Below are positions 1-64,000 of a DNA stretch of 64,000 nucleotides, in pieces (position 1 is the stretch's first letter; every line of letters begins with the position of its first letter). Under the pieces are notes generated by a model that did no database searches, was not told where the DNA came from, and was given only the letters and a program-made list of their open reading frames with translations. Position numbers and translations under genes: made by a program. The DNA lies in NCBI GenBank assembly GCA_963575745.1, contig CAUYUJ010013847.1, forward strand, positions 1 to 64,000, in the 5' to 3' direction. This stretch comes from Prorocentrum cordatum (Eukaryota > Sar > Dinophyceae > Prorocentrales > Prorocentraceae).

Positions 1-904
1 GTCGCTGGCCAAGACAGCAAGGAACTATATCGACTGATACCGAGTGGATACTACATGCTCACAGACAAAGTTCGAGTACGACAAGGGTTTGGAGCCAATA
101 CGGATTGACGAGTTTTACTACTGATATTTCTTTTATTTCACAGAAGGGTGTTGGACATTCCCTTCAGGAGGTACCACGGTCAGTTATATTTGGATATCTG
201 CACAATATTTTACACTACGACGGAGAATGTGCATATGGTTTTTTGTACTATAATTCAATATTTATGCGATGTGAAGACTACTCAGGCTTCACGCATGCGA
301 ATGCACGCGTATGTGATTATAAGCACGCCTGTCAAATTCAGGATATCGACTCTTAGGACCAGTTTTTTGTTATTGATTAAGTTTAATGCTCTCGAAACCA
401 AGAGGGTATGACGAGAGTTAGAATTCTGATGTATGATAGGTTTCGAGCGGGTCCCTGTAAAGAGCCTCTTGGGAGCCCCTGGACTAACGTCCCAAAGCTA
501 GGCTTCCAGGCTAAGCTCTTGCTTGACTGCCTGCTGCTTTGCTACGTACTGTAGCCGTTTGGCTTAGTGAAGAAAGATCTCATCCGATATTTTTCACAGA
601 TTCACTCTTAATTATCAAGATAATTGATTCTCGCCAATTCTTATTGGATACGATTCTCATCGATATCCCGAGCCCCCCTCCCCTCATCCGCCTCCGCCGG
701 TGGCACCTCCGTCGGGGCGCGCTCCGCCCCGCCATCGGCCGCGAGCCGATGTGCGTCGCGATCGTTGGAAATATCCCCTCTGCATGCTCACGCCTCCTCT
801 CGCTCACGCGCGGCTCTCAGAGTGGACGTGCATGAGTGTACAGTGATCTACGACGACTAGCTAGATGCGGTTGAAATGGCGCTCCATTGCCACGTACAGT
901 AGGC
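1..904. other. Unassigned leading stretch
   Basis: No convincing exon is seen. Short open frames here are unsupported by composition or motif. The stretch is less GC-rich than the rest up to about position 660, then GC-rich. It contains one possible degenerate spliced-leader relic, listed separately. Confidence 0.4.
549..567 (+). other. Possible degenerate spliced-leader relic
   Basis: The stretch CTGTAGCCGTTTGGCTTAG resembles the dinoflagellate spliced leader core (CCGTAGCC then TTTTGGCTCAAG), with several substitutions and missing bases. It shares the A-to-G change at the ninth base of CCGTAGCCA with the much better copy at 27728. It could be chance. Confidence 0.15.
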
Positions 905-1190
905 ATGCATGTATGTAGGCATGTATGCATGTATACATGTATGTATGTATGAATGCATGCATGCATGCATGCATGCATGTATGTATGTATGTGTGTATAT
1001 GTATGTATGTATGCATGCATGTATGCATGTATGTATGTATGTATGTACTTATGCATGCATGTATGTATGTATGTGCGGATGTGTTTGTATGTGTGTATGT
1101 ATGTACGCGTGTACGTGTAGTATATGTGTCAATGCATGTAGGTATACATGCATGTGTGCACATGATATACGAAAGTATTACATGTATGTA
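905..1190. repeat. (ATGT/ATGC)n tetranucleotide microsatellite
   Basis: Nearly 290 bases of ATGT, ATGC and CATG units. Both strands stay open as Cys/Met/Tyr/His-rich frames purely because of the repeat; these frames are not genes. Confidence 0.95.
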
Positions 1191-1430
1191 TCCTCTCTCC
1201 GTTCCTGAGCGTTAGGATATTCAACAACTAGTTGAAACCTAATGTTTCAGCAGCTTGGAGCTGCCTGGCTTTAAGCAGGACTCGCGCGGGCCACGCCGTG
1301 CTGCTGAGTACCATTGCGCATGCGATCGAGACATAACGGACCGTTTCGAGCATTCCCATCCCCTGTGCACGCCGCTCGGTGGCGATATGTGTTGCTATAA
1401 CTATATTTGTGTACACATGTTCCTTCTCCC

Positions 1431-1480
1431 TATATATATATATATATATATCTATATATATAGATATATATGTATATATA
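1431..1480. repeat. (TA)n microsatellite
   Basis: Alternating TA with a few C and G interruptions. Confidence 0.95.
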
Positions 1481-2594
1481 GCGACCGAGTGGTCGATCCC
1501 CTCCTTGACGCGGAGATTTACACATAACCCCCGCGTGGAGGATCGATTAAGTAGTTGACTCCTAACGCAGCAATCCCTGCCCTATTGCGGGCGCACAGGA
1601 TAATGGCGCGGACGCCATTATGCACGGCGCGCGGCGCACTCGGAGATGAAATGGCCCGCCCGCGCGTCCCTCCGCTGTCCACACCCGTAACAACTGCTGG
1701 ACGACGGTCAATTGCTAGCTTAATTAACTACATTCGAATCTGGTGTTGCGGTTTGTCCCGATTTCGACTTAGTCGTCAAATCCCGACTTGTTGATGTCTT
1801 GATTTTTTGCACAAAAAATATTGATTTTTAAAACTAATTTGAAACAAAAAAAACAATGCATATCTAGGCGGCTCAATTAAATTGAGACCGCAGGAGGTCT
1901 GGGTAGGGCGCAGGGGAGTGCAGGGGGGCGGCGCTGATGCGATATCATATTAAGCTGTATCAGCGATTGTGCATGCACCGTCAAGGCCCAGGCATCTGTT
2001 CTTGAGGGGCCACGGGCCCCTCTGGAACATGTGCTCGAGTCGCCTCGACCCCTGCGCAGGAGGGCGGCAGGAAATCTGCAGCCGCGGTCGAGGGGGCGAT
2101 TATTTATTGCGAAGCGGCTATCAAGCTGGGGTGGTTCCTGGGGGGATCGAATTACCAGAAGTTCTCGATGGCCCACAGTGCCCAGGAATTAATGTTCGAG
2201 GATGGTCCCGATGGTTTTGATGGTTGTGTCTGGTTAGGTTGATTTTCTTGGATGGTTATTGTGGAGCACGTTCTGTCAGGGAAGATGGGGTACTTGTGCA
2301 GAGTATAATTTCCACGAGGTTCAAGTACAATTGCCTCTCGCGACGCACTGAGTTCCTCTACATGAAGGAGGGTTGCGAGAGCATCTTTCGCGAGCGTTGG
2401 GCGCTGCGCCCCGTCCGGCACGCGCCCCCCGCCGCCCCTCAGTTTTATGGCGAAGACGTTCAAAAACGCATATAGGGTGTTCGGGGCCCCCGAATGGTTG
2501 CAGCAAGCCCCCCCCCGTGCCCCCCCGCGGGGAATTGGAAGGGCGGGGGGGCCCACCTCGCCGACGCCCCCACCCCCCCCCCACCGCTGCACAG
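1481..2594. other. Non-coding or intronic stretch upstream of the 2595 exon
   Basis: Contains an A/T-rich patch near 1800-1880 and C-runs near 2510-2590 that look like the pyrimidine-rich end of an intron. The first exon and true start of the downstream gene probably lie in or before this stretch, but I cannot place them. An ATG at 2448 is in a different frame from the downstream coding frame. Confidence 0.4.
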
Positions 2595-3755
2595 GCTGCG
2601 CCGCCGACAGCCGCGCTCCAGCAGCTCGGGGCCGAGAAGGCGGAGCAGCAGCTGCCCGCGAGTGCAGCAGCGGCGGCAGCAGCCCCAGCAGCTCCAGCAG
2701 CGACCCAGCAGCTCGGGGCCGCGAAGTCGGGGAAGCCGCGCTTGCCCGCGACGGCAGCAGCGGCGGCAGCAGCGGCGGCAGCAGCCCCAGCAGCAGCCGC
2801 AGCAACAGCAGCAGCAGCAGCAGCGACCGCAGCAAAGCAGCCAGCAGCAGCGGCACCAGTCTTGGATACGCCGCCCAAGGCCGCCGCCACTTCAAGCGAG
2901 GCGGTCGCGACGAAGCAGCAGCGCCGCGGGCAGAATGCAGGCTTCCGCAAGACAAAGGGCGAGGCCAAGCCAGCCGACTCCGACGCTGCCAAGCAGGAGA
3001 AGGTCTGGCTCACGGCGGCGAAGAAGACAGCTGAGGCCTACAGGAAGCAGATAGCAGCGGCAGAGAGCATCCTCAAGCTGGTCAACAAGTCGCCAGCTTG
3101 GGCGACGCGGGGCCCAAGCTGGGAGCAGCCCCATGAGGATGAGGATGCGGATGAGGAGATGGATAAGGATGAAGGATGATGAGGATGAGGATGGTGATGA
3201 GGATGAGGATGAGAATGAGGAGATGGAGGATGGGAAGATGGAGGCGCTGGAACCTAATCAGCCCTATCCCCCCCCCCCAAGGAGAGCTTCAAAGACTCCA
3301 GGGAGGTCAAGACGCTGAACGACAGGCTGACGCTGCTGAAAACCACTGTCGACCAGGACATTGGGGACTGGGGGTCTGATCAGACCTACGCCCCTATGTA
3401 AACGGTATACATGTATGCAATATATAAAGTATATTCGTACACGCATTTATACATACGCATACGTGCATTGTTGGCCCTATACGGAACGCATGATTGTGGG
3501 CGGGGGGGGGGGGGTCGCCAGGACGAGTTCCTCGGCATGTGGACGAGCATGGACCCGCCCACTGTCCAGGAGCTCTACGGCGGTGACTACATGGCCATGG
3601 TCGCCCAGGTGCCGAGTAGGCTCGACGGCGTCGTCGGCCAGGTGGCTGATCAAAGTCATTGCGGACGCCCTTCCCCCGCCCCGCGCCACTGCCCCTGGGG
3701 GCCTCGGCGCCCCCGATCTCGAGCAGCCGATCTCAGTTTATTTCTGTTATGTTCC

Positions 3756-3818
<63 letters not shown>

Positions 3819-4021
3819 CCTCCCCCGAGTCCACCATCGTGGGCATGTATGTGTGTAAGTATGTATACATCGATCTGGATATTATATATAGCACAGATAT
3901 GCATATATGGCTTCCCGTCGCCCCCATTTGAGCTGCCGTTCGTTTGGCCCCGCAGGTGGAGAGCGTTCTGGGCTGCATGTTCGCGCTGAAGTTCACCCGC
4001 TCCAAGTTCGTGGATTCCTAG
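2595..4021 (+). CDS. Multi-exon hypothetical protein, 5' end not located
   Basis: Four exon-like blocks join in one phase. Exon 2595-about 3170 follows a C-rich tract and CACAG; it encodes an Ala/Gln/Pro-rich linker and then a charged helical stretch with KVWLTAAKKTAEAYRKQ. Exon 3282-3356 (25 codons, from ESFKDSREVK) follows CCCAAG. Exon 3522-3641 (40 codons, DEFLGMWTSMDPP) follows TCGCCAG and ends before GT. Exon 3956-4021 follows CCCCGCAG and ends FTRSKFVDS and TAG. The 3357-3521 intron appears to start with GA rather than GT, a non-canonical donor known in dinoflagellates. The pattern resembles widespread uncharacterised dinoflagellate proteins; function unknown. The end of the first exon is uncertain because it runs into GAT/GAG repeats at 3130-3240. 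Confidence 0.55.
3759..3823. repeat. (TC)n microsatellite inside an intron
   Basis: Pure TC run within the last intron of the 2595-4021 gene. Confidence 0.95.
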
Positions 4022-4114
4022 ATCTTCGCCGCCACGGCTCATGAGGACGGGGGGCCCGGGTGTTCGGCGATTTGCAGGCCCCCTTCCCGGTTTGAACGCC
4101 CAAACAAACGCACA

Positions 4115-4169
4115 TTGACAGATGTTGACAGATCTTGACAGCCTGTCAACATCTGTCAACATCTGTCAA
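4115..4169. repeat. Near-perfect hairpin of TGTCAA units
   Basis: A 27-base left arm (4115-4141) made of TTGACAGAT units is followed after one base by its inverted copy (4143-4169) with 26 of 27 positions pairing. The arms are themselves tandem repeats of about 10 bases. Confidence 0.85.
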
Positions 4170-4292
4170 CGGCATGCATCTTGACACGTATTTTACCGGG
4201 CCCCAGGGCACCCACATCAATCTTGACCCACAAATTACCGGGCTTTGGGCAATCCTGTCAATGTTGACGCACGAATAACCGGTCAAAACAGG

Positions 4293-4331
4293 TGTCAAGA
4301 TGTGTCAAGATCTGTCAAGATTTGTCAAGAT
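4293..4331 (+). repeat. Four tandem TGTCAAGA decamers
   Basis: TGTCAAGA begins at 4293, 4303, 4313 and 4323 with exact 10-base spacing. Same motif family as the hairpin at 4115-4169. Confidence 0.85.
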
Positions 4332-4340
4332 CGATAAACG

Positions 4341-5634
4341 TCGACACGCGCCCTAAATGATTGGGGGCCAGACTTTCCGCGGCGTCTCAGCTCCCAGGAA
4401 TTCGATCAGCCCCCCCCCCCTCGACCCTGCATCGCCGCGGCTGCCGCCCATCCCCCCTGCGCCCCGCTGCGATCCAAGGATCGACAATCGGGGGGCCAGC
4501 GAGCTGGCAGAGACAGTCGCGAGAGCAGGGGGCACTGCTCAGGCGCGGCATGCGTCGCTGCAGCAGGCGCGAAGGCATGCGTGCAAACCCCGCACCATTG
4601 CGCACGATTGATGAGATTTATCGGATAGAGAGGTGTGAGGTCTGCAGCGGGAAGAGAGGCGCGAGGGCTGATCAGATGAGAAGAAGAGCGATGGGAGGTG
4701 CGATGGCTGAGGTGGGATGAGAGGCGTGAGGGCTGAGGTGGGATAAGAAGAAGAAGAAGAAGAATAATAAGAATAAGAAGAAGAAGAGCGATGAGCGGTG
4801 CGAGGGCTGAGGTGGGATGATCGGACAGCATGTTCGCGCCATCCGCCCGGGCACCACACTAACGTTGGGCAATCTGCGTGACGTGCCAGCTGCATGGGTA
4901 TTTGCATTCAATTTGAATTGGGCCGTGTTCACTATCCACGCTTCTTCTGCCCATGGGATTTGTGAGGTGGGCGGGGCATCATCCTTATCTCGAGTTCGCC
5001 CTCGGCGTGGCAGCTGCTAGTGCAGCTGCGCAGATATACTGATGTGCACATTTGACTTTGAGCGCGTTGCTCTGCGCGTGAAATGGCGCGCGGGCCCATG
5101 CTTGCCGAGGGAACTGCAGCCTTTTTCAGGGGGGCGGGGGGGCTCGAAGAGCAATGCAGATGGCGAGGCGGGTCGAAGAGCCCAAACATATGGAACGAGA
5201 CAAGGGCCCGCGAGAGAGGAAACAACGATAGAAAGACTATAGGGGAGGAGGCGTCTGGCATGCCACAATGTTAAGTAGCATCTAGCGGCAGTCTGCAGCG
5301 CGGCGGGACAGACGCCATCGATCCCCCCCCCCCGCACCTTCCGCTCCTCGCCCCCCTGCCCCAGGAGGGGTTCACGCACCCTGGCCCCCAGTTGCCCTCC
5401 CCGACCCCCCCCCCCCCCGCAGGCGCCGATCTCATCCAAGTGGGGTGGAGCGGGGATGCGATCGAACATATTTAGCATTGTGCGTGCGTTTGTATTTTGC
5501 AGTTCCCCTCCTCCCCCGTCTCAGCCTGTAGCCCAACCCCCCTGTTCAGCGACCCCCATCTTTCTGCGTCGACGTCCATCGCCATCGCCGCTTACGCACT
5601 CGTTTAGGCCTCGAGGTTTTTGCTGTTTTGCAAC
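4341..5634. other. Non-coding stretch with purine repeats and C-runs
   Basis: Holds GAA/GGTGGGATGAGAGG-type repeats at 4680-4820 and poly-C runs near 5320 and 5405. No exon I would defend. The end (5490-5630) is pyrimidine-rich and leads directly into the transposase-like frame. Confidence 0.4.
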
Positions 5635-7751
5635 GTGCCACCGAAGAAGAAGCGACAAGAATCTTCGTGGGATGTCCATGTAAGCGAGGAGGAGGACTCA
5701 GACGAGTCTTGGGAGCCAGTCCCCGACGGTGCATGGGATGTAGCTTCTGGGTCGGCGGCAACCCGCGAGATATGTGATTTGGCTCGGAAAACGCAGTACG
5801 AGGCCGGAGAGGCGCTGGTTGATATCTGGCTCCAGGCATACGCGGAGGGGGGGATGTCAGCCAAAGAATTACGCGAGTATTGTTTTTACGCGGATGCGTC
5901 TGGGGCCTCTGGGCCTTTTCAGAAGTATAGCCTCCAGCCGACTCGCCATACTGGGAACTACCAGAAGAAATTAGATCGCGAGTTCCACTTAGTTCGGCAG
6001 GTCAGCAGCGTCCCCGTGGATATGCCGCAGTGGTCACGACGGCAGCGGATAATTTGCAGCATGCTCATGGTCCCCCCCCACGAAGCGCTGGCAGCAGAAC
6101 ATTCAGCAGACCCCAGTTTGGCCGACAAGTTACACGATCCAGAGGTGCTGGGTCGTGCCGAATGGGCTCAGTCGTTCGAACAGCACCCAGCTGCGCGAGC
6201 TGCGCGTGAAGATAACGCGCCATGCCACCCAGTCGCACTGTATCTAGATGGCGTTGTATACTCCAAGCAGCAGGGCATTGGCAAGCAAGAGGGGTTCCTA
6301 GTTATATTTTGCCATAGCCTGATAACTAAACGGAGGCACCCAGTGGCGTTCATCAGAAATAGTTTGAAGTGTCGTTGTGGGTGCAAGGGGTGGTGCACGG
6401 TGTATGTTGTATTTGAATTTTTACATTGGAGTTTCAAGGCGGGCATGGCGGCCACGAGGCCTGCTGTGAAATGGGACGGGCATCCTTGGCAGGCTGGCGA
6501 GCACTATCATAATAAATTAATTGATGCCCCCAACCTTCCAGTCCGAATCGCATTATGCCAGATAAAGGGGGATTGGGCAGAGTTCTGCCACAGTTTGGGA
6601 TTCCCATCTTGGCAGGCGAAGTTTCACCCATGCATTTTCTGCAAAGCCACAAAGACAGAAATGTACGATTTTGATGATGTAACTATCGATGGCCATGGAT
6701 GGGGCACGCATGACCATCGCAGCTACGATGAGGAATGTACTAGATGTGAGCAAAAAGTAACAATAACCACGGAGATGGAGAGGATGGATATTATACGTGC
6801 AACTTCTTATTCCAAGTCTAAAAAGGGGCTCTCGGGGATCATTGTTCTTGATGCGGGTGCATTCGGCGGGATCATCCAGAAAGGAGACAGGCTGGAACCG
6901 TCGCCAGAGTTCAGGGACATCGCTTGCCTTCGGACCGCCCCACTCCCCATGCATCTTACGTTTTGGCGGCGGCACACAGTTGGCGGCGCGATGGCAGATC
7001 CCGTCCTCCGACGCAACCCCCTTCTTGACAGCAATTTGCTCGGCAACGCCAGGGACATTTTAAGGATTGATACTCTGCGCACCTTGTATCTGGGAGTGAT
7101 GCAGGTGTTCGTGCAAGCGGTATTGTTTCGTGTAGTCCAGGTGAACCCCTGGCGCGTTGATTGCACCACGAAGCCAGAGTTGCTCGATATAGGTTTTAAG
7201 AATTTGGAAGCTCAGCTGTTTGACTGGTTCCCCGCTCATAAGATTGACCAATCCTATCGAGTGAAGACTCTCACGCCGCAGATGTTTGGAGGAAGTGCAG
7301 ACGGGGACATCCATGCCAAAGCAGCCGAAACCCTACCCCTGGTAAAATGGGCGTTGCACTTGGTGCTCCAATACGAAGTTCTTGGAGGGGGCTACCTTAG
7401 AGTTGCTGGGCGGGCACTCGTTCGCCACATGGAGATTATTAAGAAAGAGCCTGAGATCATGACTGAAGGTGGTTTGCGGGAGTTGTTCGAGACATATGAC
7501 ACGCATGTGAAACATTTGGTTTTATGCGGTGTGAGGCTCATTCCGAAACATCATTTGTGGGCTCACCTCACCCTTTCAGCCAGGTCCCACGGGACCCAAG
7601 AACATATTCAACGTTCTTAGACGAGAGCCTGAACGGGTTGGCCGCCGTCGTCGCTCGCTCGTGCCGCCCTGCCCAGTTCGAGGCGAAAATTTTCAGCCGC
7701 CTGGCCCTGATGCCGATTCTTGGCATGAACAAGTATTTTGCCCACGTCTAG
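5635..7751 (+). pseudogene. Dinoflagellate transposase-like family protein, damaged
   Basis: The frame reads PPKKKRQESSWDV from 5638 and runs open to a stop at 7618-7620. No ATG precedes it: the codon before PPKKK is GTG at 5635, probably a mutated start. Visible features are an acidic N-terminus, a Cys cluster (CRCGCKGWC, about 6368-6400), a KGDWAEF block, a CxxC (HPCIFC, about 6628) and another CxxC (ECTRC, about 6735). Around 7591-7593 the frame breaks: the expected continuation (RTYSTFLDESLNG, then ARSCRPAQFEAKIF) lies in the next frame and ends at 7749-7751. One missing G after CCCAC would restore it. The layout recalls abundant dinoflagellate proteins with transposase-like organisation. 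That family link is from memory of the pattern, not a search. Confidence 0.6.
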
Positions 7752-7930
7752 AGGTGTCGGGGGGCGAGCGGCGATGGGATAGGGAGAGGATGGAGCATGC
7801 CTCCCCCCCGGCCCCTTCCCACGCAGTCTCCCCCTCAGCATGTACCCGCGCGCGCCAGTGCCCAGCCAGTTAAAAAGTCCGACCTTAAAGTTGAAAGGCG
7901 CTGATGATGAGAGGGGCGGACGTGGAAAAC

Positions 7931-7968
<38 letters not shown>

Positions 7969-8227
7969 AAAACAAAAAACACACAACAACATATAGAGAT
8001 CGAGGGAGGTAAGAAGGGTTGGAATAATAGAGAAACAGAGGGGATGCATATATATATATATATATATGTATATATAAATACATATATATATGTACATAGG
8101 TCTCCGCACGCACCATAACCCGCTTTTCTCTTGGGAGATGCCGAGAGAAGAAGGGGGGGAAGGCGGGCGCGGCAACCGTAAAAAAAGAAGTGCCACATGA
8201 TGGTTGGTTGCGTGATGGATGGGGAAA
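7752..8227. other. Non-coding with (AG)n and (TA)n tracts
   Basis: Contains GA-rich runs at about 7930-7970 and an AT dinucleotide tract at about 8046-8095. No coding signal seen. Confidence 0.6.
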
Positions 8228-8818
8228 CTGCTGAGTATCGGGAACAACGTTGGAGACGAAGGGCGTTGAGTAGCGGATGGTGCGTTGGACGCGGAAGGAG
8301 TTGAGTAGAAGGTCGCGCTCAAGGTCAGCTTGGATAGGGGGCCTGTTGAGTATCGGGCGGGGTGTTGGAAACGGAGGGCGTTGAGTACTGGATGGTGCGC
8401 TGGAGACGGAAGGGGTTGAGTAAAAGGTTATTTCAAGGTCAGCTTGGGGAGGGGGCCTGTTGAGTGTCGGGCGGTGCGTTGGGGGCGGGGGGCATTGAAT
8501 GCTGGGCGGTGTGGAAACGGAGGGAGTTGAGTAAAAGATTATTGTCAAGTGCAGCTTGGGGAGGGGGCCTGATGAGTATCGGGTGCTTTGTTGGAGACGA
8601 AGGGCGTTAAATACTTGATGGCATGTTGGGGACAGAGAGTTGAGTAACAAAATTATTGTCAAGTTCAGCTTGGGGAGGGAGCCGGTTGAGTATCGGGTGC
8701 TGTGCTGGAGACGGAAGGTGTTGAGTGCTGGATGGCGCGTCGGAGACGGAGGGAGTTGAGTAAAAGGTTATTTCCAAGTTCAGCTTGGGGAGGGGGCCTG
8801 ACTATCGGGGGCCTGTTG
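8228..8818. repeat. Minisatellite, ~113-bp unit, five copies
   Basis: Each unit starts CTG(T/C)TGAGTATCGGG and ends TCAGCTTGGGGAGGGGGC. Within a unit, GTTGAGTA...GGAGACGGAAGG occurs twice, so the unit looks like a diverged dimer of ~50-60 bases. Five units and a truncated sixth are recognisable. Open frames on the minus strand are repeat artefacts. Confidence 0.85.
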
Positions 8819-8980
8819 AACATCGCTTCGAACTTGAGCCCACAAAGTCTTCCAAAAATGAGCTTCAAAATCAAGTCCGAAAACCAAGCGAATCAGATAC
8901 ACATTCTTATGCAATATGGGGAAGGGGGGGTTCTTGGTGCGCGCGGAGGGCTGTACATGCACATAGAGGGAAGGAGAAAA

Positions 8981-9011
<31 letters not shown>

Positions 9012-9576
9012 GAGAGAGAGAGATAGCGATTGAGAGGGGAGGGTGCACGCGAAAGGATGGAGGGATCTGACAGCAGAGAGGCATGGTGATCTAGATGTAT
9101 GTGCACATATGTCTGCATGGGAGAGAGAGAAAGCAACACATACATTTATAGGTGCCTGTACATCGGGGAAGCGATATGCATATATACAGAGAGCTCTAGA
9201 GAGTGAGAGAGACCGTATATATATAAACCAATAACAACATGAGAGAGAGAGATAGAGATCCTACCAAACATAATGGAGAGGGGCCGCGGGCAAGGGGGCG
9301 CGACGAGAGGCTGGTCGGCTGGCGCGGAGCAGGGTAGGTCACGAGAGGCTCGCGAGATCCTCGATCCTCGGTGGAGACAGCCCCGCGCGTCGACTTGCGA
9401 CCCGTTTTTTTGGGCCCAGGGCATCTCGCAAACGCGCCCTCCTGCGCGTCGCGCTGACCAGTTGCTTCGAGGCGGGCGACGTCCGAGCCCCCCCCCGCCG
9501 CCCCGCGAAAGAGCGAGAGATGCGCGGAGCGCATCAATTCTGCAGCTCGTCGGAGTGTAGAGTTAATGCTGGGGGG
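8819..9576. other. Non-coding stretch upstream of the giant LINE
   Basis: Contains (GA)n at about 8980-9023 and scattered GA-rich patches to 9260. No exon supported. Confidence 0.5.
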
Positions 9577-9650
9577 GTCTTTCCCCCTCTCTCTTTCTCT
9601 TCTCTCTGTCCCTCTCTGTCTTCCTCTCTCTGTGTTTGTTTCTCTCGCTC

Positions 9651-9695
<45 letters not shown>

Positions 9696-9698
9696 CTT

Positions 9699-9743
<45 letters not shown>

Positions 9744-9789
9744 CTCGCGCTCCCTCTCATCTCTGCAAGCGGGGGAAAAGAAAGCTCGT

Positions 9790-9870
<81 letters not shown>
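9577..9870. repeat. (TC)n tract at the 5' edge of the giant LINE
   Basis: About 290 bases dominated by TC, interrupted at about 9741-9795 by a short unique segment. The tract ends at 9870, where TAGTCTCGGCTCGAG begins the element. SLSLSL frames here are repeat artefacts. Confidence 0.9.
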
Positions 9871-9872
<2 letters not shown>

Positions 9873-10024
9873 GTCTCGGCTCGAGAGTGCCCAGCACTCA
9901 GACCGCAGCCGCGACGCGAAGCGCCCCGCCTCGGAGCCAGACTCCCAGGCCTCGCGAGACCGGAGGGGTCCCAGCAGGACCCTACTGATTCGCGTCACCT
10001 CTCCTCACCAGAGCGCCCGCAGCA

Positions 10025-12598
10025 ATGGCCCCCAAGAAGCCGGACCGCCGTCGCTCTTCCAAGCAGCCTCCGAGTTCCCGTCCTGCTGCTGAAGGGATCT
10101 CTCCTCCAACGCAAGCAGGACTGCATCGCAGCGTTCAAGCAAGCGGGGTCTGACCGCCCCACGGCCGCATACAACGGGCTTGCCGAACTGAACGCGGACG
10201 AGCTCCAGGCAACGTACGACATGCACAAGTCCAACACGAAGAAGCTCGGCAGCGCCCTGATCCGCATGTGCGCCACCAACCAGATCAGCTACACGCTTGA
10301 TCATCACCAGCGCAGCAAGCCTACGCGCATTGGCGGTGACACATCACACCCACCAGCGGGTTCCGCACGTCTTCAGACTGCGGACACCCAATTCATCGCC
10401 TTGGACCCGGCCTTTTGGAAGGTCCCCGTCCTCGCTGAACCCACATCCCCCGACGACGGCAAGACGTACAAGCCCAGTATCAGCCTCCACGACTACGAGA
10501 GCGGCGAGCGGCTGCTCCAACACCACCTCGAGCAGGGCAAGCGAACCACGGGTCAGCTCGCGATTGCTGTCATGGGCCCCAAAAAACGTCAACTACGTCG
10601 GCACCGAGCTCGCCGTCCCCGTCCTGAAGCGTCACCCCACGGCGCCCAAAGTGGTCCACACGCACGTCCCCGTGACCGTGTACCAGCTGGGCACCAAGGA
10701 GGTCGCCTGCACGGAAAAAGTAGCCGTCGCCACCATCGACCCTGCCGACCACGTATGCTGGATTCGGGCGACCATACATGAAACCGAGGCCATCGCCGCA
10801 GTCCCCTCCATGCATCAGGCCTTCGAGGACCAGTTCTCGGGAGGTGCCCCCGTGAACGGTGGTCCACGCACCAAGGGCCCTTTTCGAGGGGACTCCGCTC
10901 CACAGGACAAGGCGCGCCAAAACCAAAAGCACAGGGAGTCCAAGAAAGACGCTCGCCGCCAGGAGCTCGATAGTCAGCTCCAGGACACCTTCAAGGCCCT
11001 CTTCCACGGCAACTTTAAAGCCGTCACCATCCTTGAACCCTGCAAAAGCCTAGGCAGGTTTGGATCGGGCGTCGGAAAGAGGTCCCTGGCTGCCACCTTC
11101 GGCGTCAGTCTCCAAGCGGTCGACAAGGTCTTGGCGGGATCAGGGCAACTCGGCGCTACCTACGACCTCAGCAACGTAGGTGCTGACGAGCCCACCGCTG
11201 ACAAGTATCAGACCGTGTGGTTCCCTGAGGACCATCCCATCACGATGGCAGATGCGTTCCAGAAGTCGGTGGAGTTCAAGGCCCTGGGAGTCGTCAGGCA
11301 CGGCAAGTCAGGCTTACTGGGGATCCGTGTTCCACGGGGGTCAGACGCCGCCAGGGCTGCTGCCGTCAGCATCCGTGGCTGCGAGGCTTCCCTCGCCAAG
11401 ACGCGCTACCGCATCACTGGCATTGCGGCACGCCACGCCACGCTGACCCAGCTCGCCAAGACTCTCACGGGCCCGTCCGTTAAATGGGACTGTGAGGTCT
11501 ACCACACCGCCTGGGACCCAGCCACTGCGGCCCAGTTTGCCTTAGTGCGTGCCCATCGGCCCCCCACTCACATACACGGTACAAGTTGCGGGGTGCCCCA
11601 TCCCGTGGAGCATCACCGAGGCCCCGTTGGCTGAGGTGGTGCCGAAGCGGGACAACGTCACCATCGTCACGCCTACCACCATTACAGAGCCTGTGACGCC
11701 GCCAGCCCGTGGTGGCGGCTTCAGCCCCGCCACCGGCACACTCCTCACCAAAGCGGCCCAGAGCCCCTATCTCCACGACCTCATGACTGCCACGCCCAAA
11801 GGCAAAGGCGTCGCACCGCTCCTGATCCCCAAGGAGGAGCCTTCAGCCAAGCGCCACCGATCCTCCAGTGGGAAACGTGACGTCCCGCCGCACGCAAGGT
11901 CACACTGCGCCCCAGGCCGCAGCTCCTCTGCACCCCCGCACGGCACGGACGGAGCCGCTGAACAAACGGCCGCCCCAGGAGCAGGTGGTCATGACTCTCG
12001 GCTCGGCACGGTGGCGGCAGAAGGTGGGGGCCACACCGAAGGCGACGCTGCCACAGCCGCCGAAGTACCAGGTGACGCCGAGGACGTCGAGATCCTCTCA
12101 TCAGGCGATGAATACAGCGAGGCCTCCCACGAACTCAACACCTTCGGTGAGCGCTTCGCATCGGCCTCTCAACCGCCAGATGCTGCCACGACCCGCATCC
12201 AGCACATGGAACAACAGCACGAGCTGCTAGCCAACACGGTGGATAACATGCAGGTCCAGCTTGCGGGCGTTCTCTCCTCCCAGGCCACACTCACGGAGCA
12301 CGTCTCGGGGTTGGAACGGGGGCTTGCCACCGTCGTCACCCAGCAACAGACGGCAACCGCCGAAGCTGCTGCACTGCGCGGCGACATCCAGGCCCTCCTC
12401 GGGCACCTCGCGGGGGGTACCATCCACCTGCCACAAGTGGCCACTCTGGAAACTAAGAAGGAGGAAGCTGCAGCGGCCGCTGATCCCGTGGCTGTCTGCG
12501 GGTGGATCGACCAGCCAGGCCAGGTCACCCCAGGGACGGGGCCCCCAGGGGCTGACAAAAGCAAAGACAAGGGTCGGGCCACCCAGGAACCCTATTGA
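10025..12598 (+). CDS. LINE ORF1 protein, broken into frames by three single-base shifts
   Basis: The ATG at 10025 (context GCAGCAATGG) starts MAPKKPDRRRSSKQ. Coding then continues in the next frame from about 10090 (KQDCIAAFKQAGSDRP), shifts again at about 10575 and again at about 11546, and ends RATQEPY-stop at 12598. All shifts are +1. The second falls in an A6 run and the third in a C6 run, so a single extra base in each explains them. The middle section (about 11030-11690) looks globular; about 12200-12420 is a coiled coil with many Gln/Leu/Ala, as in other LINE ORF1 proteins. GGGFSPA near 11714 is a motif repeated in ORF2. Likely role is RNA binding and particle assembly, by analogy only. 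Confidence 0.6.
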
Positions 12599-12769
12599 AG
12601 GTGCCTCAGAGAGCCCGCCTCAGCCCTCCGAGGAAGCGCCTCCAGAGGCATCTCTTCCCTCTTCGCGTTATATCTCTTTCTTGTCGCCTCATGTCGGTTT
12701 TGGCAGCAGCACGCGCAAGCTATCTGGTGTAGGGACACCCGCAGTCTTGCAGGGGGCGCGATTGTTGCA

Positions 12770-15700
12770 ATGTACATGAGCATTCAGGGGTATTTGAGGA
12801 CGTGTGCAGACATGCAGCTTTTGGCTCATCGCTCGCGCCGCCCGCCTGGCCTCGCCATCATGCGGCGCCTTGCCTGCAGCATGGCCCTCCCTTTGCTAGC
12901 TGGAGCACGCCCGTCTTCAGGCGGTGCGCCCCAGCACGTTTTCCTTTACGATGACAGCAGCATCTACAAGTACGATCATTGCACCATTTTGTACCCGATC
13001 GTGAACAGCACCGCCGCCGCGGGTCCGTGCGGCAAGGGGCCGTTGGGCGCCATCGCGAGTGCATGCGCGCCCTCGTCAACTACGACACATGCATCGCAGT
13101 CCACCCTCAGCGTGGCCTCGACCGTCGTGCAGCACATCTTCGACGGGGCCGCTGACCAAGGCCATGCACGCAGTGGCGGCTTCAGCCCCGCTGTCGTGCC
13201 CCGCTATAGCCCCACGGGTCTCATTGCCCCCCTGTGCGCCAGGGGCGAACCCGAGGAGGACCCCGCTTTCTGGCACCTGATGATGATCCGAGCCCGGCTC
13301 ATACCGTGCGCTGCGGCGTGGGCACCAGGTGAGGACCACCAGGACGTGTTCTGGGCATGGCTCGAGGACTGCGTCCCGTACATCCTGGCGACGCTCCATC
13401 TGCCACAGTACGACCACTTTTTCCAGGAGGACTCCGAGGAGAAAAACGACGCCCTGCGCCAGCGCACCGCGATCGACATGTGCGAGGACATCTGGCATAG
13501 AGCGGGCCCTGACAGACAGCGCACCAACCGCAACCTCACTCGTATCCAGGGCAGCCGCGAGTACTCCACCCGCTACTTTGGCCTCCTTCTGGAATACCAG
13601 GGCGCTCGTGCTCAGCTCGTCGGCCCTGAGGCTTTCACGGCACCTTTGCCGTCATACCTCTCACGGGCCCACGCCTTACTACCAAGAGGCCTCCCTCCAC
13701 CCGACCAAGACGCCCTGGCGTACCTCGCGGATGCGATCCTGCACCACCCGACAGACATGCAGCCGCTTGTCGAGGCGGAGCTCGCCGTGGCACCGACGGA
13801 ACCGCTAAACCCACCACCGCCAGCTGGCCTCGCCCAGCACGCCACGGGTGAGCAGGCCGCAGACGACCCCATATCATGGCTGCTCCAGCACATCGCGGCC
13901 AGCGATATCAGCAACATACCCCTGGACTCGTTCCACGCGTCGGACGATATCAGCAACATATCCCTGGGCTCGTTCCACGCGTCGGACGATAGCCAGGACG
14001 ACATGGAAACCCAGGATCGTGACGGCATGACACCACCAGGTGACACGGCCCAGCGTGACCGTGACAGCGAACCCCACTCAGGGCACACCCCGTCGCACAG
14101 CAGTCCGCCCAACGACTCGGCCCAGACCGACCCCTGCGCACAGCTCAACGACGCTGAAGGCGCCACTGCCGCCGACGCGACAAGCCATGCCACTGCATCG
14201 CCAGCTCAAACCAGCCCGCGCAGTGGCGGCTTCAGCCCCGCTGCAGCACTGGCTGGACCTGGACATCTCCAGACCGCAGGTGGCAGCACCACGCCCCGCA
14301 CTCCTGTCTGCCGTGTTAACGTGACTGACTCCAATCCCAGCGCCATCGACCACTGGCAGGCCGACGTCGATAACGACCCCATCGACGACGCGAACCCAGA
14401 TGCCAGCGGTACCTACGAGGCCCAGCACAGCGCAGCGGCATCACGACACTGTGGCTGCCTCATTTGCCTCTTTGTGGCCACGTACGCCATCGTGATAGCA
14501 ATGCCGTACAAGGACCAGATCGATGGGTACTTGCCGACACCGAGCCGAGACCCCAGCTACCGACAACGACGACGACGTCAAGCGGCGGCACCAGGCCCAT
14601 CTGTGCCCACCACACCCCGACGCACAACGGCATACAACGTCACGTCCGCATTGTGGGGTACTCTCAAGTGGACCAGCGCCAAACTCAGAGATATTGTCTC
14701 GGGCGGAGCCAGCGCAGTCGGGGTCGGCCTCGGGGGTGTCCTGAAATGGGCCAGCGGCAAACTCGGAGCTATCGCCACTGGCGGAGTGGTGTGCGGTCTT
14801 CTACTCGTCGGCGCCAAACTCCTCGCTCAAGGAGCCGTCGGACACGTAGGAGCCCGCATCTGTGCGCGTGCCCTGGATTCATCCACGGCCCAGTGGTGCC
14901 TCCGCTGTTGCAAACCGAGCAGGAGGCCGCGTGATGAGGCCACATACACAATGCCGCGCACGCTTGCCGACGAACACGAGGACCAGCACGTGCACTCACT
15001 CCGACATCCCCTGCTACAGGAACACTACGCCGCAGCAGTTGCCGCCGCAGTCGCCGATGTCACCACCGCCACCACCGCCGCCATCGTCGAAGTCACTGCC
15101 GCCGTATCGCGAGCCTCGTCTGTCACACCACGATCGACCAGCCCGTCTCCGCGATACGGCTCCAAGAGCGGCGCGGTCTATGGTAACCCACCGACTCACG
15201 AAGACGCCACAGCCCACGCCAGCGACGCCGAGGCAAGGGAACCACGTGAGCGCACCCGCGACAGCCCGTGGTCCATCTTCCGACATGCAGATGCTCGTGG
15301 TTCCTCTTCCGACACGGACACCCAACCACCACGTCGGCGAGCACGCTATGCATCACCCGCCAGGCCCCAGGCGCCTTCAGGCCCTGGTACGCCCCATCTA
15401 GCCCTCAAGCCACCGACGCGCAACTTACGCAACACTATCCAGCGCGACCCAGCGGTCCCCGTGCCGCCGACGAGCATCCTCAACGCCCTGTACCAAAACG
15501 GCTTTGCGCTTGGTAACAGTGGCGTGTCTACAGAGGACATCAAAGACGCTCTGCGACTCCACGACCATCCTCGATTCACCCATGATCTAACACTCCAAGC
15601 GCTGGGGCCGTGGACTGACATCATGCAGAGGCCCCCGAACCGCCTCACTTGGGTGCTCGAAGACTCGGGCGGGAACTCAGGCGAGACGATTTTCCCCTAC

Positions 15701-18700
15701 CTCACGTGGGACCTCCGCCAACCCACCACCGACGCGCCCACTGTCTTCTGGCATGGGACCCGCGGCGACCTTGCGGCCCGTCTCGCTGCCAGCGGAGGGC
15801 ACCTCTTGCCAGGCCCCCGCCGTGAAGCGAAGGGTCGAACTGGCACCAACGTTGGCCGCACGTACGTGAGCGTGCACCCTTCGCTGGCCGCGTGGTACGC
15901 AGTGCCGCCCCACCCGCCCTACAGCCTCGAAGACGACACCCTCGCGTGGGGACCCATCGCGCTCTGGATGTGCGAGGCCACCCAACCACCGAGCGGTGAA
16001 AACTGGCACAACTTCGTGAAAGGGGAGGCCCACGGAGCGCGCCTCATCTACCCTCGGGTCCTGGGCCTCCTCATCCGCATGGACTGGTGTGCCCCCACGG
16101 AAGCTGCCTCCAGGTGCCGTGCCTTACCACAAGCATTTGGCATGGGCGACTGTGCGCACGCCCTCCACATCGCTGGCTACGATCATCCAGATCTCCGTGA
16201 GGCCGCTGAAGCCCACGACCAGGAAGCTAGCACTCGGCGCAGGCTGGGCATCGCGGCAGCGTGGCCACCGCCGCAGGCACTATACTCGCCAGAGGCAGCG
16301 CGAGCATGGGCCAAACAGCATTACGACACTGAAGCAGCCACCAGGGCCGACCCCAACCAGCCCCGGCCACGCGTCTCGCTTCGCAAGCTCCAGCTGGACC
16401 CGCAGCCACTGATCGACCTTGTGTACACTGGCTTGCAAGCCGTCCCCGTGCGGGGGCACCCCGACGCACGCGAGTCGCGCCCCAGCGGCTCCAGCCCTGG
16501 GGCCGAGCCTGGTCCACCGCGCACCTACCAGTCAGGTGCCGCCCTGGCACACAGTCCAGACCGCTCATCGACGACATCAGGAGACGACGACCGCCGTATG
16601 CCGTCCCTCATCAGTGCGGCCGCAGCCCTCGCCCGAGGCCACGCCCGCCCACGGCGATCCGCCTCCCGTGCGTCACGGCAGAGTGGCGGAAACTCCACCT
16701 CGGACTACAGCGACATCGAGACGTGGGAGCACATCGTGACGGAAGTGGAGCCGACCGCCTACCACGTCCTCGCCTTCCACGTCCGCGATGTGCGGGCCCG
16801 TGTCAATGCCCCTGGCATCGAGGTCTGGCTTGACCCTGGCGATCACCACGACGGCGCCTACTTACCGTGGGGGACGACCGTCATGGGCCATCGCGTTATC
16901 GACCCTGAGGTGGCGGGTCGCGACGGCTGGGTCATCCTCCACCACGACCATGGCGATACCACTACCAAGCTCTGGGCACCGACCCAAGTCCACGTCAAGG
17001 CGGATGACACGTGGCGCACGGTCATGGTACCAGCGGACATGGGGCCCCAGTGGATAGAGCGCCACGCCGACGACGCTCGCCTCCCCGCCGAGGTCGTCCG
17101 CACTACAGGCCAGTCCTGGTTTGCCGACGTCTGGCCCTTGTGGGATCGACCCCGACCCCACCCAGACGACCCAGGCACAAACGAGCAAGCGCTCCCGCCC
17201 CTACCAGGACGCTGGTCATGCCTACAGTGCCGATTCCAATGCTGTCAGTACTGTGCGGCCCGCCGCAACACGCAGCTCGGCACCTCGGGCCAACCAACGT
17301 GCCCAGACTGCGCCCTCAGCGGACTACGTGCACCTATGGACTGGTCCACGGACTACTCTTGCAACAGCTGGACGTGTGCATACAGCACCGACAACAGGGA
17401 CTCCGACACATGCTGCCTCTCCAGCAGGTGCCCCCATCCGCCCAGTCCACACAGCCTGTTCGACGTCCGTGCCACAGGGATGCCGCCGCACATCCTTGCC
17501 CGCCAATATGGCAACGCGCCAGCCCACCACGACCTCAAGGAGCCCCCCCGAGCGCCTTCAGGCCCCGGGGGGGAGCCTCCACAACCAGGCCAAGCTGGTT
17601 ACCAGGGTCAATGGTACCTTCCACCGAGGCCGCGGCGGGTCCCCAGGCAGGGATTGCCCGACGGCACGCGGCGGCCACCTGGGTTCACAGGAACGGGGAT
17701 GCCTGAAGACCCGTCCCCCGACCAACCGCTGTGGAGGGAAGGCTACGTGCTCTTCGGCCCCCACCAGGCCCTCAAGGAGGACTTCACCTTCAACAAAACG
17801 GTCCGCCGACCTTACTCCCTAACCATCACCAACATGCACAGGGATCGTGTCACAGTCAGGACCGTCTGCGAGTCCATCGCCGAGCGCATCCACACTACCC
17901 GCACCCGCTGGCGAGATGTGGTACTGTACTGGGACGCCGAGGGCGGCCCTGGGCCTCAAGCTCTCGACTACGACATGCGCCTCTGCGACGCCATGGTGAG
18001 CCGAGCCACGACCGAAGCCGAGCTGAATCACGACCGCAGCAACCGTGGTAGTTTCTGTCTCTATGGACCAGCGCACCAGCGAGCTGTAAACATCACGGCG
18101 CTCCCCGAGCCGCAGAACATTGACTACATGGAGCATGTGCGGCGATATTCACCCGTCGGGGAGACTTACCCAGACCACGCCTTCGAGCACGTCTACCAGG
18201 GCTGGCGGCGGCCCGACGTGCCCACCGTCCTCCCCGACACCCGCCCGCTCTCGAGAGCCGACCAGCAGCGCTACCAACAGCACCAGCAGCGCATTCAGCA
18301 GCGCGACCAACGCGACGCAGGTCAGCCGAGCACTCCACGCAACCGCTCCCCCGCGCGCGTCCCGACAGGCGGCAACACGGTGTACGGCGGGGGCGCCGCC
18401 TACCACCGTGGCCCCATTGGCGCCAGGCCCGCGGCGGCTGGAGCAGCCGCCTCCAGCTACGGCCATGCCCCCCACGCCAGGGTGCATCCAGCGGTCATCG
18501 GTTACCCGCGGGCACTCGTGCAGTCTCCCCCACGGGCCACCTCGCCCGTGCCAGGGTCCACGCGTGCCTGGGGCCACTACCCAGGCCGCCATGACAGCAC
18601 ACCCAGCAACCAACCCGCAGTGCTAACCCCTGCGGCTTCAGCCCAGGGGACTGCACCAAGCCGTGGCAGGACAGGGCGCCCTGAAGGATGGCGCGATGCG

Positions 18701-21700
18701 AACGTGCGCGCTTGGCAACCGCGCCAACACACGCCCCCGCCACACGTGGCCGCATCGCTGCGCCCTGCCCAGGCAAAACCTGCCCCACCTGAGCGAGAGA
18801 GGCAGCCGCTCGTCCCGCTCGTCCTCACGTACACCCAGGCGCACCACAGCGCCTCCCCGCGGCACAGCGACGGAAGTGCCCATCACATCAGCCCCCGCCC
18901 TGACGCTGTCGACCCTGACCAGGCTGCTGCCTCGGCGGCGGGCGGCGCAGGCGGCCCCCGCCAGCCCAGTCCAACACCCTGCGCAGCGCCGATCCGCTCC
19001 CCGAGCAGGGCGGACTCTGCGCGCGCTAACGCCCAGGCGACCTCGCCACGCGACCGCCATACGGGCGGGCGCGTCCCGCGCAGCAGGTCCTGCAGTCGCC
19101 ACAGCTCGCGCAAGGCCCCTGGGAGCTCCACGAGCTCGCCGCCCCGCGAGACTCAGGCTGATCGCCAAGCCCCCGAGGCGGTGCCACGCTTTGGTGCCAG
19201 CGCCATCGAACCTGGCCAGGTCGACCTCGAGCCGACGCCGTCCACGGACCAGGAGCTGCCGCCGCCCACCCGCGTGGTCATCCCCATCGACGAGGCGCCG
19301 ACCTTCGACCCGTTCAAGAACAAGTACCGCGTCAAGGACCTCGCGGCGGGTTTCGGCGGCGGCTCACCGCTCTCTCCACAGAGTCGTGGCGGCGCCCTCG
19401 CCACCTCAGCCGCTGCCGCGGCAGCGGCGGCCCCGCGTGGAGTCAGTCCTGTCCGCAACGCTTGCCTCACGGCAGCGGGCATGGACGAGGCCCAGCGCCA
19501 GGCCACTGACCGCGCTGCTCGAGCTGTTCCACCTGATGCTGCTCATCACGGTACTGACGGGGCGGGCGCGCCACCGCAGGACGGACCAGCGGTGTCGCGT
19601 GCGCAGTATATGCGCGCGCGTTGCGCCGCCGCCGCGTCGAGCTGCCGCCGCTGGTCTGCTTTTGCTCTTGTGTTCGGCAGGACGGATCGAGGAGTCGCTT
19701 CCCTCTCCCTCTGCTGCCGTCTCACCTCTCCTCCCCTCGTCCCCCACGGTACAGGAGTGAGGAGGATTTTTCGATGCAGTGTTGCCGATGTTTATGAACC
19801 CCCCCTGGCGCAGTGTCGACCATGCCCCGCCTATACTTACGGCCTGACGGCGGCTTCAGCCCCGTTCAAGCCAATCTGCAGGGACGCCATGAGCCCCTAC
19901 TGTGGCCAAGCCTCCTACCTGGATAAGGGCCAGGCGGCCCTCCACCGTGCGGGACGAGCCAACCCCAGCTCCACCGATGGAGACGGGCCAGGTCGCTCCA
20001 TCCATCTCGCCAGCCTCAACATCACGAGTCTCCCAGCAAATTGGCCAACTATCACCGCTCTAGGTGTCGACCACAACGCCGCAGTCATAGCACTGCAGGA
20101 GACCCGACATGCCAAGCCTACCAGACAAGCCATCGTTACCAACGCCGCCAATCCACACCACGGGGGATATCATGCCAGTCTGGGACCTGACCTGGATCTG
20201 GCGCGAGCCCAGCGCAAAGCTGCCCACGGCGGCACAGACCACACAGTCGAGGGCAACACTGGCGCATCGGGAGGGGTCGCCATCCTCTCTAAGGACGCCA
20301 TCGTCGACTCCACCGTCGACGATACTGCGTCCTGTATCGCCACACTCAAGGCCAAGAAAAGATGGCACGAGGCCTTCCTCCCGCTCTGCACCCAGCACCG
20401 CCGCAGGCGGCGAAGAAACAACCACGGGCCCGCTGGGATCTACATAGCGAGCCTCTATGGGGTCGCTGGAGGAGACAGCACCGACTTGTTTCGGCTAGCT
20501 GACTGCGCCGCCGCGAGGGTCGGCACAGCCCCGTATTTCATTTGCATGGACGCCAACACGAACATCGACGACAATCCACACCTGCTGCACATGATGCAAC
20601 ACGGATGGTTTAACGTCGCTGAAGGCACACCTGACCACACCATGCACACATATGGCAATATCCCTGACTGGGACCGTGTCACCAAGTGTCCCCGCACTTC
20701 GCGCATCGATTACATCATCGCCAACCAAGCGGCGCGATCCCTTGTCACCGACTTCTGCTATCTGCGTGACTTGCCAGCGAAGTCCCACGTTGGCCTGCAG
20801 GTCACGCTCGACCTTAGCCGCCTCGACCATACGGCCCGACGCCTTCTAGCCCCCACGCCTTACCCTCTTAACGATGGAGCTCATGAGGACCACGAACTTC
20901 AGGCATTAGGGACCCTTATCGCAGGGCGATACCAGGACCGCATGGTGCAGGCCGACACACGCGACGATGTGGAACGCATGTTCGCCCTGGCAAACGAGGC
21001 CAGCCATGAGTACCATCTCACTCGGCTGCGCGACCTGCCACCTCCGCCGCCAGACCACCCAAAAAAGAAGGCCCCTACCATGCACGGGCTCACTCCCACG
21101 TTCGAGGAGCGACCCGCTGTCCCCCGCGCCTTTCCCACCTACGGAGCTTCCACGATTCACATGAACCGCCTTCGCAAGCTCCATCGGCAACTTTGTGAGC
21201 TTCGCTTCATCGGACAGCACCACCATATCGACTGCCGTGCCATCCCGCCTCACCTGGCGCAGCGCATCGACTGCACGTGGACCGCGGCCCGCCTTCTCTG
21301 CCACAAGCTGCGCCCCACGGTCCCCCTGGCCTTTCCTGAGGCCTGGAACCCCGACGAGCCAGCACCACACGGAGAGCACCTGGACCGTCTGATCCAAAAC
21401 CTTGACTCAGAGCTGGCGCGACGTGCAAACCGAGCCAAAGCTGAACGCATCAAGATTTGGGCTGAGGGTGTCCGCGAGCCAAGCGGGCGAAAGGCGGCCA
21501 TATACGCACGGGCTGCTGACTGCTCGCCCACGGCGTACCTCCGCACGCCCACCACTCCCGACGATACGCAACTCCACTGCGACACCACCGCCTTCAACCC
21601 TGACCAAGCTTGCACGGACGACAGTGATGCTGACACCGACGCTGGCGGCTTCAGCCCCAGCGACGGTAGTTCGCTCGACACGGACAACGACGAAGGCCAC

Positions 21701-24700
21701 ACTTGTGACCCACCACCTGCCCAGGTTCCCGACGCCCTTCCCGCCAACGCCATTGTTGCCAATACCAAAGACATGCTCAAGCTCATGGTCGACACCTGGG
21801 AGCCCATCTTGGGCAGGTACCGCGCTCGTGCTGGTCATGATGCCGAAGCCATGCCGACGTGGGCAGACTTTTACGACGAGTACCGACAAGAGCTGCCTAC
21901 GCCATCACCAGCAGTCCCTTTCCACCTCACCGACGACCAACTCATCCACTTCATTCGCAACCGTTCACCGTGCCGCGCGGGGGGACTCGACGGCTGGACA
22001 ACTAAGGAGGCCAAGGAGTTACCCGACGACATCCTTCGCCTCTTCGCCAGCGTCTTACGTGCTATGCAACGCACTGGCAACATCCCAGAACCCCTCCTTC
22101 ACGTGCCAAACCCGTGCCTCAGAAAAGGCCGAGGGGAACTTCCGACGGACCAACGACTCCTCTCGGTTCTCTCCGTTTGGATGTACGCGTGGGAAGCGCC
22201 AGCCTACCGTAGCCTCACGGACTGGCGGAAAGGATGGACCCACGCCACGAGTTTCGGCGCTGTTCCCAAAGCTACCATTGGGGATGTCAGCACCTCTCTC
22301 GCCCTGCGCATCGAGCACGCCAGGGCTTTGCTCCTCCCCTTAGCTGGAGCTGCCCTAGACCGACAGAAGTGCTTCGATTACCTCATCACGGACATCTGCC
22401 TTAACCTTGCACTCCACGCGGGGTGCCCTCAAGACATCGTTACTGTCCGCCGAAACTTCTACAACCACCACAAACGCTACATCCGCATGAACGGAGCGTG
22501 CTCTAAGGACTTGGCCAGGACTAACGGTCACCTCCAGGGAAGTTCGTGGTCCCTGGACGACATCAAGCTGCTCATGTGCGTGTGGACTAAGAGGCAGCAT
22601 CGATACGTTCCTCGATCGCTCAGCACTACCTTTGTTGACGACAGCAACTCCACTACCCACACCGCGTCTGAGCTGCAGAAATCTCTTGACGAAACCGCCA
22701 AGTTTGATCGATTCTCAGGTCAACGCATTCACCCTGGTAAAGTGGCAGGGTGGGCGCTCACCGACGAACTTCACGCCGCCGTCACCCAGCTCACTCTGGC
22801 GGAGCGCCCCCTACGTGTGGTCGATTCCTTCAAGCTCGTCGGGAGTTACATCAACGCCGAGGCAGCGCCGGCTCCAGCCGCGCTTAACCTCACGGCCACC
22901 GCAGATGCCCGTGTTCGGAGGGCGACTATTCGCCTGCCGCGCATTGGCAAGCTCCCATCGCCGATGCTTATCAAGGCGCGGCACGCCCGTTCCCTTGCTG
23001 CCAGTGTCTGCACCACGGGCACCGACATTCAAGCACCATCGGGCCCTGCCAAAACTGCCTACAACCACGCCCTCAAGGCGGCTATCCGCCCCAAGGGGAA
23101 CAAGTGGGTCGAGTTCTGGACTCTCATGGCCGTGTGCGTCCCAGGACACGCCCTGGAGATCGACGCCATCACGCAGCGTGAAGCATTCCTGTGCCTGCGG
23201 CGACAGGTTAACCGCGACGTTACACTCTGCGGGCTCGCCAGAGACCTTCAACACCACGTCCAGACCCTGTGTGGTGGAGGACCCGTCGGACGACTCGTCC
23301 AGTCGCTCCAGCAGCTCCGATGGACCTGGCCCACATTTGGCATCATGTACGACGACTGGGGCTGCCAGATCAGCTGGCTGAATTTACCCCAAAACGCTTT
23401 CCTTCACATGCTGCGGGCCTCACAACGCAGAGCCTTCCTGCGGAGGATCAAGCCACGGCGACACGACCTTGGATACCTTGCCTCTGTCAAACAGGGCCTC
23501 GACCTCTTCGCCAGCACGTGGCTCGCCCGAACCAAAGGAGCAGCCAAATGCACGGCCTGGCAGCTGGCGCTCCTCCTGAACTATCTGTCGGGCGGAGACC
23601 ACACCCAACAGCGACGATCCCGATCAAACACGTCAGCCGACCCCAGCCCCATCTGCCGATACTGCGACGAGGAAGAGGAAACTCAGGAGCACACTGTTCG
23701 CGACTGCAAGTGCTGGGCCCGAGAAAGACTCCCTCTCACCATCCTCATCAGTGACGACCAGTGGGCCCGTCTCCCGCCGCACACAAGACACTGCGGGCTC
23801 TTCGACGAAGACCCAGCCCTCCTTGACCTGCAGGCCGACCTCGCGAGGGACCCGCTGCCACAGCCCATACCGCGGCCCCCCCCTGAGGGAGATCCTGCGG
23901 CTTCAGCCCAGGACACCTACACCACCTACCTCGACCACGACACTGGTTGGACATGGGTCTACGCTGCCACAGACGGTGCATGTACCAACCAAGCCATCCC
24001 TTTGCTAGCACGAGCGGGTTACGGCGTCTACTACGGCATCGACCATCGCATGAACTACAGTGCACGCGTCCACGGCCTAACGCAGAACGCCCAGGTTGCG
24101 GAGACCCTCGCCATCGTCCACCTTACGGCATGTGCCGAACGGCCCGTGCACGTTTTCGTCGACAACCAGGCAGTGGTCGATGGGTTCCAAAGCATCATCG
24201 ACGGACATCCAGCGCCGCAGGGCACGCATGTGGACCTCTGGGAAAAGATCCACCGATGTGTTATGGCCAAGCCAAACATGTTCCGCGTCGAGAAAATCGC
24301 CAGCCACCTGGGAGACATGGGCATCGACCTCGGGCTCATCGGGCCCATTGCGGAGGAGTTCAATCGTCAGGCTGACGCCCTCGCCACAACGGCGGCACGC
24401 ACTCACAACCTTCCAGACGACATTGTCGAAGCTGCCAAAACACGACATCGCCAAGCGACCGTGCTTCACGGGGTCGCTGTCGCCATCTACGAGCGCAGAC
24501 ACCGCACACTCCCGCTCCCACACCGCAGGGCTGGGTTTACAGCTGCGGAACTCAACAAAATGGAACCAAACCCCCTGCTGTCGGACCAGGCACCACCCGC
24601 GGCTGGACCAGACATCCCACAGAACCCGGACGAGCTCTGGGCCGAGGCCCAACGGGCGATATTCGACGAACAGGAGGACGACCCGTTCGGCTTCGGCGGG

Positions 24701-25225
24701 GGACTTGACTTCCTAGGCGACGGGCCAGCCAGCGCCAACCTTGCCCCGTCGGGCATCCGCACGACGCCCTCGACTCCGCCACCGAGAGCGGCACCGCACC
24801 CACATGACGACGCCGCTCACCTCCAAGACGCTGACGAACAGGAGGACGACCCGTTCAGCTTCGGTGGGGGATTGGACGTCTTGGACGACGGCCCAGCCAG
24901 CGACAACCCTGCCCCGTCGGGCAACCTCTCGACGCCTACCGCGACTCCGTCTCCGAGAGCGACATCGCTCCCATATGTCGATATCGGTCACCGCCAAGAC
25001 GCCGACGACGACCTGGGTGACCCCCGCGGACTAAGTGGCATTGACGACGCACCGCCGACACCCCACACTGCCGACCATGCCGCCCTATCGAGGCGCCACC
25101 CTACTACGCGGCTGACCTCAGAGCCCTCGTGCGGCATCAGGATTGGCCCCACCGCGCAAACCATTCCGCCCCCCCCACCAGCGGCAGCCCGCGGGGGCGG
25201 CTTCAGCCCCCCCGCAGGGCACTGA
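12770..25225 (+). CDS. LINE ORF2 polyprotein: ART-like, endonuclease, RT, zinc knuckle, RNase H
   Basis: A single 4151-codon frame from ATG 12770 (MYMSIQG). N-terminal third: low-complexity, hydrophobic stretches near 14450 and 14780, and an ADP-ribosyltransferase-like block (FWHGTRGDL to GLLIRMDW, 15738-16085). Next come an unknown block (16740-17140), a Cys-rich segment (17212-17445) and a possible ubiquitin-like fold (17790-18060). Endonuclease at 19995-20830 has LQETRH, MDANTN, SRIDYI and KSHVGL. RT at about 21920-22860 has LDGWT, LDRQKCFD, GHLQGSSWS and the catalytic FVDD at 22631. CRYC...H...C at 23650-23715 is a zinc knuckle. RNase H at 23950-24415 has TDGA, AETLAI, FVDNQA and NRQADALA. 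The RT core appears catalytically complete. RT, endonuclease and RNase H calls are strong; the others are tentative. Confidence 0.85.
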   Translation: MYMSIQGYLRTCADMQLLAHRSRRPPGLAIMRRLACSMALPLLAGARPSSGGAPQHVFLYDDSSIYKYDHCTILYPIVNSTAAAGPCGKGPLGAIASACAPSSTTTHASQSTLSVASTVVQHIFDGAADQGHARSGGFSPAVVPRYSPTGLIAPLCARGEPEEDPAFWHLMMIRARLIPCAAAWAPGEDHQDVFWAWLEDCVPYILATLHLPQYDHFFQEDSEEKNDALRQRTAIDMCEDIWHRAGPDRQRTNRNLTRIQGSREYSTRYFGLLLEYQGARAQLVGPEAFTAPLPSYLSRAHALLPRGLPPPDQDALAYLADAILHHPTDMQPLVEAELAVAPTEPLNPPPPAGLAQHATGEQAADDPISWLLQHIAASDISNIPLDSFHASDDISNISLGSFHASDDSQDDMETQDRDGMTPPGDTAQRDRDSEPHSGHTPSHSSPPNDSAQTDPCAQLNDAEGATAADATSHATASPAQTSPRSGGFSPAAALAGPGHLQTAGGSTTPRTPVCRVNVTDSNPSAIDHWQADVDNDPIDDANPDASGTYEAQHSAAASRHCGCLICLFVATYAIVIAMPYKDQIDGYLPTPSRDPSYRQRRRRQAAAPGPSVPTTPRRTTAYNVTSALWGTLKWTSAKLRDIVSGGASAVGVGLGGVLKWASGKLGAIATGGVVCGLLLVGAKLLAQGAVGHVGARICARALDSSTAQWCLRCCKPSRRPRDEATYTMPRTLADEHEDQHVHSLRHPLLQEHYAAAVAAAVADVTTATTAAIVEVTAAVSRASSVTPRSTSPSPRYGSKSGAVYGNPPTHEDATAHASDAEAREPRERTRDSPWSIFRHADARGSSSDTDTQPPRRRARYASPARPQAPSGPGTPHLALKPPTRNLRNTIQRDPAVPVPPTSILNALYQNGFALGNSGVSTEDIKDALRLHDHPRFTHDLTLQALGPWTDIMQRPPNRLTWVLEDSGGNSGETIFPYLTWDLRQPTTDAPTVFWHGTRGDLAARLAASGGHLLPGPRREAKGRTGTNVGRTYVSVHPSLAAWYAVPPHPPYSLEDDTLAWGPIALWMCEATQPPSGENWHNFVKGEAHGARLIYPRVLGLLIRMDWCAPTEAASRCRALPQAFGMGDCAHALHIAGYDHPDLREAAEAHDQEASTRRRLGIAAAWPPPQALYSPEAARAWAKQHYDTEAATRADPNQPRPRVSLRKLQLDPQPLIDLVYTGLQAVPVRGHPDARESRPSGSSPGAEPGPPRTYQSGAALAHSPDRSSTTSGDDDRRMPSLISAAAALARGHARPRRSASRASRQSGGNSTSDYSDIETWEHIVTEVEPTAYHVLAFHVRDVRARVNAPGIEVWLDPGDHHDGAYLPWGTTVMGHRVIDPEVAGRDGWVILHHDHGDTTTKLWAPTQVHVKADDTWRTVMVPADMGPQWIERHADDARLPAEVVRTTGQSWFADVWPLWDRPRPHPDDPGTNEQALPPLPGRWSCLQCRFQCCQYCAARRNTQLGTSGQPTCPDCALSGLRAPMDWSTDYSCNSWTCAYSTDNRDSDTCCLSSRCPHPPSPHSLFDVRATGMPPHILARQYGNAPAHHDLKEPPRAPSGPGGEPPQPGQAGYQGQWYLPPRPRRVPRQGLPDGTRRPPGFTGTGMPEDPSPDQPLWREGYVLFGPHQALKEDFTFNKTVRRPYSLTITNMHRDRVTVRTVCESIAERIHTTRTRWRDVVLYWDAEGGPGPQALDYDMRLCDAMVSRATTEAELNHDRSNRGSFCLYGPAHQRAVNITALPEPQNIDYMEHVRRYSPVGETYPDHAFEHVYQGWRRPDVPTVLPDTRPLSRADQQRYQQHQQRIQQRDQRDAGQPSTPRNRSPARVPTGGNTVYGGGAAYHRGPIGARPAAAGAAASSYGHAPHARVHPAVIGYPRALVQSPPRATSPVPGSTRAWGHYPGRHDSTPSNQPAVLTPAASAQGTAPSRGRTGRPEGWRDANVRAWQPRQHTPPPHVAASLRPAQAKPAPPERERQPLVPLVLTYTQAHHSASPRHSDGSAHHISPRPDAVDPDQAAASAAGGAGGPRQPSPTPCAAPIRSPSRADSARANAQATSPRDRHTGGRVPRSRSCSRHSSRKAPGSSTSSPPRETQADRQAPEAVPRFGASAIEPGQVDLEPTPSTDQELPPPTRVVIPIDEAPTFDPFKNKYRVKDLAAGFGGGSPLSPQSRGGALATSAAAAAAAAPRGVSPVRNACLTAAGMDEAQRQATDRAARAVPPDAAHHGTDGAGAPPQDGPAVSRAQYMRARCAAAASSCRRWSAFALVFGRTDRGVASLSLCCRLTSPPLVPHGTGVRRIFRCSVADVYEPPLAQCRPCPAYTYGLTAASAPFKPICRDAMSPYCGQASYLDKGQAALHRAGRANPSSTDGDGPGRSIHLASLNITSLPANWPTITALGVDHNAAVIALQETRHAKPTRQAIVTNAANPHHGGYHASLGPDLDLARAQRKAAHGGTDHTVEGNTGASGGVAILSKDAIVDSTVDDTASCIATLKAKKRWHEAFLPLCTQHRRRRRRNNHGPAGIYIASLYGVAGGDSTDLFRLADCAAARVGTAPYFICMDANTNIDDNPHLLHMMQHGWFNVAEGTPDHTMHTYGNIPDWDRVTKCPRTSRIDYIIANQAARSLVTDFCYLRDLPAKSHVGLQVTLDLSRLDHTARRLLAPTPYPLNDGAHEDHELQALGTLIAGRYQDRMVQADTRDDVERMFALANEASHEYHLTRLRDLPPPPPDHPKKKAPTMHGLTPTFEERPAVPRAFPTYGASTIHMNRLRKLHRQLCELRFIGQHHHIDCRAIPPHLAQRIDCTWTAARLLCHKLRPTVPLAFPEAWNPDEPAPHGEHLDRLIQNLDSELARRANRAKAERIKIWAEGVREPSGRKAAIYARAADCSPTAYLRTPTTPDDTQLHCDTTAFNPDQACTDDSDADTDAGGFSPSDGSSLDTDNDEGHTCDPPPAQVPDALPANAIVANTKDMLKLMVDTWEPILGRYRARAGHDAEAMPTWADFYDEYRQELPTPSPAVPFHLTDDQLIHFIRNRSPCRAGGLDGWTTKEAKELPDDILRLFASVLRAMQRTGNIPEPLLHVPNPCLRKGRGELPTDQRLLSVLSVWMYAWEAPAYRSLTDWRKGWTHATSFGAVPKATIGDVSTSLALRIEHARALLLPLAGAALDRQKCFDYLITDICLNLALHAGCPQDIVTVRRNFYNHHKRYIRMNGACSKDLARTNGHLQGSSWSLDDIKLLMCVWTKRQHRYVPRSLSTTFVDDSNSTTHTASELQKSLDETAKFDRFSGQRIHPGKVAGWALTDELHAAVTQLTLAERPLRVVDSFKLVGSYINAEAAPAPAALNLTATADARVRRATIRLPRIGKLPSPMLIKARHARSLAASVCTTGTDIQAPSGPAKTAYNHALKAAIRPKGNKWVEFWTLMAVCVPGHALEIDAITQREAFLCLRRQVNRDVTLCGLARDLQHHVQTLCGGGPVGRLVQSLQQLRWTWPTFGIMYDDWGCQISWLNLPQNAFLHMLRASQRRAFLRRIKPRRHDLGYLASVKQGLDLFASTWLARTKGAAKCTAWQLALLLNYLSGGDHTQQRRSRSNTSADPSPICRYCDEEEETQEHTVRDCKCWARERLPLTILISDDQWARLPPHTRHCGLFDEDPALLDLQADLARDPLPQPIPRPPPEGDPAASAQDTYTTYLDHDTGWTWVYAATDGACTNQAIPLLARAGYGVYYGIDHRMNYSARVHGLTQNAQVAETLAIVHLTACAERPVHVFVDNQAVVDGFQSIIDGHPAPQGTHVDLWEKIHRCVMAKPNMFRVEKIASHLGDMGIDLGLIGPIAEEFNRQADALATTAARTHNLPDDIVEAAKTRHRQATVLHGVAVAIYERRHRTLPLPHRRAGFTAAELNKMEPNPLLSDQAPPAAGPDIPQNPDELWAEAQRAIFDEQEDDPFGFGGGLDFLGDGPASANLAPSGIRTTPSTPPPRAAPHPHDDAAHLQDADEQEDDPFSFGGGLDVLDDGPASDNPAPSGNLSTPTATPSPRATSLPYVDIGHRQDADDDLGDPRGLSGIDDAPPTPHTADHAALSRRHPTTRLTSEPSCGIRIGPTAQTIPPPPPAAARGGGFSPPAGH

Positions 25226-25510
25226 ACCAGGCAGGCCCTCGCACCCCGCCCACGCTTCCATCGTTGCTGAGCGAGAGGATGCGGCTCTTCCGACCTCTCG
25301 GGGCGTGACCCTAGCGGCTCCAGCCCTGGGGCCGCGTGCTCCCCTCCAGTCACCTTTAAGGGTGACGGACGTCAGCATACGGGGTGCCGTACTACGCTAG
25401 TCCACCACCTGGCCAGGCGTACCGAGGACCTCACCCCTGTCACGAGGCCCGCGGCCGCTGGCACTGAGCAACCTCCCCTCACCGACCGCGAAACCGAGCT
25501 GTCCCAGGCT

Positions 25511-25720
25511 ATGGCCGCTCTCCAGCAGAGGTGTGCTGCTCTCGCCGCGGACCTCGCCGCCGCTCAAGCCCGTCAAGGCCCTCTACTCCAGCGCCTCCAC
25601 AGCGCCGGGCGAGCCTTCGCCGAGCTGCTTACGCCCTCGCCCGATGGTGCCGTGCCGTCACTCACCATCCAAGCTATGCTGTCATCGTTCCGCGGCGCTC
25701 CACCTGGTGCCCCGCGCTAA
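25511..25720 (+). CDS. Small coiled-coil ORF or shifted ORF2 tail
   Basis: Seventy codons from an ATG, with ALQQRCAALAADLAAAQARQ giving a clear heptad-like helix, ending APPGAPR-stop. The same frame is open upstream to about 25270 without an ATG and there carries SGSSPG, also found inside ORF2. It may be the original C-terminus of ORF2 separated by frameshifts near the C7 run at about 25205. It could equally be 3' leader sequence. Confidence 0.3.
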   Translation: MAALQQRCAALAADLAAAQARQGPLLQRLHSAGRAFAELLTPSPDGAVPSLTIQAMLSSFRGAPPGAPR

Positions 25721-26086
25721 TCTCCTCCTTTCTGCCTGCCCGTGAGTACGCGTGGCTCCGCGTCCACGGTGTCAGGGCGTGGGGGCGGGGGGTGCCCCGT
25801 CACTGCGCGCCGCTTTGCGGCCAAGCGCCCAACTGGCGGTCTGCCAAGCCGCCTAGCCACGTGTCAGCACGTCGCCTTTCTTGTTGGGGCCTCTTTCTTC
25901 ACGCGGTCTGACAGGTGAGATCTTCACCGTCTGTCCGCCGTCTGTAGCGTCTGTCGCACTGCGCCGGGGGAGGGGGTTTTTGTTGCCCGCCCTCGTATCT
26001 AAAGGCTGCACCGCCGCAAATAGTGTTTTGCGAGTTGTCGCACCGCAGTGCGCCTCGCGGACGGACCCTGGTCCGCCTACTTGTCC

Positions 26087-26087
<1 letters not shown>

Positions 26088-26183
<96 letters not shown>

Positions 26184-26207
26184 TCTCTCCCCCCCCCCTC
26201 TCTCTCA

Positions 26208-26272
<65 letters not shown>

Positions 26273-26276
26273 TCTC
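26088..26276. repeat. (TC)n tract at the 3' edge of the giant LINE
   Basis: TC dinucleotides with brief C-rich interruptions, same strand as the tract at the 5' edge of the element. Confidence 0.9.
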
Positions 26277-26338
26277 CTTGCCCCTCCCGCTTTCTCTCCG
26301 CGGCGAGAGGGGGGTGGGGGGGGGGTGGGGCGAGGGGA

Positions 26339-27243
<905 letters not shown>

Positions 27244-27270
27244 CACACGCACACACACACAAACACACAT

Positions 27271-27312
<42 letters not shown>

Positions 27313-27327
27313 GCGCACACACACACA
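27244..27327. repeat. (CA)n microsatellite
   Basis: CA dinucleotides with a few G interruptions. Confidence 0.95.
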
Positions 27328-27727
27328 TGTTCAAGATGTTGCCCCAGACGCGCGGCGCGTCTTGGAACGCGCGTATACCCCCCCCCGCCGCCGCCGCCCT
27401 TTGTCTGAGCTCATCCCATCCCCCCGTGGACCTCCCCCCCCAACGATTCTGTCTCCAGTCCTCGCCCAGTCCCCCAGCAAGCCCATTCCAACCTGGGGCG
27501 ATCAACAGATTGCTGACAAGGTTTATATATGCCAAAATGTTCTGGGACCCTTGACCTGTCTCCCCATATCCAGTTTATCCTTATCCCTCCGGATGCATCC
27601 TTAATACCCCGATCCCGAATCCCCATGTGCCCCTATCTCTATCCACCCAGCGTGGCCCCCCATCGCGGCCCCGATCGCAAGTGTGCCGCTCTGCAGGTCC
27701 TGCCGCAGGGGCCCCGCGTCCAACGTG
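27328..27727. other. Non-coding stretch before the spliced-leader relic
   Basis: C-rich with no convincing exon. It ends just before the spliced-leader-like 22-mer and may contain the upstream region of the PPAQ gene. Confidence 0.35.
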
Positions 27728-27749
27728 TCCGTAGCCGTTTTGGCTCAAG
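27728..27749 (+). other. Spliced-leader relic, 21 of 22 bases
   Basis: The 22 bases match the dinoflagellate spliced leader (D-CCGTAGCC-A-TTTTGGCTCAAG) except for G in place of A after CCGTAGCC. It lies 18 bases upstream of an ATG that opens a 998-base coding exon. Genomic leader copies directly upstream of coding sequence are known in dinoflagellates as marks of reverse-transcribed mRNAs that reinserted into the genome. Confidence 0.8.
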
Positions 27750-27767
27750 GGCATCGCGCGGCCGCCC

Positions 27768-28765
27768 ATGCCGACCCGATCGAGATCGCCCGAGGCGCCT
27801 CGGCCTCGATTAGTGCCGCCTCGAAGGTTTGCGCGTCCGCCGCGGCCGCCTGTGCCAAAGAAGCGGCCGCGATTGACGCCGAGAGCGCCGTCGACGCCGC
27901 CGCCAGGATTTGCGGCGCGAGGCTCATCGTCTGCAGCAGAAGACGGACCGCCAGTGCAAGAAGACCCGTACGGCTCGCCAGCAGCACAGCCAGAACAGGT
28001 ACTGCCAGCAGCACAGGAGGCACCGCCAGCCGAAGTACCGCCAGCACAGGTACTGCCAGCAGCACAGGAGGCACCGCCAGCCGAAGTACCGCCAGCACAG
28101 GTACAGCCAGCAGCACAAGAGGCACCACCAGCTCAAGAAGTACAGCCAGGGGCACCGTCAGCTCAAGAAGTACCGCCAGCTCAAGAAGTACAGCCAGCAC
28201 AAGAGGCACCGCCAGCAGCACATGAAGTACTGCCAGCACAGGTACCGCCAGCACAGGTACCGCCAGCACAGGTACTGCCAGCACAGGTACTTCCACCAGC
28301 ACAAGGGGCACCGCCAGCACAGGTACTGCCACCAGCACAAGAGGCACCGCCAGCAGAAGAAGCACCGCGAGCACAAGAGGCACAAAAAGTACCACCAGCA
28401 CAAGAAGCACCGCCAGCACGAGGGGCACCGCCAGCACAAGAAGCACCACCAGCACGAGGGGCACCGTCAGCGGTACCGCCAGCACAAGAGGCACCGCCAG
28501 CACAAGAGGTACCGCCAGCACCGCCAGCACAGGCGCAGCCAAGTCCTTCCTCTCCGACGGCTGCGCGCGCGAGTCCAACCACTCCGCCAAGTTCGTTTGT
28601 GCCCAAAGCTAGGCCGTACGTACGTGTGCCCCGGCAGACGTTGCTGGACCATTGCTTGGCCCCATGGCTCACGACCGACAACGAGTACACGTCGATCGAC
28701 GTGGAGAAGCAGATGGTCAGGCACAGGTGGGGGCACACGAAGGTGTCGTACGTTGGCGACCGCAG
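27768..28765 (+). CDS. First exon of a PPAQ-repeat protein gene
   Basis: ATG at 27768 begins MPTRSRSPEAPRPRL, 18 bases after the spliced-leader relic. After a basic, Pro-rich N-terminus comes a long Pro/Ala/Gln/Glu/Val repeat (about 28000-28545) of units such as PPAQEAPPAEV and PPAQVLPAAQ. The segment from 28590 to 28765 is non-repetitive (KARPYVRVPRQTLLDH, then QMVRHRWGHTKVSYVGD) and looks like a real domain of unknown type. The exon probably ends at CGCAG before GTTCGATCC at 28766, after which the sequence becomes C-rich and intron-like. Phase at the end is 2. The repeat could be disordered linker or wall/secreted protein; no signal peptide is seen. Function unknown. Confidence 0.55.
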
Positions 28766-30941
28766 GTTCGATCCCTCGCCTCCCTCCCTCACCCCCCCTC
28801 CCCCCGCCCCGACCTCCCCCCCCCGCCCCCCCTCGAGGGCGCAGTGGAACCTCGAGTCCACGACGGTTTTCGCAGGCGGCCACTGCTCTGAGGACCGACC
28901 CTCCTCTCCCACCCCCCCACCCCACCCCCCCACGCGCATGCCCCCCCCCCTGGCTCGCCAGGACGTTTGGAGCTTCGCGTACCTGGATTCTTCGGCGAGC
29001 TCTTCGTCGGCCAATGCAAATTCAAATTAATTGCATGCAAATGACCTTCAATGTGAATGACACCTCTTGGGGCGCCCGGGTTCCCCCGCGCGCTGCTGCA
29101 GAGAATCATCGTCCCGCTCCGTCTCATCGACTCCCTCCTGCGGACCTCATCGCCGTCTGATCTTGCGCTGCCTCCTCTGCCCCCGTCCGCCCCCCCCCCC
29201 CCCCGCCTGCAGCTGCAAGAGTTTGAGCGATGTCGAGGGCGACCCGAGGAGGAGGCTGCAAGCGAGGTGGGAGGTCCTAGGAAGGAGATCTGAAGGAAGG
29301 AAGGCATGCGGAAAAGGAGACGGAATGGAGGGGGAGGAGGAGGACCACGAGGATGAGGGCGGGGATGGGGATGAGAATGAGGATGAGCATGAGGATGGCG
29401 GAGTTGGGGGTCGCCATTGCAGAGAGCGGCAATCGCGCTGGCCTGACTTCCCCCCCTCCGCCCCCCTCCGCCCCCCCCCCGCCTCCGCCAGGCGATCGCC
29501 AGCCGCGTCCACCACGTGACCGACGCGGTGCAGTTGGGCGCGCCAGATGCCGAGCTCACGAAAACATCAACTATGCGGCCTTTGTCGGCTGGCCGCCAGC
29601 GGCCAGCCGACAGGGGCAGCGCGATGGAGCGATCAGCCGACGGGGGCCGCATACTTGATGTTATTCTTGAGCACGGCAACGTGCATATACAAATTTGTAT
29701 CTATATATGCGCCACCCCCCCAGCGAGGAAAACTCGCAACCCCCTCGCCCCCTCTTCCAGCGCCGAGCGGTCGGCCGCCCCGCAAGGGCTGGGAGGGCCG
29801 CCGCCTCGCCCCTCCCCCCCCTCCTCGATCCTCACACGTGCGCGGCAAGGCCGCCCCGCGAGGGCGGGGGGGGCCGCCGCCTCGTGCGCGGCAAGGCCGC
29901 TCCGCGAGGGCGGGGAGGGCCGCCGCCTCCGAGCTCCTCCTCATCGATCCTCACCTCCGAGCCCCTCCTCATCGATCCTCACCTCCGAGCCCCTCCTCCT
30001 CCTCATCGATCCTCACCTCCAAGCCCCTCCACGACGCCCCTACGCGGCAGAGCCGCCCCGCGAGGGCGGGGAGGGCCGCCGCCTCCGATCCCCCCCCGCG
30101 CCCAGGGAGCAAAGCCCCCCTTTGTTTCACCCGTTTCACCATGGCAACATCCGAGGGGGAGGGGGACGAAGAGGCAGAGGAATAGGAGGAGGAGGAGGAG
30201 GAGGAGGAGGAGGAGGAGGAGGAGGAGGAGGAGGAGGAGGAGGAGGAAAGCTATCTCGGAGCGAGCGTCTGCACGCCCAATGGGCCACTGAGCGGCGCGC
30301 GCCGCTTCCCCCTTCGCCCCTGGGACCACAGTCCCAGGAGGCGAAGGACATGGCGCTGTTGCTGTGCGACGCGCCGCACTCGGACACCATATATGTTGTG
30401 TCATGTATACTATCCCTTCCTCCTTCAACTCATCGAGCCCCCCCCCGTCCTCCTCCTTCTTTATTCCTGCTCCCCCTCCTTTCTCATCCCCATCGATCGC
30501 CGATAGGAGTTCCAGCGCACCAGCGCGAGCGAAATCCTAGTGAGGCTGAGGTGCCGGTTCGATCCATGATGCGCGAAAAAAACGCGCCCGCGGGCGCATC
30601 CCCTTCTTTCTGGGCCCTCGATCCCCATTTCCTCGGTCTCGCGATCGTCCTCCTCGATCCTCTTCGACCCTTGCTCCTCGCGACTTACCTCCTATAGATC
30701 ACGTCCTCCTCGGCCCCCGATCTCATCGATGTCGATCCTCGATCCTCCGCGATCGTCGATTCCCCATCGATCCCCATCCCCTCGGCCCCCGATCCACGCA
30801 TCAGTCCTTCCTTGCAAGCCCTCGATCCTCGATCCCAGTCTCCCCCGACTGCAAGTTTCACGCTTCAGGCATGCGCCTGCCCGCGCTCGTTGCGTTTCGA
30901 CCCCCGCAGGTCGCCCTCGAGCCCCCCCCTCCTCGCGCCCG
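28766..30941 (+). other. C-rich introns with short exon-like islands
   Basis: Between poly-C runs lie short blocks with coding character that could belong to the gene starting at 27768. They are about 28964-29025 (after CTCGCCAG), 29070-29150 (FPRALLQRIIVPLRL), 29214-29267 (LQEFERCRGRPEEEAA after CCTGCAG), 29494-29580 (AIASRVHHVTDAVQLG after CTCCGCCAG), about 30330-30390 (SQEAKDMALLLCDAPHSD after CCACAG) and about 30509-30555 (EFQRTSASEILVRL). Phases cannot all be reconciled by eye. A (GGA)n run fills 30184-30247. Confidence 0.35.
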
Positions 30942-31019
30942 GTCTCGGAACCGCGCCCCGCCGTATTTCTGGAGAATGTCGCGGGAATCACGAGCAAGTC
31001 AAGCGACGTGCGCTCATGA
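30942..31019 (+). CDS. Exon-like fragment with a methyltransferase-like ENV motif
   Basis: The frame reads VSEPRPAVFLENVAGITSKS and ends at TGA 31017-31019 unless spliced earlier. RPxxFLxENVxG is the conserved ENV motif (motif VI) of C5-cytosine DNA methyltransferases. The other diagnostic motifs (the PCQ catalytic loop, the SAM-binding FxGxG) are not seen nearby. Chance or a fragment of another gene remains possible. Confidence 0.25.
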   Translation, partial: VSEPRPAVFLENVAGITSKSSDVRS

Positions 31020-31077
31020 TCACACATGTATGGCGCGGGTCCAAAACACAGATATCACAATCTTTCTTCACAGTTCC

Positions 31078-31123
31078 TGCATGCAACGGCGCAGATCGCA
31101 TGCGATCTGCGCCGTTGCATGCA
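31078..31123. repeat. Perfect 46-base palindrome
   Basis: Two 23-base arms pair without mismatch around the centre 31100/31101, with no loop. Core GCAGATCGCA|TGCGATCTGC, outer TGCATGCAACGGC. Flanking bases (C at both 31077 and 31124) stop the symmetry. Confidence 0.95.
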
Positions 31124-31765
31124 CGAATTTATATGTTACGCGATGCCGCGATGCCCCGCAAAAAGTGCTCGATACATCCTCCACAGCCGCTGGGCGTCAG
31201 AGACCCCCGGGGTCGAGGGGCGGGCAGAGTCGGCGATGCAGGAGGCGGAGGAAAACACCACATCATGGAATTCGAAATTAATCTCTTGCACTTCCCCCCC
31301 CGACCCGAAACCGCATCCGAGCTCCCTCCCCCCCCCAGCGCCTCTGTTCGCTCAGGAGCGCGGCACGTGCCCGTCGCGAAAGCGACAACGTGGATATATA
31401 CGCATACGATCGTCGGAAAAAATACACCTCTTCCCTGCCACCCCCTCTTCCTGCACGTGTTCGACGCCTTTCGATTTTTCCTGCAGCTCACGGCGCAGCC
31501 CCCTTCCCCTCCTCACCCCTCAGCCCCCTCGGTGCACTGCGGCTGTTGTTTTTTTTGGGCAAACGTGTTTCGACGCAGCCGCCAGTAGACTGGACGCCCG
31601 CCGCCGCCGCCGCGCGCGCCGAAGCACCGACCGACGTCGGCCCTCGAGACGATCCGCAAAACCAGCGGAAGGCGATCGAGTTGGACAGTGGATCGACGAT
31701 TTCACCCTGCAGGGCGTGCTTTGTATATCTGTACATATAAATGTACATATTTATATGTGTGCACA
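31124..31765. other. Intron-like stretch with one exon candidate
   Basis: Mostly C-rich. A block at about 31580-31715 ([18 protein letters not shown] in one frame) after CAGCCGCCAG may be an exon of the same gene as the 31882 block. Nothing else is supported. Confidence 0.3.
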
Positions 31766-31802
31766 GATATATATATATATATACACACATACACACACAT
31801 AT

Positions 31803-31855
<53 letters not shown>

Positions 31856-31856
31856 C
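31766..31856. repeat. (TA)n microsatellite
   Basis: AT dinucleotide tract with a short CA segment near 31785-31800. Confidence 0.95.
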
Positions 31857-31881
31857 ACTCTCCCCCTCGCGTCGCGGTCAG

Positions 31882-32060
31882 TTCTGGCCGAGGACGGGCG
31901 CGGGCTACCCGTGGAGGGGGCGCCCGTCGACGCTCTGGGCCCTGAGTCGGAGATATCCTCGATCTCTACCCCGCTTCCGCTCGGTCGGCTGCGGCGCGGC
32001 GCGTCCGAGAGCGCGGAGTTGAAGTGCGTGCGCGCTCCCGACATGTTCGCATGGAAAACG
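31882..32060 (+). CDS. Internal exon candidate of an unknown gene
   Basis: Bounded by GCGGTCAG on the left and ACG|GTATAT on the right. It encodes [19 protein letters not shown] and, after a Ser-rich stretch, [19 protein letters not shown]. Composition and splice-like borders support an exon. It may belong to the gene starting at 27768. Function unknown. Confidence 0.4.
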
Positions 32061-32109
32061 GTATATGACACTATGATACATCATATAAACATAACAGACT
32101 AACATGTAT

Positions 32110-32141
<32 letters not shown>

Positions 32142-33644
32142 CACTGTGATACGACATGAGATATGATGCATCCACAACATGAGTACATGATCGCATGTAC
32201 CCATGATATGCGGACCTGGAATTCGATATGTAAATTCTGCCCACGTTACATGAATCATGGGTACATGACAATTCATGGGTACCGTGCCTATGCCATGAGG
32301 CCCACGACCCTCTGGGTAAGGAACCATCGGTTAGGGCTGTCCTCGCAATACAATAGATACGGCTCCCCGAGCTGGCAGCTGATTGGCAGGGATTCGCCGG
32401 GCCCCCCCCCTGGATCGGTTCCACGCGGGGACCGCCCCGTCAGGTTGGAGAGCCCACCTACGTTCCCGGGGAGAGGGGGTCCGCGCGAAGGCCATGTGAT
32501 CGATCACGGTGGAGGGCCCGAAGGATGCCATCCAGGTCCTTCTTCTAGGGCTCGCAACACACGTCGCAGAGTTCATAGCGACAGCGTGTCCTGGGAGGGC
32601 ACCTGGCGCTTCCAGCATGGCGCTGCGGTGCGCCTCGCCCGTAGGGAAGACGTTCTAACTGACCACGTGCACGTGGAGATCTGGGCAGATGTGCACGGCC
32701 AGGGCTGCCAAGGGCTGCCAAGGGCGTGGCAAAGAAGTGCCAGGAGTCCGACCCGACCAATCCGCCCCCCCTCCCAGACTGCCGGCCCTTGACAGGTTGT
32801 CACAGGGGCTGTCTCCTACAATGAGGAGCAGAGAGTCCCAGGATAATGACCGCACCAGTCTCTCCCATGGTGAGGGGGTGGCCTGCTCTGCGCCAGAGCC
32901 GCTGGATGGCCGCTTCAGGAAGAGGCCCCAGACGTCGCCCGCAATGGGTCGGCGCGGGGGGCTTCCGCCCAGTCTACGCGCAGCGTCTGGGGACCAGTAC
33001 CTGGCGACTATTTGCGCGAAGTCTGTATCTATCTGAGCCAGTACGGAGTCGCGGAAATGCAGCCGCCGTGGGAGCTTGTTCAGTAGATCTCCCGCCGCCA
33101 ACCTCGCCAGCCCGGCGCCGTCGAGCAGGGGCGAAACAAACCCCGTGCGTTCCGCGGCCCCAGAGGCAGCCTTGCCGAAGGTCCCCAGCGGCACAGTCCG
33201 AATGGCGCACCCCCATGCGATTCGGCACACCCCTCACACTTCGTGGACTCGAACGGTACCTACCGAATGTTTCCTTTTGCCCTTTGAGTCGTCCTCCTTC
33301 GCCGCCGCAGTTTCGGTTCGGGGGCGCAGTAGGATATCCCACCGTGCTCGTGTTGGTCGTTTGTCAGACATGCCCCGTGTTCGGCAACGTAAAAACAGCG
33401 TTTTCAACATCCCTCACGGCGCATCCCATATTCTCAGTTGGTAGCGGATCTTCGGTTCCCCTCCACGCCGCCGCCGCCATGGCCCGCGCGGCATTCCCTT
33501 CCTGCGTTGCCTCGATAATGTCCATTACGCGAAGCGCTTCAACCAGTAGAAGAATGACCTCGTCAAGTTCACCGCGTTCAGCCAGCTGCGCCGACATCTC
33601 GCGGGGCCGTTTTCTCCGCGTTCGCGATCTACTACCCGCGCATC
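32061..33644. other. No supported gene; open frames on both strands
   Basis: A (TA)n run sits at 32100-32141. A minus-strand frame at 32655-33230 reads plausibly (WSPDAARRLGG, FRDSVLAQIDTDF) and could be an old gene fragment, but no family is recognised and plus-strand frames also stay open. I leave it unassigned. Confidence 0.3.
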
Positions 33645-34184
33645 TTGGCGGGCGGCGGATCTCCAGGGGCCGCCGGGGCAGCGCCCGCCCATCCACCAGG
33701 AGCGACCACGGGGGAGGCGTACAACTACGACCGCAAGAGATTCGATTCCAAGGCCCGCCCCCCCGCGCTCTCCATTCCGGCATTTTCTCCCAGGCTTGCT
33801 CGGACTATGGCCGAGCAGCCCGCGGGCCCAACATCACCATTGCATTCGCTTGCGAGTGCAACCTCCGACGTGACGCAGTTTCTCAACGCTACGCTCGCGC
33901 TCACGGCGTTGGCGAAGGGCCCCAAGATTCTTGCGACTACGTTGCAGGAGTCCTGGGAGAAAGAGGCAACGGACGCAACGCCCCCATTGCATCCGCCTGT
34001 GGGCGTAGCCGAGGGTGTCAGGCAGTCGATTGATCAGACGCCCACATCATCGGCTTTGGTCAAGCGCCCCGAGCTCTCTGTGACAACGTTGCATAAGGAG
34101 GCGCAGGCAGGGAAAAGCGAGAATATAATGAAGGGTCTGACGACTATGTTGTCAGCTCTCCAGGGGGCCGCGCAACGATTCTGA
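33645..34184 (+). CDS. Hypothetical ORF with an internal duplication
   Basis: The frame is open from before 33645 and contains an ATG at 33807 (MAEQPAGPTSPLHS), ending at TGA 34182-34184. Two ~45-residue blocks look related: SPLHSLASATSDV...ILATTLQE and PPLHPPVGVAEGV...SVTTLHKE. No domain is recognised. Weak codon evidence; the start is uncertain because the frame is open further upstream. Confidence 0.3.
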   Translation: MAGGGSPGAAGAAPAHPPGATTGEAYNYDRKRFDSKARPPALSIPAFSPRLARTMAEQPAGPTSPLHSLASATSDVTQFLNATLALTALAKGPKILATTLQESWEKEATDATPPLHPPVGVAEGVRQSIDQTPTSSALVKRPELSVTTLHKEAQAGKSENIMKGLTTMLSALQGAAQRF

Positions 34185-34229
34185 AATTATCCGTCTCCGA
34201 CCTCGTGGAACAGGACCTCCCATATTTGT

Positions 34230-36790
34230 CACGCAGTCCCTGTCAGTTGGCAAACGGGGACCCCGATGCGCACTCCTCTTGACAGACGTACAACTGGCTT
34301 GCCAGTAGAATGACGAAGCGACTCACGACTAGCATTCCCATGACTATGTTGCGGAATTCTCCAGGTGCCGATCGCACACCAACCACGCGACATCATAACA
34401 TGCCCAATACGCTGACGAGGCAGAGTACACCCAGGATAGAGACCCACGACGGTTTCGTTGTCTTCGACCGGAGCAGCGCCGTTGCTGGGCACCAGAGCTC
34501 CAGCATCTCCTCTCTGCATGGAGGGGGCTCCACTCCAGATGGAAGACAGGGGGCGGGCATGGTCGTCGCCGCCGGCTGCGTCGCCTGCACGGGCGCCGGC
34601 GGCGGCGTCGGCGGCAACGCGCGGCGCCTCCGCGCCCGGGGGCCCGAGCATCGAGCTCGCGCGCCCTTCCAACGCTGGGCGCAGGGGGTCGCGATCAGAT
34701 CTGTGACGAACTCCGACCTCGACGAGCCCCGCCAAGCGGCCCGCGCCTCGTCTCGCCCCGCTGGCACGGCGCGCGAGCACGCGGACGAGTGGCCGCCCAC
34801 ATTCTTGATCCAGCGAGGTCATATTCATGGGCACGCAGCACCGCCCATGACCTTCCACGCGCACAGCCTGGCCGAACCGCGGGGCCAGCTGAGCGGGGGG
34901 GGCGCGCCCGAGCGGGATCGGCCCTAATGAATTCCAACAGATTGCCGCGGGAGCGCATCGACATCCCCCCCCCCCACCACCACCACCAGGTTCGACATCC
35001 CCGGCAGCAGCGCGAGGCAGGCCGGGCAAATCATGATCGACCACGACGGCTTCAGCAACCCCTTGCTGCGCGCGGCGGGCACGTCGAACACAAGGCCCAC
35101 CATGGTCCAGCAGCTTTGCAACAGAACCCGCCCGACAAACCCGCGGCAGCCGTCTCGCTCGACGGGCCAGCTGCGACGGCATGGGCGCGCAGTCGAGGGC
35201 TCGCCAGGCAATCTCGCTTCGGCCGTTCACTCGACCCGACGCCAGACGCACCTCGCGGGCGCGCCCGCGCAAGGTCGGGTTCAAAGCAGAACAACGCCCA
35301 GCCCGCCTGCAGCCGTTGCCGCTGCCGACCCCGGCACGGCGCCCTCAGCACCAGTGGCGCACCCTGCAGCAGGCGTCGATCTTAGCCCCCGCACCGACGC
35401 CGCAAGCTCGCTCGGCGAAGGGGCAGCGACCGACGATCCCCAACTACGCGACGCTCCAGCGGGACAGCGCGGCGCACGCTTCTCTCGGGCACACGAGCGC
35501 GCCAAGCCCCGCTGGCGCAGCCACGACAATCTCAAGCCCGCGCGCCGCGCGCGGGGGGCCATCAAACACGAGGGTAGAGGCGAAGGCAAGGGCCGCCGCG
35601 CTTTCCGCGCCGACGCGCCCGATAATGACCTCCCGGAAGCTCGTGCCGGCTTCGGGGAGGGCACGGGCTAGGGGAGACGAAAGTTCAGGGACGGCGGCGT
35701 GGGTTCCGGACGCAGACGCAACCCACAGGGCCCCGATTGCGACGGAGCGATTATTGGGGAGCACCTCGTGCGAGACTGCCCCCGGCGCCGCCTGCAAGGG
35801 CGCGCGCTCTTCTGCAACGCCCCGGCTTCGGCGGCGCCGGCATTGCCGCCGACGCCCTTGCGACGTGCACATCGAGGACAGAAGAGAGCGCCTGGGCCAG
35901 CCGCTCAGCGGCCCGCACCAGGCGCACGCGCAGTCTGGATGACCAGGGACGCCTCGGGAACCCCCCATGGTCGGGGTGCCCTGCGACGGCGACACCGCGC
36001 AGAGCGCCGACCCTTGGAAGGGCGGGCGACCGACTCCAGCAACGGCTGCACTTCGGCCGGCTAGCACAGCAGCGCCGCGTGCTTCGTCCGACGGCCCGCG
36101 ACAGGCAGTGGGCCACAGCCACTCGTCAAATTGGGCCGGACCTTCATCTTCCTCGCACCCCCTCCACTCCGTGCGAAGCCGAGCTAAAAGCATGGCTGGG
36201 CCCATGAGCCGCGCGCGGCAAGACTCTGCCCACTTTGCGGGTCTGGCAACTACGTCGCCGGCCCGCTCGGCAGGAGTCGGCGTCGCCGCGCCAGCCGCGC
36301 CCGCAGCGCCCGCAGCTCCAGCAGCATCAGCAGCAGCACCACCACCGACACCACCACGCTGGACCGGAGAAGCCAGCGCCTTCCCACTGCTCAAGAGCGC
36401 GGCTTGGCGAGCGATATCAATGCCCGAGTGGCCATGCTTGCGACCCCACCTGCCGACGTGCAGTTGCCGACTTGGTTGGGCATACACACCATCAACCACA
36501 GTCCGCGCCGGCAGCAGCGCCTCCGCCAGCGCAGGAGTCCCCCAACGACCTGGCTCCATTCAATCACAACGCCCCCGTCGACGTGAGCCAGCCATCTGGG
36601 AAATTGGCCACGCGGTTCGCCGGCCGCGACAATTGGACGCCGAGCGGCGGCCGATCCGAACACAGCGCGGGCGCCACTCCCGACCGCGCGCAACGACTGC
36701 ACCCACCGCACACAGTCTCCCAGGACCGCGCCAGCACCCGGGACGCCACGGCAGGACCTCGCGCGGTCACCGAGCCGCGCTTCCAGTTTT
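34230..36790 (+). other. Gag-like or linker part of a decayed element
   Basis: GC-rich sequence in which all frames are partly open and Pro/Ala/Arg/Gln-rich. It precedes a protease motif and dUTPase remnant, so it may be a decayed gag region. No zinc knuckle is recognised. Confidence 0.25.
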
Positions 36791-36949
36791 ATGCCCGCCG
36801 TTGATGTGGCGGTACCGCACGACGCTTACCTGGACCTACATATGCCGCCGCACCGACCTAATCACGCTCCCGCGGTGGCCTACATCGCCAGGTTCGGGCA
36901 CGAGTTCGTCAACCGACTCTCCGCGCTACTTGGCGAGCGCCGACCATGC

Positions 36950-37050
36950 GGGCGGGCAGTTACACGTCATCGTCGACACCGGCGCCTGGACCAACCTTTG
37001 GGGGCTGCAACAATCGCCAGGACGACGACACCAGCGACGGCCGCGAGCTC
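36950..37050 (+). pseudogene. Retroviral-type aspartic protease motif
   Basis: One frame reads LHVIVDTGAWTNLWG, the DTG active-site pattern of retrotransposon proteases. The rest of the protease is interrupted by frame changes. It lies just upstream of the dUTPase remnant, an order seen in some retroelements and retroviruses. Confidence 0.45.
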
Positions 37051-37470
37051 AGGAAGCTCAAGATCCAGCCTTTGTGCCCCAACGCACAAGCACCAGCGCG
37101 GGGCGAGCCACGGGCAGCAGGCTACGACCTGCACGCCAGCGCGGACGTCAGTCTCGCGACCAACGGACGGGAACTGGTGGCTACGGGCGCGGCAGCTCTT
37201 GCACCGCCACCCATGTGCCTGCGGGTCGCCCCGCGCTCAGGACTGGCCTTCAAAGGCACCGACGTCCTGGGCGGCGTAGCGGGCCCCGCCTACCGCGTCG
37301 AGATCAAGGTGACCACACACAATACCAGTCCGCGGACACTCGTGGTCGAGCAAGGCCAGCGAATCGCCTAGCTCATCCTGCAGCGCATCATCGACGATGC
37401 AGAGATCGCGGTACTCCCCAACCTTCCTCCGAGCTCTCGCGGATCTAAACTCTTCAGACACACCGGCATG
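37050..37470 (+). pseudogene. dUTPase-like domain with a premature stop
   Basis: The frame reads AAGYDLHAS (motif 1), RVAPRSGLAFKG (motif 2), AYRVEIKV (motif 3), GQRIA-stop-LILQ (motif 4) and RGSKLFRHTGM (motif 5). These match the order of the trimeric dUTP pyrophosphatase family. A TAG at 37369-37371 replaces the Gln expected in GQRIAQLI, and the GDxDYRG-type stretch and the glycine-rich end are altered. Context suggests it was part of a retroelement polyprotein. Likely inactive. Confidence 0.55.
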
Positions 37471-38262
37471 ACGCGCCCCATCAACGGTCCGATCCAGAAG
37501 CAGGGAGACAGCTATGCATCCCCGGGGTCTCTCGGCAACTACGCAGCCGAAGACTCCACGGAGGTGCCCCATGAGGGGGGCGCGGGGCAGCCAACGCCAG
37601 CCGAACGGCCCGAGCACAATCGGGCAGCAGGACCAGGTCGCCCCGCCTGGGCCCCAGAGAGGGGGCGAGACGCATCACTAGCACTACAGGTCCACTGCTA
37701 CGACGCCATACGCGCCACCTCCTATGAGGACGCCGCCAGGACATTATGCGACGGCACATTCCCCAGCGCAAGCTACAGCTTGCCGTGGATCACGCGCGAC
37801 TCGAAACGGGACGGGGCGCACCGAATCCACGGCTTACTCCCCGACTAGTGTGCCCGGACCAAGGACGCCAGCACCAGGGTCGTGATCTTCGGCCTGCACG
37901 GACCCCAGCGGCGACGTCCAGCCGCGAAGCAAGTGACCGACACCAACGCGACGCACTCCAGCAAGCACCGGGCTCGTCACCAGCCTCTGGCCCCAGATGC
38001 CGAACACAGCGACATAGCCTTCACGATGCTCACCTGCGCACCCATCCCCAACCAACTGCTCCGATGCGACATCAAGTTGGAGGAGCACGCGACGACTGGA
38101 CGACCACCAATCATCACGCATATTCGGCCCTGATGCACCGCGACGCGCTACGTCCATCGCCCCACTGCAGTTGTACTTCAAGGAACAGCAGCGCACCACG
38201 GAAGGTGCGCTTTAGATCAGGCGCAGCGGCAGATTCAGCACCAGACTCGAACGCCACTGCAT
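37471..38262 (+). other. Decayed continuation of the protease/dUTPase element
   Basis: Open stretches such as LQVHCYDAIRATSYEDAART (to a stop at 37846-37848) and RVVIFGLHGPQRRRP (37879 on) follow with frame changes. No further domain is recognised. Confidence 0.25.
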
Positions 38263-38439
38263 AACGGTCAACCCGGGGAGAAGCAGCCGGGGGTCCAGGT
38301 GCACCAAGCAGCCAGGGGCCCAGTTTGGGTTAAGTTGTTATAGCTGACCCCTCCACTCTTGTGGACAATCAATGATTTCCTGAACGGAAATAGTCTGGCT
38401 TCAGGAATTCCCAGACGGGCGGCGCAAATGTTCAGCCCC

Positions 38440-38570
38440 CTTGCAACTAGGCCCCAGCTGCACCAAGCCATCGGGGCCCCAGTTGCGCCGAACAGCTGGG
38501 GGGACCAGCTGCGCCAAACAATCGGGACCCCAGCTGCGCCAAAACACTTGGGGGGCCCAGTTGCACTAGC
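38440..38570. repeat. Short tandem repeat of CAGCTGCGCCAAACAATCGG-like units
   Basis: About four units of roughly 30 bases, each with CAG(C/T)TGC(G)CC and a following GGG(G)CCC stretch. Confidence 0.6.
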
Positions 38571-38621
38571 GGTGCGTCTGACAGCTATGTTGCCAGCGCC
38601 CACCCAGCAGCTGAACGAAAG

Positions 38622-39150
38622 GTGTCCGGCAACTACGTCGTCAGCGCCGACCCTGCGGCAGAGCGCGTGCGCCAGAAAGCAAAAAGAAAAGAAGGCCACG
38701 TGCCCAATGCACGTAAGCAGGTCGTAGAGGACCCCAACGACGACTGCGGCACTGACCTATCGGGAATGGCCCCATATCTTCGTGGTTTTCCAGCAATTTG
38801 CGAGCCGGGTCTCGCCGACAAGTGCGACGACGACGATTTCCACGGCAGTTGCACCTCAGGGTTGCCTACCTGGTGGTTCCACGGCTCGTTGGCCCCGGCG
38901 TCAGATCGCCATTTGGCGAATGCTCAAACGACACGGCCTGCCAAGTTCGACTACATTCGCCACCTCCTTGCCTACCTCACCGACAGTGACCACGGCACCG
39001 ACATCGCGGAGACACGTGGCGGGGAGGCGCGGACCAGAAGACTCGCGGCCCGCCGCCACTTCAGGGCGGGCACCAACATCGATTTGGCAACGGGCTGCGA
39101 CTTCAACGACGAGAGCCAACAGAGAGCCGTGGAGAGGCTCGCGCCCCCTC
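38622..39150 (+). CDS. Candidate hypothetical coding segment
   Basis: The frame reads VSADPAAERVRQKAKRKEGH and, further on, PAKFDYIRHLLAYLTDSDHG. It runs into a C-rich tract at about 39170, which could be an intron. No ATG marks the start. A block downstream (39318-39440, RADCLEEQLLATLGSLRDEE) may be a further exon. No family recognised. Confidence 0.25.
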
Positions 39151-39867
39151 CCGTCCTTTCCTCCCCCTTCCATTCCCCTCGCCCCCTCTGCCCGCCCCCC
39201 CCCCCCCTCCACGCCCGCCCTGAAGGGGGGCATCCAGGGTCAGGAGGGAACCCGTTTTTCGCCAGTCAGCCACCAGCGTTGTCACGGGGACACGCGTCCC
39301 AAGCAGAGGAGCCCCCACATGAGGAGGGCCGACTGTTTGGAAGAGCAGTTGCTGGCAACGTTGGGGTCGCTCAGAGACGAAGAGGACATTCAAGAGTTAG
39401 TCATAGCTGCCGCGATCTCGCCGAGGAGTTCGTTGATTCCGATGCCTGTAGTTTCCTGGCCCCCCGGTGCCCCGCCATTCTTGTCGCGCGGAGGTCACCG
39501 CGGGAGGCGGCCGCGGGGCGTTCAGTGCCCCCCCGGCCTGCAGGAGCAGCAGTCCACGAGGGCTACCATTGCCCGTCGCCCCTCGCCGCGGACGTCACCT
39601 CGGGGCCCCGCTGGAAACAAGAAAACCAAAAGCAACAGTAAAACAACAATCCACACATTAAAAATAAACAATTACCCTGGCGACGTACCCAACCCCTGCG
39701 CAAACGCGGGGCGAAAATAGCTTAGGACACTTTATAAGGGGGCGATGACGGAGCGAGGGTTACATATGTCTGCAGACGGAATTCGGGAGACTCGCAGGAC
39801 ACTGACTACAGGACAAGGACTAGATAAAGCTGATTGTAGTTACAATCCCTGATCACCCCTAGCCACT

Positions 39868-39936
39868 TCGAAAGCGGGGATCTCAGATCGCAGCCCCCGA
39901 GAGATGGCGAGGTCTAACTTGAGTCTGCGGTGAGGT
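39868..39936 (+). repeat. Outlying copy of the 101-bp satellite unit
   Basis: Carries ACTTCGAAAG, TCAGATCGCAGCCCCC and GATGGCGAGGTCTAAC as in the main array. It is separated from the array by a (GAC)n-like expansion at 39947-40030. Confidence 0.7.
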
Positions 39937-40140
39937 CCCAGAAACAATGATGACGCCGACGACGATGACGACGCCGACGGCGACAACGACGACGACGATG
40001 ACGACGACGGCGGCGACGACGCCGACGACGTCCCAGGCAAGCGGCGAACGTCCTGCTCCTCATTCGCCTCCTCCTCCTCCGACTCCGCCGCCTCCTCCTG
40101 ACCCGCAGCCCCTCCGGTCCAAGGATACGGAGGTCTATTG

Positions 40141-40905
40141 TGGATCCGCGTAGCGCGTCATTGCGCTGGGCCCCCCAGCAGGCCTCGAAAGTGGCGACAG
40201 TTTCACAGGTCGCAGCCCCCCAGGGATGGCGAGGTCTAATTTGGGTCTGCGTGTGGCCCCACTGTGCTGGGCCCCCCCAGCAGGCCTCGAAAGTGGCGAC
40301 AGTTTCACAGATCGCAGCCCTCCCAGGGATGGCGAGGTCAAATTTGAGTTTGCGTGTGGCGTCACTGTGCTGGGCCCCCCAGCAGGCCTCGAAAGTGGCG
40401 ACAGTTCCACCGATCGCAGCCCCCCAGGGATGGCGAGGTCTAATTTGGGTCCGCGCGTGGCGAGGTCTCGAAGTGGCGACAGGATCGCAGCCCCCCAGGG
40501 ATGGCGAGGTCTAATTTGGGTGTGGCGTCACTGTGCTGGGCCCCCCACCAGCCCTCGAAAGTGGCGACAGTTCCACAGATCGCAGCCCCCCAGGGATGGC
40601 GAGGTCTAATTTGGGTCCGCGCGTGGCGTCACTATGCTGGGCCTCCCAGCAGGCTTCGAAAGTGGCGACAGTTTCACAGATCGCAGCCCCCCAGGGATGG
40701 CGAGGTCTAATTTGGGTCCGCGCGTGGCGTCACTGCGCTGGGGCCCCCAGCAGGCGTCGAAAGTGGCGAGAGTTTCACAGATCGCAGCCCCCCAGGGATG
40801 GCGAGGTCTAATTTGGGTCCGCGCGTGGCGTCGCTGTGCTGGCCCCCCCAGCAGGCCTCGAAAGTAGCAACAGTTTCACAGATCGCAGCCCCCCAGGGGT
40901 GGCGG
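40141..40905 (+). repeat. Satellite array, ~101-bp unit
   Basis: ATGGCGAGG recurs at 40226, 40329, 40430, 40501, 40596, 40697 and 40798, with a variant at 40899. Spacing is 101-103 bases except for a shortened unit (71) and one of 95. Each unit reads CTGTGCTGGGCCCCCCAGCA, then GCCTCGAAAGTGGCGACAG, then CACAGATCGCAGCCCCC. Plus-strand ORFs here are repeat artefacts. Confidence 0.9.
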
Positions 40906-41825
40906 GTTGGGAATAAAGCAAGAAGCAGGACGCAGGAGGAGGGAGGGAGGCGGGAGGAAGGAAGGTGGAGACCATAGTCCCTTATTCAAAACGAATACCC
41001 AACCACGGAGGGTTGGGAAAAAGGGTGAGGAGAAGCGGGCGCGGGAACAGCGACCCACAGTCCCGCCTCGCGCTTCCACCCTCCTGTCGAGGTTCCGCGG
41101 CTGGGCACGGCCGCCGAGTGCATGGGCGAGGCGGGACGCCCTGCCTGCGTGGTCGGGCCCCCCCAGTCCCCCCCGCTCCAAGTGCTCCGCCTTGGAAGTT
41201 GAGGGCAAAGATCAGCCCATCGATCAATCAACCGTGAGGCTTCTTCCCTTTTTCTCCACGTGCTTCTCTCATCCCTTGTTCTTCTTTCCTTCGCCGTCAA
41301 TCAAGCGGGTCCTGAGGTTGTTCCCCATTTCTGGCCCCGCGGGACCCCCACGGGCCCCGAAACTGTCAGTGAACGGCTCATGACGACGAAGAGTTGGTCA
41401 TGGGTGAAGGCCTCCAGGTCCTGGGTCTTGGACTCGTTTCTTTAAGGGCCCGTTCATTTCATGCCGAGTTTTTGGTCAAGCCGCGGGCGCAGATAGGCGG
41501 TGATGACGAGCCGCGATAGAAGGACATTTTAGGCTAGCCGATACAAGAGGCCGCGGATGCAGCAACGCGACCCCCGGACAGCGTCCCGCATTTCCAGATC
41601 CTTCGCCACCAGATGGAGTGGAATACCGACGAAACCAGCCCAGCCCTCCCCCCGCCCTGGTCCCTCCCTGCCCTCTTTTTTGTCGCCCTTCTCCACACTT
41701 GCACAATATGAATACTACTCTCCTCTCCCTGGTGACGTCCGGGAGATGTTCGGCCCCCATCCGCGTACCAGTTGTTTATATTGGATTCCCAGGAAACGGG
41801 TTTTCGCTTGGGTTTTTCCAAAAAT
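40906..41825. other. Non-coding stretch
   Basis: Several frames are open but none has motifs or exon borders I can defend. Confidence 0.4.
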
Positions 41826-41965
41826 TCTGATTTGCTGAAGCGCTGGCCTTGTTTTCGGGCTACCGCTCGTTCCGAATCGTGCTTCCGCTGCAGCGCTGGC
41901 CTCATTTCTGCGCGTCGCGCGTTCCGAATCGTACTCCCGCTGCAGCGTTGGCGTCATTATTTCCA
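41826..41965. repeat. Tandem duplication of ~60 bases
   Basis: CGTTCCGAATCGT followed by (G/A)CT(T/C)CCGCTGCAGCG(C/T)TGGC occurs twice, with a related first part at 41830-41860. Confidence 0.6.
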
Positions 41966-43386
41966 GCGCCATGCCACGGCATGGTTTTGGGTCCTTCCAA
42001 ATAGGCCCCAAACTCTAAAAAAGGCCCCCCCGAAAAAACAATCGGAAGTGATTACACATGCGATGTCGATTCGTTGATTTTGGGGCCGCAGAAGCCCCCC
42101 CCAGTTTGGGGCGCCGTCGTTTTCAGGAAGTATCAATCGGGAACCCCGCTTCTGCTTCGAGAAGGCGATGTTGCAAGCAGAGCCAGCGGGTGCTTTCCAT
42201 CAGCCCCGCCTTGTGGGGAGCTTGTCGGGGAGCCCAGGGAGCTCAACATGGAGTCGCGACTCCAAACTGGCCCAGACCCTTCGACCTTCGAAGACGATCC
42301 ACTTACCCTCTAAGCAACCCAGCGCCATGCCATGACATGATGTGCGGTGTTGCGTTCTGCGCCGCTGTGCGATGCCACGTTTTGCGTTGCAACGTTTTGT
42401 GATGAAATGCCTCACTGCGCAATGCCACGCCATGCTATGGCATGATTCGCTGTGGCGTGCTCTTCTACGCCATGTCATGCCGTGCTCGACCATGCATCGC
42501 GCACCCGCTCGCGATCACTGCCCTGCTCGACATCCGACTGTGCGAATAGAGAGGATATCTACGCCACGGTAAGGGATGGGAGGGAGGTTAGGACGTCAGA
42601 TATGACGCGCATCACTTGGTTTGGCTCCTCCCCTTTCCCTCCCCCCGCTCTCCGCCTCCACCGCTTCCCCCGTTCGACTCCTCGCCCCCTTGGATCACCC
42701 CTCCGCCCGTGGTGCACTTTCGAACTGATCACCCTTCCCCAGTGTAGGCGTTTGATCGTACCCTCTCGCGTCCCAGTGGTTTTTAACCTAACCGGACCAC
42801 TTGCCATTCGACGTCCGGGTCGCGCAGTTAGTAGCTTCACGGCCAAATAATTGCTTTTGTTCTCTCAGTTGTTGTTTCTCCCCAGTTCTTCGAATTCGGC
42901 GCAGTTGCGCACAACAACGCACCGTCGTTTTGCCCGAAAGTGCCCCAGGATTCGCAAGATTGGCGGTATCGTTGCTTTTTGCCTCGTCACGTTTCCTCGT
43001 GTCGCGTTCTTGTCATGTTGCTGGTCCAGTTATGCACCCCCCCCGCCCCTTCCCATTCTGTCGTTCCTTCCGTCCCCCGTTCCCGTTTTCCCGTTCTCAT
43101 CCGCTCCTGGATTTTCTTTACTCGCCTCCCTCCATAGATCCTTCCTATCTACCTCCACCTTCCCCATCCACCTTTCTCCCCGTGGGCGATATTATAACCG
43201 CATTCCTCGTCGCCGCCCTTGTTAGAAATCTTGTTGCTCCTCGTCCTCCTCCTCCTCCTTCCTTTCTTCCTCCGCCTCTTCCTCCTCTTCCTGTTCCTCC
43301 TCCTTCTCTCCTCATATTCTTAATGTTGTTTCTCCTCCTCCTCCTCTTTCTCCTCCTTCGCCCCCTCCTCCTCCTCCTCCTCCTCC
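41966..43386. other. Non-coding stretch with ATGCC-rich patch
   Basis: 42330-42500 is rich in ATGCCA/TGCGATGCC words. GTCGATTCGTTGATTTT at about 42063-42080 also occurs near 62340, 62650 and 63265. 43200-43386 is (TCC)n-like. No gene supported. Confidence 0.4.
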
Positions 43387-43424
43387 TCATCAGCATCATC
43401 ATCATTATCATCATTATCATCATT

Positions 43425-43496
<72 letters not shown>

Positions 43497-43550
43497 TTCA
43501 TCATCTTCATCATCTTCATCTTCATCTTCATCTTCATCTTCATCATCATC
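43387..43550. repeat. (ATC)n microsatellite, left flank of the split-repeat element
   Basis: ATC/ATT units following a (CTC)n run. The element begins immediately after, at ATGCTCC. Confidence 0.95.
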
Positions 43551-43611
43551 ATGCTCCTCTCTATTCTCCTTGCGACCCGCGCTCTTGCTGTCTCTGCAGC
43601 TTCTCAGCCCC
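43551..43611 (+). repeat. Split direct repeat A1
   Basis: Identical to A2 at 53327-53387. It starts ATGCTCCTCTC, directly after (ATC)n. Confidence 0.9.
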
Positions 43612-44310
43612 AAAGCGCCCCCCTCGGCCGCGCGCGCGGGCGCCTTATGCAGGCGATCGCGTAGGTGGCTCTCCAGGGCGCGGGGGACATTCTTTTTCGG
43701 GGGGTGCGGGCCGCGCTCTGCGAGCGGCTCGTCGCCGCCCCCGTTTCTGTGCTTCAGGACCAGGGGCCTCCGCTACCGCCTGGTCCACCCAACAGGCAGA
43801 CCCGCCTGGGGGTGAGGGGGCCGTTTGCCCCCTCCCCTCGGCGGGCTCTGCCTGTCCCACCGTCTGCCTCGGGCAGGCGGTGGAGTTGAGCAGCGGGGCC
43901 TCTCCCCGGCTGCTCTCGACGGTCGCTGCCCTCCTCTGGGTGACGGCCGCGTGCAGCGCCTGCGCAGGCTGCTGCTCCGGGCTGCTGGGCCCGTGCCTGT
44001 GGCGGAGGCTCTGGCCCTTCGCCTGGCCGCGCGGTGCGGCGCCTGCTCCGCTCGAGCAGGACCGCCGCGCGGCCCGAGCGCTTGCTTGCGGGCCAGGAGC
44101 CCAGGCGCTCGACAGGGCTCGGGCCCTGCGTCCCGGGGTCGGTGCCTTCGTCGGCGCCCGCTCAGCGCGCCGCGCTCAGCTCGAGGCGGCCCTCACCGCC
44201 TCGCGGGGCCGAGCCCCTCGGACGGTCCTCCTGAGCCGTTCCGCGCGAGCTTCGCTCGCTCGCGCTCGCTCGCGCGCGCTCTGCTCTTCCTCTCCCTTCT
44301 GGCCGCCTGG

Positions 44311-46897
44311 ATGGCGCATCCGCTTGTCGGCGGAGGTCCCATCTGGCCCGACCTACGCTCCTTTGCTACAGCTGCTGCCGCGCGACCGCTCGCCGGCAGG
44401 CGCTCTCGCAACGAGACTGCTCAGCGGAGCGCTGCCTCAGCGACGCGAACCCAAAAGCTCCCGCCTTTCCTCCCCTCGCCTCCCTCTTCTTCTTCCATCG
44501 AGGCGGGGGGAAACGACGAGGACGAGGAGGGGTACGAGGAGGCTGAAGACCTGGGTCTCCGCAGCGAAGAACAAGCCGCCAGAGGGAGGAACGGTCTACT
44601 GCTCGCGCCCCACCAGCCACCGCCGCGCAGTACGCACCGCCCGCAGCCCACTGCAACTCTGAGCCAGCCTCACGCCCGCCGAACCGCGGGCGAGGAGGCA
44701 GAGCGCGCGAAGGGAACCGCCTTGGGGACGGGGGAATGGGAGGAGGAGAGTCCTGCTAACCTCCACCTCCTCACTCACTCCCCTCCCCCCCTCACAACGC
44801 CATGGCTCGACCGGGGCCCCGCTTGCTCAGCGGGCACCGAGTGGCCGCTTCGCGCGGCCTTCCGGGTTCCAGGCACCGACGCGGCGGGCCTGTCCTCGTC
44901 CTGGTGGGACGCGTCATCAGCTGAGCCACCCGCTTTGTTGGCGAGCGCCTTTGACGTTCAGCGCGGTGTGCCCCTTATCTGCACCCTCCCGCCGCCGACG
45001 CTGCAGGGCAGGCGTCCCCTGCCGCCCCCAGGCCTCGCCGAATTGGGTATCGGCCCCCCTCCGGGCCTTGGCCCTCCATCGGCTGCCGAGCGAAGGCCGC
45101 CGTCGCCACGGGTTCCGACGGGGTTGCCTCCTCGTCCGCCACCCGGTTTGGTCGCGCCGTTGGAGCCGGATGTGTGGCGTGTGGAATCGCTTCCGCGTTT
45201 CTCCGGCATGGAGGCCGGCGCTCGGGTGCCGCCTGCGATCAGTCCGTGCACGCCCGCGGAGTCGTTTCTCGTCGGTGGTGGATCGCCCTTCCAAGCCGGG
45301 CGGGCGGGGCCGCCGCCAGGTCTCGCCGACCCAGAGGCGCTCCCGTCGCTCCACCGTAACGCTGTTGATCCCGCCTCACTTTGGGCGTGCGCTGCCCGTG
45401 ACTTGGGTTGGTATGGTGATTTCGGAGGGCTCCCACCGCCTACCAGCCTCGTGGGTGGTGTCGGCGCGCCCGCCGCCAGTGGTCCATCCCCGCGTGCGGG
45501 CGCCCGCGATTTGTTGCACTCGCTCGGGCTATTCGGGGATCCAGCCTCATCCTTGTCAGCCCTGCCGCCCCACATGAGGACATATGCGATGGCGTCAGCC
45601 GCCGATGCCGCTGTTTCACGGGGGGTTCTCGTTGCGGCTGCTTGCCAGGCTACTCCTCCACCCGCCGCCGCTGTGCCTTCGCGCGGTGCTGCGGGCTCGG
45701 GCACTTGCGACTTGCCGCGGTCGCTCGGGGTGCATGGGGACCCCCCCACGCCCCCGCCCGACACAGCGTCGGTGCTGGCAGAGTCTACTTCTGAGTTCGG
45801 CTGCACGGGCGACCCGGGCGGGCTCTGGCCGCCGACCTGTCCCGCGAGCGGGGTCGACGTGTCAGGTGCACGAAATCCTACTCCATGTGGCGCGGGCGCG
45901 TCCCGCGTTGGCAACGGGACGTCGTCAGCCCACGTTCGGTGCCCTTCTTCTCTGCGCCGACTCGACGCGTCGCCGGCCGCCTTCGTGTCTCCTACGAGCG
46001 GTGCTATCTGCTCGAGTCCACGCGACGTGCTGCGGGCGCCCAGGGTTCGCGGCGACCTTCCCGCGCCCCTGTCAGACTCAGCGGGTCATTCGAGCGCTCA
46101 CGACCTGCCGCGGTCGCTCGGGGTTCCTTCGGACCTGGCTGACGTGGCCGACAGGATGGCTGCATTGCCCCTGGCCACCCCAAGGCCATCAGCAAAGCCT
46201 TTCGCCGCTGGGCCCCGCGCCTCCGCCTGGGCAACACGACCTTGCCTCGGTCGGCGGCTTCGCCGAGGCGGGCGGCGCGGACGCCGTGGACCCGCCTCCT
46301 GCGGCTCCCCAGTCGGACCTCAGCATGGCGCTGATGTGCTTGCATCAGTCTCCAGCCCTAGCCCTGCAGCAGGGGCGGGGCTCCCGCCCAGCAGCTCATC
46401 CGCTACTGGGGTTTCTGAGCGACTACGCTCAGGCCCCGTCCGCATCTTCGGGCGACCTCAACTCTTCGTCCACTCAGATGCGGGGGATCGCACGGCGGCG
46501 CGCTTGGCATGCTACCTTGGCGCAGCACGGTCCCGCCGTGCGAGACCCGCTCGGGGTTCAGACGCTGCTGACCTGCCAGTGCATGTTCATCGATCAGCAG
46601 GCGGGGGACCGCGGCTGCCTAGAGGCCGCATGGTTCCTCACGGGGGTGGAGCCCACTCCATGTCGCGTCACCAGTCAGCACACGGAGCGCGAGGCGCAGT
46701 CCCCGTTTTCACCCCTCGTGGACTTCCGCTGGCTGTCCGCGCAGGGCGAGTACATGAAGGAGCTGCAGGTTTTTCGGACGCGCCTCGACGCCGAGCGCGC
46801 CGCCGCGCTTCCCCAGCAGCCGCCTCACGTACCCAAGCAGCCCAGGACTCCAAAGGTGCCTCCCAAGGTACCGAAGGTGCCACCCCAGAAGCAGTGA
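44311..46897 (+). CDS. N-terminal ORF of the DIRS-like element, with one frame change
   Basis: First in-frame ATG at 44311 (MAHPLVGGG). The protein is low-complexity: an acidic patch (DEDEEGYEEAEDLG), PPGL repeats (PPPGLAELG, PPPGLGPP, PPPGLVAP, PPPGLADPE), then about five diverged ~40-residue repeats at 45500-46130 with DLPRSLGVHGDP and variants. Around 46210 the coding signal moves to the next frame (HDLASVGGFAEAGGADAV, MRGIARRRAWHATLAQHG, LVDFRWLSAQGEYMKEL) and ends at TGA 46895-46897 after KVPPQKQ. Position suggests a Gag-like structural protein; no zinc knuckle is seen. Because the original frame is also open through this stretch, the change could be an indel pair or two overlapping ORFs. 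Confidence 0.45.
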
Positions 46898-47235
46898 CGG
46901 GGCCGCTGCTGCCCGTCACCTGCGAGGGAGCTGCCTCCAGTGGCCGAGGTTCAGCGCCGCAGTCAGTCCGTGCTGACGCTGCTGCGGCTGCTAGGCGCGC
47001 TTGGGCGCAGCGAGGCCGTGAGGGTAGGAATGCGCTCTTCCAGCGATGCTGGTGCGGCCCCGCAGGGAGGAGTTCGTTCCGCCATCACGCCTCTCGCTTC
47101 GCTCCGAGCCGCCCCTCGTATCCACCCGGCCATTTTGGCCACCACTGCCCTCAGTCGAGCTCCCCCCGCACGGGGTGTGCAGCCCCTGAGAGCGGTGTCC
47201 TTGCTGGCGCGCGTCCTGTCGCGTGCACCCCCGCT

Positions 47236-50200
47236 GCCCTTGCTAAAGTCGCGCCCTTTGTCGCTGACGTGTCTTCCTTGCTGCGTCTTTTTCCTGGCGC
47301 AAACATCGATATCACCCACTGGGCAGCTGCGCTGTCTCAGGTCGGGATGGGTGCTCGTTGTTCACTGGGCTCATTCTCCCGCTCATCTTTGCGTGCGTTG
47401 GATCGGGACGACCCGTACTTTTTGGGGCCGCCTCCCCGCGATCCTTGGCCGTGTCCGCCTGCCCCACCTCTTGGTCCCCCGCCTGATGGTCTGTCAGCGA
47501 GGCGCAGGGAGCGTTGGCGGCTCAGGCGCGCGGCACGGACTCTTGCGCAGTATTCCGTTATTGCGTTGAACTGGCTCACGCTGGGTCACCCTAGCTTCGC
47601 TCCCGCCGAAGCCCGAGTCCGCGCCACGGCCTCGCCCTGCCAGGAGGGCGTTCGCTCCCGCATTGAGCGGTTGTGTCGGATCGCAGTTCGCCTTGCCCGC
47701 GGTGGCAAGAGCGACCTTGGTCGGGCTTTCGCCAAGTTCGACTCCACCGAAGTCTCGCTCCATGGCCTGGCCACCCATGTCGTAGCTCTTGAGGCTTCCT
47801 TCACCTCCTCCTCTTCCGTGCCTGCCCCCATGCGGCACTGCCCGACCAGCGCTCCGCCCGTGCCTGGTTCGTTGGCTTCTGCGGCGGCCTGGGACCCCAC
47901 CCAAGCCGAGCCCTTCGACCTCAAGGTCCGGGCCTCCCGCATCAAGTGGGATTACTCGCCCGAGTTCGATCCCACTCCCTTCCTCTCCGACGCGCGTGTG
48001 CGCGAGGCGTTCCTCGACCCCGAGGTGATGCGGCTGCCGTCGGCAGAGTGGCCTTCAGGCCAGAAGGGTGCACGTGTCCATATGGACCGCGCTGAGCTGT
48101 GGGCCCTGCTCCAGAAGTGGGACGCCTGCGGCGCTCTCTACCTGACTCCCGCTTCGGACCTCGCCTGGGATGAAGCTTGTGGAGCTTTCAGGGTTCCAAA
48201 GGACAGCGACTTCGATCGTCTGATCCTTAACCCTACAGTGGTCAACAGCCGCTGCGCCTCCATCTCGTCCAGCACGCAGCGGCTCGGCCAGGGCTTCCTG
48301 CTGTGCCGCCTGGGCCTGGAGCCTGGCGAGTGGTTGGCGGTCTCCTGCGACGACTTGCGGGAGTTCTACTACACGTTCCGCGTCCCCCCCGCCCGCGCTC
48401 GGCGAAACGCTCTGCGAGTTCGCCTGCCTTCGGCCCGCTTCAAGGCATTTCGCGCCTGGCGGCCCGAGCTCGAGGGCGTGGACGTCGCCCCATGCTTGAA
48501 CGCTCTTGCGATGGGCGACAACATGGCGGTTGAAATTGCCAACTCAGCCCATGAGGGTGTTCTGCGCAGTTTCGGCGCCTTACGACCTCACGAACAAGTC
48601 GTGCATCGGTTGCCCTTCCCCCGGGGCCCTTTCGTGGAGATGCTGAACATTGACGACCATACTGGCTTCCAAAAGCTCTCCTGGCGTGGGACGGCGCCTC
48701 GCCCTGACGACCCTCATCGTCGGGATCGCGAGGTCTTCGCCGCCTGCGACAAAGGGTACCCGCGCGTGGGCCTGGTGCAGCACCCAGGCAAACGCGCCCG
48801 CGGGGAGACGCACAAAGTTGTGGTGGGGGCCGAAGTAGAGGGACGTATCGGTATCGTCTGCGCCCCCCTGGTGCGGACCGTTGCCCTGTGCAGGCTGACC
48901 TTGATACAGATTTATCTCGGCATCACTACACGGTCCCTCTTGTCATCTCTTGTCGGTTGTTGGGTGCAAGTTTTCCTCTACCGCCGCCCACTGTTGGCCA
49001 TATTTACGCATGTCTACAACTTTCTGTCACGTCTGGCAACTGAGGACGGGATCGAGTACGATCTTCCTCCCTCGGTGCGTGACGAACTTTTGGCTTGTAC
49101 ATTTCTGGCCTTCACCGCTATAACCGACCTTCGGGCGCGCCCCTGCTCCGAAGTGTTCGGTACGGACGCATCCCTCGGCTGGGGGGGAGTGGTCCGCGCT
49201 CCGATCAGCTCCCAGTTGTCTGCCGAGCTGTGGCGGCGATCTGAGCACGGGGGGTGGCACACGATTCTGCACAATCGGAGCCTCCTCGCCGTTCTGAGCC
49301 GCGGCGAATCCTTGGGCCCTGAGCTTACCCAGCTGCACCGCGACCTGGGGCTGCCTTCTCTTGAGCCTCCCGTCGCGCCGCGCTGGGTAACCGAGCTCTC
49401 GGAGGCGATTCGCTTTCGCTTGGCGTATAAATGGGAGTTCCGCATGCCGCGTCACATCAACATCCTCGAGACCACCGTTTATAAGAGTCTTTGCAAGTAC
49501 TGCTGTATTCGGATCCCAGACTCCCGTATTCCAGTTCTTCTGGACTCGAAGGTGGCCCTGGGGGCGTCCGCTCACGGGCGTAGCAGCTCCCCTGGGTTGT
49601 CCCACGTTCTTTCCACCACTTTGCCTTATGTGATCGGGGGAGGTCTTTATATGGGAGGGTTATACGTGCCAACGGATGTGCATCGAGCAGACGATCCTAC
49701 CAGGAATCGCCCCGTCAGGCCCCCTTCTATACCTCCACCGTCCTGGCTGGTTGAAGCCGAAGCGGGAGACTTCACCAGGTTTGATTGTGTCGCATACGCG
49801 GACTCCCGTGCACCTTATCCCACATGTCTGTGGGGACGCCTTGTCGCGTTGCTGCTGTCTCGAGGGCTCCTCGACAGCCCCGTGGGCCACAATGGGGCGG
49901 CCTGTTCCCCCCTCGCGGCGGGCGTGGGGCTGACCGCCGCTGCAGACGACGCCGAGGGGCCAACTGCCGGAGCCCCTGGCGCCTGCAGCGCTGACGGGGC
50001 GCCCGCTGAGGCGCTCGGCCCCCGTGTGGGGCCGCGGAACGCGCTGTTCCAGCCGCGCGACGAGGGTCCCGGCAGCTGCGCGGAGGGGGCAGCCCGCCTT
50101 GTTGCTCCCCCCGCGCTCTCGTCGGCCCCCGACGCGCGTCCCAAGACGCGGTCGGCCCCCCAGCCTGCCGTCGGGGGTGGCCAAGCTCGCACAGTTGGGC

Positions 50201-52806
50201 GCGACTTCCCGACGGGCCGCGAGGCCGCGACACCTCACGCCTTCCAGCGCGCCGCCCGCCTGGGCCGAGCCCGCCAAGTGCTCGGGGTCGCGGAGGGCGC
50301 CCACAGGGACGCGATCGAGGGCTCGTTCCGGCGCCTCTCGGTCCCGTGCCGTCCCGACAAGGCACCCGCGGGGTTGACAGCTGCCGAAGCGGTCGCCCGC
50401 GTCCAGCGGTGGAAGGACTTGTGCGACGCGAAGTCCCTGCTGCTGAAGGCGGCGGCGCATCAGTCGGCGTCCGCCGTGCTCGCGCCTCCGCAGGCGAGCC
50501 AGCCGTCCAGGCTTCCGCTTGGGCCGAGGCCGTTGGCCAGGGCGCCCGCCGAGGGGCCCCTCCCGCAGAACACGCGTGCCGTCCTGCACAACGCTGAGGT
50601 CAAGACGGGCCTCGCCAACGAGGAGCGCGCCGCTCGCGGTGGGGACGCACCCGCGTCGTCTACTGGCCGCTCCTTGGCCGAGGTGGAGGCCGAGGATCCG
50701 CGCGCCCTGGCGCGGCCCGCCGACGACCCTGCGTCCCGCTTCAGCCTCCGCGAGCGGCGCGCAGTCCGCGCCCGCCTGGGCCCGCGGGATGAGGCGGTCG
50801 AGGACCAGCCCAACCGCGGTGGTCACGCGCCGCACTCCGCCTCGCGCACGGGCGCCGCGCGCGCCAGGCGCGCCGCCAGGCAACGGCGGGTTTCGATGGC
50901 GGCGCCCCCCGCCCCTGAGGGGGGAGCCGCCACGGCGCCTGGCCGCAGGGCGCGTCGCACAGCCAATGCGCGCCGCTGGGCAGGCGTGGCACGCCCCAGC
51001 TCCGCCGCGGGAGTGGGCTCCCCACAGCGGAGCCCCAGCGCTGCCCGCGGCCGTACGCGGTCTCCAAACCCGCACGGGAGGGACCACACCTCTCCCTCGG
51101 GGGGCGGCTCTTCGCCTCCCGTCGACGGCCCGCTCTCGCCCGAGGAGCCGTCGGAGCCGCCCGCGGGAGTGGCACCGGAGGGCCCCCACGCCAGAGCCCC
51201 GAGGTGCCCCCCGCGCTCGCCCGACGGGTCACCGCCCGCGAGCGTTCGCAGCCGTTCGAGAGCGGAGCCCGCGTGCGACGAGGACGAGGCGTTCGACTCC
51301 GACGACGCCCTTCTGCAAGAGGGCGCGCTCGCCTCTCTGAGCGCCCTCGCGGACTCTTCGATGGACCTTGAGCGCGTCGTGGCGGGCATGAACCCCGAGG
51401 TCCTCCGCCGCCTGCAGACGGTTTTCCCTGGTGGCTCGGCTGAACGAGGACCCCGCGACGAGCGCTCCCGCTCTCATGAGCGCTCCGGCAGCAGGAGGGG
51501 TTCTCCCCGCAGCCACGGGGGCAGGCAGCAGCGCGGTAACAGGGGGCACCCTCCTCGCCGCTCGGGGGGCTCCCCGCCCGCCGCTCGCGCCTCGGCTCGC
51601 AGCCGCTCTCGGGGCCGCGGTCCGCGCGTAGGCTCCGAGCCTCCGCGGCCCTTGCTCCCGCCGCCGCCTCCGCCCCCTCGCCCTTCAGACAGGCGAGAGG
51701 CGTCGCGCTCCAGGGACGCCCGCGGCTCCCCCCGCGCGCCCTCGCGACAGGTGACGTCGCCTCGGCGACGCGAGGCGCGCGCCCCTCGGGTCGCTCCGAA
51801 GCGGCGCCCGAACCCTGCTACGGCGCCTCGGCAGGCCGCGCCCCGCCAGGGTGCGAGCTCGGGCGGCGCCCACGCAGGCAGCTACCGCGCGGGCCCCGCT
51901 GCTCAGGCCCCCCCGTCCTCGGTAGGCACGCGCTCCTCCAGCGATGCTGCTGCGGCCCCGCAGGGCGGAGGGCGTGCCGCCGAGGAACGGGGGTCTTCGA
52001 GCGGCCTCGCGCCTGGCCGGGGCTCGGGGCGCGAGCTGCATCCCAGCGGCACCCACAGCGGCGACCCCGGGAGCGCCGCGGCTGCAGCCTTCGCAGCGCG
52101 GCGCACGGCTTCCGAGGCCGTCGAGCAGCCCTTGCCCACTCTGACTCAGGGGAGTGCGGCCCCACTGTCCCCTATCTCGGATTCCCGCGTTCCGCGTCTG
52201 AACTTCCCTCACCTGTCCGCCGACGAAGCGGCGCGCCTGGGCCTGCAGGCGCCGACCGTCGAGGCCATCTTGGCCAGGGCCCCTGGGCCCCCTCAACGCG
52301 TCCAGACCTGCGCTCTGGTTCCTGCCTCCGCCCTAGTAGCGGCTTGGGGGAACAGGCGGGGCAGTGGCGCCTCGACGCAGCCGCCCGCTGCTCTCTCCCC
52401 GAGCATCCTGCCGCCCCTGGGGTTGGCCAGTCTCGATGAGGGCGCAGGCTCCGCCGAGGTGGCCGCAGGTGACGTCAGGGGAGCTTGCGCCGAGGCTCCC
52501 CAGAGGACCCTGCATCTGGCCCTCGAGTGCCTCCTTATGGCGCTCGAGCAGGGCGCAAGCTCCGCCGAAGTGGCCGCAGGGGACGTCATGGGAGCGTGCG
52601 CCGAGGCTCCCCAGACGACCCTGAATCGGGCCCTCGAGCGCCTCATTTTGGCGCTTCGGCAAGGCGCAAGCTTCGCCAAGGTGGCCGCAGGGGACGTCAT
52701 GGGAGCGTGCGCCGAGGCTCCCCAGACGACCCTGAATCTGGTCCTCGTGTGCATCCTTCTGGCGCTTCAGCAGGGGAGCCACGTTTCACGACACTGGCTT
52801 AAGTAG
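47236..52806 (+). CDS. Pol ORF of the DIRS-like element: RT, RNase H, J-like domain, repeats
   Basis: The frame has been open since before 43825; an in-frame ATG lies at 47347, but coding character begins earlier (VAPFVADVSSLLRLFPG). RT at about 48100-48740: LLQKWDACGALYLTP, DRLILNPTVVNSR, SCDDLREFYY and MLNIDDH, the YxDD box with Asn for Tyr. RNase H at about 49150-49720: GTDASLGWGG, HINILET, LLDSKVALG, GRSSSPGL and a final ADDPTR, close to the DIRS pattern. At 50250-50445 a J-like domain reads RQVLGVAEGAHRDAIEGSF and CRPDK. From 50800 it is Arg/Ser/Pro-rich, and three 37-residue repeats (52438-52770) precede GSHVSRHWLK-stop. No tyrosine recombinase motif (R...HxxR...Y) is apparent. Confidence 0.7.
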   Translation, partial: ALAKVAPFVADVSSLLRLFPGANIDITHWAAALSQVGMGARCSLGSFSRSSLRALDRDDPYFLGPPPRDPWPCPPAPPLGPPPDGLSARRRERWRLRRAARTLAQYSVIALNWLTLGHPSFAPAEARVRATASPCQEGVRSRIERLCRIAVRLARGGKSDLGRAFAKFDSTEVSLHGLATHVVALEASFTSSSSVPAPMRHCPTSAPPVPGSLASAAAWDPTQAEPFDLKVRASRIKWDYSPEFDPTPFLSDARVREAFLDPEVMRLPSAEWPSGQKGARVHMDRAELWALLQKWDACGALYLTPASDLAWDEACGAFRVPKDSDFDRLILNPTVVNSRCASISSSTQRLGQGFLLCRLGLEPGEWLAVSCDDLREFYYTFRVPPARARRNALRVRLPSARFKAFRAWRPELEGVDVAPCLNALAMGDNMAVEIANSAHEGVLRSFGALRPHEQVVHRLPFPRGPFVEMLNIDDHTGFQKLSWRGTAPRPDDPHRRDREVFAACDKGYPRVGLVQHPGKRARGETHKVVVGAEVEGRIGIVCAPLVRTVALCRLTLIQIYLGITTRSLLSSLVGCWVQVFLYRRPLLAIFTHVYNFLSRLATEDGIEYDLPPSVRDELLACTFLAFTAITDLRARPCSEVFGTDASLGWGGVVRAPISSQLSAELWRRSEHGGWHTILHNRSLLAVLSRGESLGPELTQLHRDLGLPSLEPPVAPRWVTELSEAIRFRLAYKWEFRMPRHINILETTVYKSLCKYCCIRIPDSRIPVLLDSKVALGASAHGRSSSPGLSHVLSTTLPYVIGGGLYMGGLYVPTDVHRADDPTRNRPVRPPSIPPPSWLVEAEAGDFTRFDCVAYADSRAPYPTCLWGRLVALLLSRGLLDSPVGHNGAACSPLAAGVGLTAAADDAEGPTAGAPGACSADGAPAEALGPRVGPRNALFQPRDEGPGSCAEGAARLVAPPALSSAPDARPKTRSAPQPAVGGGQARTVGRDFPTGREAATPHAFQRAARLGRARQVLGVAEGAHRDAIEGSFRRLSVPCRPDKAPAGLTAAEAVARVQRWKDLCDAKSLLLKAAAHQSASAVLAPPQASQPSRLPLGPRPLARAPAEGPLPQNTRAVLHNAEVKTGLANEERAARGGDAPASSTGRSLAEVEAEDPRALARPADDPASRFSLRERRAVRARLGPRDEAVEDQPNRGGHAPHSASRTGAARARRAARQRRVSMAAPPAPEGGAATAPGRRARRTANARRWAGVARPSSAAGVGSPQRSPSAARGRTRSPNPHGRDHTSPSGGGSSPPVDGPLSPEEPSEPPAGVAPEGPHARAPRCPPRSPDGSPPASVRSRSRAEPACDEDEAFDSDDALLQEGALASLSALADSSMDLERVVAGMNPEVLRRLQTVFPGGSAERGPRDERSRSHERSGSRRGSPRSHGGRQQRGNRGHPPRRSGGSPPAARASARSRSRGRGPRVGSEPPRPLLPPPPPPPRPSDRREASRSRDARGSPRAPSRQVTSPRRREARAPRVAPKRRPNPATAPRQAAPRQGASSGGAHAGSYRAGPAAQAPPSSVGTRSSSDAAAAPQGGGRAAEERGSSSGLAPGRGSGRELHPSGTHSGDPGSAAAAAFAARRTASEAVEQPLPTLTQGSAAPLSPISDSRVPRLNFPHLSADEAARLGLQAPTVEAILARAPGPPQRVQTCALVPASALVAAWGNRRGSGASTQPPAALSPSILPPLGLASLDEGAGSAEVAAGDVRGACAEAPQRTLHLALECLLMALEQGASSAEVAAGDVMGACAEAPQTTLNRALERLILALRQGASFAKVAAGDVMGACAEAPQTTLNLVLVCILLALQQGSHVSRHWLK
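52438..52770 (+). repeat. Three in-frame 111-base repeats
   Basis: Units begin at 52438, 52549 and 52660. Each encodes 37 residues with (S/F)A(E/K)VAAGDV, GACAEAPQ and a hydrophobic helix (LALECLLMAL, RALERLILAL, LVLVCILLAL). They end the pol ORF. Confidence 0.95.
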
Positions 52807-53171
52807 GGCCAGATTGTTCAGCCGACGACGCTGCGTCGGCCAGAGCAGGGGGGTAAGCATTTGGACTTCACCGATCCGCTCCCGCCCTGCGCGCGTTGCG
52901 GCTTCCGTACTCGGTGAAACTATTTGCTTTCGGCTATTGGCGTGCTGATCGTCTAAACGGCCTTCTCGCCCCCCTACGAGCTGTCCGCTCTCCCTGAGCC
53001 CCCTTTGTGCTCAGGTCGCCTGTCGTACTGTCAGTTGCGACCTCTGTCGCTGCCCGCCCGCGTCGTCCTTGTCGCTTCCCTTCTAGGGGTCGGCCCTGCT
53101 GTATGGACCACCTGTCTATCGGCCGCCCGCCGAAACCTTGTCACTGCGCAAGGGCTTTGAGCATGGGTATG
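52807..53171. other. 3' non-coding part of the DIRS-like element
   Basis: Lies between the pol stop and repeat B1. A short hairpin GCCGACGACGCTGCGTCGGC is visible at about 52820-52840. No coding signal. Confidence 0.6.
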
Positions 53172-53328
53172 GCTGCATCGCCGTTTACGGCGACCAGGCG
53201 GACTCCACCGCCTGAGGCGGCGCCCCGGCTCGGGCGCGCGGGGCGGGCCTGCCCATTTTGGGCCGTTCCGCGCGCGCGGCGCCGCGGCCCCGCACGGAGA
53301 CAGCTCGCTTGCGCGCGAGCGGGAGAAT
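53172..53328 (+). repeat. Split direct repeat B1
   Basis: 157 bases identical to B2 at 53422-53578. Contains a hairpin CAGGCGG-ACTCCA-CCGCCTG (53195-53214). Its right end abuts A2, sharing AT. Confidence 0.95.
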
Positions 53329-53387
53329 GCTCCTCTCTATTCTCCTTGCGACCCGCGCTCTTGCTGTCTCTGCAGCTTCTCAGCCCC
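53327..53387 (+). repeat. Split direct repeat A2
   Basis: 61 bases identical to A1. The B1-A2 junction has the sequence expected for joined element ends. Confidence 0.95.
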
Positions 53388-53421
53388 CCTCCCTCCTCTC
53401 CCTCATCTTGGCTGATGTGGC

Positions 53422-53578
53422 GCTGCATCGCCGTTTACGGCGACCAGGCGGACTCCACCGCCTGAGGCGGCGCCCCGGCTCGGGCGCGCGGGGCGGGCCT
53501 GCCCATTTTGGGCCGTTCCGCGCGCGCGGCGCCGCGGCCCCGCACGGAGACAGCTCGCTTGCGCGCGAGCGGGAGAAT
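53422..53578 (+). repeat. Split direct repeat B2
   Basis: 157 bases identical to B1. Its end GGGAGAAT runs directly into CATCATCAT. Confidence 0.95.
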
Positions 53579-53640
53579 CATCATCATCATCATCATCATT
53601 ATCCTCCTCCTCCTCCTCCTCCTCCTCCTCCTCCTCCCCC
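53577..53640. repeat. (ATC)n and (CTC)n, right flank of the element
   Basis: ATC units then CTC units, mirroring the CTC and ATC tracts at the left flank. Confidence 0.9.
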
Positions 53641-56187
53641 CCTCCTCCAACTAGGCATTTGATATTGTGACTGAGGGTTGCAAGAGCCCCTTCGGTGCTC
53701 AAGGGCCCCCTTGTCACCACCGTTTGCCCGTGGGGTTTCCGAAAATATGATGGTGGAGACCCCCAAGGGCCAGCAGTAGGTGGCCGTGCGCAGGACCATC
53801 CAGCACAGTTTGCTGACTTGATCGTGCGTTTGGGCGCCGCCGCAGCTGCTGCCCGAACTCTTAGCCAGGAGCGAAGGAATGAAAGAGTGGAAAATTGGCT
53901 CCGACAGAACTTCGGGCTGAAGGTACGAAATGCGCTCTTAGCTCGTCTGCCTGCGGCAGGTTGAATACCTTCGACGAATGTGAGTTCCTCGGGAGTTGTT
54001 GTTTCGCATCCGATTCCCCAGGGCCAGGCGATCTGTTTCGAGCTTGTGGCAGGTATCAAGCAGGCCGAACCTCCCTGGCGAGGGTTTGGTTTTGGAGCCC
54101 TTTGCCCATTATATGTGGACTGCGCGTGGGCTGGATGGATTCCACATGGGGCGCGACCCCTGGATGAGCGATGACTGTTTCCAGGTGTGTTGCACGATGA
54201 TCTGGATTATGGAATAGAGATCAATCCCCCACCCTGATTACAGGTAGTGCAGCTAGCTCTTCCCATGAAGCCGCCAGGAGGTTGCAGGCCGATCGGCCCA
54301 ATCTGCTCGCAATACCGCTTATGAGGCAGATGGCGCCGCCACTTCGCGCCCGAGTGGGAGATGACAGCTTCTACGCGGACAGGCTTTGGCGTCAGCTAGC
54401 GACGTCGTTTGGAGGCAGAGCAGGGCTTCAGGGCGGAGGCTGCGACTACCAGGGGAAAAGCTAGCATGACCTTCGCGCGGGACATGTCCGCATTACTTAT
54501 AAGGAGGGATCTGCCTGGTCAGACTAGAGATGCACTGCGACAAGTCTGCTTTCCCTGAAGTCATTTTCAAGCGCGCGATCTCGGCACACCGGTCGGCTGC
54601 ATTCGTTTCTTTGGCAGGGTTTGTCCGCGGGCCCTTTTACGTTATCAACGGGGTCATAGTTGGGCGCAGTTTCGTTGCGGATTGCTCGAGGAAGGTTATT
54701 ATATGCATGCCTTCCCGCACGCGACATCACCCCCGAATGCGTTTGTGGGGCCAACATCTGGACGACAGCATCCCATCCGCAGAATAATAGCGCGCCACAG
54801 GCGATCGCAGGCTCGAAGGAGGTCAGTGCCCAGCGACAAAGCTGACGCGGCCATGCGTGCGTTTCTGGACCCTTTGGCAGGGCCACTCATTGCTGGTGCT
54901 GTGAATCTTGTGTCGAGCGATGCTGGGGGTCGGCCTCGTCAGGCCGCTCGTCGCGGTTTAAAATTTCGCACCAGGGTAGACAACCCTGGGAAATGCGTCA
55001 TAAAGCTGGTCAGGGTGCAATGCAGCCTCGGCAAGTATCATCATAGGATGCGGATTTCTGCCCCGCACACACACACCGCCCCACCCCGGCGCGTCGCACG
55101 GTTCGGAAATCAGCGGGCCCTCAGACTCCGAGCCCCCGAAATTCGTCGGGAAGCAAGGGAATGTTTTCGCGTGGGGGCTCAGGGGCGTTCTCTGACTTTT
55201 ACAATGATATGTCAACAAGACATCGCTTGGCCAGGTGGCGTCTCTCCCATCGCACGATACTCCGAGAAGGCATGGGCGCTGCAGACGCACTCGCTCCCGT
55301 TTCCGCGCAGGTCCGGCGCAGCTACGCGGCGGTTGAAACGCAGTCGCCCCCCGACCTGCCCCGCCTTGGCGCGACGCGCCCAGGCCGATATCCGCCCTGC
55401 GTCTTTCTCTGCAGCGGGAATGGTGGGACGCGACTTGATCGCGCGACCTGCGTCACGTTAACATGCGTTTCGCACGCCGCGTTGAAGCGCACGCCGCGCG
55501 CCGCGCCACCTCGGGGCCCGGGGCGCGGGCTGCCCGCGAGGCCGAGGCTCGGCGCGCCAGGCGCTGCAACGACGCGGTTCAGAACCGCTCGAAGTCACCG
55601 AGGCCCCCGACGAGGAAGGGGGCCCCGCGCGACGCCCGGCGCGCGAGGCGCCGCTGACATGGCGAGGCGGAGGGTGAGCCACCAGGCCCTGAATATCCAC
55701 CCGCTCTGTGGCCAGACAGGCGACGCGGTGCGCCGTCGACTGGGGCCGCGCCCGCGCGTCTCCTCCACCCGCAAAGAAGTGCAACCCCGGGGCCCCGCGG
55801 CAAGCCGCAGGCATGCGCGCCGTTACTTTGCACGGGTCTGTCTCAGCATCCTGGAGATCGCCCCCTCGGCCTGCGCTGGGAGGCGGCCCGGCCCCAGCCC
55901 GGGCGCTTCGGGGCAAGCCCCCCCCCCCCCCCTCCCTCCGCGCAGGCGGCGCTTTTGCAAGCGACGTCGATGCTGATGGCCCAGTTGGCAGAGACCCCTT
56001 ATCAGCGAGCCCCCCCGGGGCGGGGCGCGGGCCGGCTGCCCTTGCCAGCGCGGGCGGCAGGCCAGGAAGGCCCGCTGCCCTTGCCCGCGCCCTTTTCGCG
56101 CAGACCTCTGCGCCCCCCGCTGGCCGAAAATACAACGGCCGCCTAATGTTCGCGGCCTGGGCCGCGGCCTCAGCCGGCCGAGCGCGA

Positions 56188-56499
56188 TGGCCGCCAAACA
56201 AGCGCGACCGGCCAGTTGGAGTTGGAATGCGAGTTGGACGCGGCCCCCCCAGAAACAAATTCGGGCCACGCCCGAAAGCATAAATTCCTCGAGGTCGGGG
56301 CCCCGGGCACGCGGGGCGTTCGCCGGGGCCCCCCACCTGGCGACGGCTGTGCAATGGCGCACTTCCCGCGCCGAGCACGCGGCGCACATGGCGCGGCAGG
56401 AGCACGCGGAGCACTTGGCGCTCGCGGAGCACGCGCCGCAGATGCCGCGTCTCGCACGTTTGGGCCTCACGGGTGGCCTGGTGCACCTGAACGCGTGAC
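56188..56499 (+). CDS. Open Ala/His-rich ORF within the decayed element
   Basis: ATG-initiated frame that includes EHAAHMARQEHAEHLALAEH and ends GGLVHLNA-stop. The helical, His/Glu/Ala-rich stretch is regular, but neighbouring frames are open too because of GC content. No family recognised. Confidence 0.2.
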
Positions 56500-58049
56500 G
56501 CACGCGGCATGCGCGGCGTTCTTGGGCAATTCGCTGAGACACGGGTACCACTTCTGCGTCGAGAGGGCGGGTGGGAGTGAGCGAGACGGCTCGCGGTCTC
56601 TCACGGGGTCTTTGTTATCTCGGCACTCGGGCCTTTTAGTATTGAGAGCCGAGTGCCAGGTACATTGGCACAGTCTCCATCGGCAGTTGATCCTAATGCT
56701 CAGGGCACGTTCGGGCACTTCCAAGGAGGGCGCCAGGGAGTTAGACAACTTCGTCGCGTTCAACGGGGCGCCCCAGGCCATCGCAAGCACGACCGCAAGG
56801 TACGAGGCGGCCACAAAGCCGCACGCGCCTGTTCGAGCGCAGCGCTTAAGGAAGTTTGCGAATATGCAGGCGCTCGGCTGTGTCAATCCGTCTTTTATCC
56901 CAGCGGCAGGGGCCGCGGGGCCTGCGCCAGTGCCACCCCCCTGAGACATGGAGCTCGACTGCGGGCAGTCCGGTATGGATCTGGTTCGGGCGAAGGCCTC
57001 CAGGGGATCGGGTCAGCAGCATTGGACTGCTTCCCATCGTCGCTGGGCCAACAAATCCGCGCTCGAACCCTGGGTAAATCGACGCCCCCCCATCCTGGGA
57101 ACCCGAAGATGGCTTCCGAAGTCGGCCTGGACATCGGCCCCGGGCAAGGGCGGGCGCAGATCTAGGCAGCCTGAGCTGCGCGCAGTCAGAGTGGTGAAGA
57201 GTACCTTAAGATTATTGGTGCCCTCTCTTCGCCTGGTGGGTCTCCAGGTCTACCTGCCGCGGAAGCCACTACCAGTTCCCCGCCCAGTTCTAGCGCGGCC
57301 GCGGCCTGCATTTTTCTGGCAGCTGCCGCGCGCGCGAGCGGGTTGGGGATGGATGCGTCTAGGGGGCAAAGTGTGCATCTCAGAGTGGGAGGGGGTGAAC
57401 ATGCGCGCGCGTTCTCATCTCCTGCTCAACTTCGAGACTCCGGCAGTTTCCTGGCGACCCCCTCCCCCCCCGACCCCGATCTCGGAGCACCTTAGAGACG
57501 TTGCCTTTGGGTGTAGAGGTGCCCAGGATTATGCGAGGCCATGGATGGCGGGGCTTGGGAGGCGCAGTTTGCCAGGACTTCCTTTCGAAGGATCTCGAAT
57601 ATCTCGGGCGAGGCGGCTGCGTTCTTGGGGCCCGCCTCTAGCTGGCAAGGCAACGACAGCGACAGCCTGGAAGGCGCGGCTTCTGGAAGGTTGGGCGGCT
57701 GGGGCCCGCGGGGTGCACTGGTGGACTCGCGAGGCTCCCCCATGGGCCCCCTCCCCCACGCTGCCTTGCAACGTGGCTGTGATCTCTGATCCTCAAGCCC
57801 AATTGGATAGTGAGGCTGCTCGATTTAGTGGGCACTAAAATGCCACCACGCAGCCGCCAGACCAGGGGGCCATAGAGCACCGGGGGCCTCTGCCCGTCGT
57901 GTCGCCCGACTTGCCGCGCAGCGCTGCCAAAACATACCCTCTTCGTATTTCCATTAGCGCGGATGGCTTCCACCTGCGCCATTATGCGTCGCTGTCAGAA
58001 GGAGCGTTGACTGTTCTAGCGATAATCCTCAGCATTTGCGAGCCGACCG

Positions 58050-58376
58050 CAGCCTTCGCCAACCAGATCAGACGCGCCGCGGTCTTGCTCCTTCCCAAAC
58101 CAGCTGGAGGATGGAGGCTCATTGAGCAATTCCTTTTCGCTTCGGCTTTGGGGCAGACTGCGCAGGGGATGCGCTGTCGAGTGGGAAGGTAAATTTCAAC
58201 GCCCATATCTCGCAGCCGGCGCCTTCGCAGACGCCGCGGACGTAGTTTGGAGGCAGGCTGCGACGGCAGAGGCCCCCGCCAAGCGCATCACGTCGCAAGT
58301 CGCTTGCTCTGCGCTGCGGGATTTGCACGAGCTTTACGAACACATCCGGTTGCGGCTCTTGCAGCACAGAAGCTAA
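58050..58376 (+). pseudogene. Reverse transcriptase fragment
   Basis: VLLLPKPAGGWRLI matches the LLPKPxGGxRPI block of LINE reverse transcriptases. A stop follows, and the next RT part (DAADVVWRQAATAEA to YEHIRLRLLQHR) lies in another frame and ends at TAA 58374-58376. Confidence 0.5.
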
Positions 58377-58378
58377 AT

Positions 58379-58417
58379 CCCCCCCACCACCACCACCACC
58401 ACCACCACCACCACCCC
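58379..58417. repeat. (CAC)n microsatellite
   Basis: CCCC followed by about eleven CAC units. It gives His or Trp runs in other frames that are artefacts. Confidence 0.9.
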
Positions 58418-60069
58418 TGCCATACCTCCAGGGCATGCATCGCTGCCCACGCACGCAGGGCCCAGGCGCATGACAATCGCAGGCGTGGTGGAAGGCAAAT
58501 GGTTTTTTTGTTGCTTCAGCGCATGACATAGCCGCGGGGGATTCCTTCGCAGCGGCGCGTGCCGGTGTGCATGCGATCCCGCCCACGGATTCGAATCCGC
58601 CGTCGGTTCGGTTTGTTCTCAGCATGCACATAGACAAGCATGGGCGCTGTCCACGGGGTCGCCCGCACACGTGGGCGAGGCGTCACGACCGCGGCTTCTC
58701 AGTTGCATTCGGCCAGATCCAACGGCGCAATGCGCCTCGCTGCTGGAGACAGCCTCGGCGGCGCGCCCATCGCGGGCGATCGGGGCCAAGGTCTGCGACA
58801 ACCTGGAAGGTCCTGGGGAGGGCTTGAGTTCCGCGACGAGCTCCGCCGCCAAAACGGGGGCGTCGACGACGCAGCAGACGTGCCCAGGCGTCAGGGCGGC
58901 CGAGGAATCAAACGCGCTCGGGGGCAGCATGCGTTCAAGAAACAGGCGCAACGGCTTCGCTGGTGCCGCGCTTCCCCGGGGCGGCGGCACGCAATTACGT
59001 CTTTTGTATGAAAATGACGGCCCCACTGGCAGGAGCCACCCATGCGTCCGAAGTGCAAGGAGCTTCTGATTACTACCTGGCAGGGTTCCGTCTCGCTCTG
59101 GGGCACGCCCTCAGACCTTCCCCGGGCCAAATGATCCCCACCTCTCTCCTCGTCCTCGAAAGCGACCCCTGCTGGCTTTCCGCCGCTACGCCATTGGCGC
59201 GATATGCGAAGGAGATCTGAGCGATTCAGCACAGATTCAGGCACCCTTTGTCGCTCGGCTGTTCGAGGCAAGCTTGGAGCCAGGTCGTCGGGGACGGCGA
59301 CGACGAGGAGGGGGGGAAGCATACTTGGAGGAGGGCACGCGGCCCCACCGGCGCCATGAAGCTATCATTATCGCGCATCGGCTGTGGAGCGCGTTCCTTC
59401 ATGGAGTTCATCATTGAGTTCGGCGACACGATATGCGCGACCCCTGCGCCCCCAGCTCCGATCGAGGCTTCATTGGGGGATGGGGTCTGCAAGGAACTGC
59501 AGCGCGATTCTGGAAAGGCCCTCGAGGTCGGTGCCAGACTACGCCACGGCGTTGTTCAGCCCGCGCAGGCGCCCAGCAAATACTCGGCCTACGAGCAAGG
59601 TCGCATTCGCCGGCTTAGTTGCGGCCTTGCGCGGACCAGGGATCGCGCGATCACGGGGGGCACCAGTTGGAGTCCAGCCTTTGCCCGCGTTGATCGGCAG
59701 CACCCGATGCGATATGCCATAGGTCATGGTGTTGTTCTGCTGTTCTTGTTTATCGCAGCGGCATGTTCCGAGGTGCGCGAGGCAGCCAGGTCGATCAACC
59801 TGAACGGTCGCAAGATGTTCTTCCTGTACATCAAGGCTGCGTTCCCCCATCCAGGTGATCCGCGGCCTCGACCGCGGAAGGAAGGCGGCACCTGCGCTTC
59901 TTGGGAGGAAGATCCCGCCAACAGGAGGACAACGACGCATTGGGGGGCACCGCCATGGACGGGAGTTGCGAGCGCAGCATATTACGAAGTTATATCGAGC
60001 AAGCTGGTGGTTTACAGCCCATTCTGGGCGTGGAGAGCTTCAGCGTTCTGCGCATAGGCCTGCTGCCCG

Positions 60070-60102
<33 letters not shown>
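60070..60102. repeat. Poly-C run of about 33
   Basis: Uninterrupted C homopolymer inside the decayed LINE. Exact length is doubtful because such runs are hard to sequence. Confidence 0.9.
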
Positions 60103-60103
<1 letters not shown>

Positions 60104-60360
60104 CGCAAACCAGCCAGGCGGGAGAGTTTGGGGCCCGAGAGGCCGCGTCTCAGCGCATGTGGGGCCCATCTCGGGGTGCACTTTTGGCTGCCTCAACGCG
60201 GTCAAAGTTGAGGGTGCCGCGGTGGCCATCCAGCTGCCACACAAGCGCCCACATGCCGCTATGGCGTGTTCTGGTTTGTTTGCGCTTGGGGCTGATTTTA
60301 TGAAGATGGAGGCGCGCGTCTTAGCAGGGGGCGCGCACTCCTCCCAGGACGTTTTCTAGA

Positions 60361-60420
60361 AGACGGGCAACGACCCCGCCGACCGCGCGGCCAAGCGCGG
60401 GCCCAGGCTGCACCCGAGTC
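60361..60420 (+). pseudogene. RNase H C-terminal fragment
   Basis: GNDPADRAAKRGPRLHPS matches the GNxxADxxAK end of LINE RNase H domains. The upstream part of the domain is not recognisable in the same frame. Confidence 0.45.
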
Positions 60421-61180
60421 CTTCCCACAGCGGGCGCGATGTTCTTAGCTCGGCAGATTCGAGTCTGTAAAGCGGCGATCAAGCTTGGTGCACGGCTCCT
60501 GCCAGTTTGGCCCCGCCTAGATCTGTCTGGCGTTGAATTGATGGAGGTTCCGAAGGTTGCCAGAAACTCTGTGCCCACCGCCGATCATGAGTGGACAATC
60601 GCCCCTCGCCTTCTGGTTGTTTGGGGGGGGGGGGGGGTTCCCCTGGTTCTTGCGGTGCTGAAGGAGAGTGGTCATACGCTCCCTTCCTTTGACTGCTCTG
60701 ATGAGAGCCTTAAGTTCGTTTGCACCTCGTGCGAAGCCTACGCTGCGCCAGGGCCCCATCAAGCACATTGGTCAAGAGTGTCTCGGGAAGAAGAGGGGCA
60801 CGAAGAGCAACAGGGACAGGTGGCCCGTCAGTCTTAAAGGCCGTCGCCCAAAGATGCAAAAAAAAGTGTCGCTGACGGCAGATATCTCTGTTTTCGAGCG
60901 ATCGTGATGGCAGGGCATGTTCCATGCCATTAAAACCCCCCCCCCATTCCCCCCTCCCCCCCGACACGGCGGCCCACGAGAAGATGTTAGACGCTTCGCG
61001 CATCCCCACCACTTTCGGGTCTGACTGCCCAGCGCCTACGTGCTGGCCGCGGCTGCAGCGCACCTCGGCGACCTTCGGCCGTTACCCGCTTGGCGGCAGG
61101 ACCGGCGCTTGGGCCTGCGCGTCCGCTCCCATCTTTGCCCCCTGGCCTGCGGTTGGTTTCGGAGGCGCTGGCTGGCGCGC

Positions 61181-61690
61181 CGGCCCCACCATGGGCAGCG
61201 GGTGGATCGTGGAGCGAGAGCTCTGTGGGTCCTTGCCCTTTCTCTGCCGACCCCGCGCACGGCGGTGGCACCTCGCGCTGAGTGGCGCAGCCATCAGCGC
61301 GGCGCTTCGGTACTACCTGCCTGTTCGGCTAGTTTGGCTGCGCGGACTGGCGCCGACAGGGCGACTCCCCGCTGCGTATCCCAGCCGACCCCGCGCGCGG
61401 CGGTGTTAGAACCTCGCATTGAGTGGTTCTGCCTTCAGCGCGTCGCTTCACCCCCACTTGTTGGCCGGCGTCTGGTTACGGAGCGATGGCTGACGCACCG
61501 GCCCCACAATGGGCAGCAGTGTGGATCGTGGAGTGAGAGCTCTGTAGGCCCCTGCCCTGTCTTCGCCTACCCCGCGCACGGCGGCGGCACTTCGCGCTGA
61601 GCGGTTCAGCCTTCAGCGTGTCGCTTTGGTCCTACCTGTCTAATCGGCCAGGCTGGCTGCGCGGACTGGCGCCGACTGGGCGATTCTTCC
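61181..61690. repeat. ~317-base tandem duplication made of ~158-base halves
   Basis: CCGGCCCCAC begins at 61181 and 61498; GGCGCCGAC recurs at 61349 and 61668. A half-unit similarity (GACCCCGCGC(A/G)CGGCGG...) appears at about 61248 and 61389. Frames here are repeat artefacts. Confidence 0.75.
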
Positions 61691-61789
61691 GCAGCGTCTA
61701 ATTCCCCAAACAGCTTGCTGAACGGGGTGCTGTTGTGATAGAAGCTAATTCCGGCCGAGGGAAAGCTAAGCACAGACTCTCCGGGGATT

Positions 61790-62176
61790 GAGCGTTTCGC
61801 GTGAGACATCCTCCTAAATCTGAGCTCTGAGAGGCCGCGCGAGAGGTGGTCCGGGCCGTTTCGCTTGAGACATCCTCGAAACTCTGAGCTCCCAGATGCC
61901 GCGCGAGAGGTGGTCCGGGCCGTTTCGCCTGAGACATCCTCGCAACTCTGAGCTCCAAGATGCCGCGCGCGAGGTGGTCCGGCCCGTTTCGCCTGAGACA
62001 TCCTCGAAACTCTGATCTCCCCGATGCCCTGCGCGAGGTGGTCCGGCCCGTTTCGCCTGAGACATCCTTGCAACTCTGAGATCTGAGATGCCGTGCGCAA
62101 GGTGGTCCGGCTTGTTTCGCACAAAATATTCTCGCAACTCTGAGCTCTCAGATGCTGCGCAAGAGGTGGTCCAGCC
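61790..62176. repeat. 64-base satellite, six copies
   Basis: AGGTGGTCC begins at 61844, 61908, 61972, 62036, 62100 and 62164, exactly 64 bases apart. The unit includes GTTTCGCCTGAGACATCCTC, then GCAACTCTGAGCTC. More copies lie at about 62830-63000 and 63440-63610. Confidence 0.95.
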
Positions 62177-62209
62177 TGGGGGCCCAGAAGGCCACATGTT
62201 ACATATCCT

Positions 62210-63640
62210 CCATGGGACCCTGCGAGCCTCAGGAGGCCCCAGAGAGGTCCAGGAGGCCGCAGGACGCCCAGGACAGGCCCCAGGGGCCCCCAGGAGATTC
62301 CCAGGAGGCCCCAGGAGGCCCTCTATCAGAACGTGTCAAGTTAATACACATCCGGTGTCGATTCGTTGATTTTCCTGCTCTTGTGCCCCCCCTCTGGCCC
62401 AAGCGGCCACAGGTTAGATATCCCCCCTGGGAGCCCCAAGATGCTTCAGGAAACCTCAGGTGGAGTTCAGGAGGCCACAGGAGGCCCAGGAGGAAGCTCC
62501 AGGAGGTCCCCAGGAGGCCCAGGAGGCACCAGGAGGCCGCAGGACGCCCAGGACAGGCCCCAGGGGTCTCCAGGAGATTCCCAGGAGGCTCCCAGGAGGC
62601 CCCAGGAGGCCGCTTATCAGAACGTGTCAAGTTAATACACATCCGGTGTCGATTCGTTGATTTTTCCTGCTCTTGTGCCCCCCCCCCTCCATTTGGAGAG
62701 GCCCAAACGGCCACAGGTTATATATCCCCCCTGGGAGCCCCAAGAGGCCCCAGGAAACCCCAGGTGGAGTTCACGAGGGGAGGAAGCTCCAGGAGGTCCC
62801 CAGGAGGCCCCAGGAGGCACCAGGAGGCCCCCGCAACTCGGAGCTCTGAGACGCCGCGCTCGAGGTGGTCCAGCCCGTTTCGCCTGAGACTTCCTCGCAG
62901 CACGTTTCGCCCGAGACATCGTCGCAACTCTGGGGTCCGAGATGCCGCGCGCGAGGTGGTCCAGCCCGTTACGCTGGAGACATCCTCGCAACTCTAGGCT
63001 CCGAAATGCCGTTCGCGATGAAGAGGAGGTGGAGGAGGAGGAGGAGGAGGAGGAGGAGGAGGAGGAGGAGATGGAAGGGAGAAGGAGGAGGCGGATGATG
63101 TGCATGAGGGAGCAGGCAGGAGGAGGGGGAGGTCCCAGAGAGCTTCAAGAGGCCGCAGGACGCCCAGGACAGGCCCCAGGGGTCCGCAGGAGATTCCCAG
63201 GAGGCTACCAGGAGGCCCCAGGAGGCCCTCTATCAGAACGTGTCAAGTTAATACACATCCGGTGTCGATTCGTTGCCCCTGTATTTGGAGAGGCCCAAAC
63301 GGCCACCGGTTAGATATCCCCCCTGGGAGCCCCAAGATGCTTCAGGAAACCTCAGGTGGAGTTCAGGAGGCCACAGGAGGCCCGGGAGGAAGCCCCAGGA
63401 GGTCCCCAGGAGGCCCAGGAGGCACCAGGAGGCCCCCGCAACTCGGAGCTCTGAGACGCCGCGCTCGAGGTGGTCCGGCCCGTTTCGCCTGAGACTTCCT
63501 CGCAGCACGTTTCGCCCGAGACATCGTCGCAACTCTGGGGTCCGAAATGCCGCGCGCGAGGTGGTCCAGCCCGTTACGCTGGAGACATCCTCGCAACTCT
63601 GGGTTCCGAGATGCCTTTCGGGATGAAGAGGAGGTGGACG
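62210..63640. repeat. Compound repeat block with CCAGGAGG minisatellite
   Basis: Three copies of a ~45-base block starting TATCAGAACGTGTCAAG occur at 62324, 62615 and 63231. They sit among CCAGGAGGCCC-type repeats and the 64-base unit. The stretches 62400-62880 and 63290-63540 are long direct copies of each other. A (GGA)n run lies at 63020-63075. Confidence 0.85.
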
Positions 63641-63823
63641 AGGAGGAGGAGGAGGAGGCATGTTTTAACATGCCATGCCAGCCCGCACTAGGCGGGCACG
63701 CAATCGACCTTGGAAACCGCAGTGGGTCTAAAAACCCTGTTTGGGGATACTGCACTCCGGCTATAATCGAGCATTTTGCTTTCTGCATGTGCATACTCGC
63801 TTTCTTGCGGGTTTTTACTGCAG

Positions 63824-63969
63824 GTGCATTGCCTGTTGTAGCGAATGAGCTTCGCCTGCTGGCCCAGACGACGCCCGCCGCCCCCCGTCCGCCGCCTCGG
63901 AGCCGCCGACCAAAAAAGTACCCCCACCACTTGGCCACGGCCACCCTGGTGCCCACGCAGTCGACTGAG
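63824..63969 (+). CDS. Internal exon candidate, unknown protein
   Basis: Left border TTTTTACTGCAG, right border ACTGAG|GTACGG. The 146-base block encodes ALPVVANELRLLAQTTPAAP and, after a basic stretch, KYPHHLATATLVPTQSTE. Good splice-site context and an unbroken frame support an exon whose neighbours lie outside the window or in the AT-richer sequence at 63660-63820. Function unknown. Confidence 0.45.
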
Positions 63970-64000
63970 GTACGGTATCGCGCTTTCTCTCTCGGAGCTG

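Follow-up and report, generated by a model that had tools for sequence, protein, structure and literature searches.

Anatomy of the element

The window analysed here, a 64,000-nucleotide stretch of DNA, comes from Prorocentrum cordatum, a bloom-forming alga. Within it lies a retroelement bounded by split direct repeats and flanked on both sides by microsatellite DNA, which we refer to as the window copy of class I (the two classes are defined below). Its features and flanks are the following:

43387..43550, no strand: flank on the left of the insertion, a microsatellite of (ATC)n / (TTCATC)n units
43551..53578, strand +: whole class I element, 10,028 bp; junction bases are the left T at 43552 and the right AT at 53577-53578
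43551..43611, strand +: A1 repeat, 61 bp
43816..52806, strand +: one long open frame, 2993 aa when counted from the TTG at 43825
46508..46822, strand +: gag-like core, in the +1 frame (ORF 45584-46897); E 1e-9 against the gag region of the dinoflagellate polyprotein P0051
47938..49203, strand +: reverse transcriptase (RT) domain containing the motif ..NIDDHTG..; its fold resembles HIV, MMLV and Ty3 RT
49393..49782, strand +: RNase H, C-terminal half, ..HINILE..LLDSK..HRADDPTR
50224..50508, strand +: DnaJ-like (J) domain, RPD replacing HPD
50509..52400, strand +: low-complexity region of the long frame, Ser/Arg/Pro-rich
52432..52775, strand +: 111-bp repeat in three tandem copies; no match in class II copy C14245
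52861..53154, strand +: decayed remnant of the 3' end of a recombinase (YR) gene, containing stops
53172..53328, strand +: B1 repeat, 157 bp
53327..53387, strand +: A2 repeat, 61 bp, its first two bases, AT, shared with B1
53388..53421, strand +: A2-B2 spacer, 34 bp
53422..53578, strand +: B2 repeat, 157 bp
53579..53648, no strand: flank on the right of the insertion, (ATC)n followed by (CTC)n, keeping the phase of the left flank

As an earlier note on this DNA had claimed, the repeats are exact (61/61 identical bases between A1 and A2, 157/157 between B1 and B2) and stand in the order A1...B1-A2-B2; the chance expectation for pairs this long is 1e-25 (A) and 7e-77 (B). The B1-A2 junction, GGGAGA-AT-GCTCC, does read as the end of B2 joined to the start of A1, and a circle-junction template made by split direct repeats is present, in the A1-B1-A2-B2 order of the Ngaro group. 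The proposed insertion into a microsatellite is supported by the (ATC)n-type left flank, which is resumed in phase on the right, and the claim of a very recent insertion finds support, in the sense of recent movement, in the 0 differences over 218 bp of repeats (upper 95% bound 1.4%). No extra A or B copies were found elsewhere in the 64-kb window, and searches gave no Rfam match at gathering score and no tRNA.

Codon-position GC content and comparison with relatives show that the long frame is the coding frame for RT-RNase H, the J domain and the C-terminus, and that across gag it is an overprinted open frame. That the element encodes RT and RNase H follows from its relatives, from the motifs and from an AlphaFold model that matches RTs; the coordinates of the RT domain were transferred from copy C19462, whose frame ends are identical to those of the window copy. 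Searches of PDB sequences with the RT and its aligned relatives gave nothing useful.

Relatives of the reverse transcriptase

The RT-RNase H region has 48 protein relatives, among them P0051 (E 4.6e-135), labelled Skav, which we read as S. kawagutii, and records named Symbiodinium (P0047, P0055, P0056); none came from the viral contig, phage and other genome-contig collections searched. Judged by sequence, the relatives are dinoflagellate DIRS-like polyproteins of the SymbioDIRS-Dnmt3 type. In a tree of RT-RNase H, which holds no Ngaro or PAT reference, the element groups with dinoflagellate proteins that bear a YR and a DNMT-like insert, the latter named from its motifs and from PMC5890265. 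Two of the gene models, P0049 and P0050, splice pieces of such elements into host genes, which may be an artefact of prediction.

SymbioDIRS-Dnmt3 was described in Symbiodinium by de Mendoza et al. (2018) as having repeats in the order A-coding-B-A-B and an RT too divergent for Pfam to recognise, and dinoflagellate DIRS elements that lack the DNMT are already in print in the same paper (PMC5890265). The present element is also dinoflagellate and DIRS-like, with the A-coding-B-A-B arrangement and a related RT-RNase H, a likeness judged on the protein relatives above. The differences from the part of the description available are clear: a DNMT is part of Pol there, whereas neither of the two classes described here has a DNMT-like domain; the YR sits in a separate ORF there and in the same frame as RT-RNase H in class II; and a J domain stands here between RNase H and YR, while the word 'dnaj' occurs 0 times in PMC5890265. 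Forms without a YR are not mentioned in the accessible portions of that paper.

Copies in the genome

We searched the genome (4.128 Gb, 21,875 contigs, the window lying at G000:C13263) with the first 450 bp of the element. Among the best 40 of 564 candidates, 27 matches at 99-100%, the window copy included, run from base 1 or 2 to base 450, two further partial matches reach the same identity, and 11 lie at 84-86%. We term the group at 99-100% class I and that at 84-86% class II. From class I, the window copy apart, 11 copies were fetched at length and 10 by end pieces, 7 being left out (5 full, 2 partial); for class II, 9/11 copies were fetched. A query with B1-A2-B2 found 31 class I-like places at 97-100%, including the window copy and two partial ones, and 9 at 86-87%, among the best 40 of 621.

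The earlier note had proposed a search for other copies, and for the most part these do not end elsewhere. Of the 11 class I copies retrieved at length, eight begin and end where the window copy does: seven align with it from first to last base in one piece, at 99.6-99.8%, and C4002 reaches both ends in two pieces (99.9 and 99.7%) that flank a 105-bp gap. The other three (C16955, C14088 and C19144) fall short, their 3' end not being reached within the stretch fetched. Both B ends are present in 9 class I copies, the window copy included; in all of these A1 equals A2 across 59 bp, and B1 departs from B2 only in C8969 and C19462, by one base each. That the A and B repeats could be unrelated satellites is contradicted by the recurrence of identical ends in many contigs, in repeat and non-repeat DNA.

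Class II is a sister family that carries a recombinase. HMMs for RT, RNase H and YR match 8/9 of the fetched copies (YR E 3e-80 to 9e-83), with no match to any of the three in the 15 kb fetched for C10003; a DNMT HMM has no match in any of the 9. A single open frame spans RT, RNase H, J domain and YR in 4/9 copies (C16295, C14245, C1796 and C4274), the frame being broken in C10513, C14070, C21224 and C14716. The YR shows the blocks FLRPGEL, LRGSGAT, WRGRW and ERYLQ, which we take to be its catalytic boxes, and a 557-bp query from it is found at at least 40 places, all 100% identical, in the best 40 of 578 candidates. HPD is present in the J domain of 8/9 class II copies, and the J region of C14245 passes the Pfam cut-off (30.9 vs 27.8 bits), whereas class I has RPD in the window copy and in 10/12 class I copies, the pattern not being found in C4002 and C19462. 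The two classes resemble each other closely at the end of B and in the RT: the window copy shares 27/28 bases before the terminal AT of B with each of the 8 class II copies in which this stretch is present, and its RT-RNase H is 94.0% identical in amino acids to that of C14245. Over the 5' 542 columns the identity between classes is 85.8%, a point against assuming that the class II YR acts on class I ends.

Loss of the recombinase in class I

A six-frame search of the window with an HMM of 17 YR domains gave a best E of 0.68. When, as a control, the HMM was built without P0002, the best E in the window was 0.4, against 1e-99 for the P0002 domain in the same database, and five 60-residue pieces of P0002 still scored 2e-10 to 2e-23. 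By tblastn, positions 52861-53154 align with the end of the class II YR (36% identical, with stops, E 3e-10); as the HMM was blind to this remnant, decayed pieces of YR can escape it. The window copy and C14245 align along the 5' end, gag-RT-RNase H, the region after J and the 3' end, and the YR stretch of C14245 is replaced in the window copy by the unmatched 111-bp repeats, all three of which fall within the stretch that holds the YR gene in class II. Most of the class I YR gene has thus been lost, and a broken remnant is left. The element can therefore not be called complete, as the earlier note had it, nor can its assignment to Ngaro/PAT be upheld, since the YR that defines both groups is absent from this copy.

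The DNMT-like insert of the relatives is absent as well (best E 0.68 in the window with a DNMT HMM), and Pfam, which misses divergent domains of this lineage, sees no Dam-type MT. Because Pfam and NCBIfam give no RT, YR or MT match even where such domains exist, nothing was concluded from their lack of hits. Profiles of the relatives did not match lambda Int or Cre, and the assignment of the YR was settled by a structure model. The metagenome protein P0001 was dropped as evidence of YR loss: the fragment stops where the J domain begins, and with the class II YR some 3 kb further on it is uninformative on this point.

Junctions and target sites

In 31/31 copies (22 class I, 9 class II) the element is preceded by a T, and the base next to that T on its outer side is A in 21, C in 6, G in 3 and T in 1. 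The right end is AT in 24/25 of the ends found, with AA in C1653. The AT thus comes with the element, and the left T is shared by the junction and the target; placement of the crossover at AT was revised, the left side being constant only for T over the 31 junctions.

We counted a left flank as simple repeat when its periodicity over 42 bases reached 75%, a threshold of our own; this applies to 16/31 copies and not to the other 15, compared with background fractions of T positions of 109/3580 in the window and 654/8237 in the flanks of the copies. The enrichment has a p of 2e-10 against the higher background, and the single site shared by C21224 and C14716, both class II, changes it little.

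No target duplication was seen, in line with YR retrotransposons, and YR elements make none according to the accessible text of two sources (PMC4157794, PMC3266345). Twelve copies have a full phase score with zero bases removed (period 3 or 6; period 4 in C16708), C15482, C2928, C12225 and C15093 score 2/3, and the exception is C1653, the copy with the AA end, where the repeat is in phase only once one base is removed. Taken together, the phase data leave no room for a fixed target duplication of 1-11 bp, an absence that rests on sites of period 3 and period 4 and on empty paralogues of one site, a single microsatellite site being insufficient. The non-repeat site of C8969 sits in a dispersed repeat, and its joined flanks have 55 other matches, 47 of which span the joint, 33 of these with no net insertion or deletion. 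Such insertion is conservative and YR-like.

Selection and probable exchange between the classes

Within the 12 class I copies, some of them partial, the RT-RNase H carries 12 synonymous and 7 nonsynonymous changes (p 0.003), in a test of 19 changes with 2.32 nonsynonymous per synonymous change (70%) expected under a transition weighting of our own. In the rest of the frame there are 17 synonymous and 23 nonsynonymous changes (p 0.09), and in gag 1 and 7, with no constraint seen. RT motif C and the end of RNase H lie in one open frame in all 12 copies. The RT-RNase H of class I is under purifying selection.

Between the window copy and C14245, dN is 0.038 and dS 0.949 in RT-RNase H; dN/dS is 0.25 in the J region (55% identity), 0.34 in gag and 0.45 after J, where dS is only 0.19, all these between-class ratios including time that precedes the loss of the YR. 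The unevenness of dS (0.95 in RT-RNase H, 0.19 after J) points to exchange between the classes, and with such mosaics part of the constraint could reflect exchange. The metagenome fragment P0001 is identical to the window copy at 302/348 positions in RT-RNase H and at 55/118 in the linker.

Discussion

The class I element is probably half-autonomous, having kept an RT-RNase H of its own and using the YR of class II in trans. It is a recombinase-less member of a dinoflagellate lineage of YR retrotransposons. Class I presumably makes its own RT-RNase H, with which its own RNA would be copied into DNA; the B1-A2 copy, to judge from the anatomy and from the published model for elements of this class, would be the template that closes a circle with a B|A junction; and this circle would recombine through its T with a T of the chromosome, in many cases one within a trinucleotide repeat, and leave no target duplication, the T rule and the lack of duplication being shown by the junctions, the phase of the repeats and the empty paralogues of one site. 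The recombinase would come from the sister class II, which has RT-RNase H, the J domain, the YR and nearly the same ends, and its supply in trans from class II to class I is the most likely arrangement on the sequence comparisons made here. With somewhat less confidence we favour a wider reading, in which selection keeps the class I RT-RNase H working in cis while YR is provided in trans by the sister with matching ends, in a lineage that took in a DnaJ co-chaperone domain and prefers T targets within trinucleotide repeats. On this view the J domain may act in the assembly of particles or in the complex of the recombinase, and the change from HPD to RPD in class I may mark the loss of a function likewise supplied in trans.

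Class I might instead be an ordinary passenger, with the RT and YR of class II doing everything and its own RT-RNase H an undecayed relic. The absence of YR from class I and a gag without constraint would suit such an element, as would the 99.6-99.9% likeness of its copies, which leaves little time for decay; this reading nevertheless appears unlikely to us, given the open RT-RNase H frame in 12/12 copies and the 7/19 nonsynonymous changes there against 70% expected. The YR could also be drawn from another element family or from the host, since further dinoflagellate YR polyproteins exist and the queries run against the genome were class I DNA, class II DNA and a single flank. We regard such a source as quite improbable, as it is class II that has near-identical B termini, the same T rule at the junction, the same kind of target and many near-identical copies of YR.

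Two further explanations have a negligible chance of being correct. Pfam misses the YR and RT of the relatives, and the copy might on that account be thought autonomous through a divergent, unrecognised YR; yet an HMM of the lineage with strong controls finds none, and the position of the class II YR is taken in class I by the 111-bp repeats and the broken remnant. An origin of the A/B pattern in misassembly or in an unrelated satellite, for which the location in a microsatellite, hard to assemble, might speak, is scarcely credible when numerous contigs show the same ends, whether the surrounding DNA is a repeat of period 3 or 4 or no repeat at all, and when empty paralogues exist.

Half-autonomous elements that use the protein of a partner in trans are known from BARE-2 and BARE-1. 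Those are LTR elements, however, and what is missing there is gag rather than the integration enzyme. With Ngaro, PAT-like elements and VIPER the element has in common the A1-[ORFs]-B1-A2-B2 order, gag, RT and RNase H, but those elements encode a YR, which is absent from the window copy; the MT found in the DIRS group is missing from Ngaro and VIPER (PMC6681497, PMC8547959, PMC4157794). SIRE, a short VIPER derivative of Trypanosoma cruzi, has likewise lost genes and kept the ends of a YR element, although, in the portions of the source at hand, it corresponds to the A2-B2 region, whereas class I keeps 10 kb and an open RT-RNase H frame (PMC6681497). The endogenous nimaviruses share the YR-linked insertion into simple repeats, but they are described, in the accessible text, as large DNA viruses with a telomere-repeat-specific YR and (TAACC)n as target (PMC10871703).

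In the literature searched, which left most subscription papers outside, no description came up of a DIRS class that bears an RT, lacks a YR and has a helper for the latter, nor of J domains in DIRS-type elements or in a retrotransposon polyprotein, nor of a preference of such elements for trinucleotide repeats. In the arrangement proposed, synthesis of cDNA and site-specific integration would be split between two co-resident families, and since the two halves of YR retrotransposition would then reside in families with near-identical copies, the cis-preference of the RT and the action of the YR in trans become directly testable. The target sites also show how such elements may come to occupy microsatellites, an abundant niche in large genomes.

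Other features of the element and its relatives

The class I element (a DIRS-type retroelement, 43551-53578, + strand) contains an internal pair of 61-bp repeats, at 47023-47083 and 51921-51981, which are 87% identical, and two occurrences of this repeat are also present in copies of class II, the sister family with a tyrosine recombinase (YR), at about relative positions 2684-2744 and 7921-7981 (90%). Most YR-bearing relatives (P0011, P0012, P0051, and others) have an NPGP motif, presumably 2A-like, between RNase H and YR; it was not found in the class II frame of contig C14245.

Another class I copy lies within a dispersed repeat (G000:C8969:282409-282559 and 292583-292734), of which there are many empty paralogues, several with a nearby inverted neighbor.

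The P. cordatum gene models P0049, whose contig is 767,375 bases long, and P0050 have an identical set of five element pieces spliced into different host genes, the span concerned being 45578-52776, with RT-RNase H left out. As read here, the joints look like GC/GA/GT-AG introns.

Features outside the element

12770-25225, + strand: 4151-aa ORF, Exo_endo_phos (endonuclease) match (E 2.5e-5)
40130-40907 and 61793-63615: tandem arrays, units of ~101 bp, and mixed 64-bp + 10-bp

The 4151-aa ORF, in which RVT_1 and zf-RVT gave weak matches below the cut-off, resembles a LINE-type element, as judged from these domain similarities.
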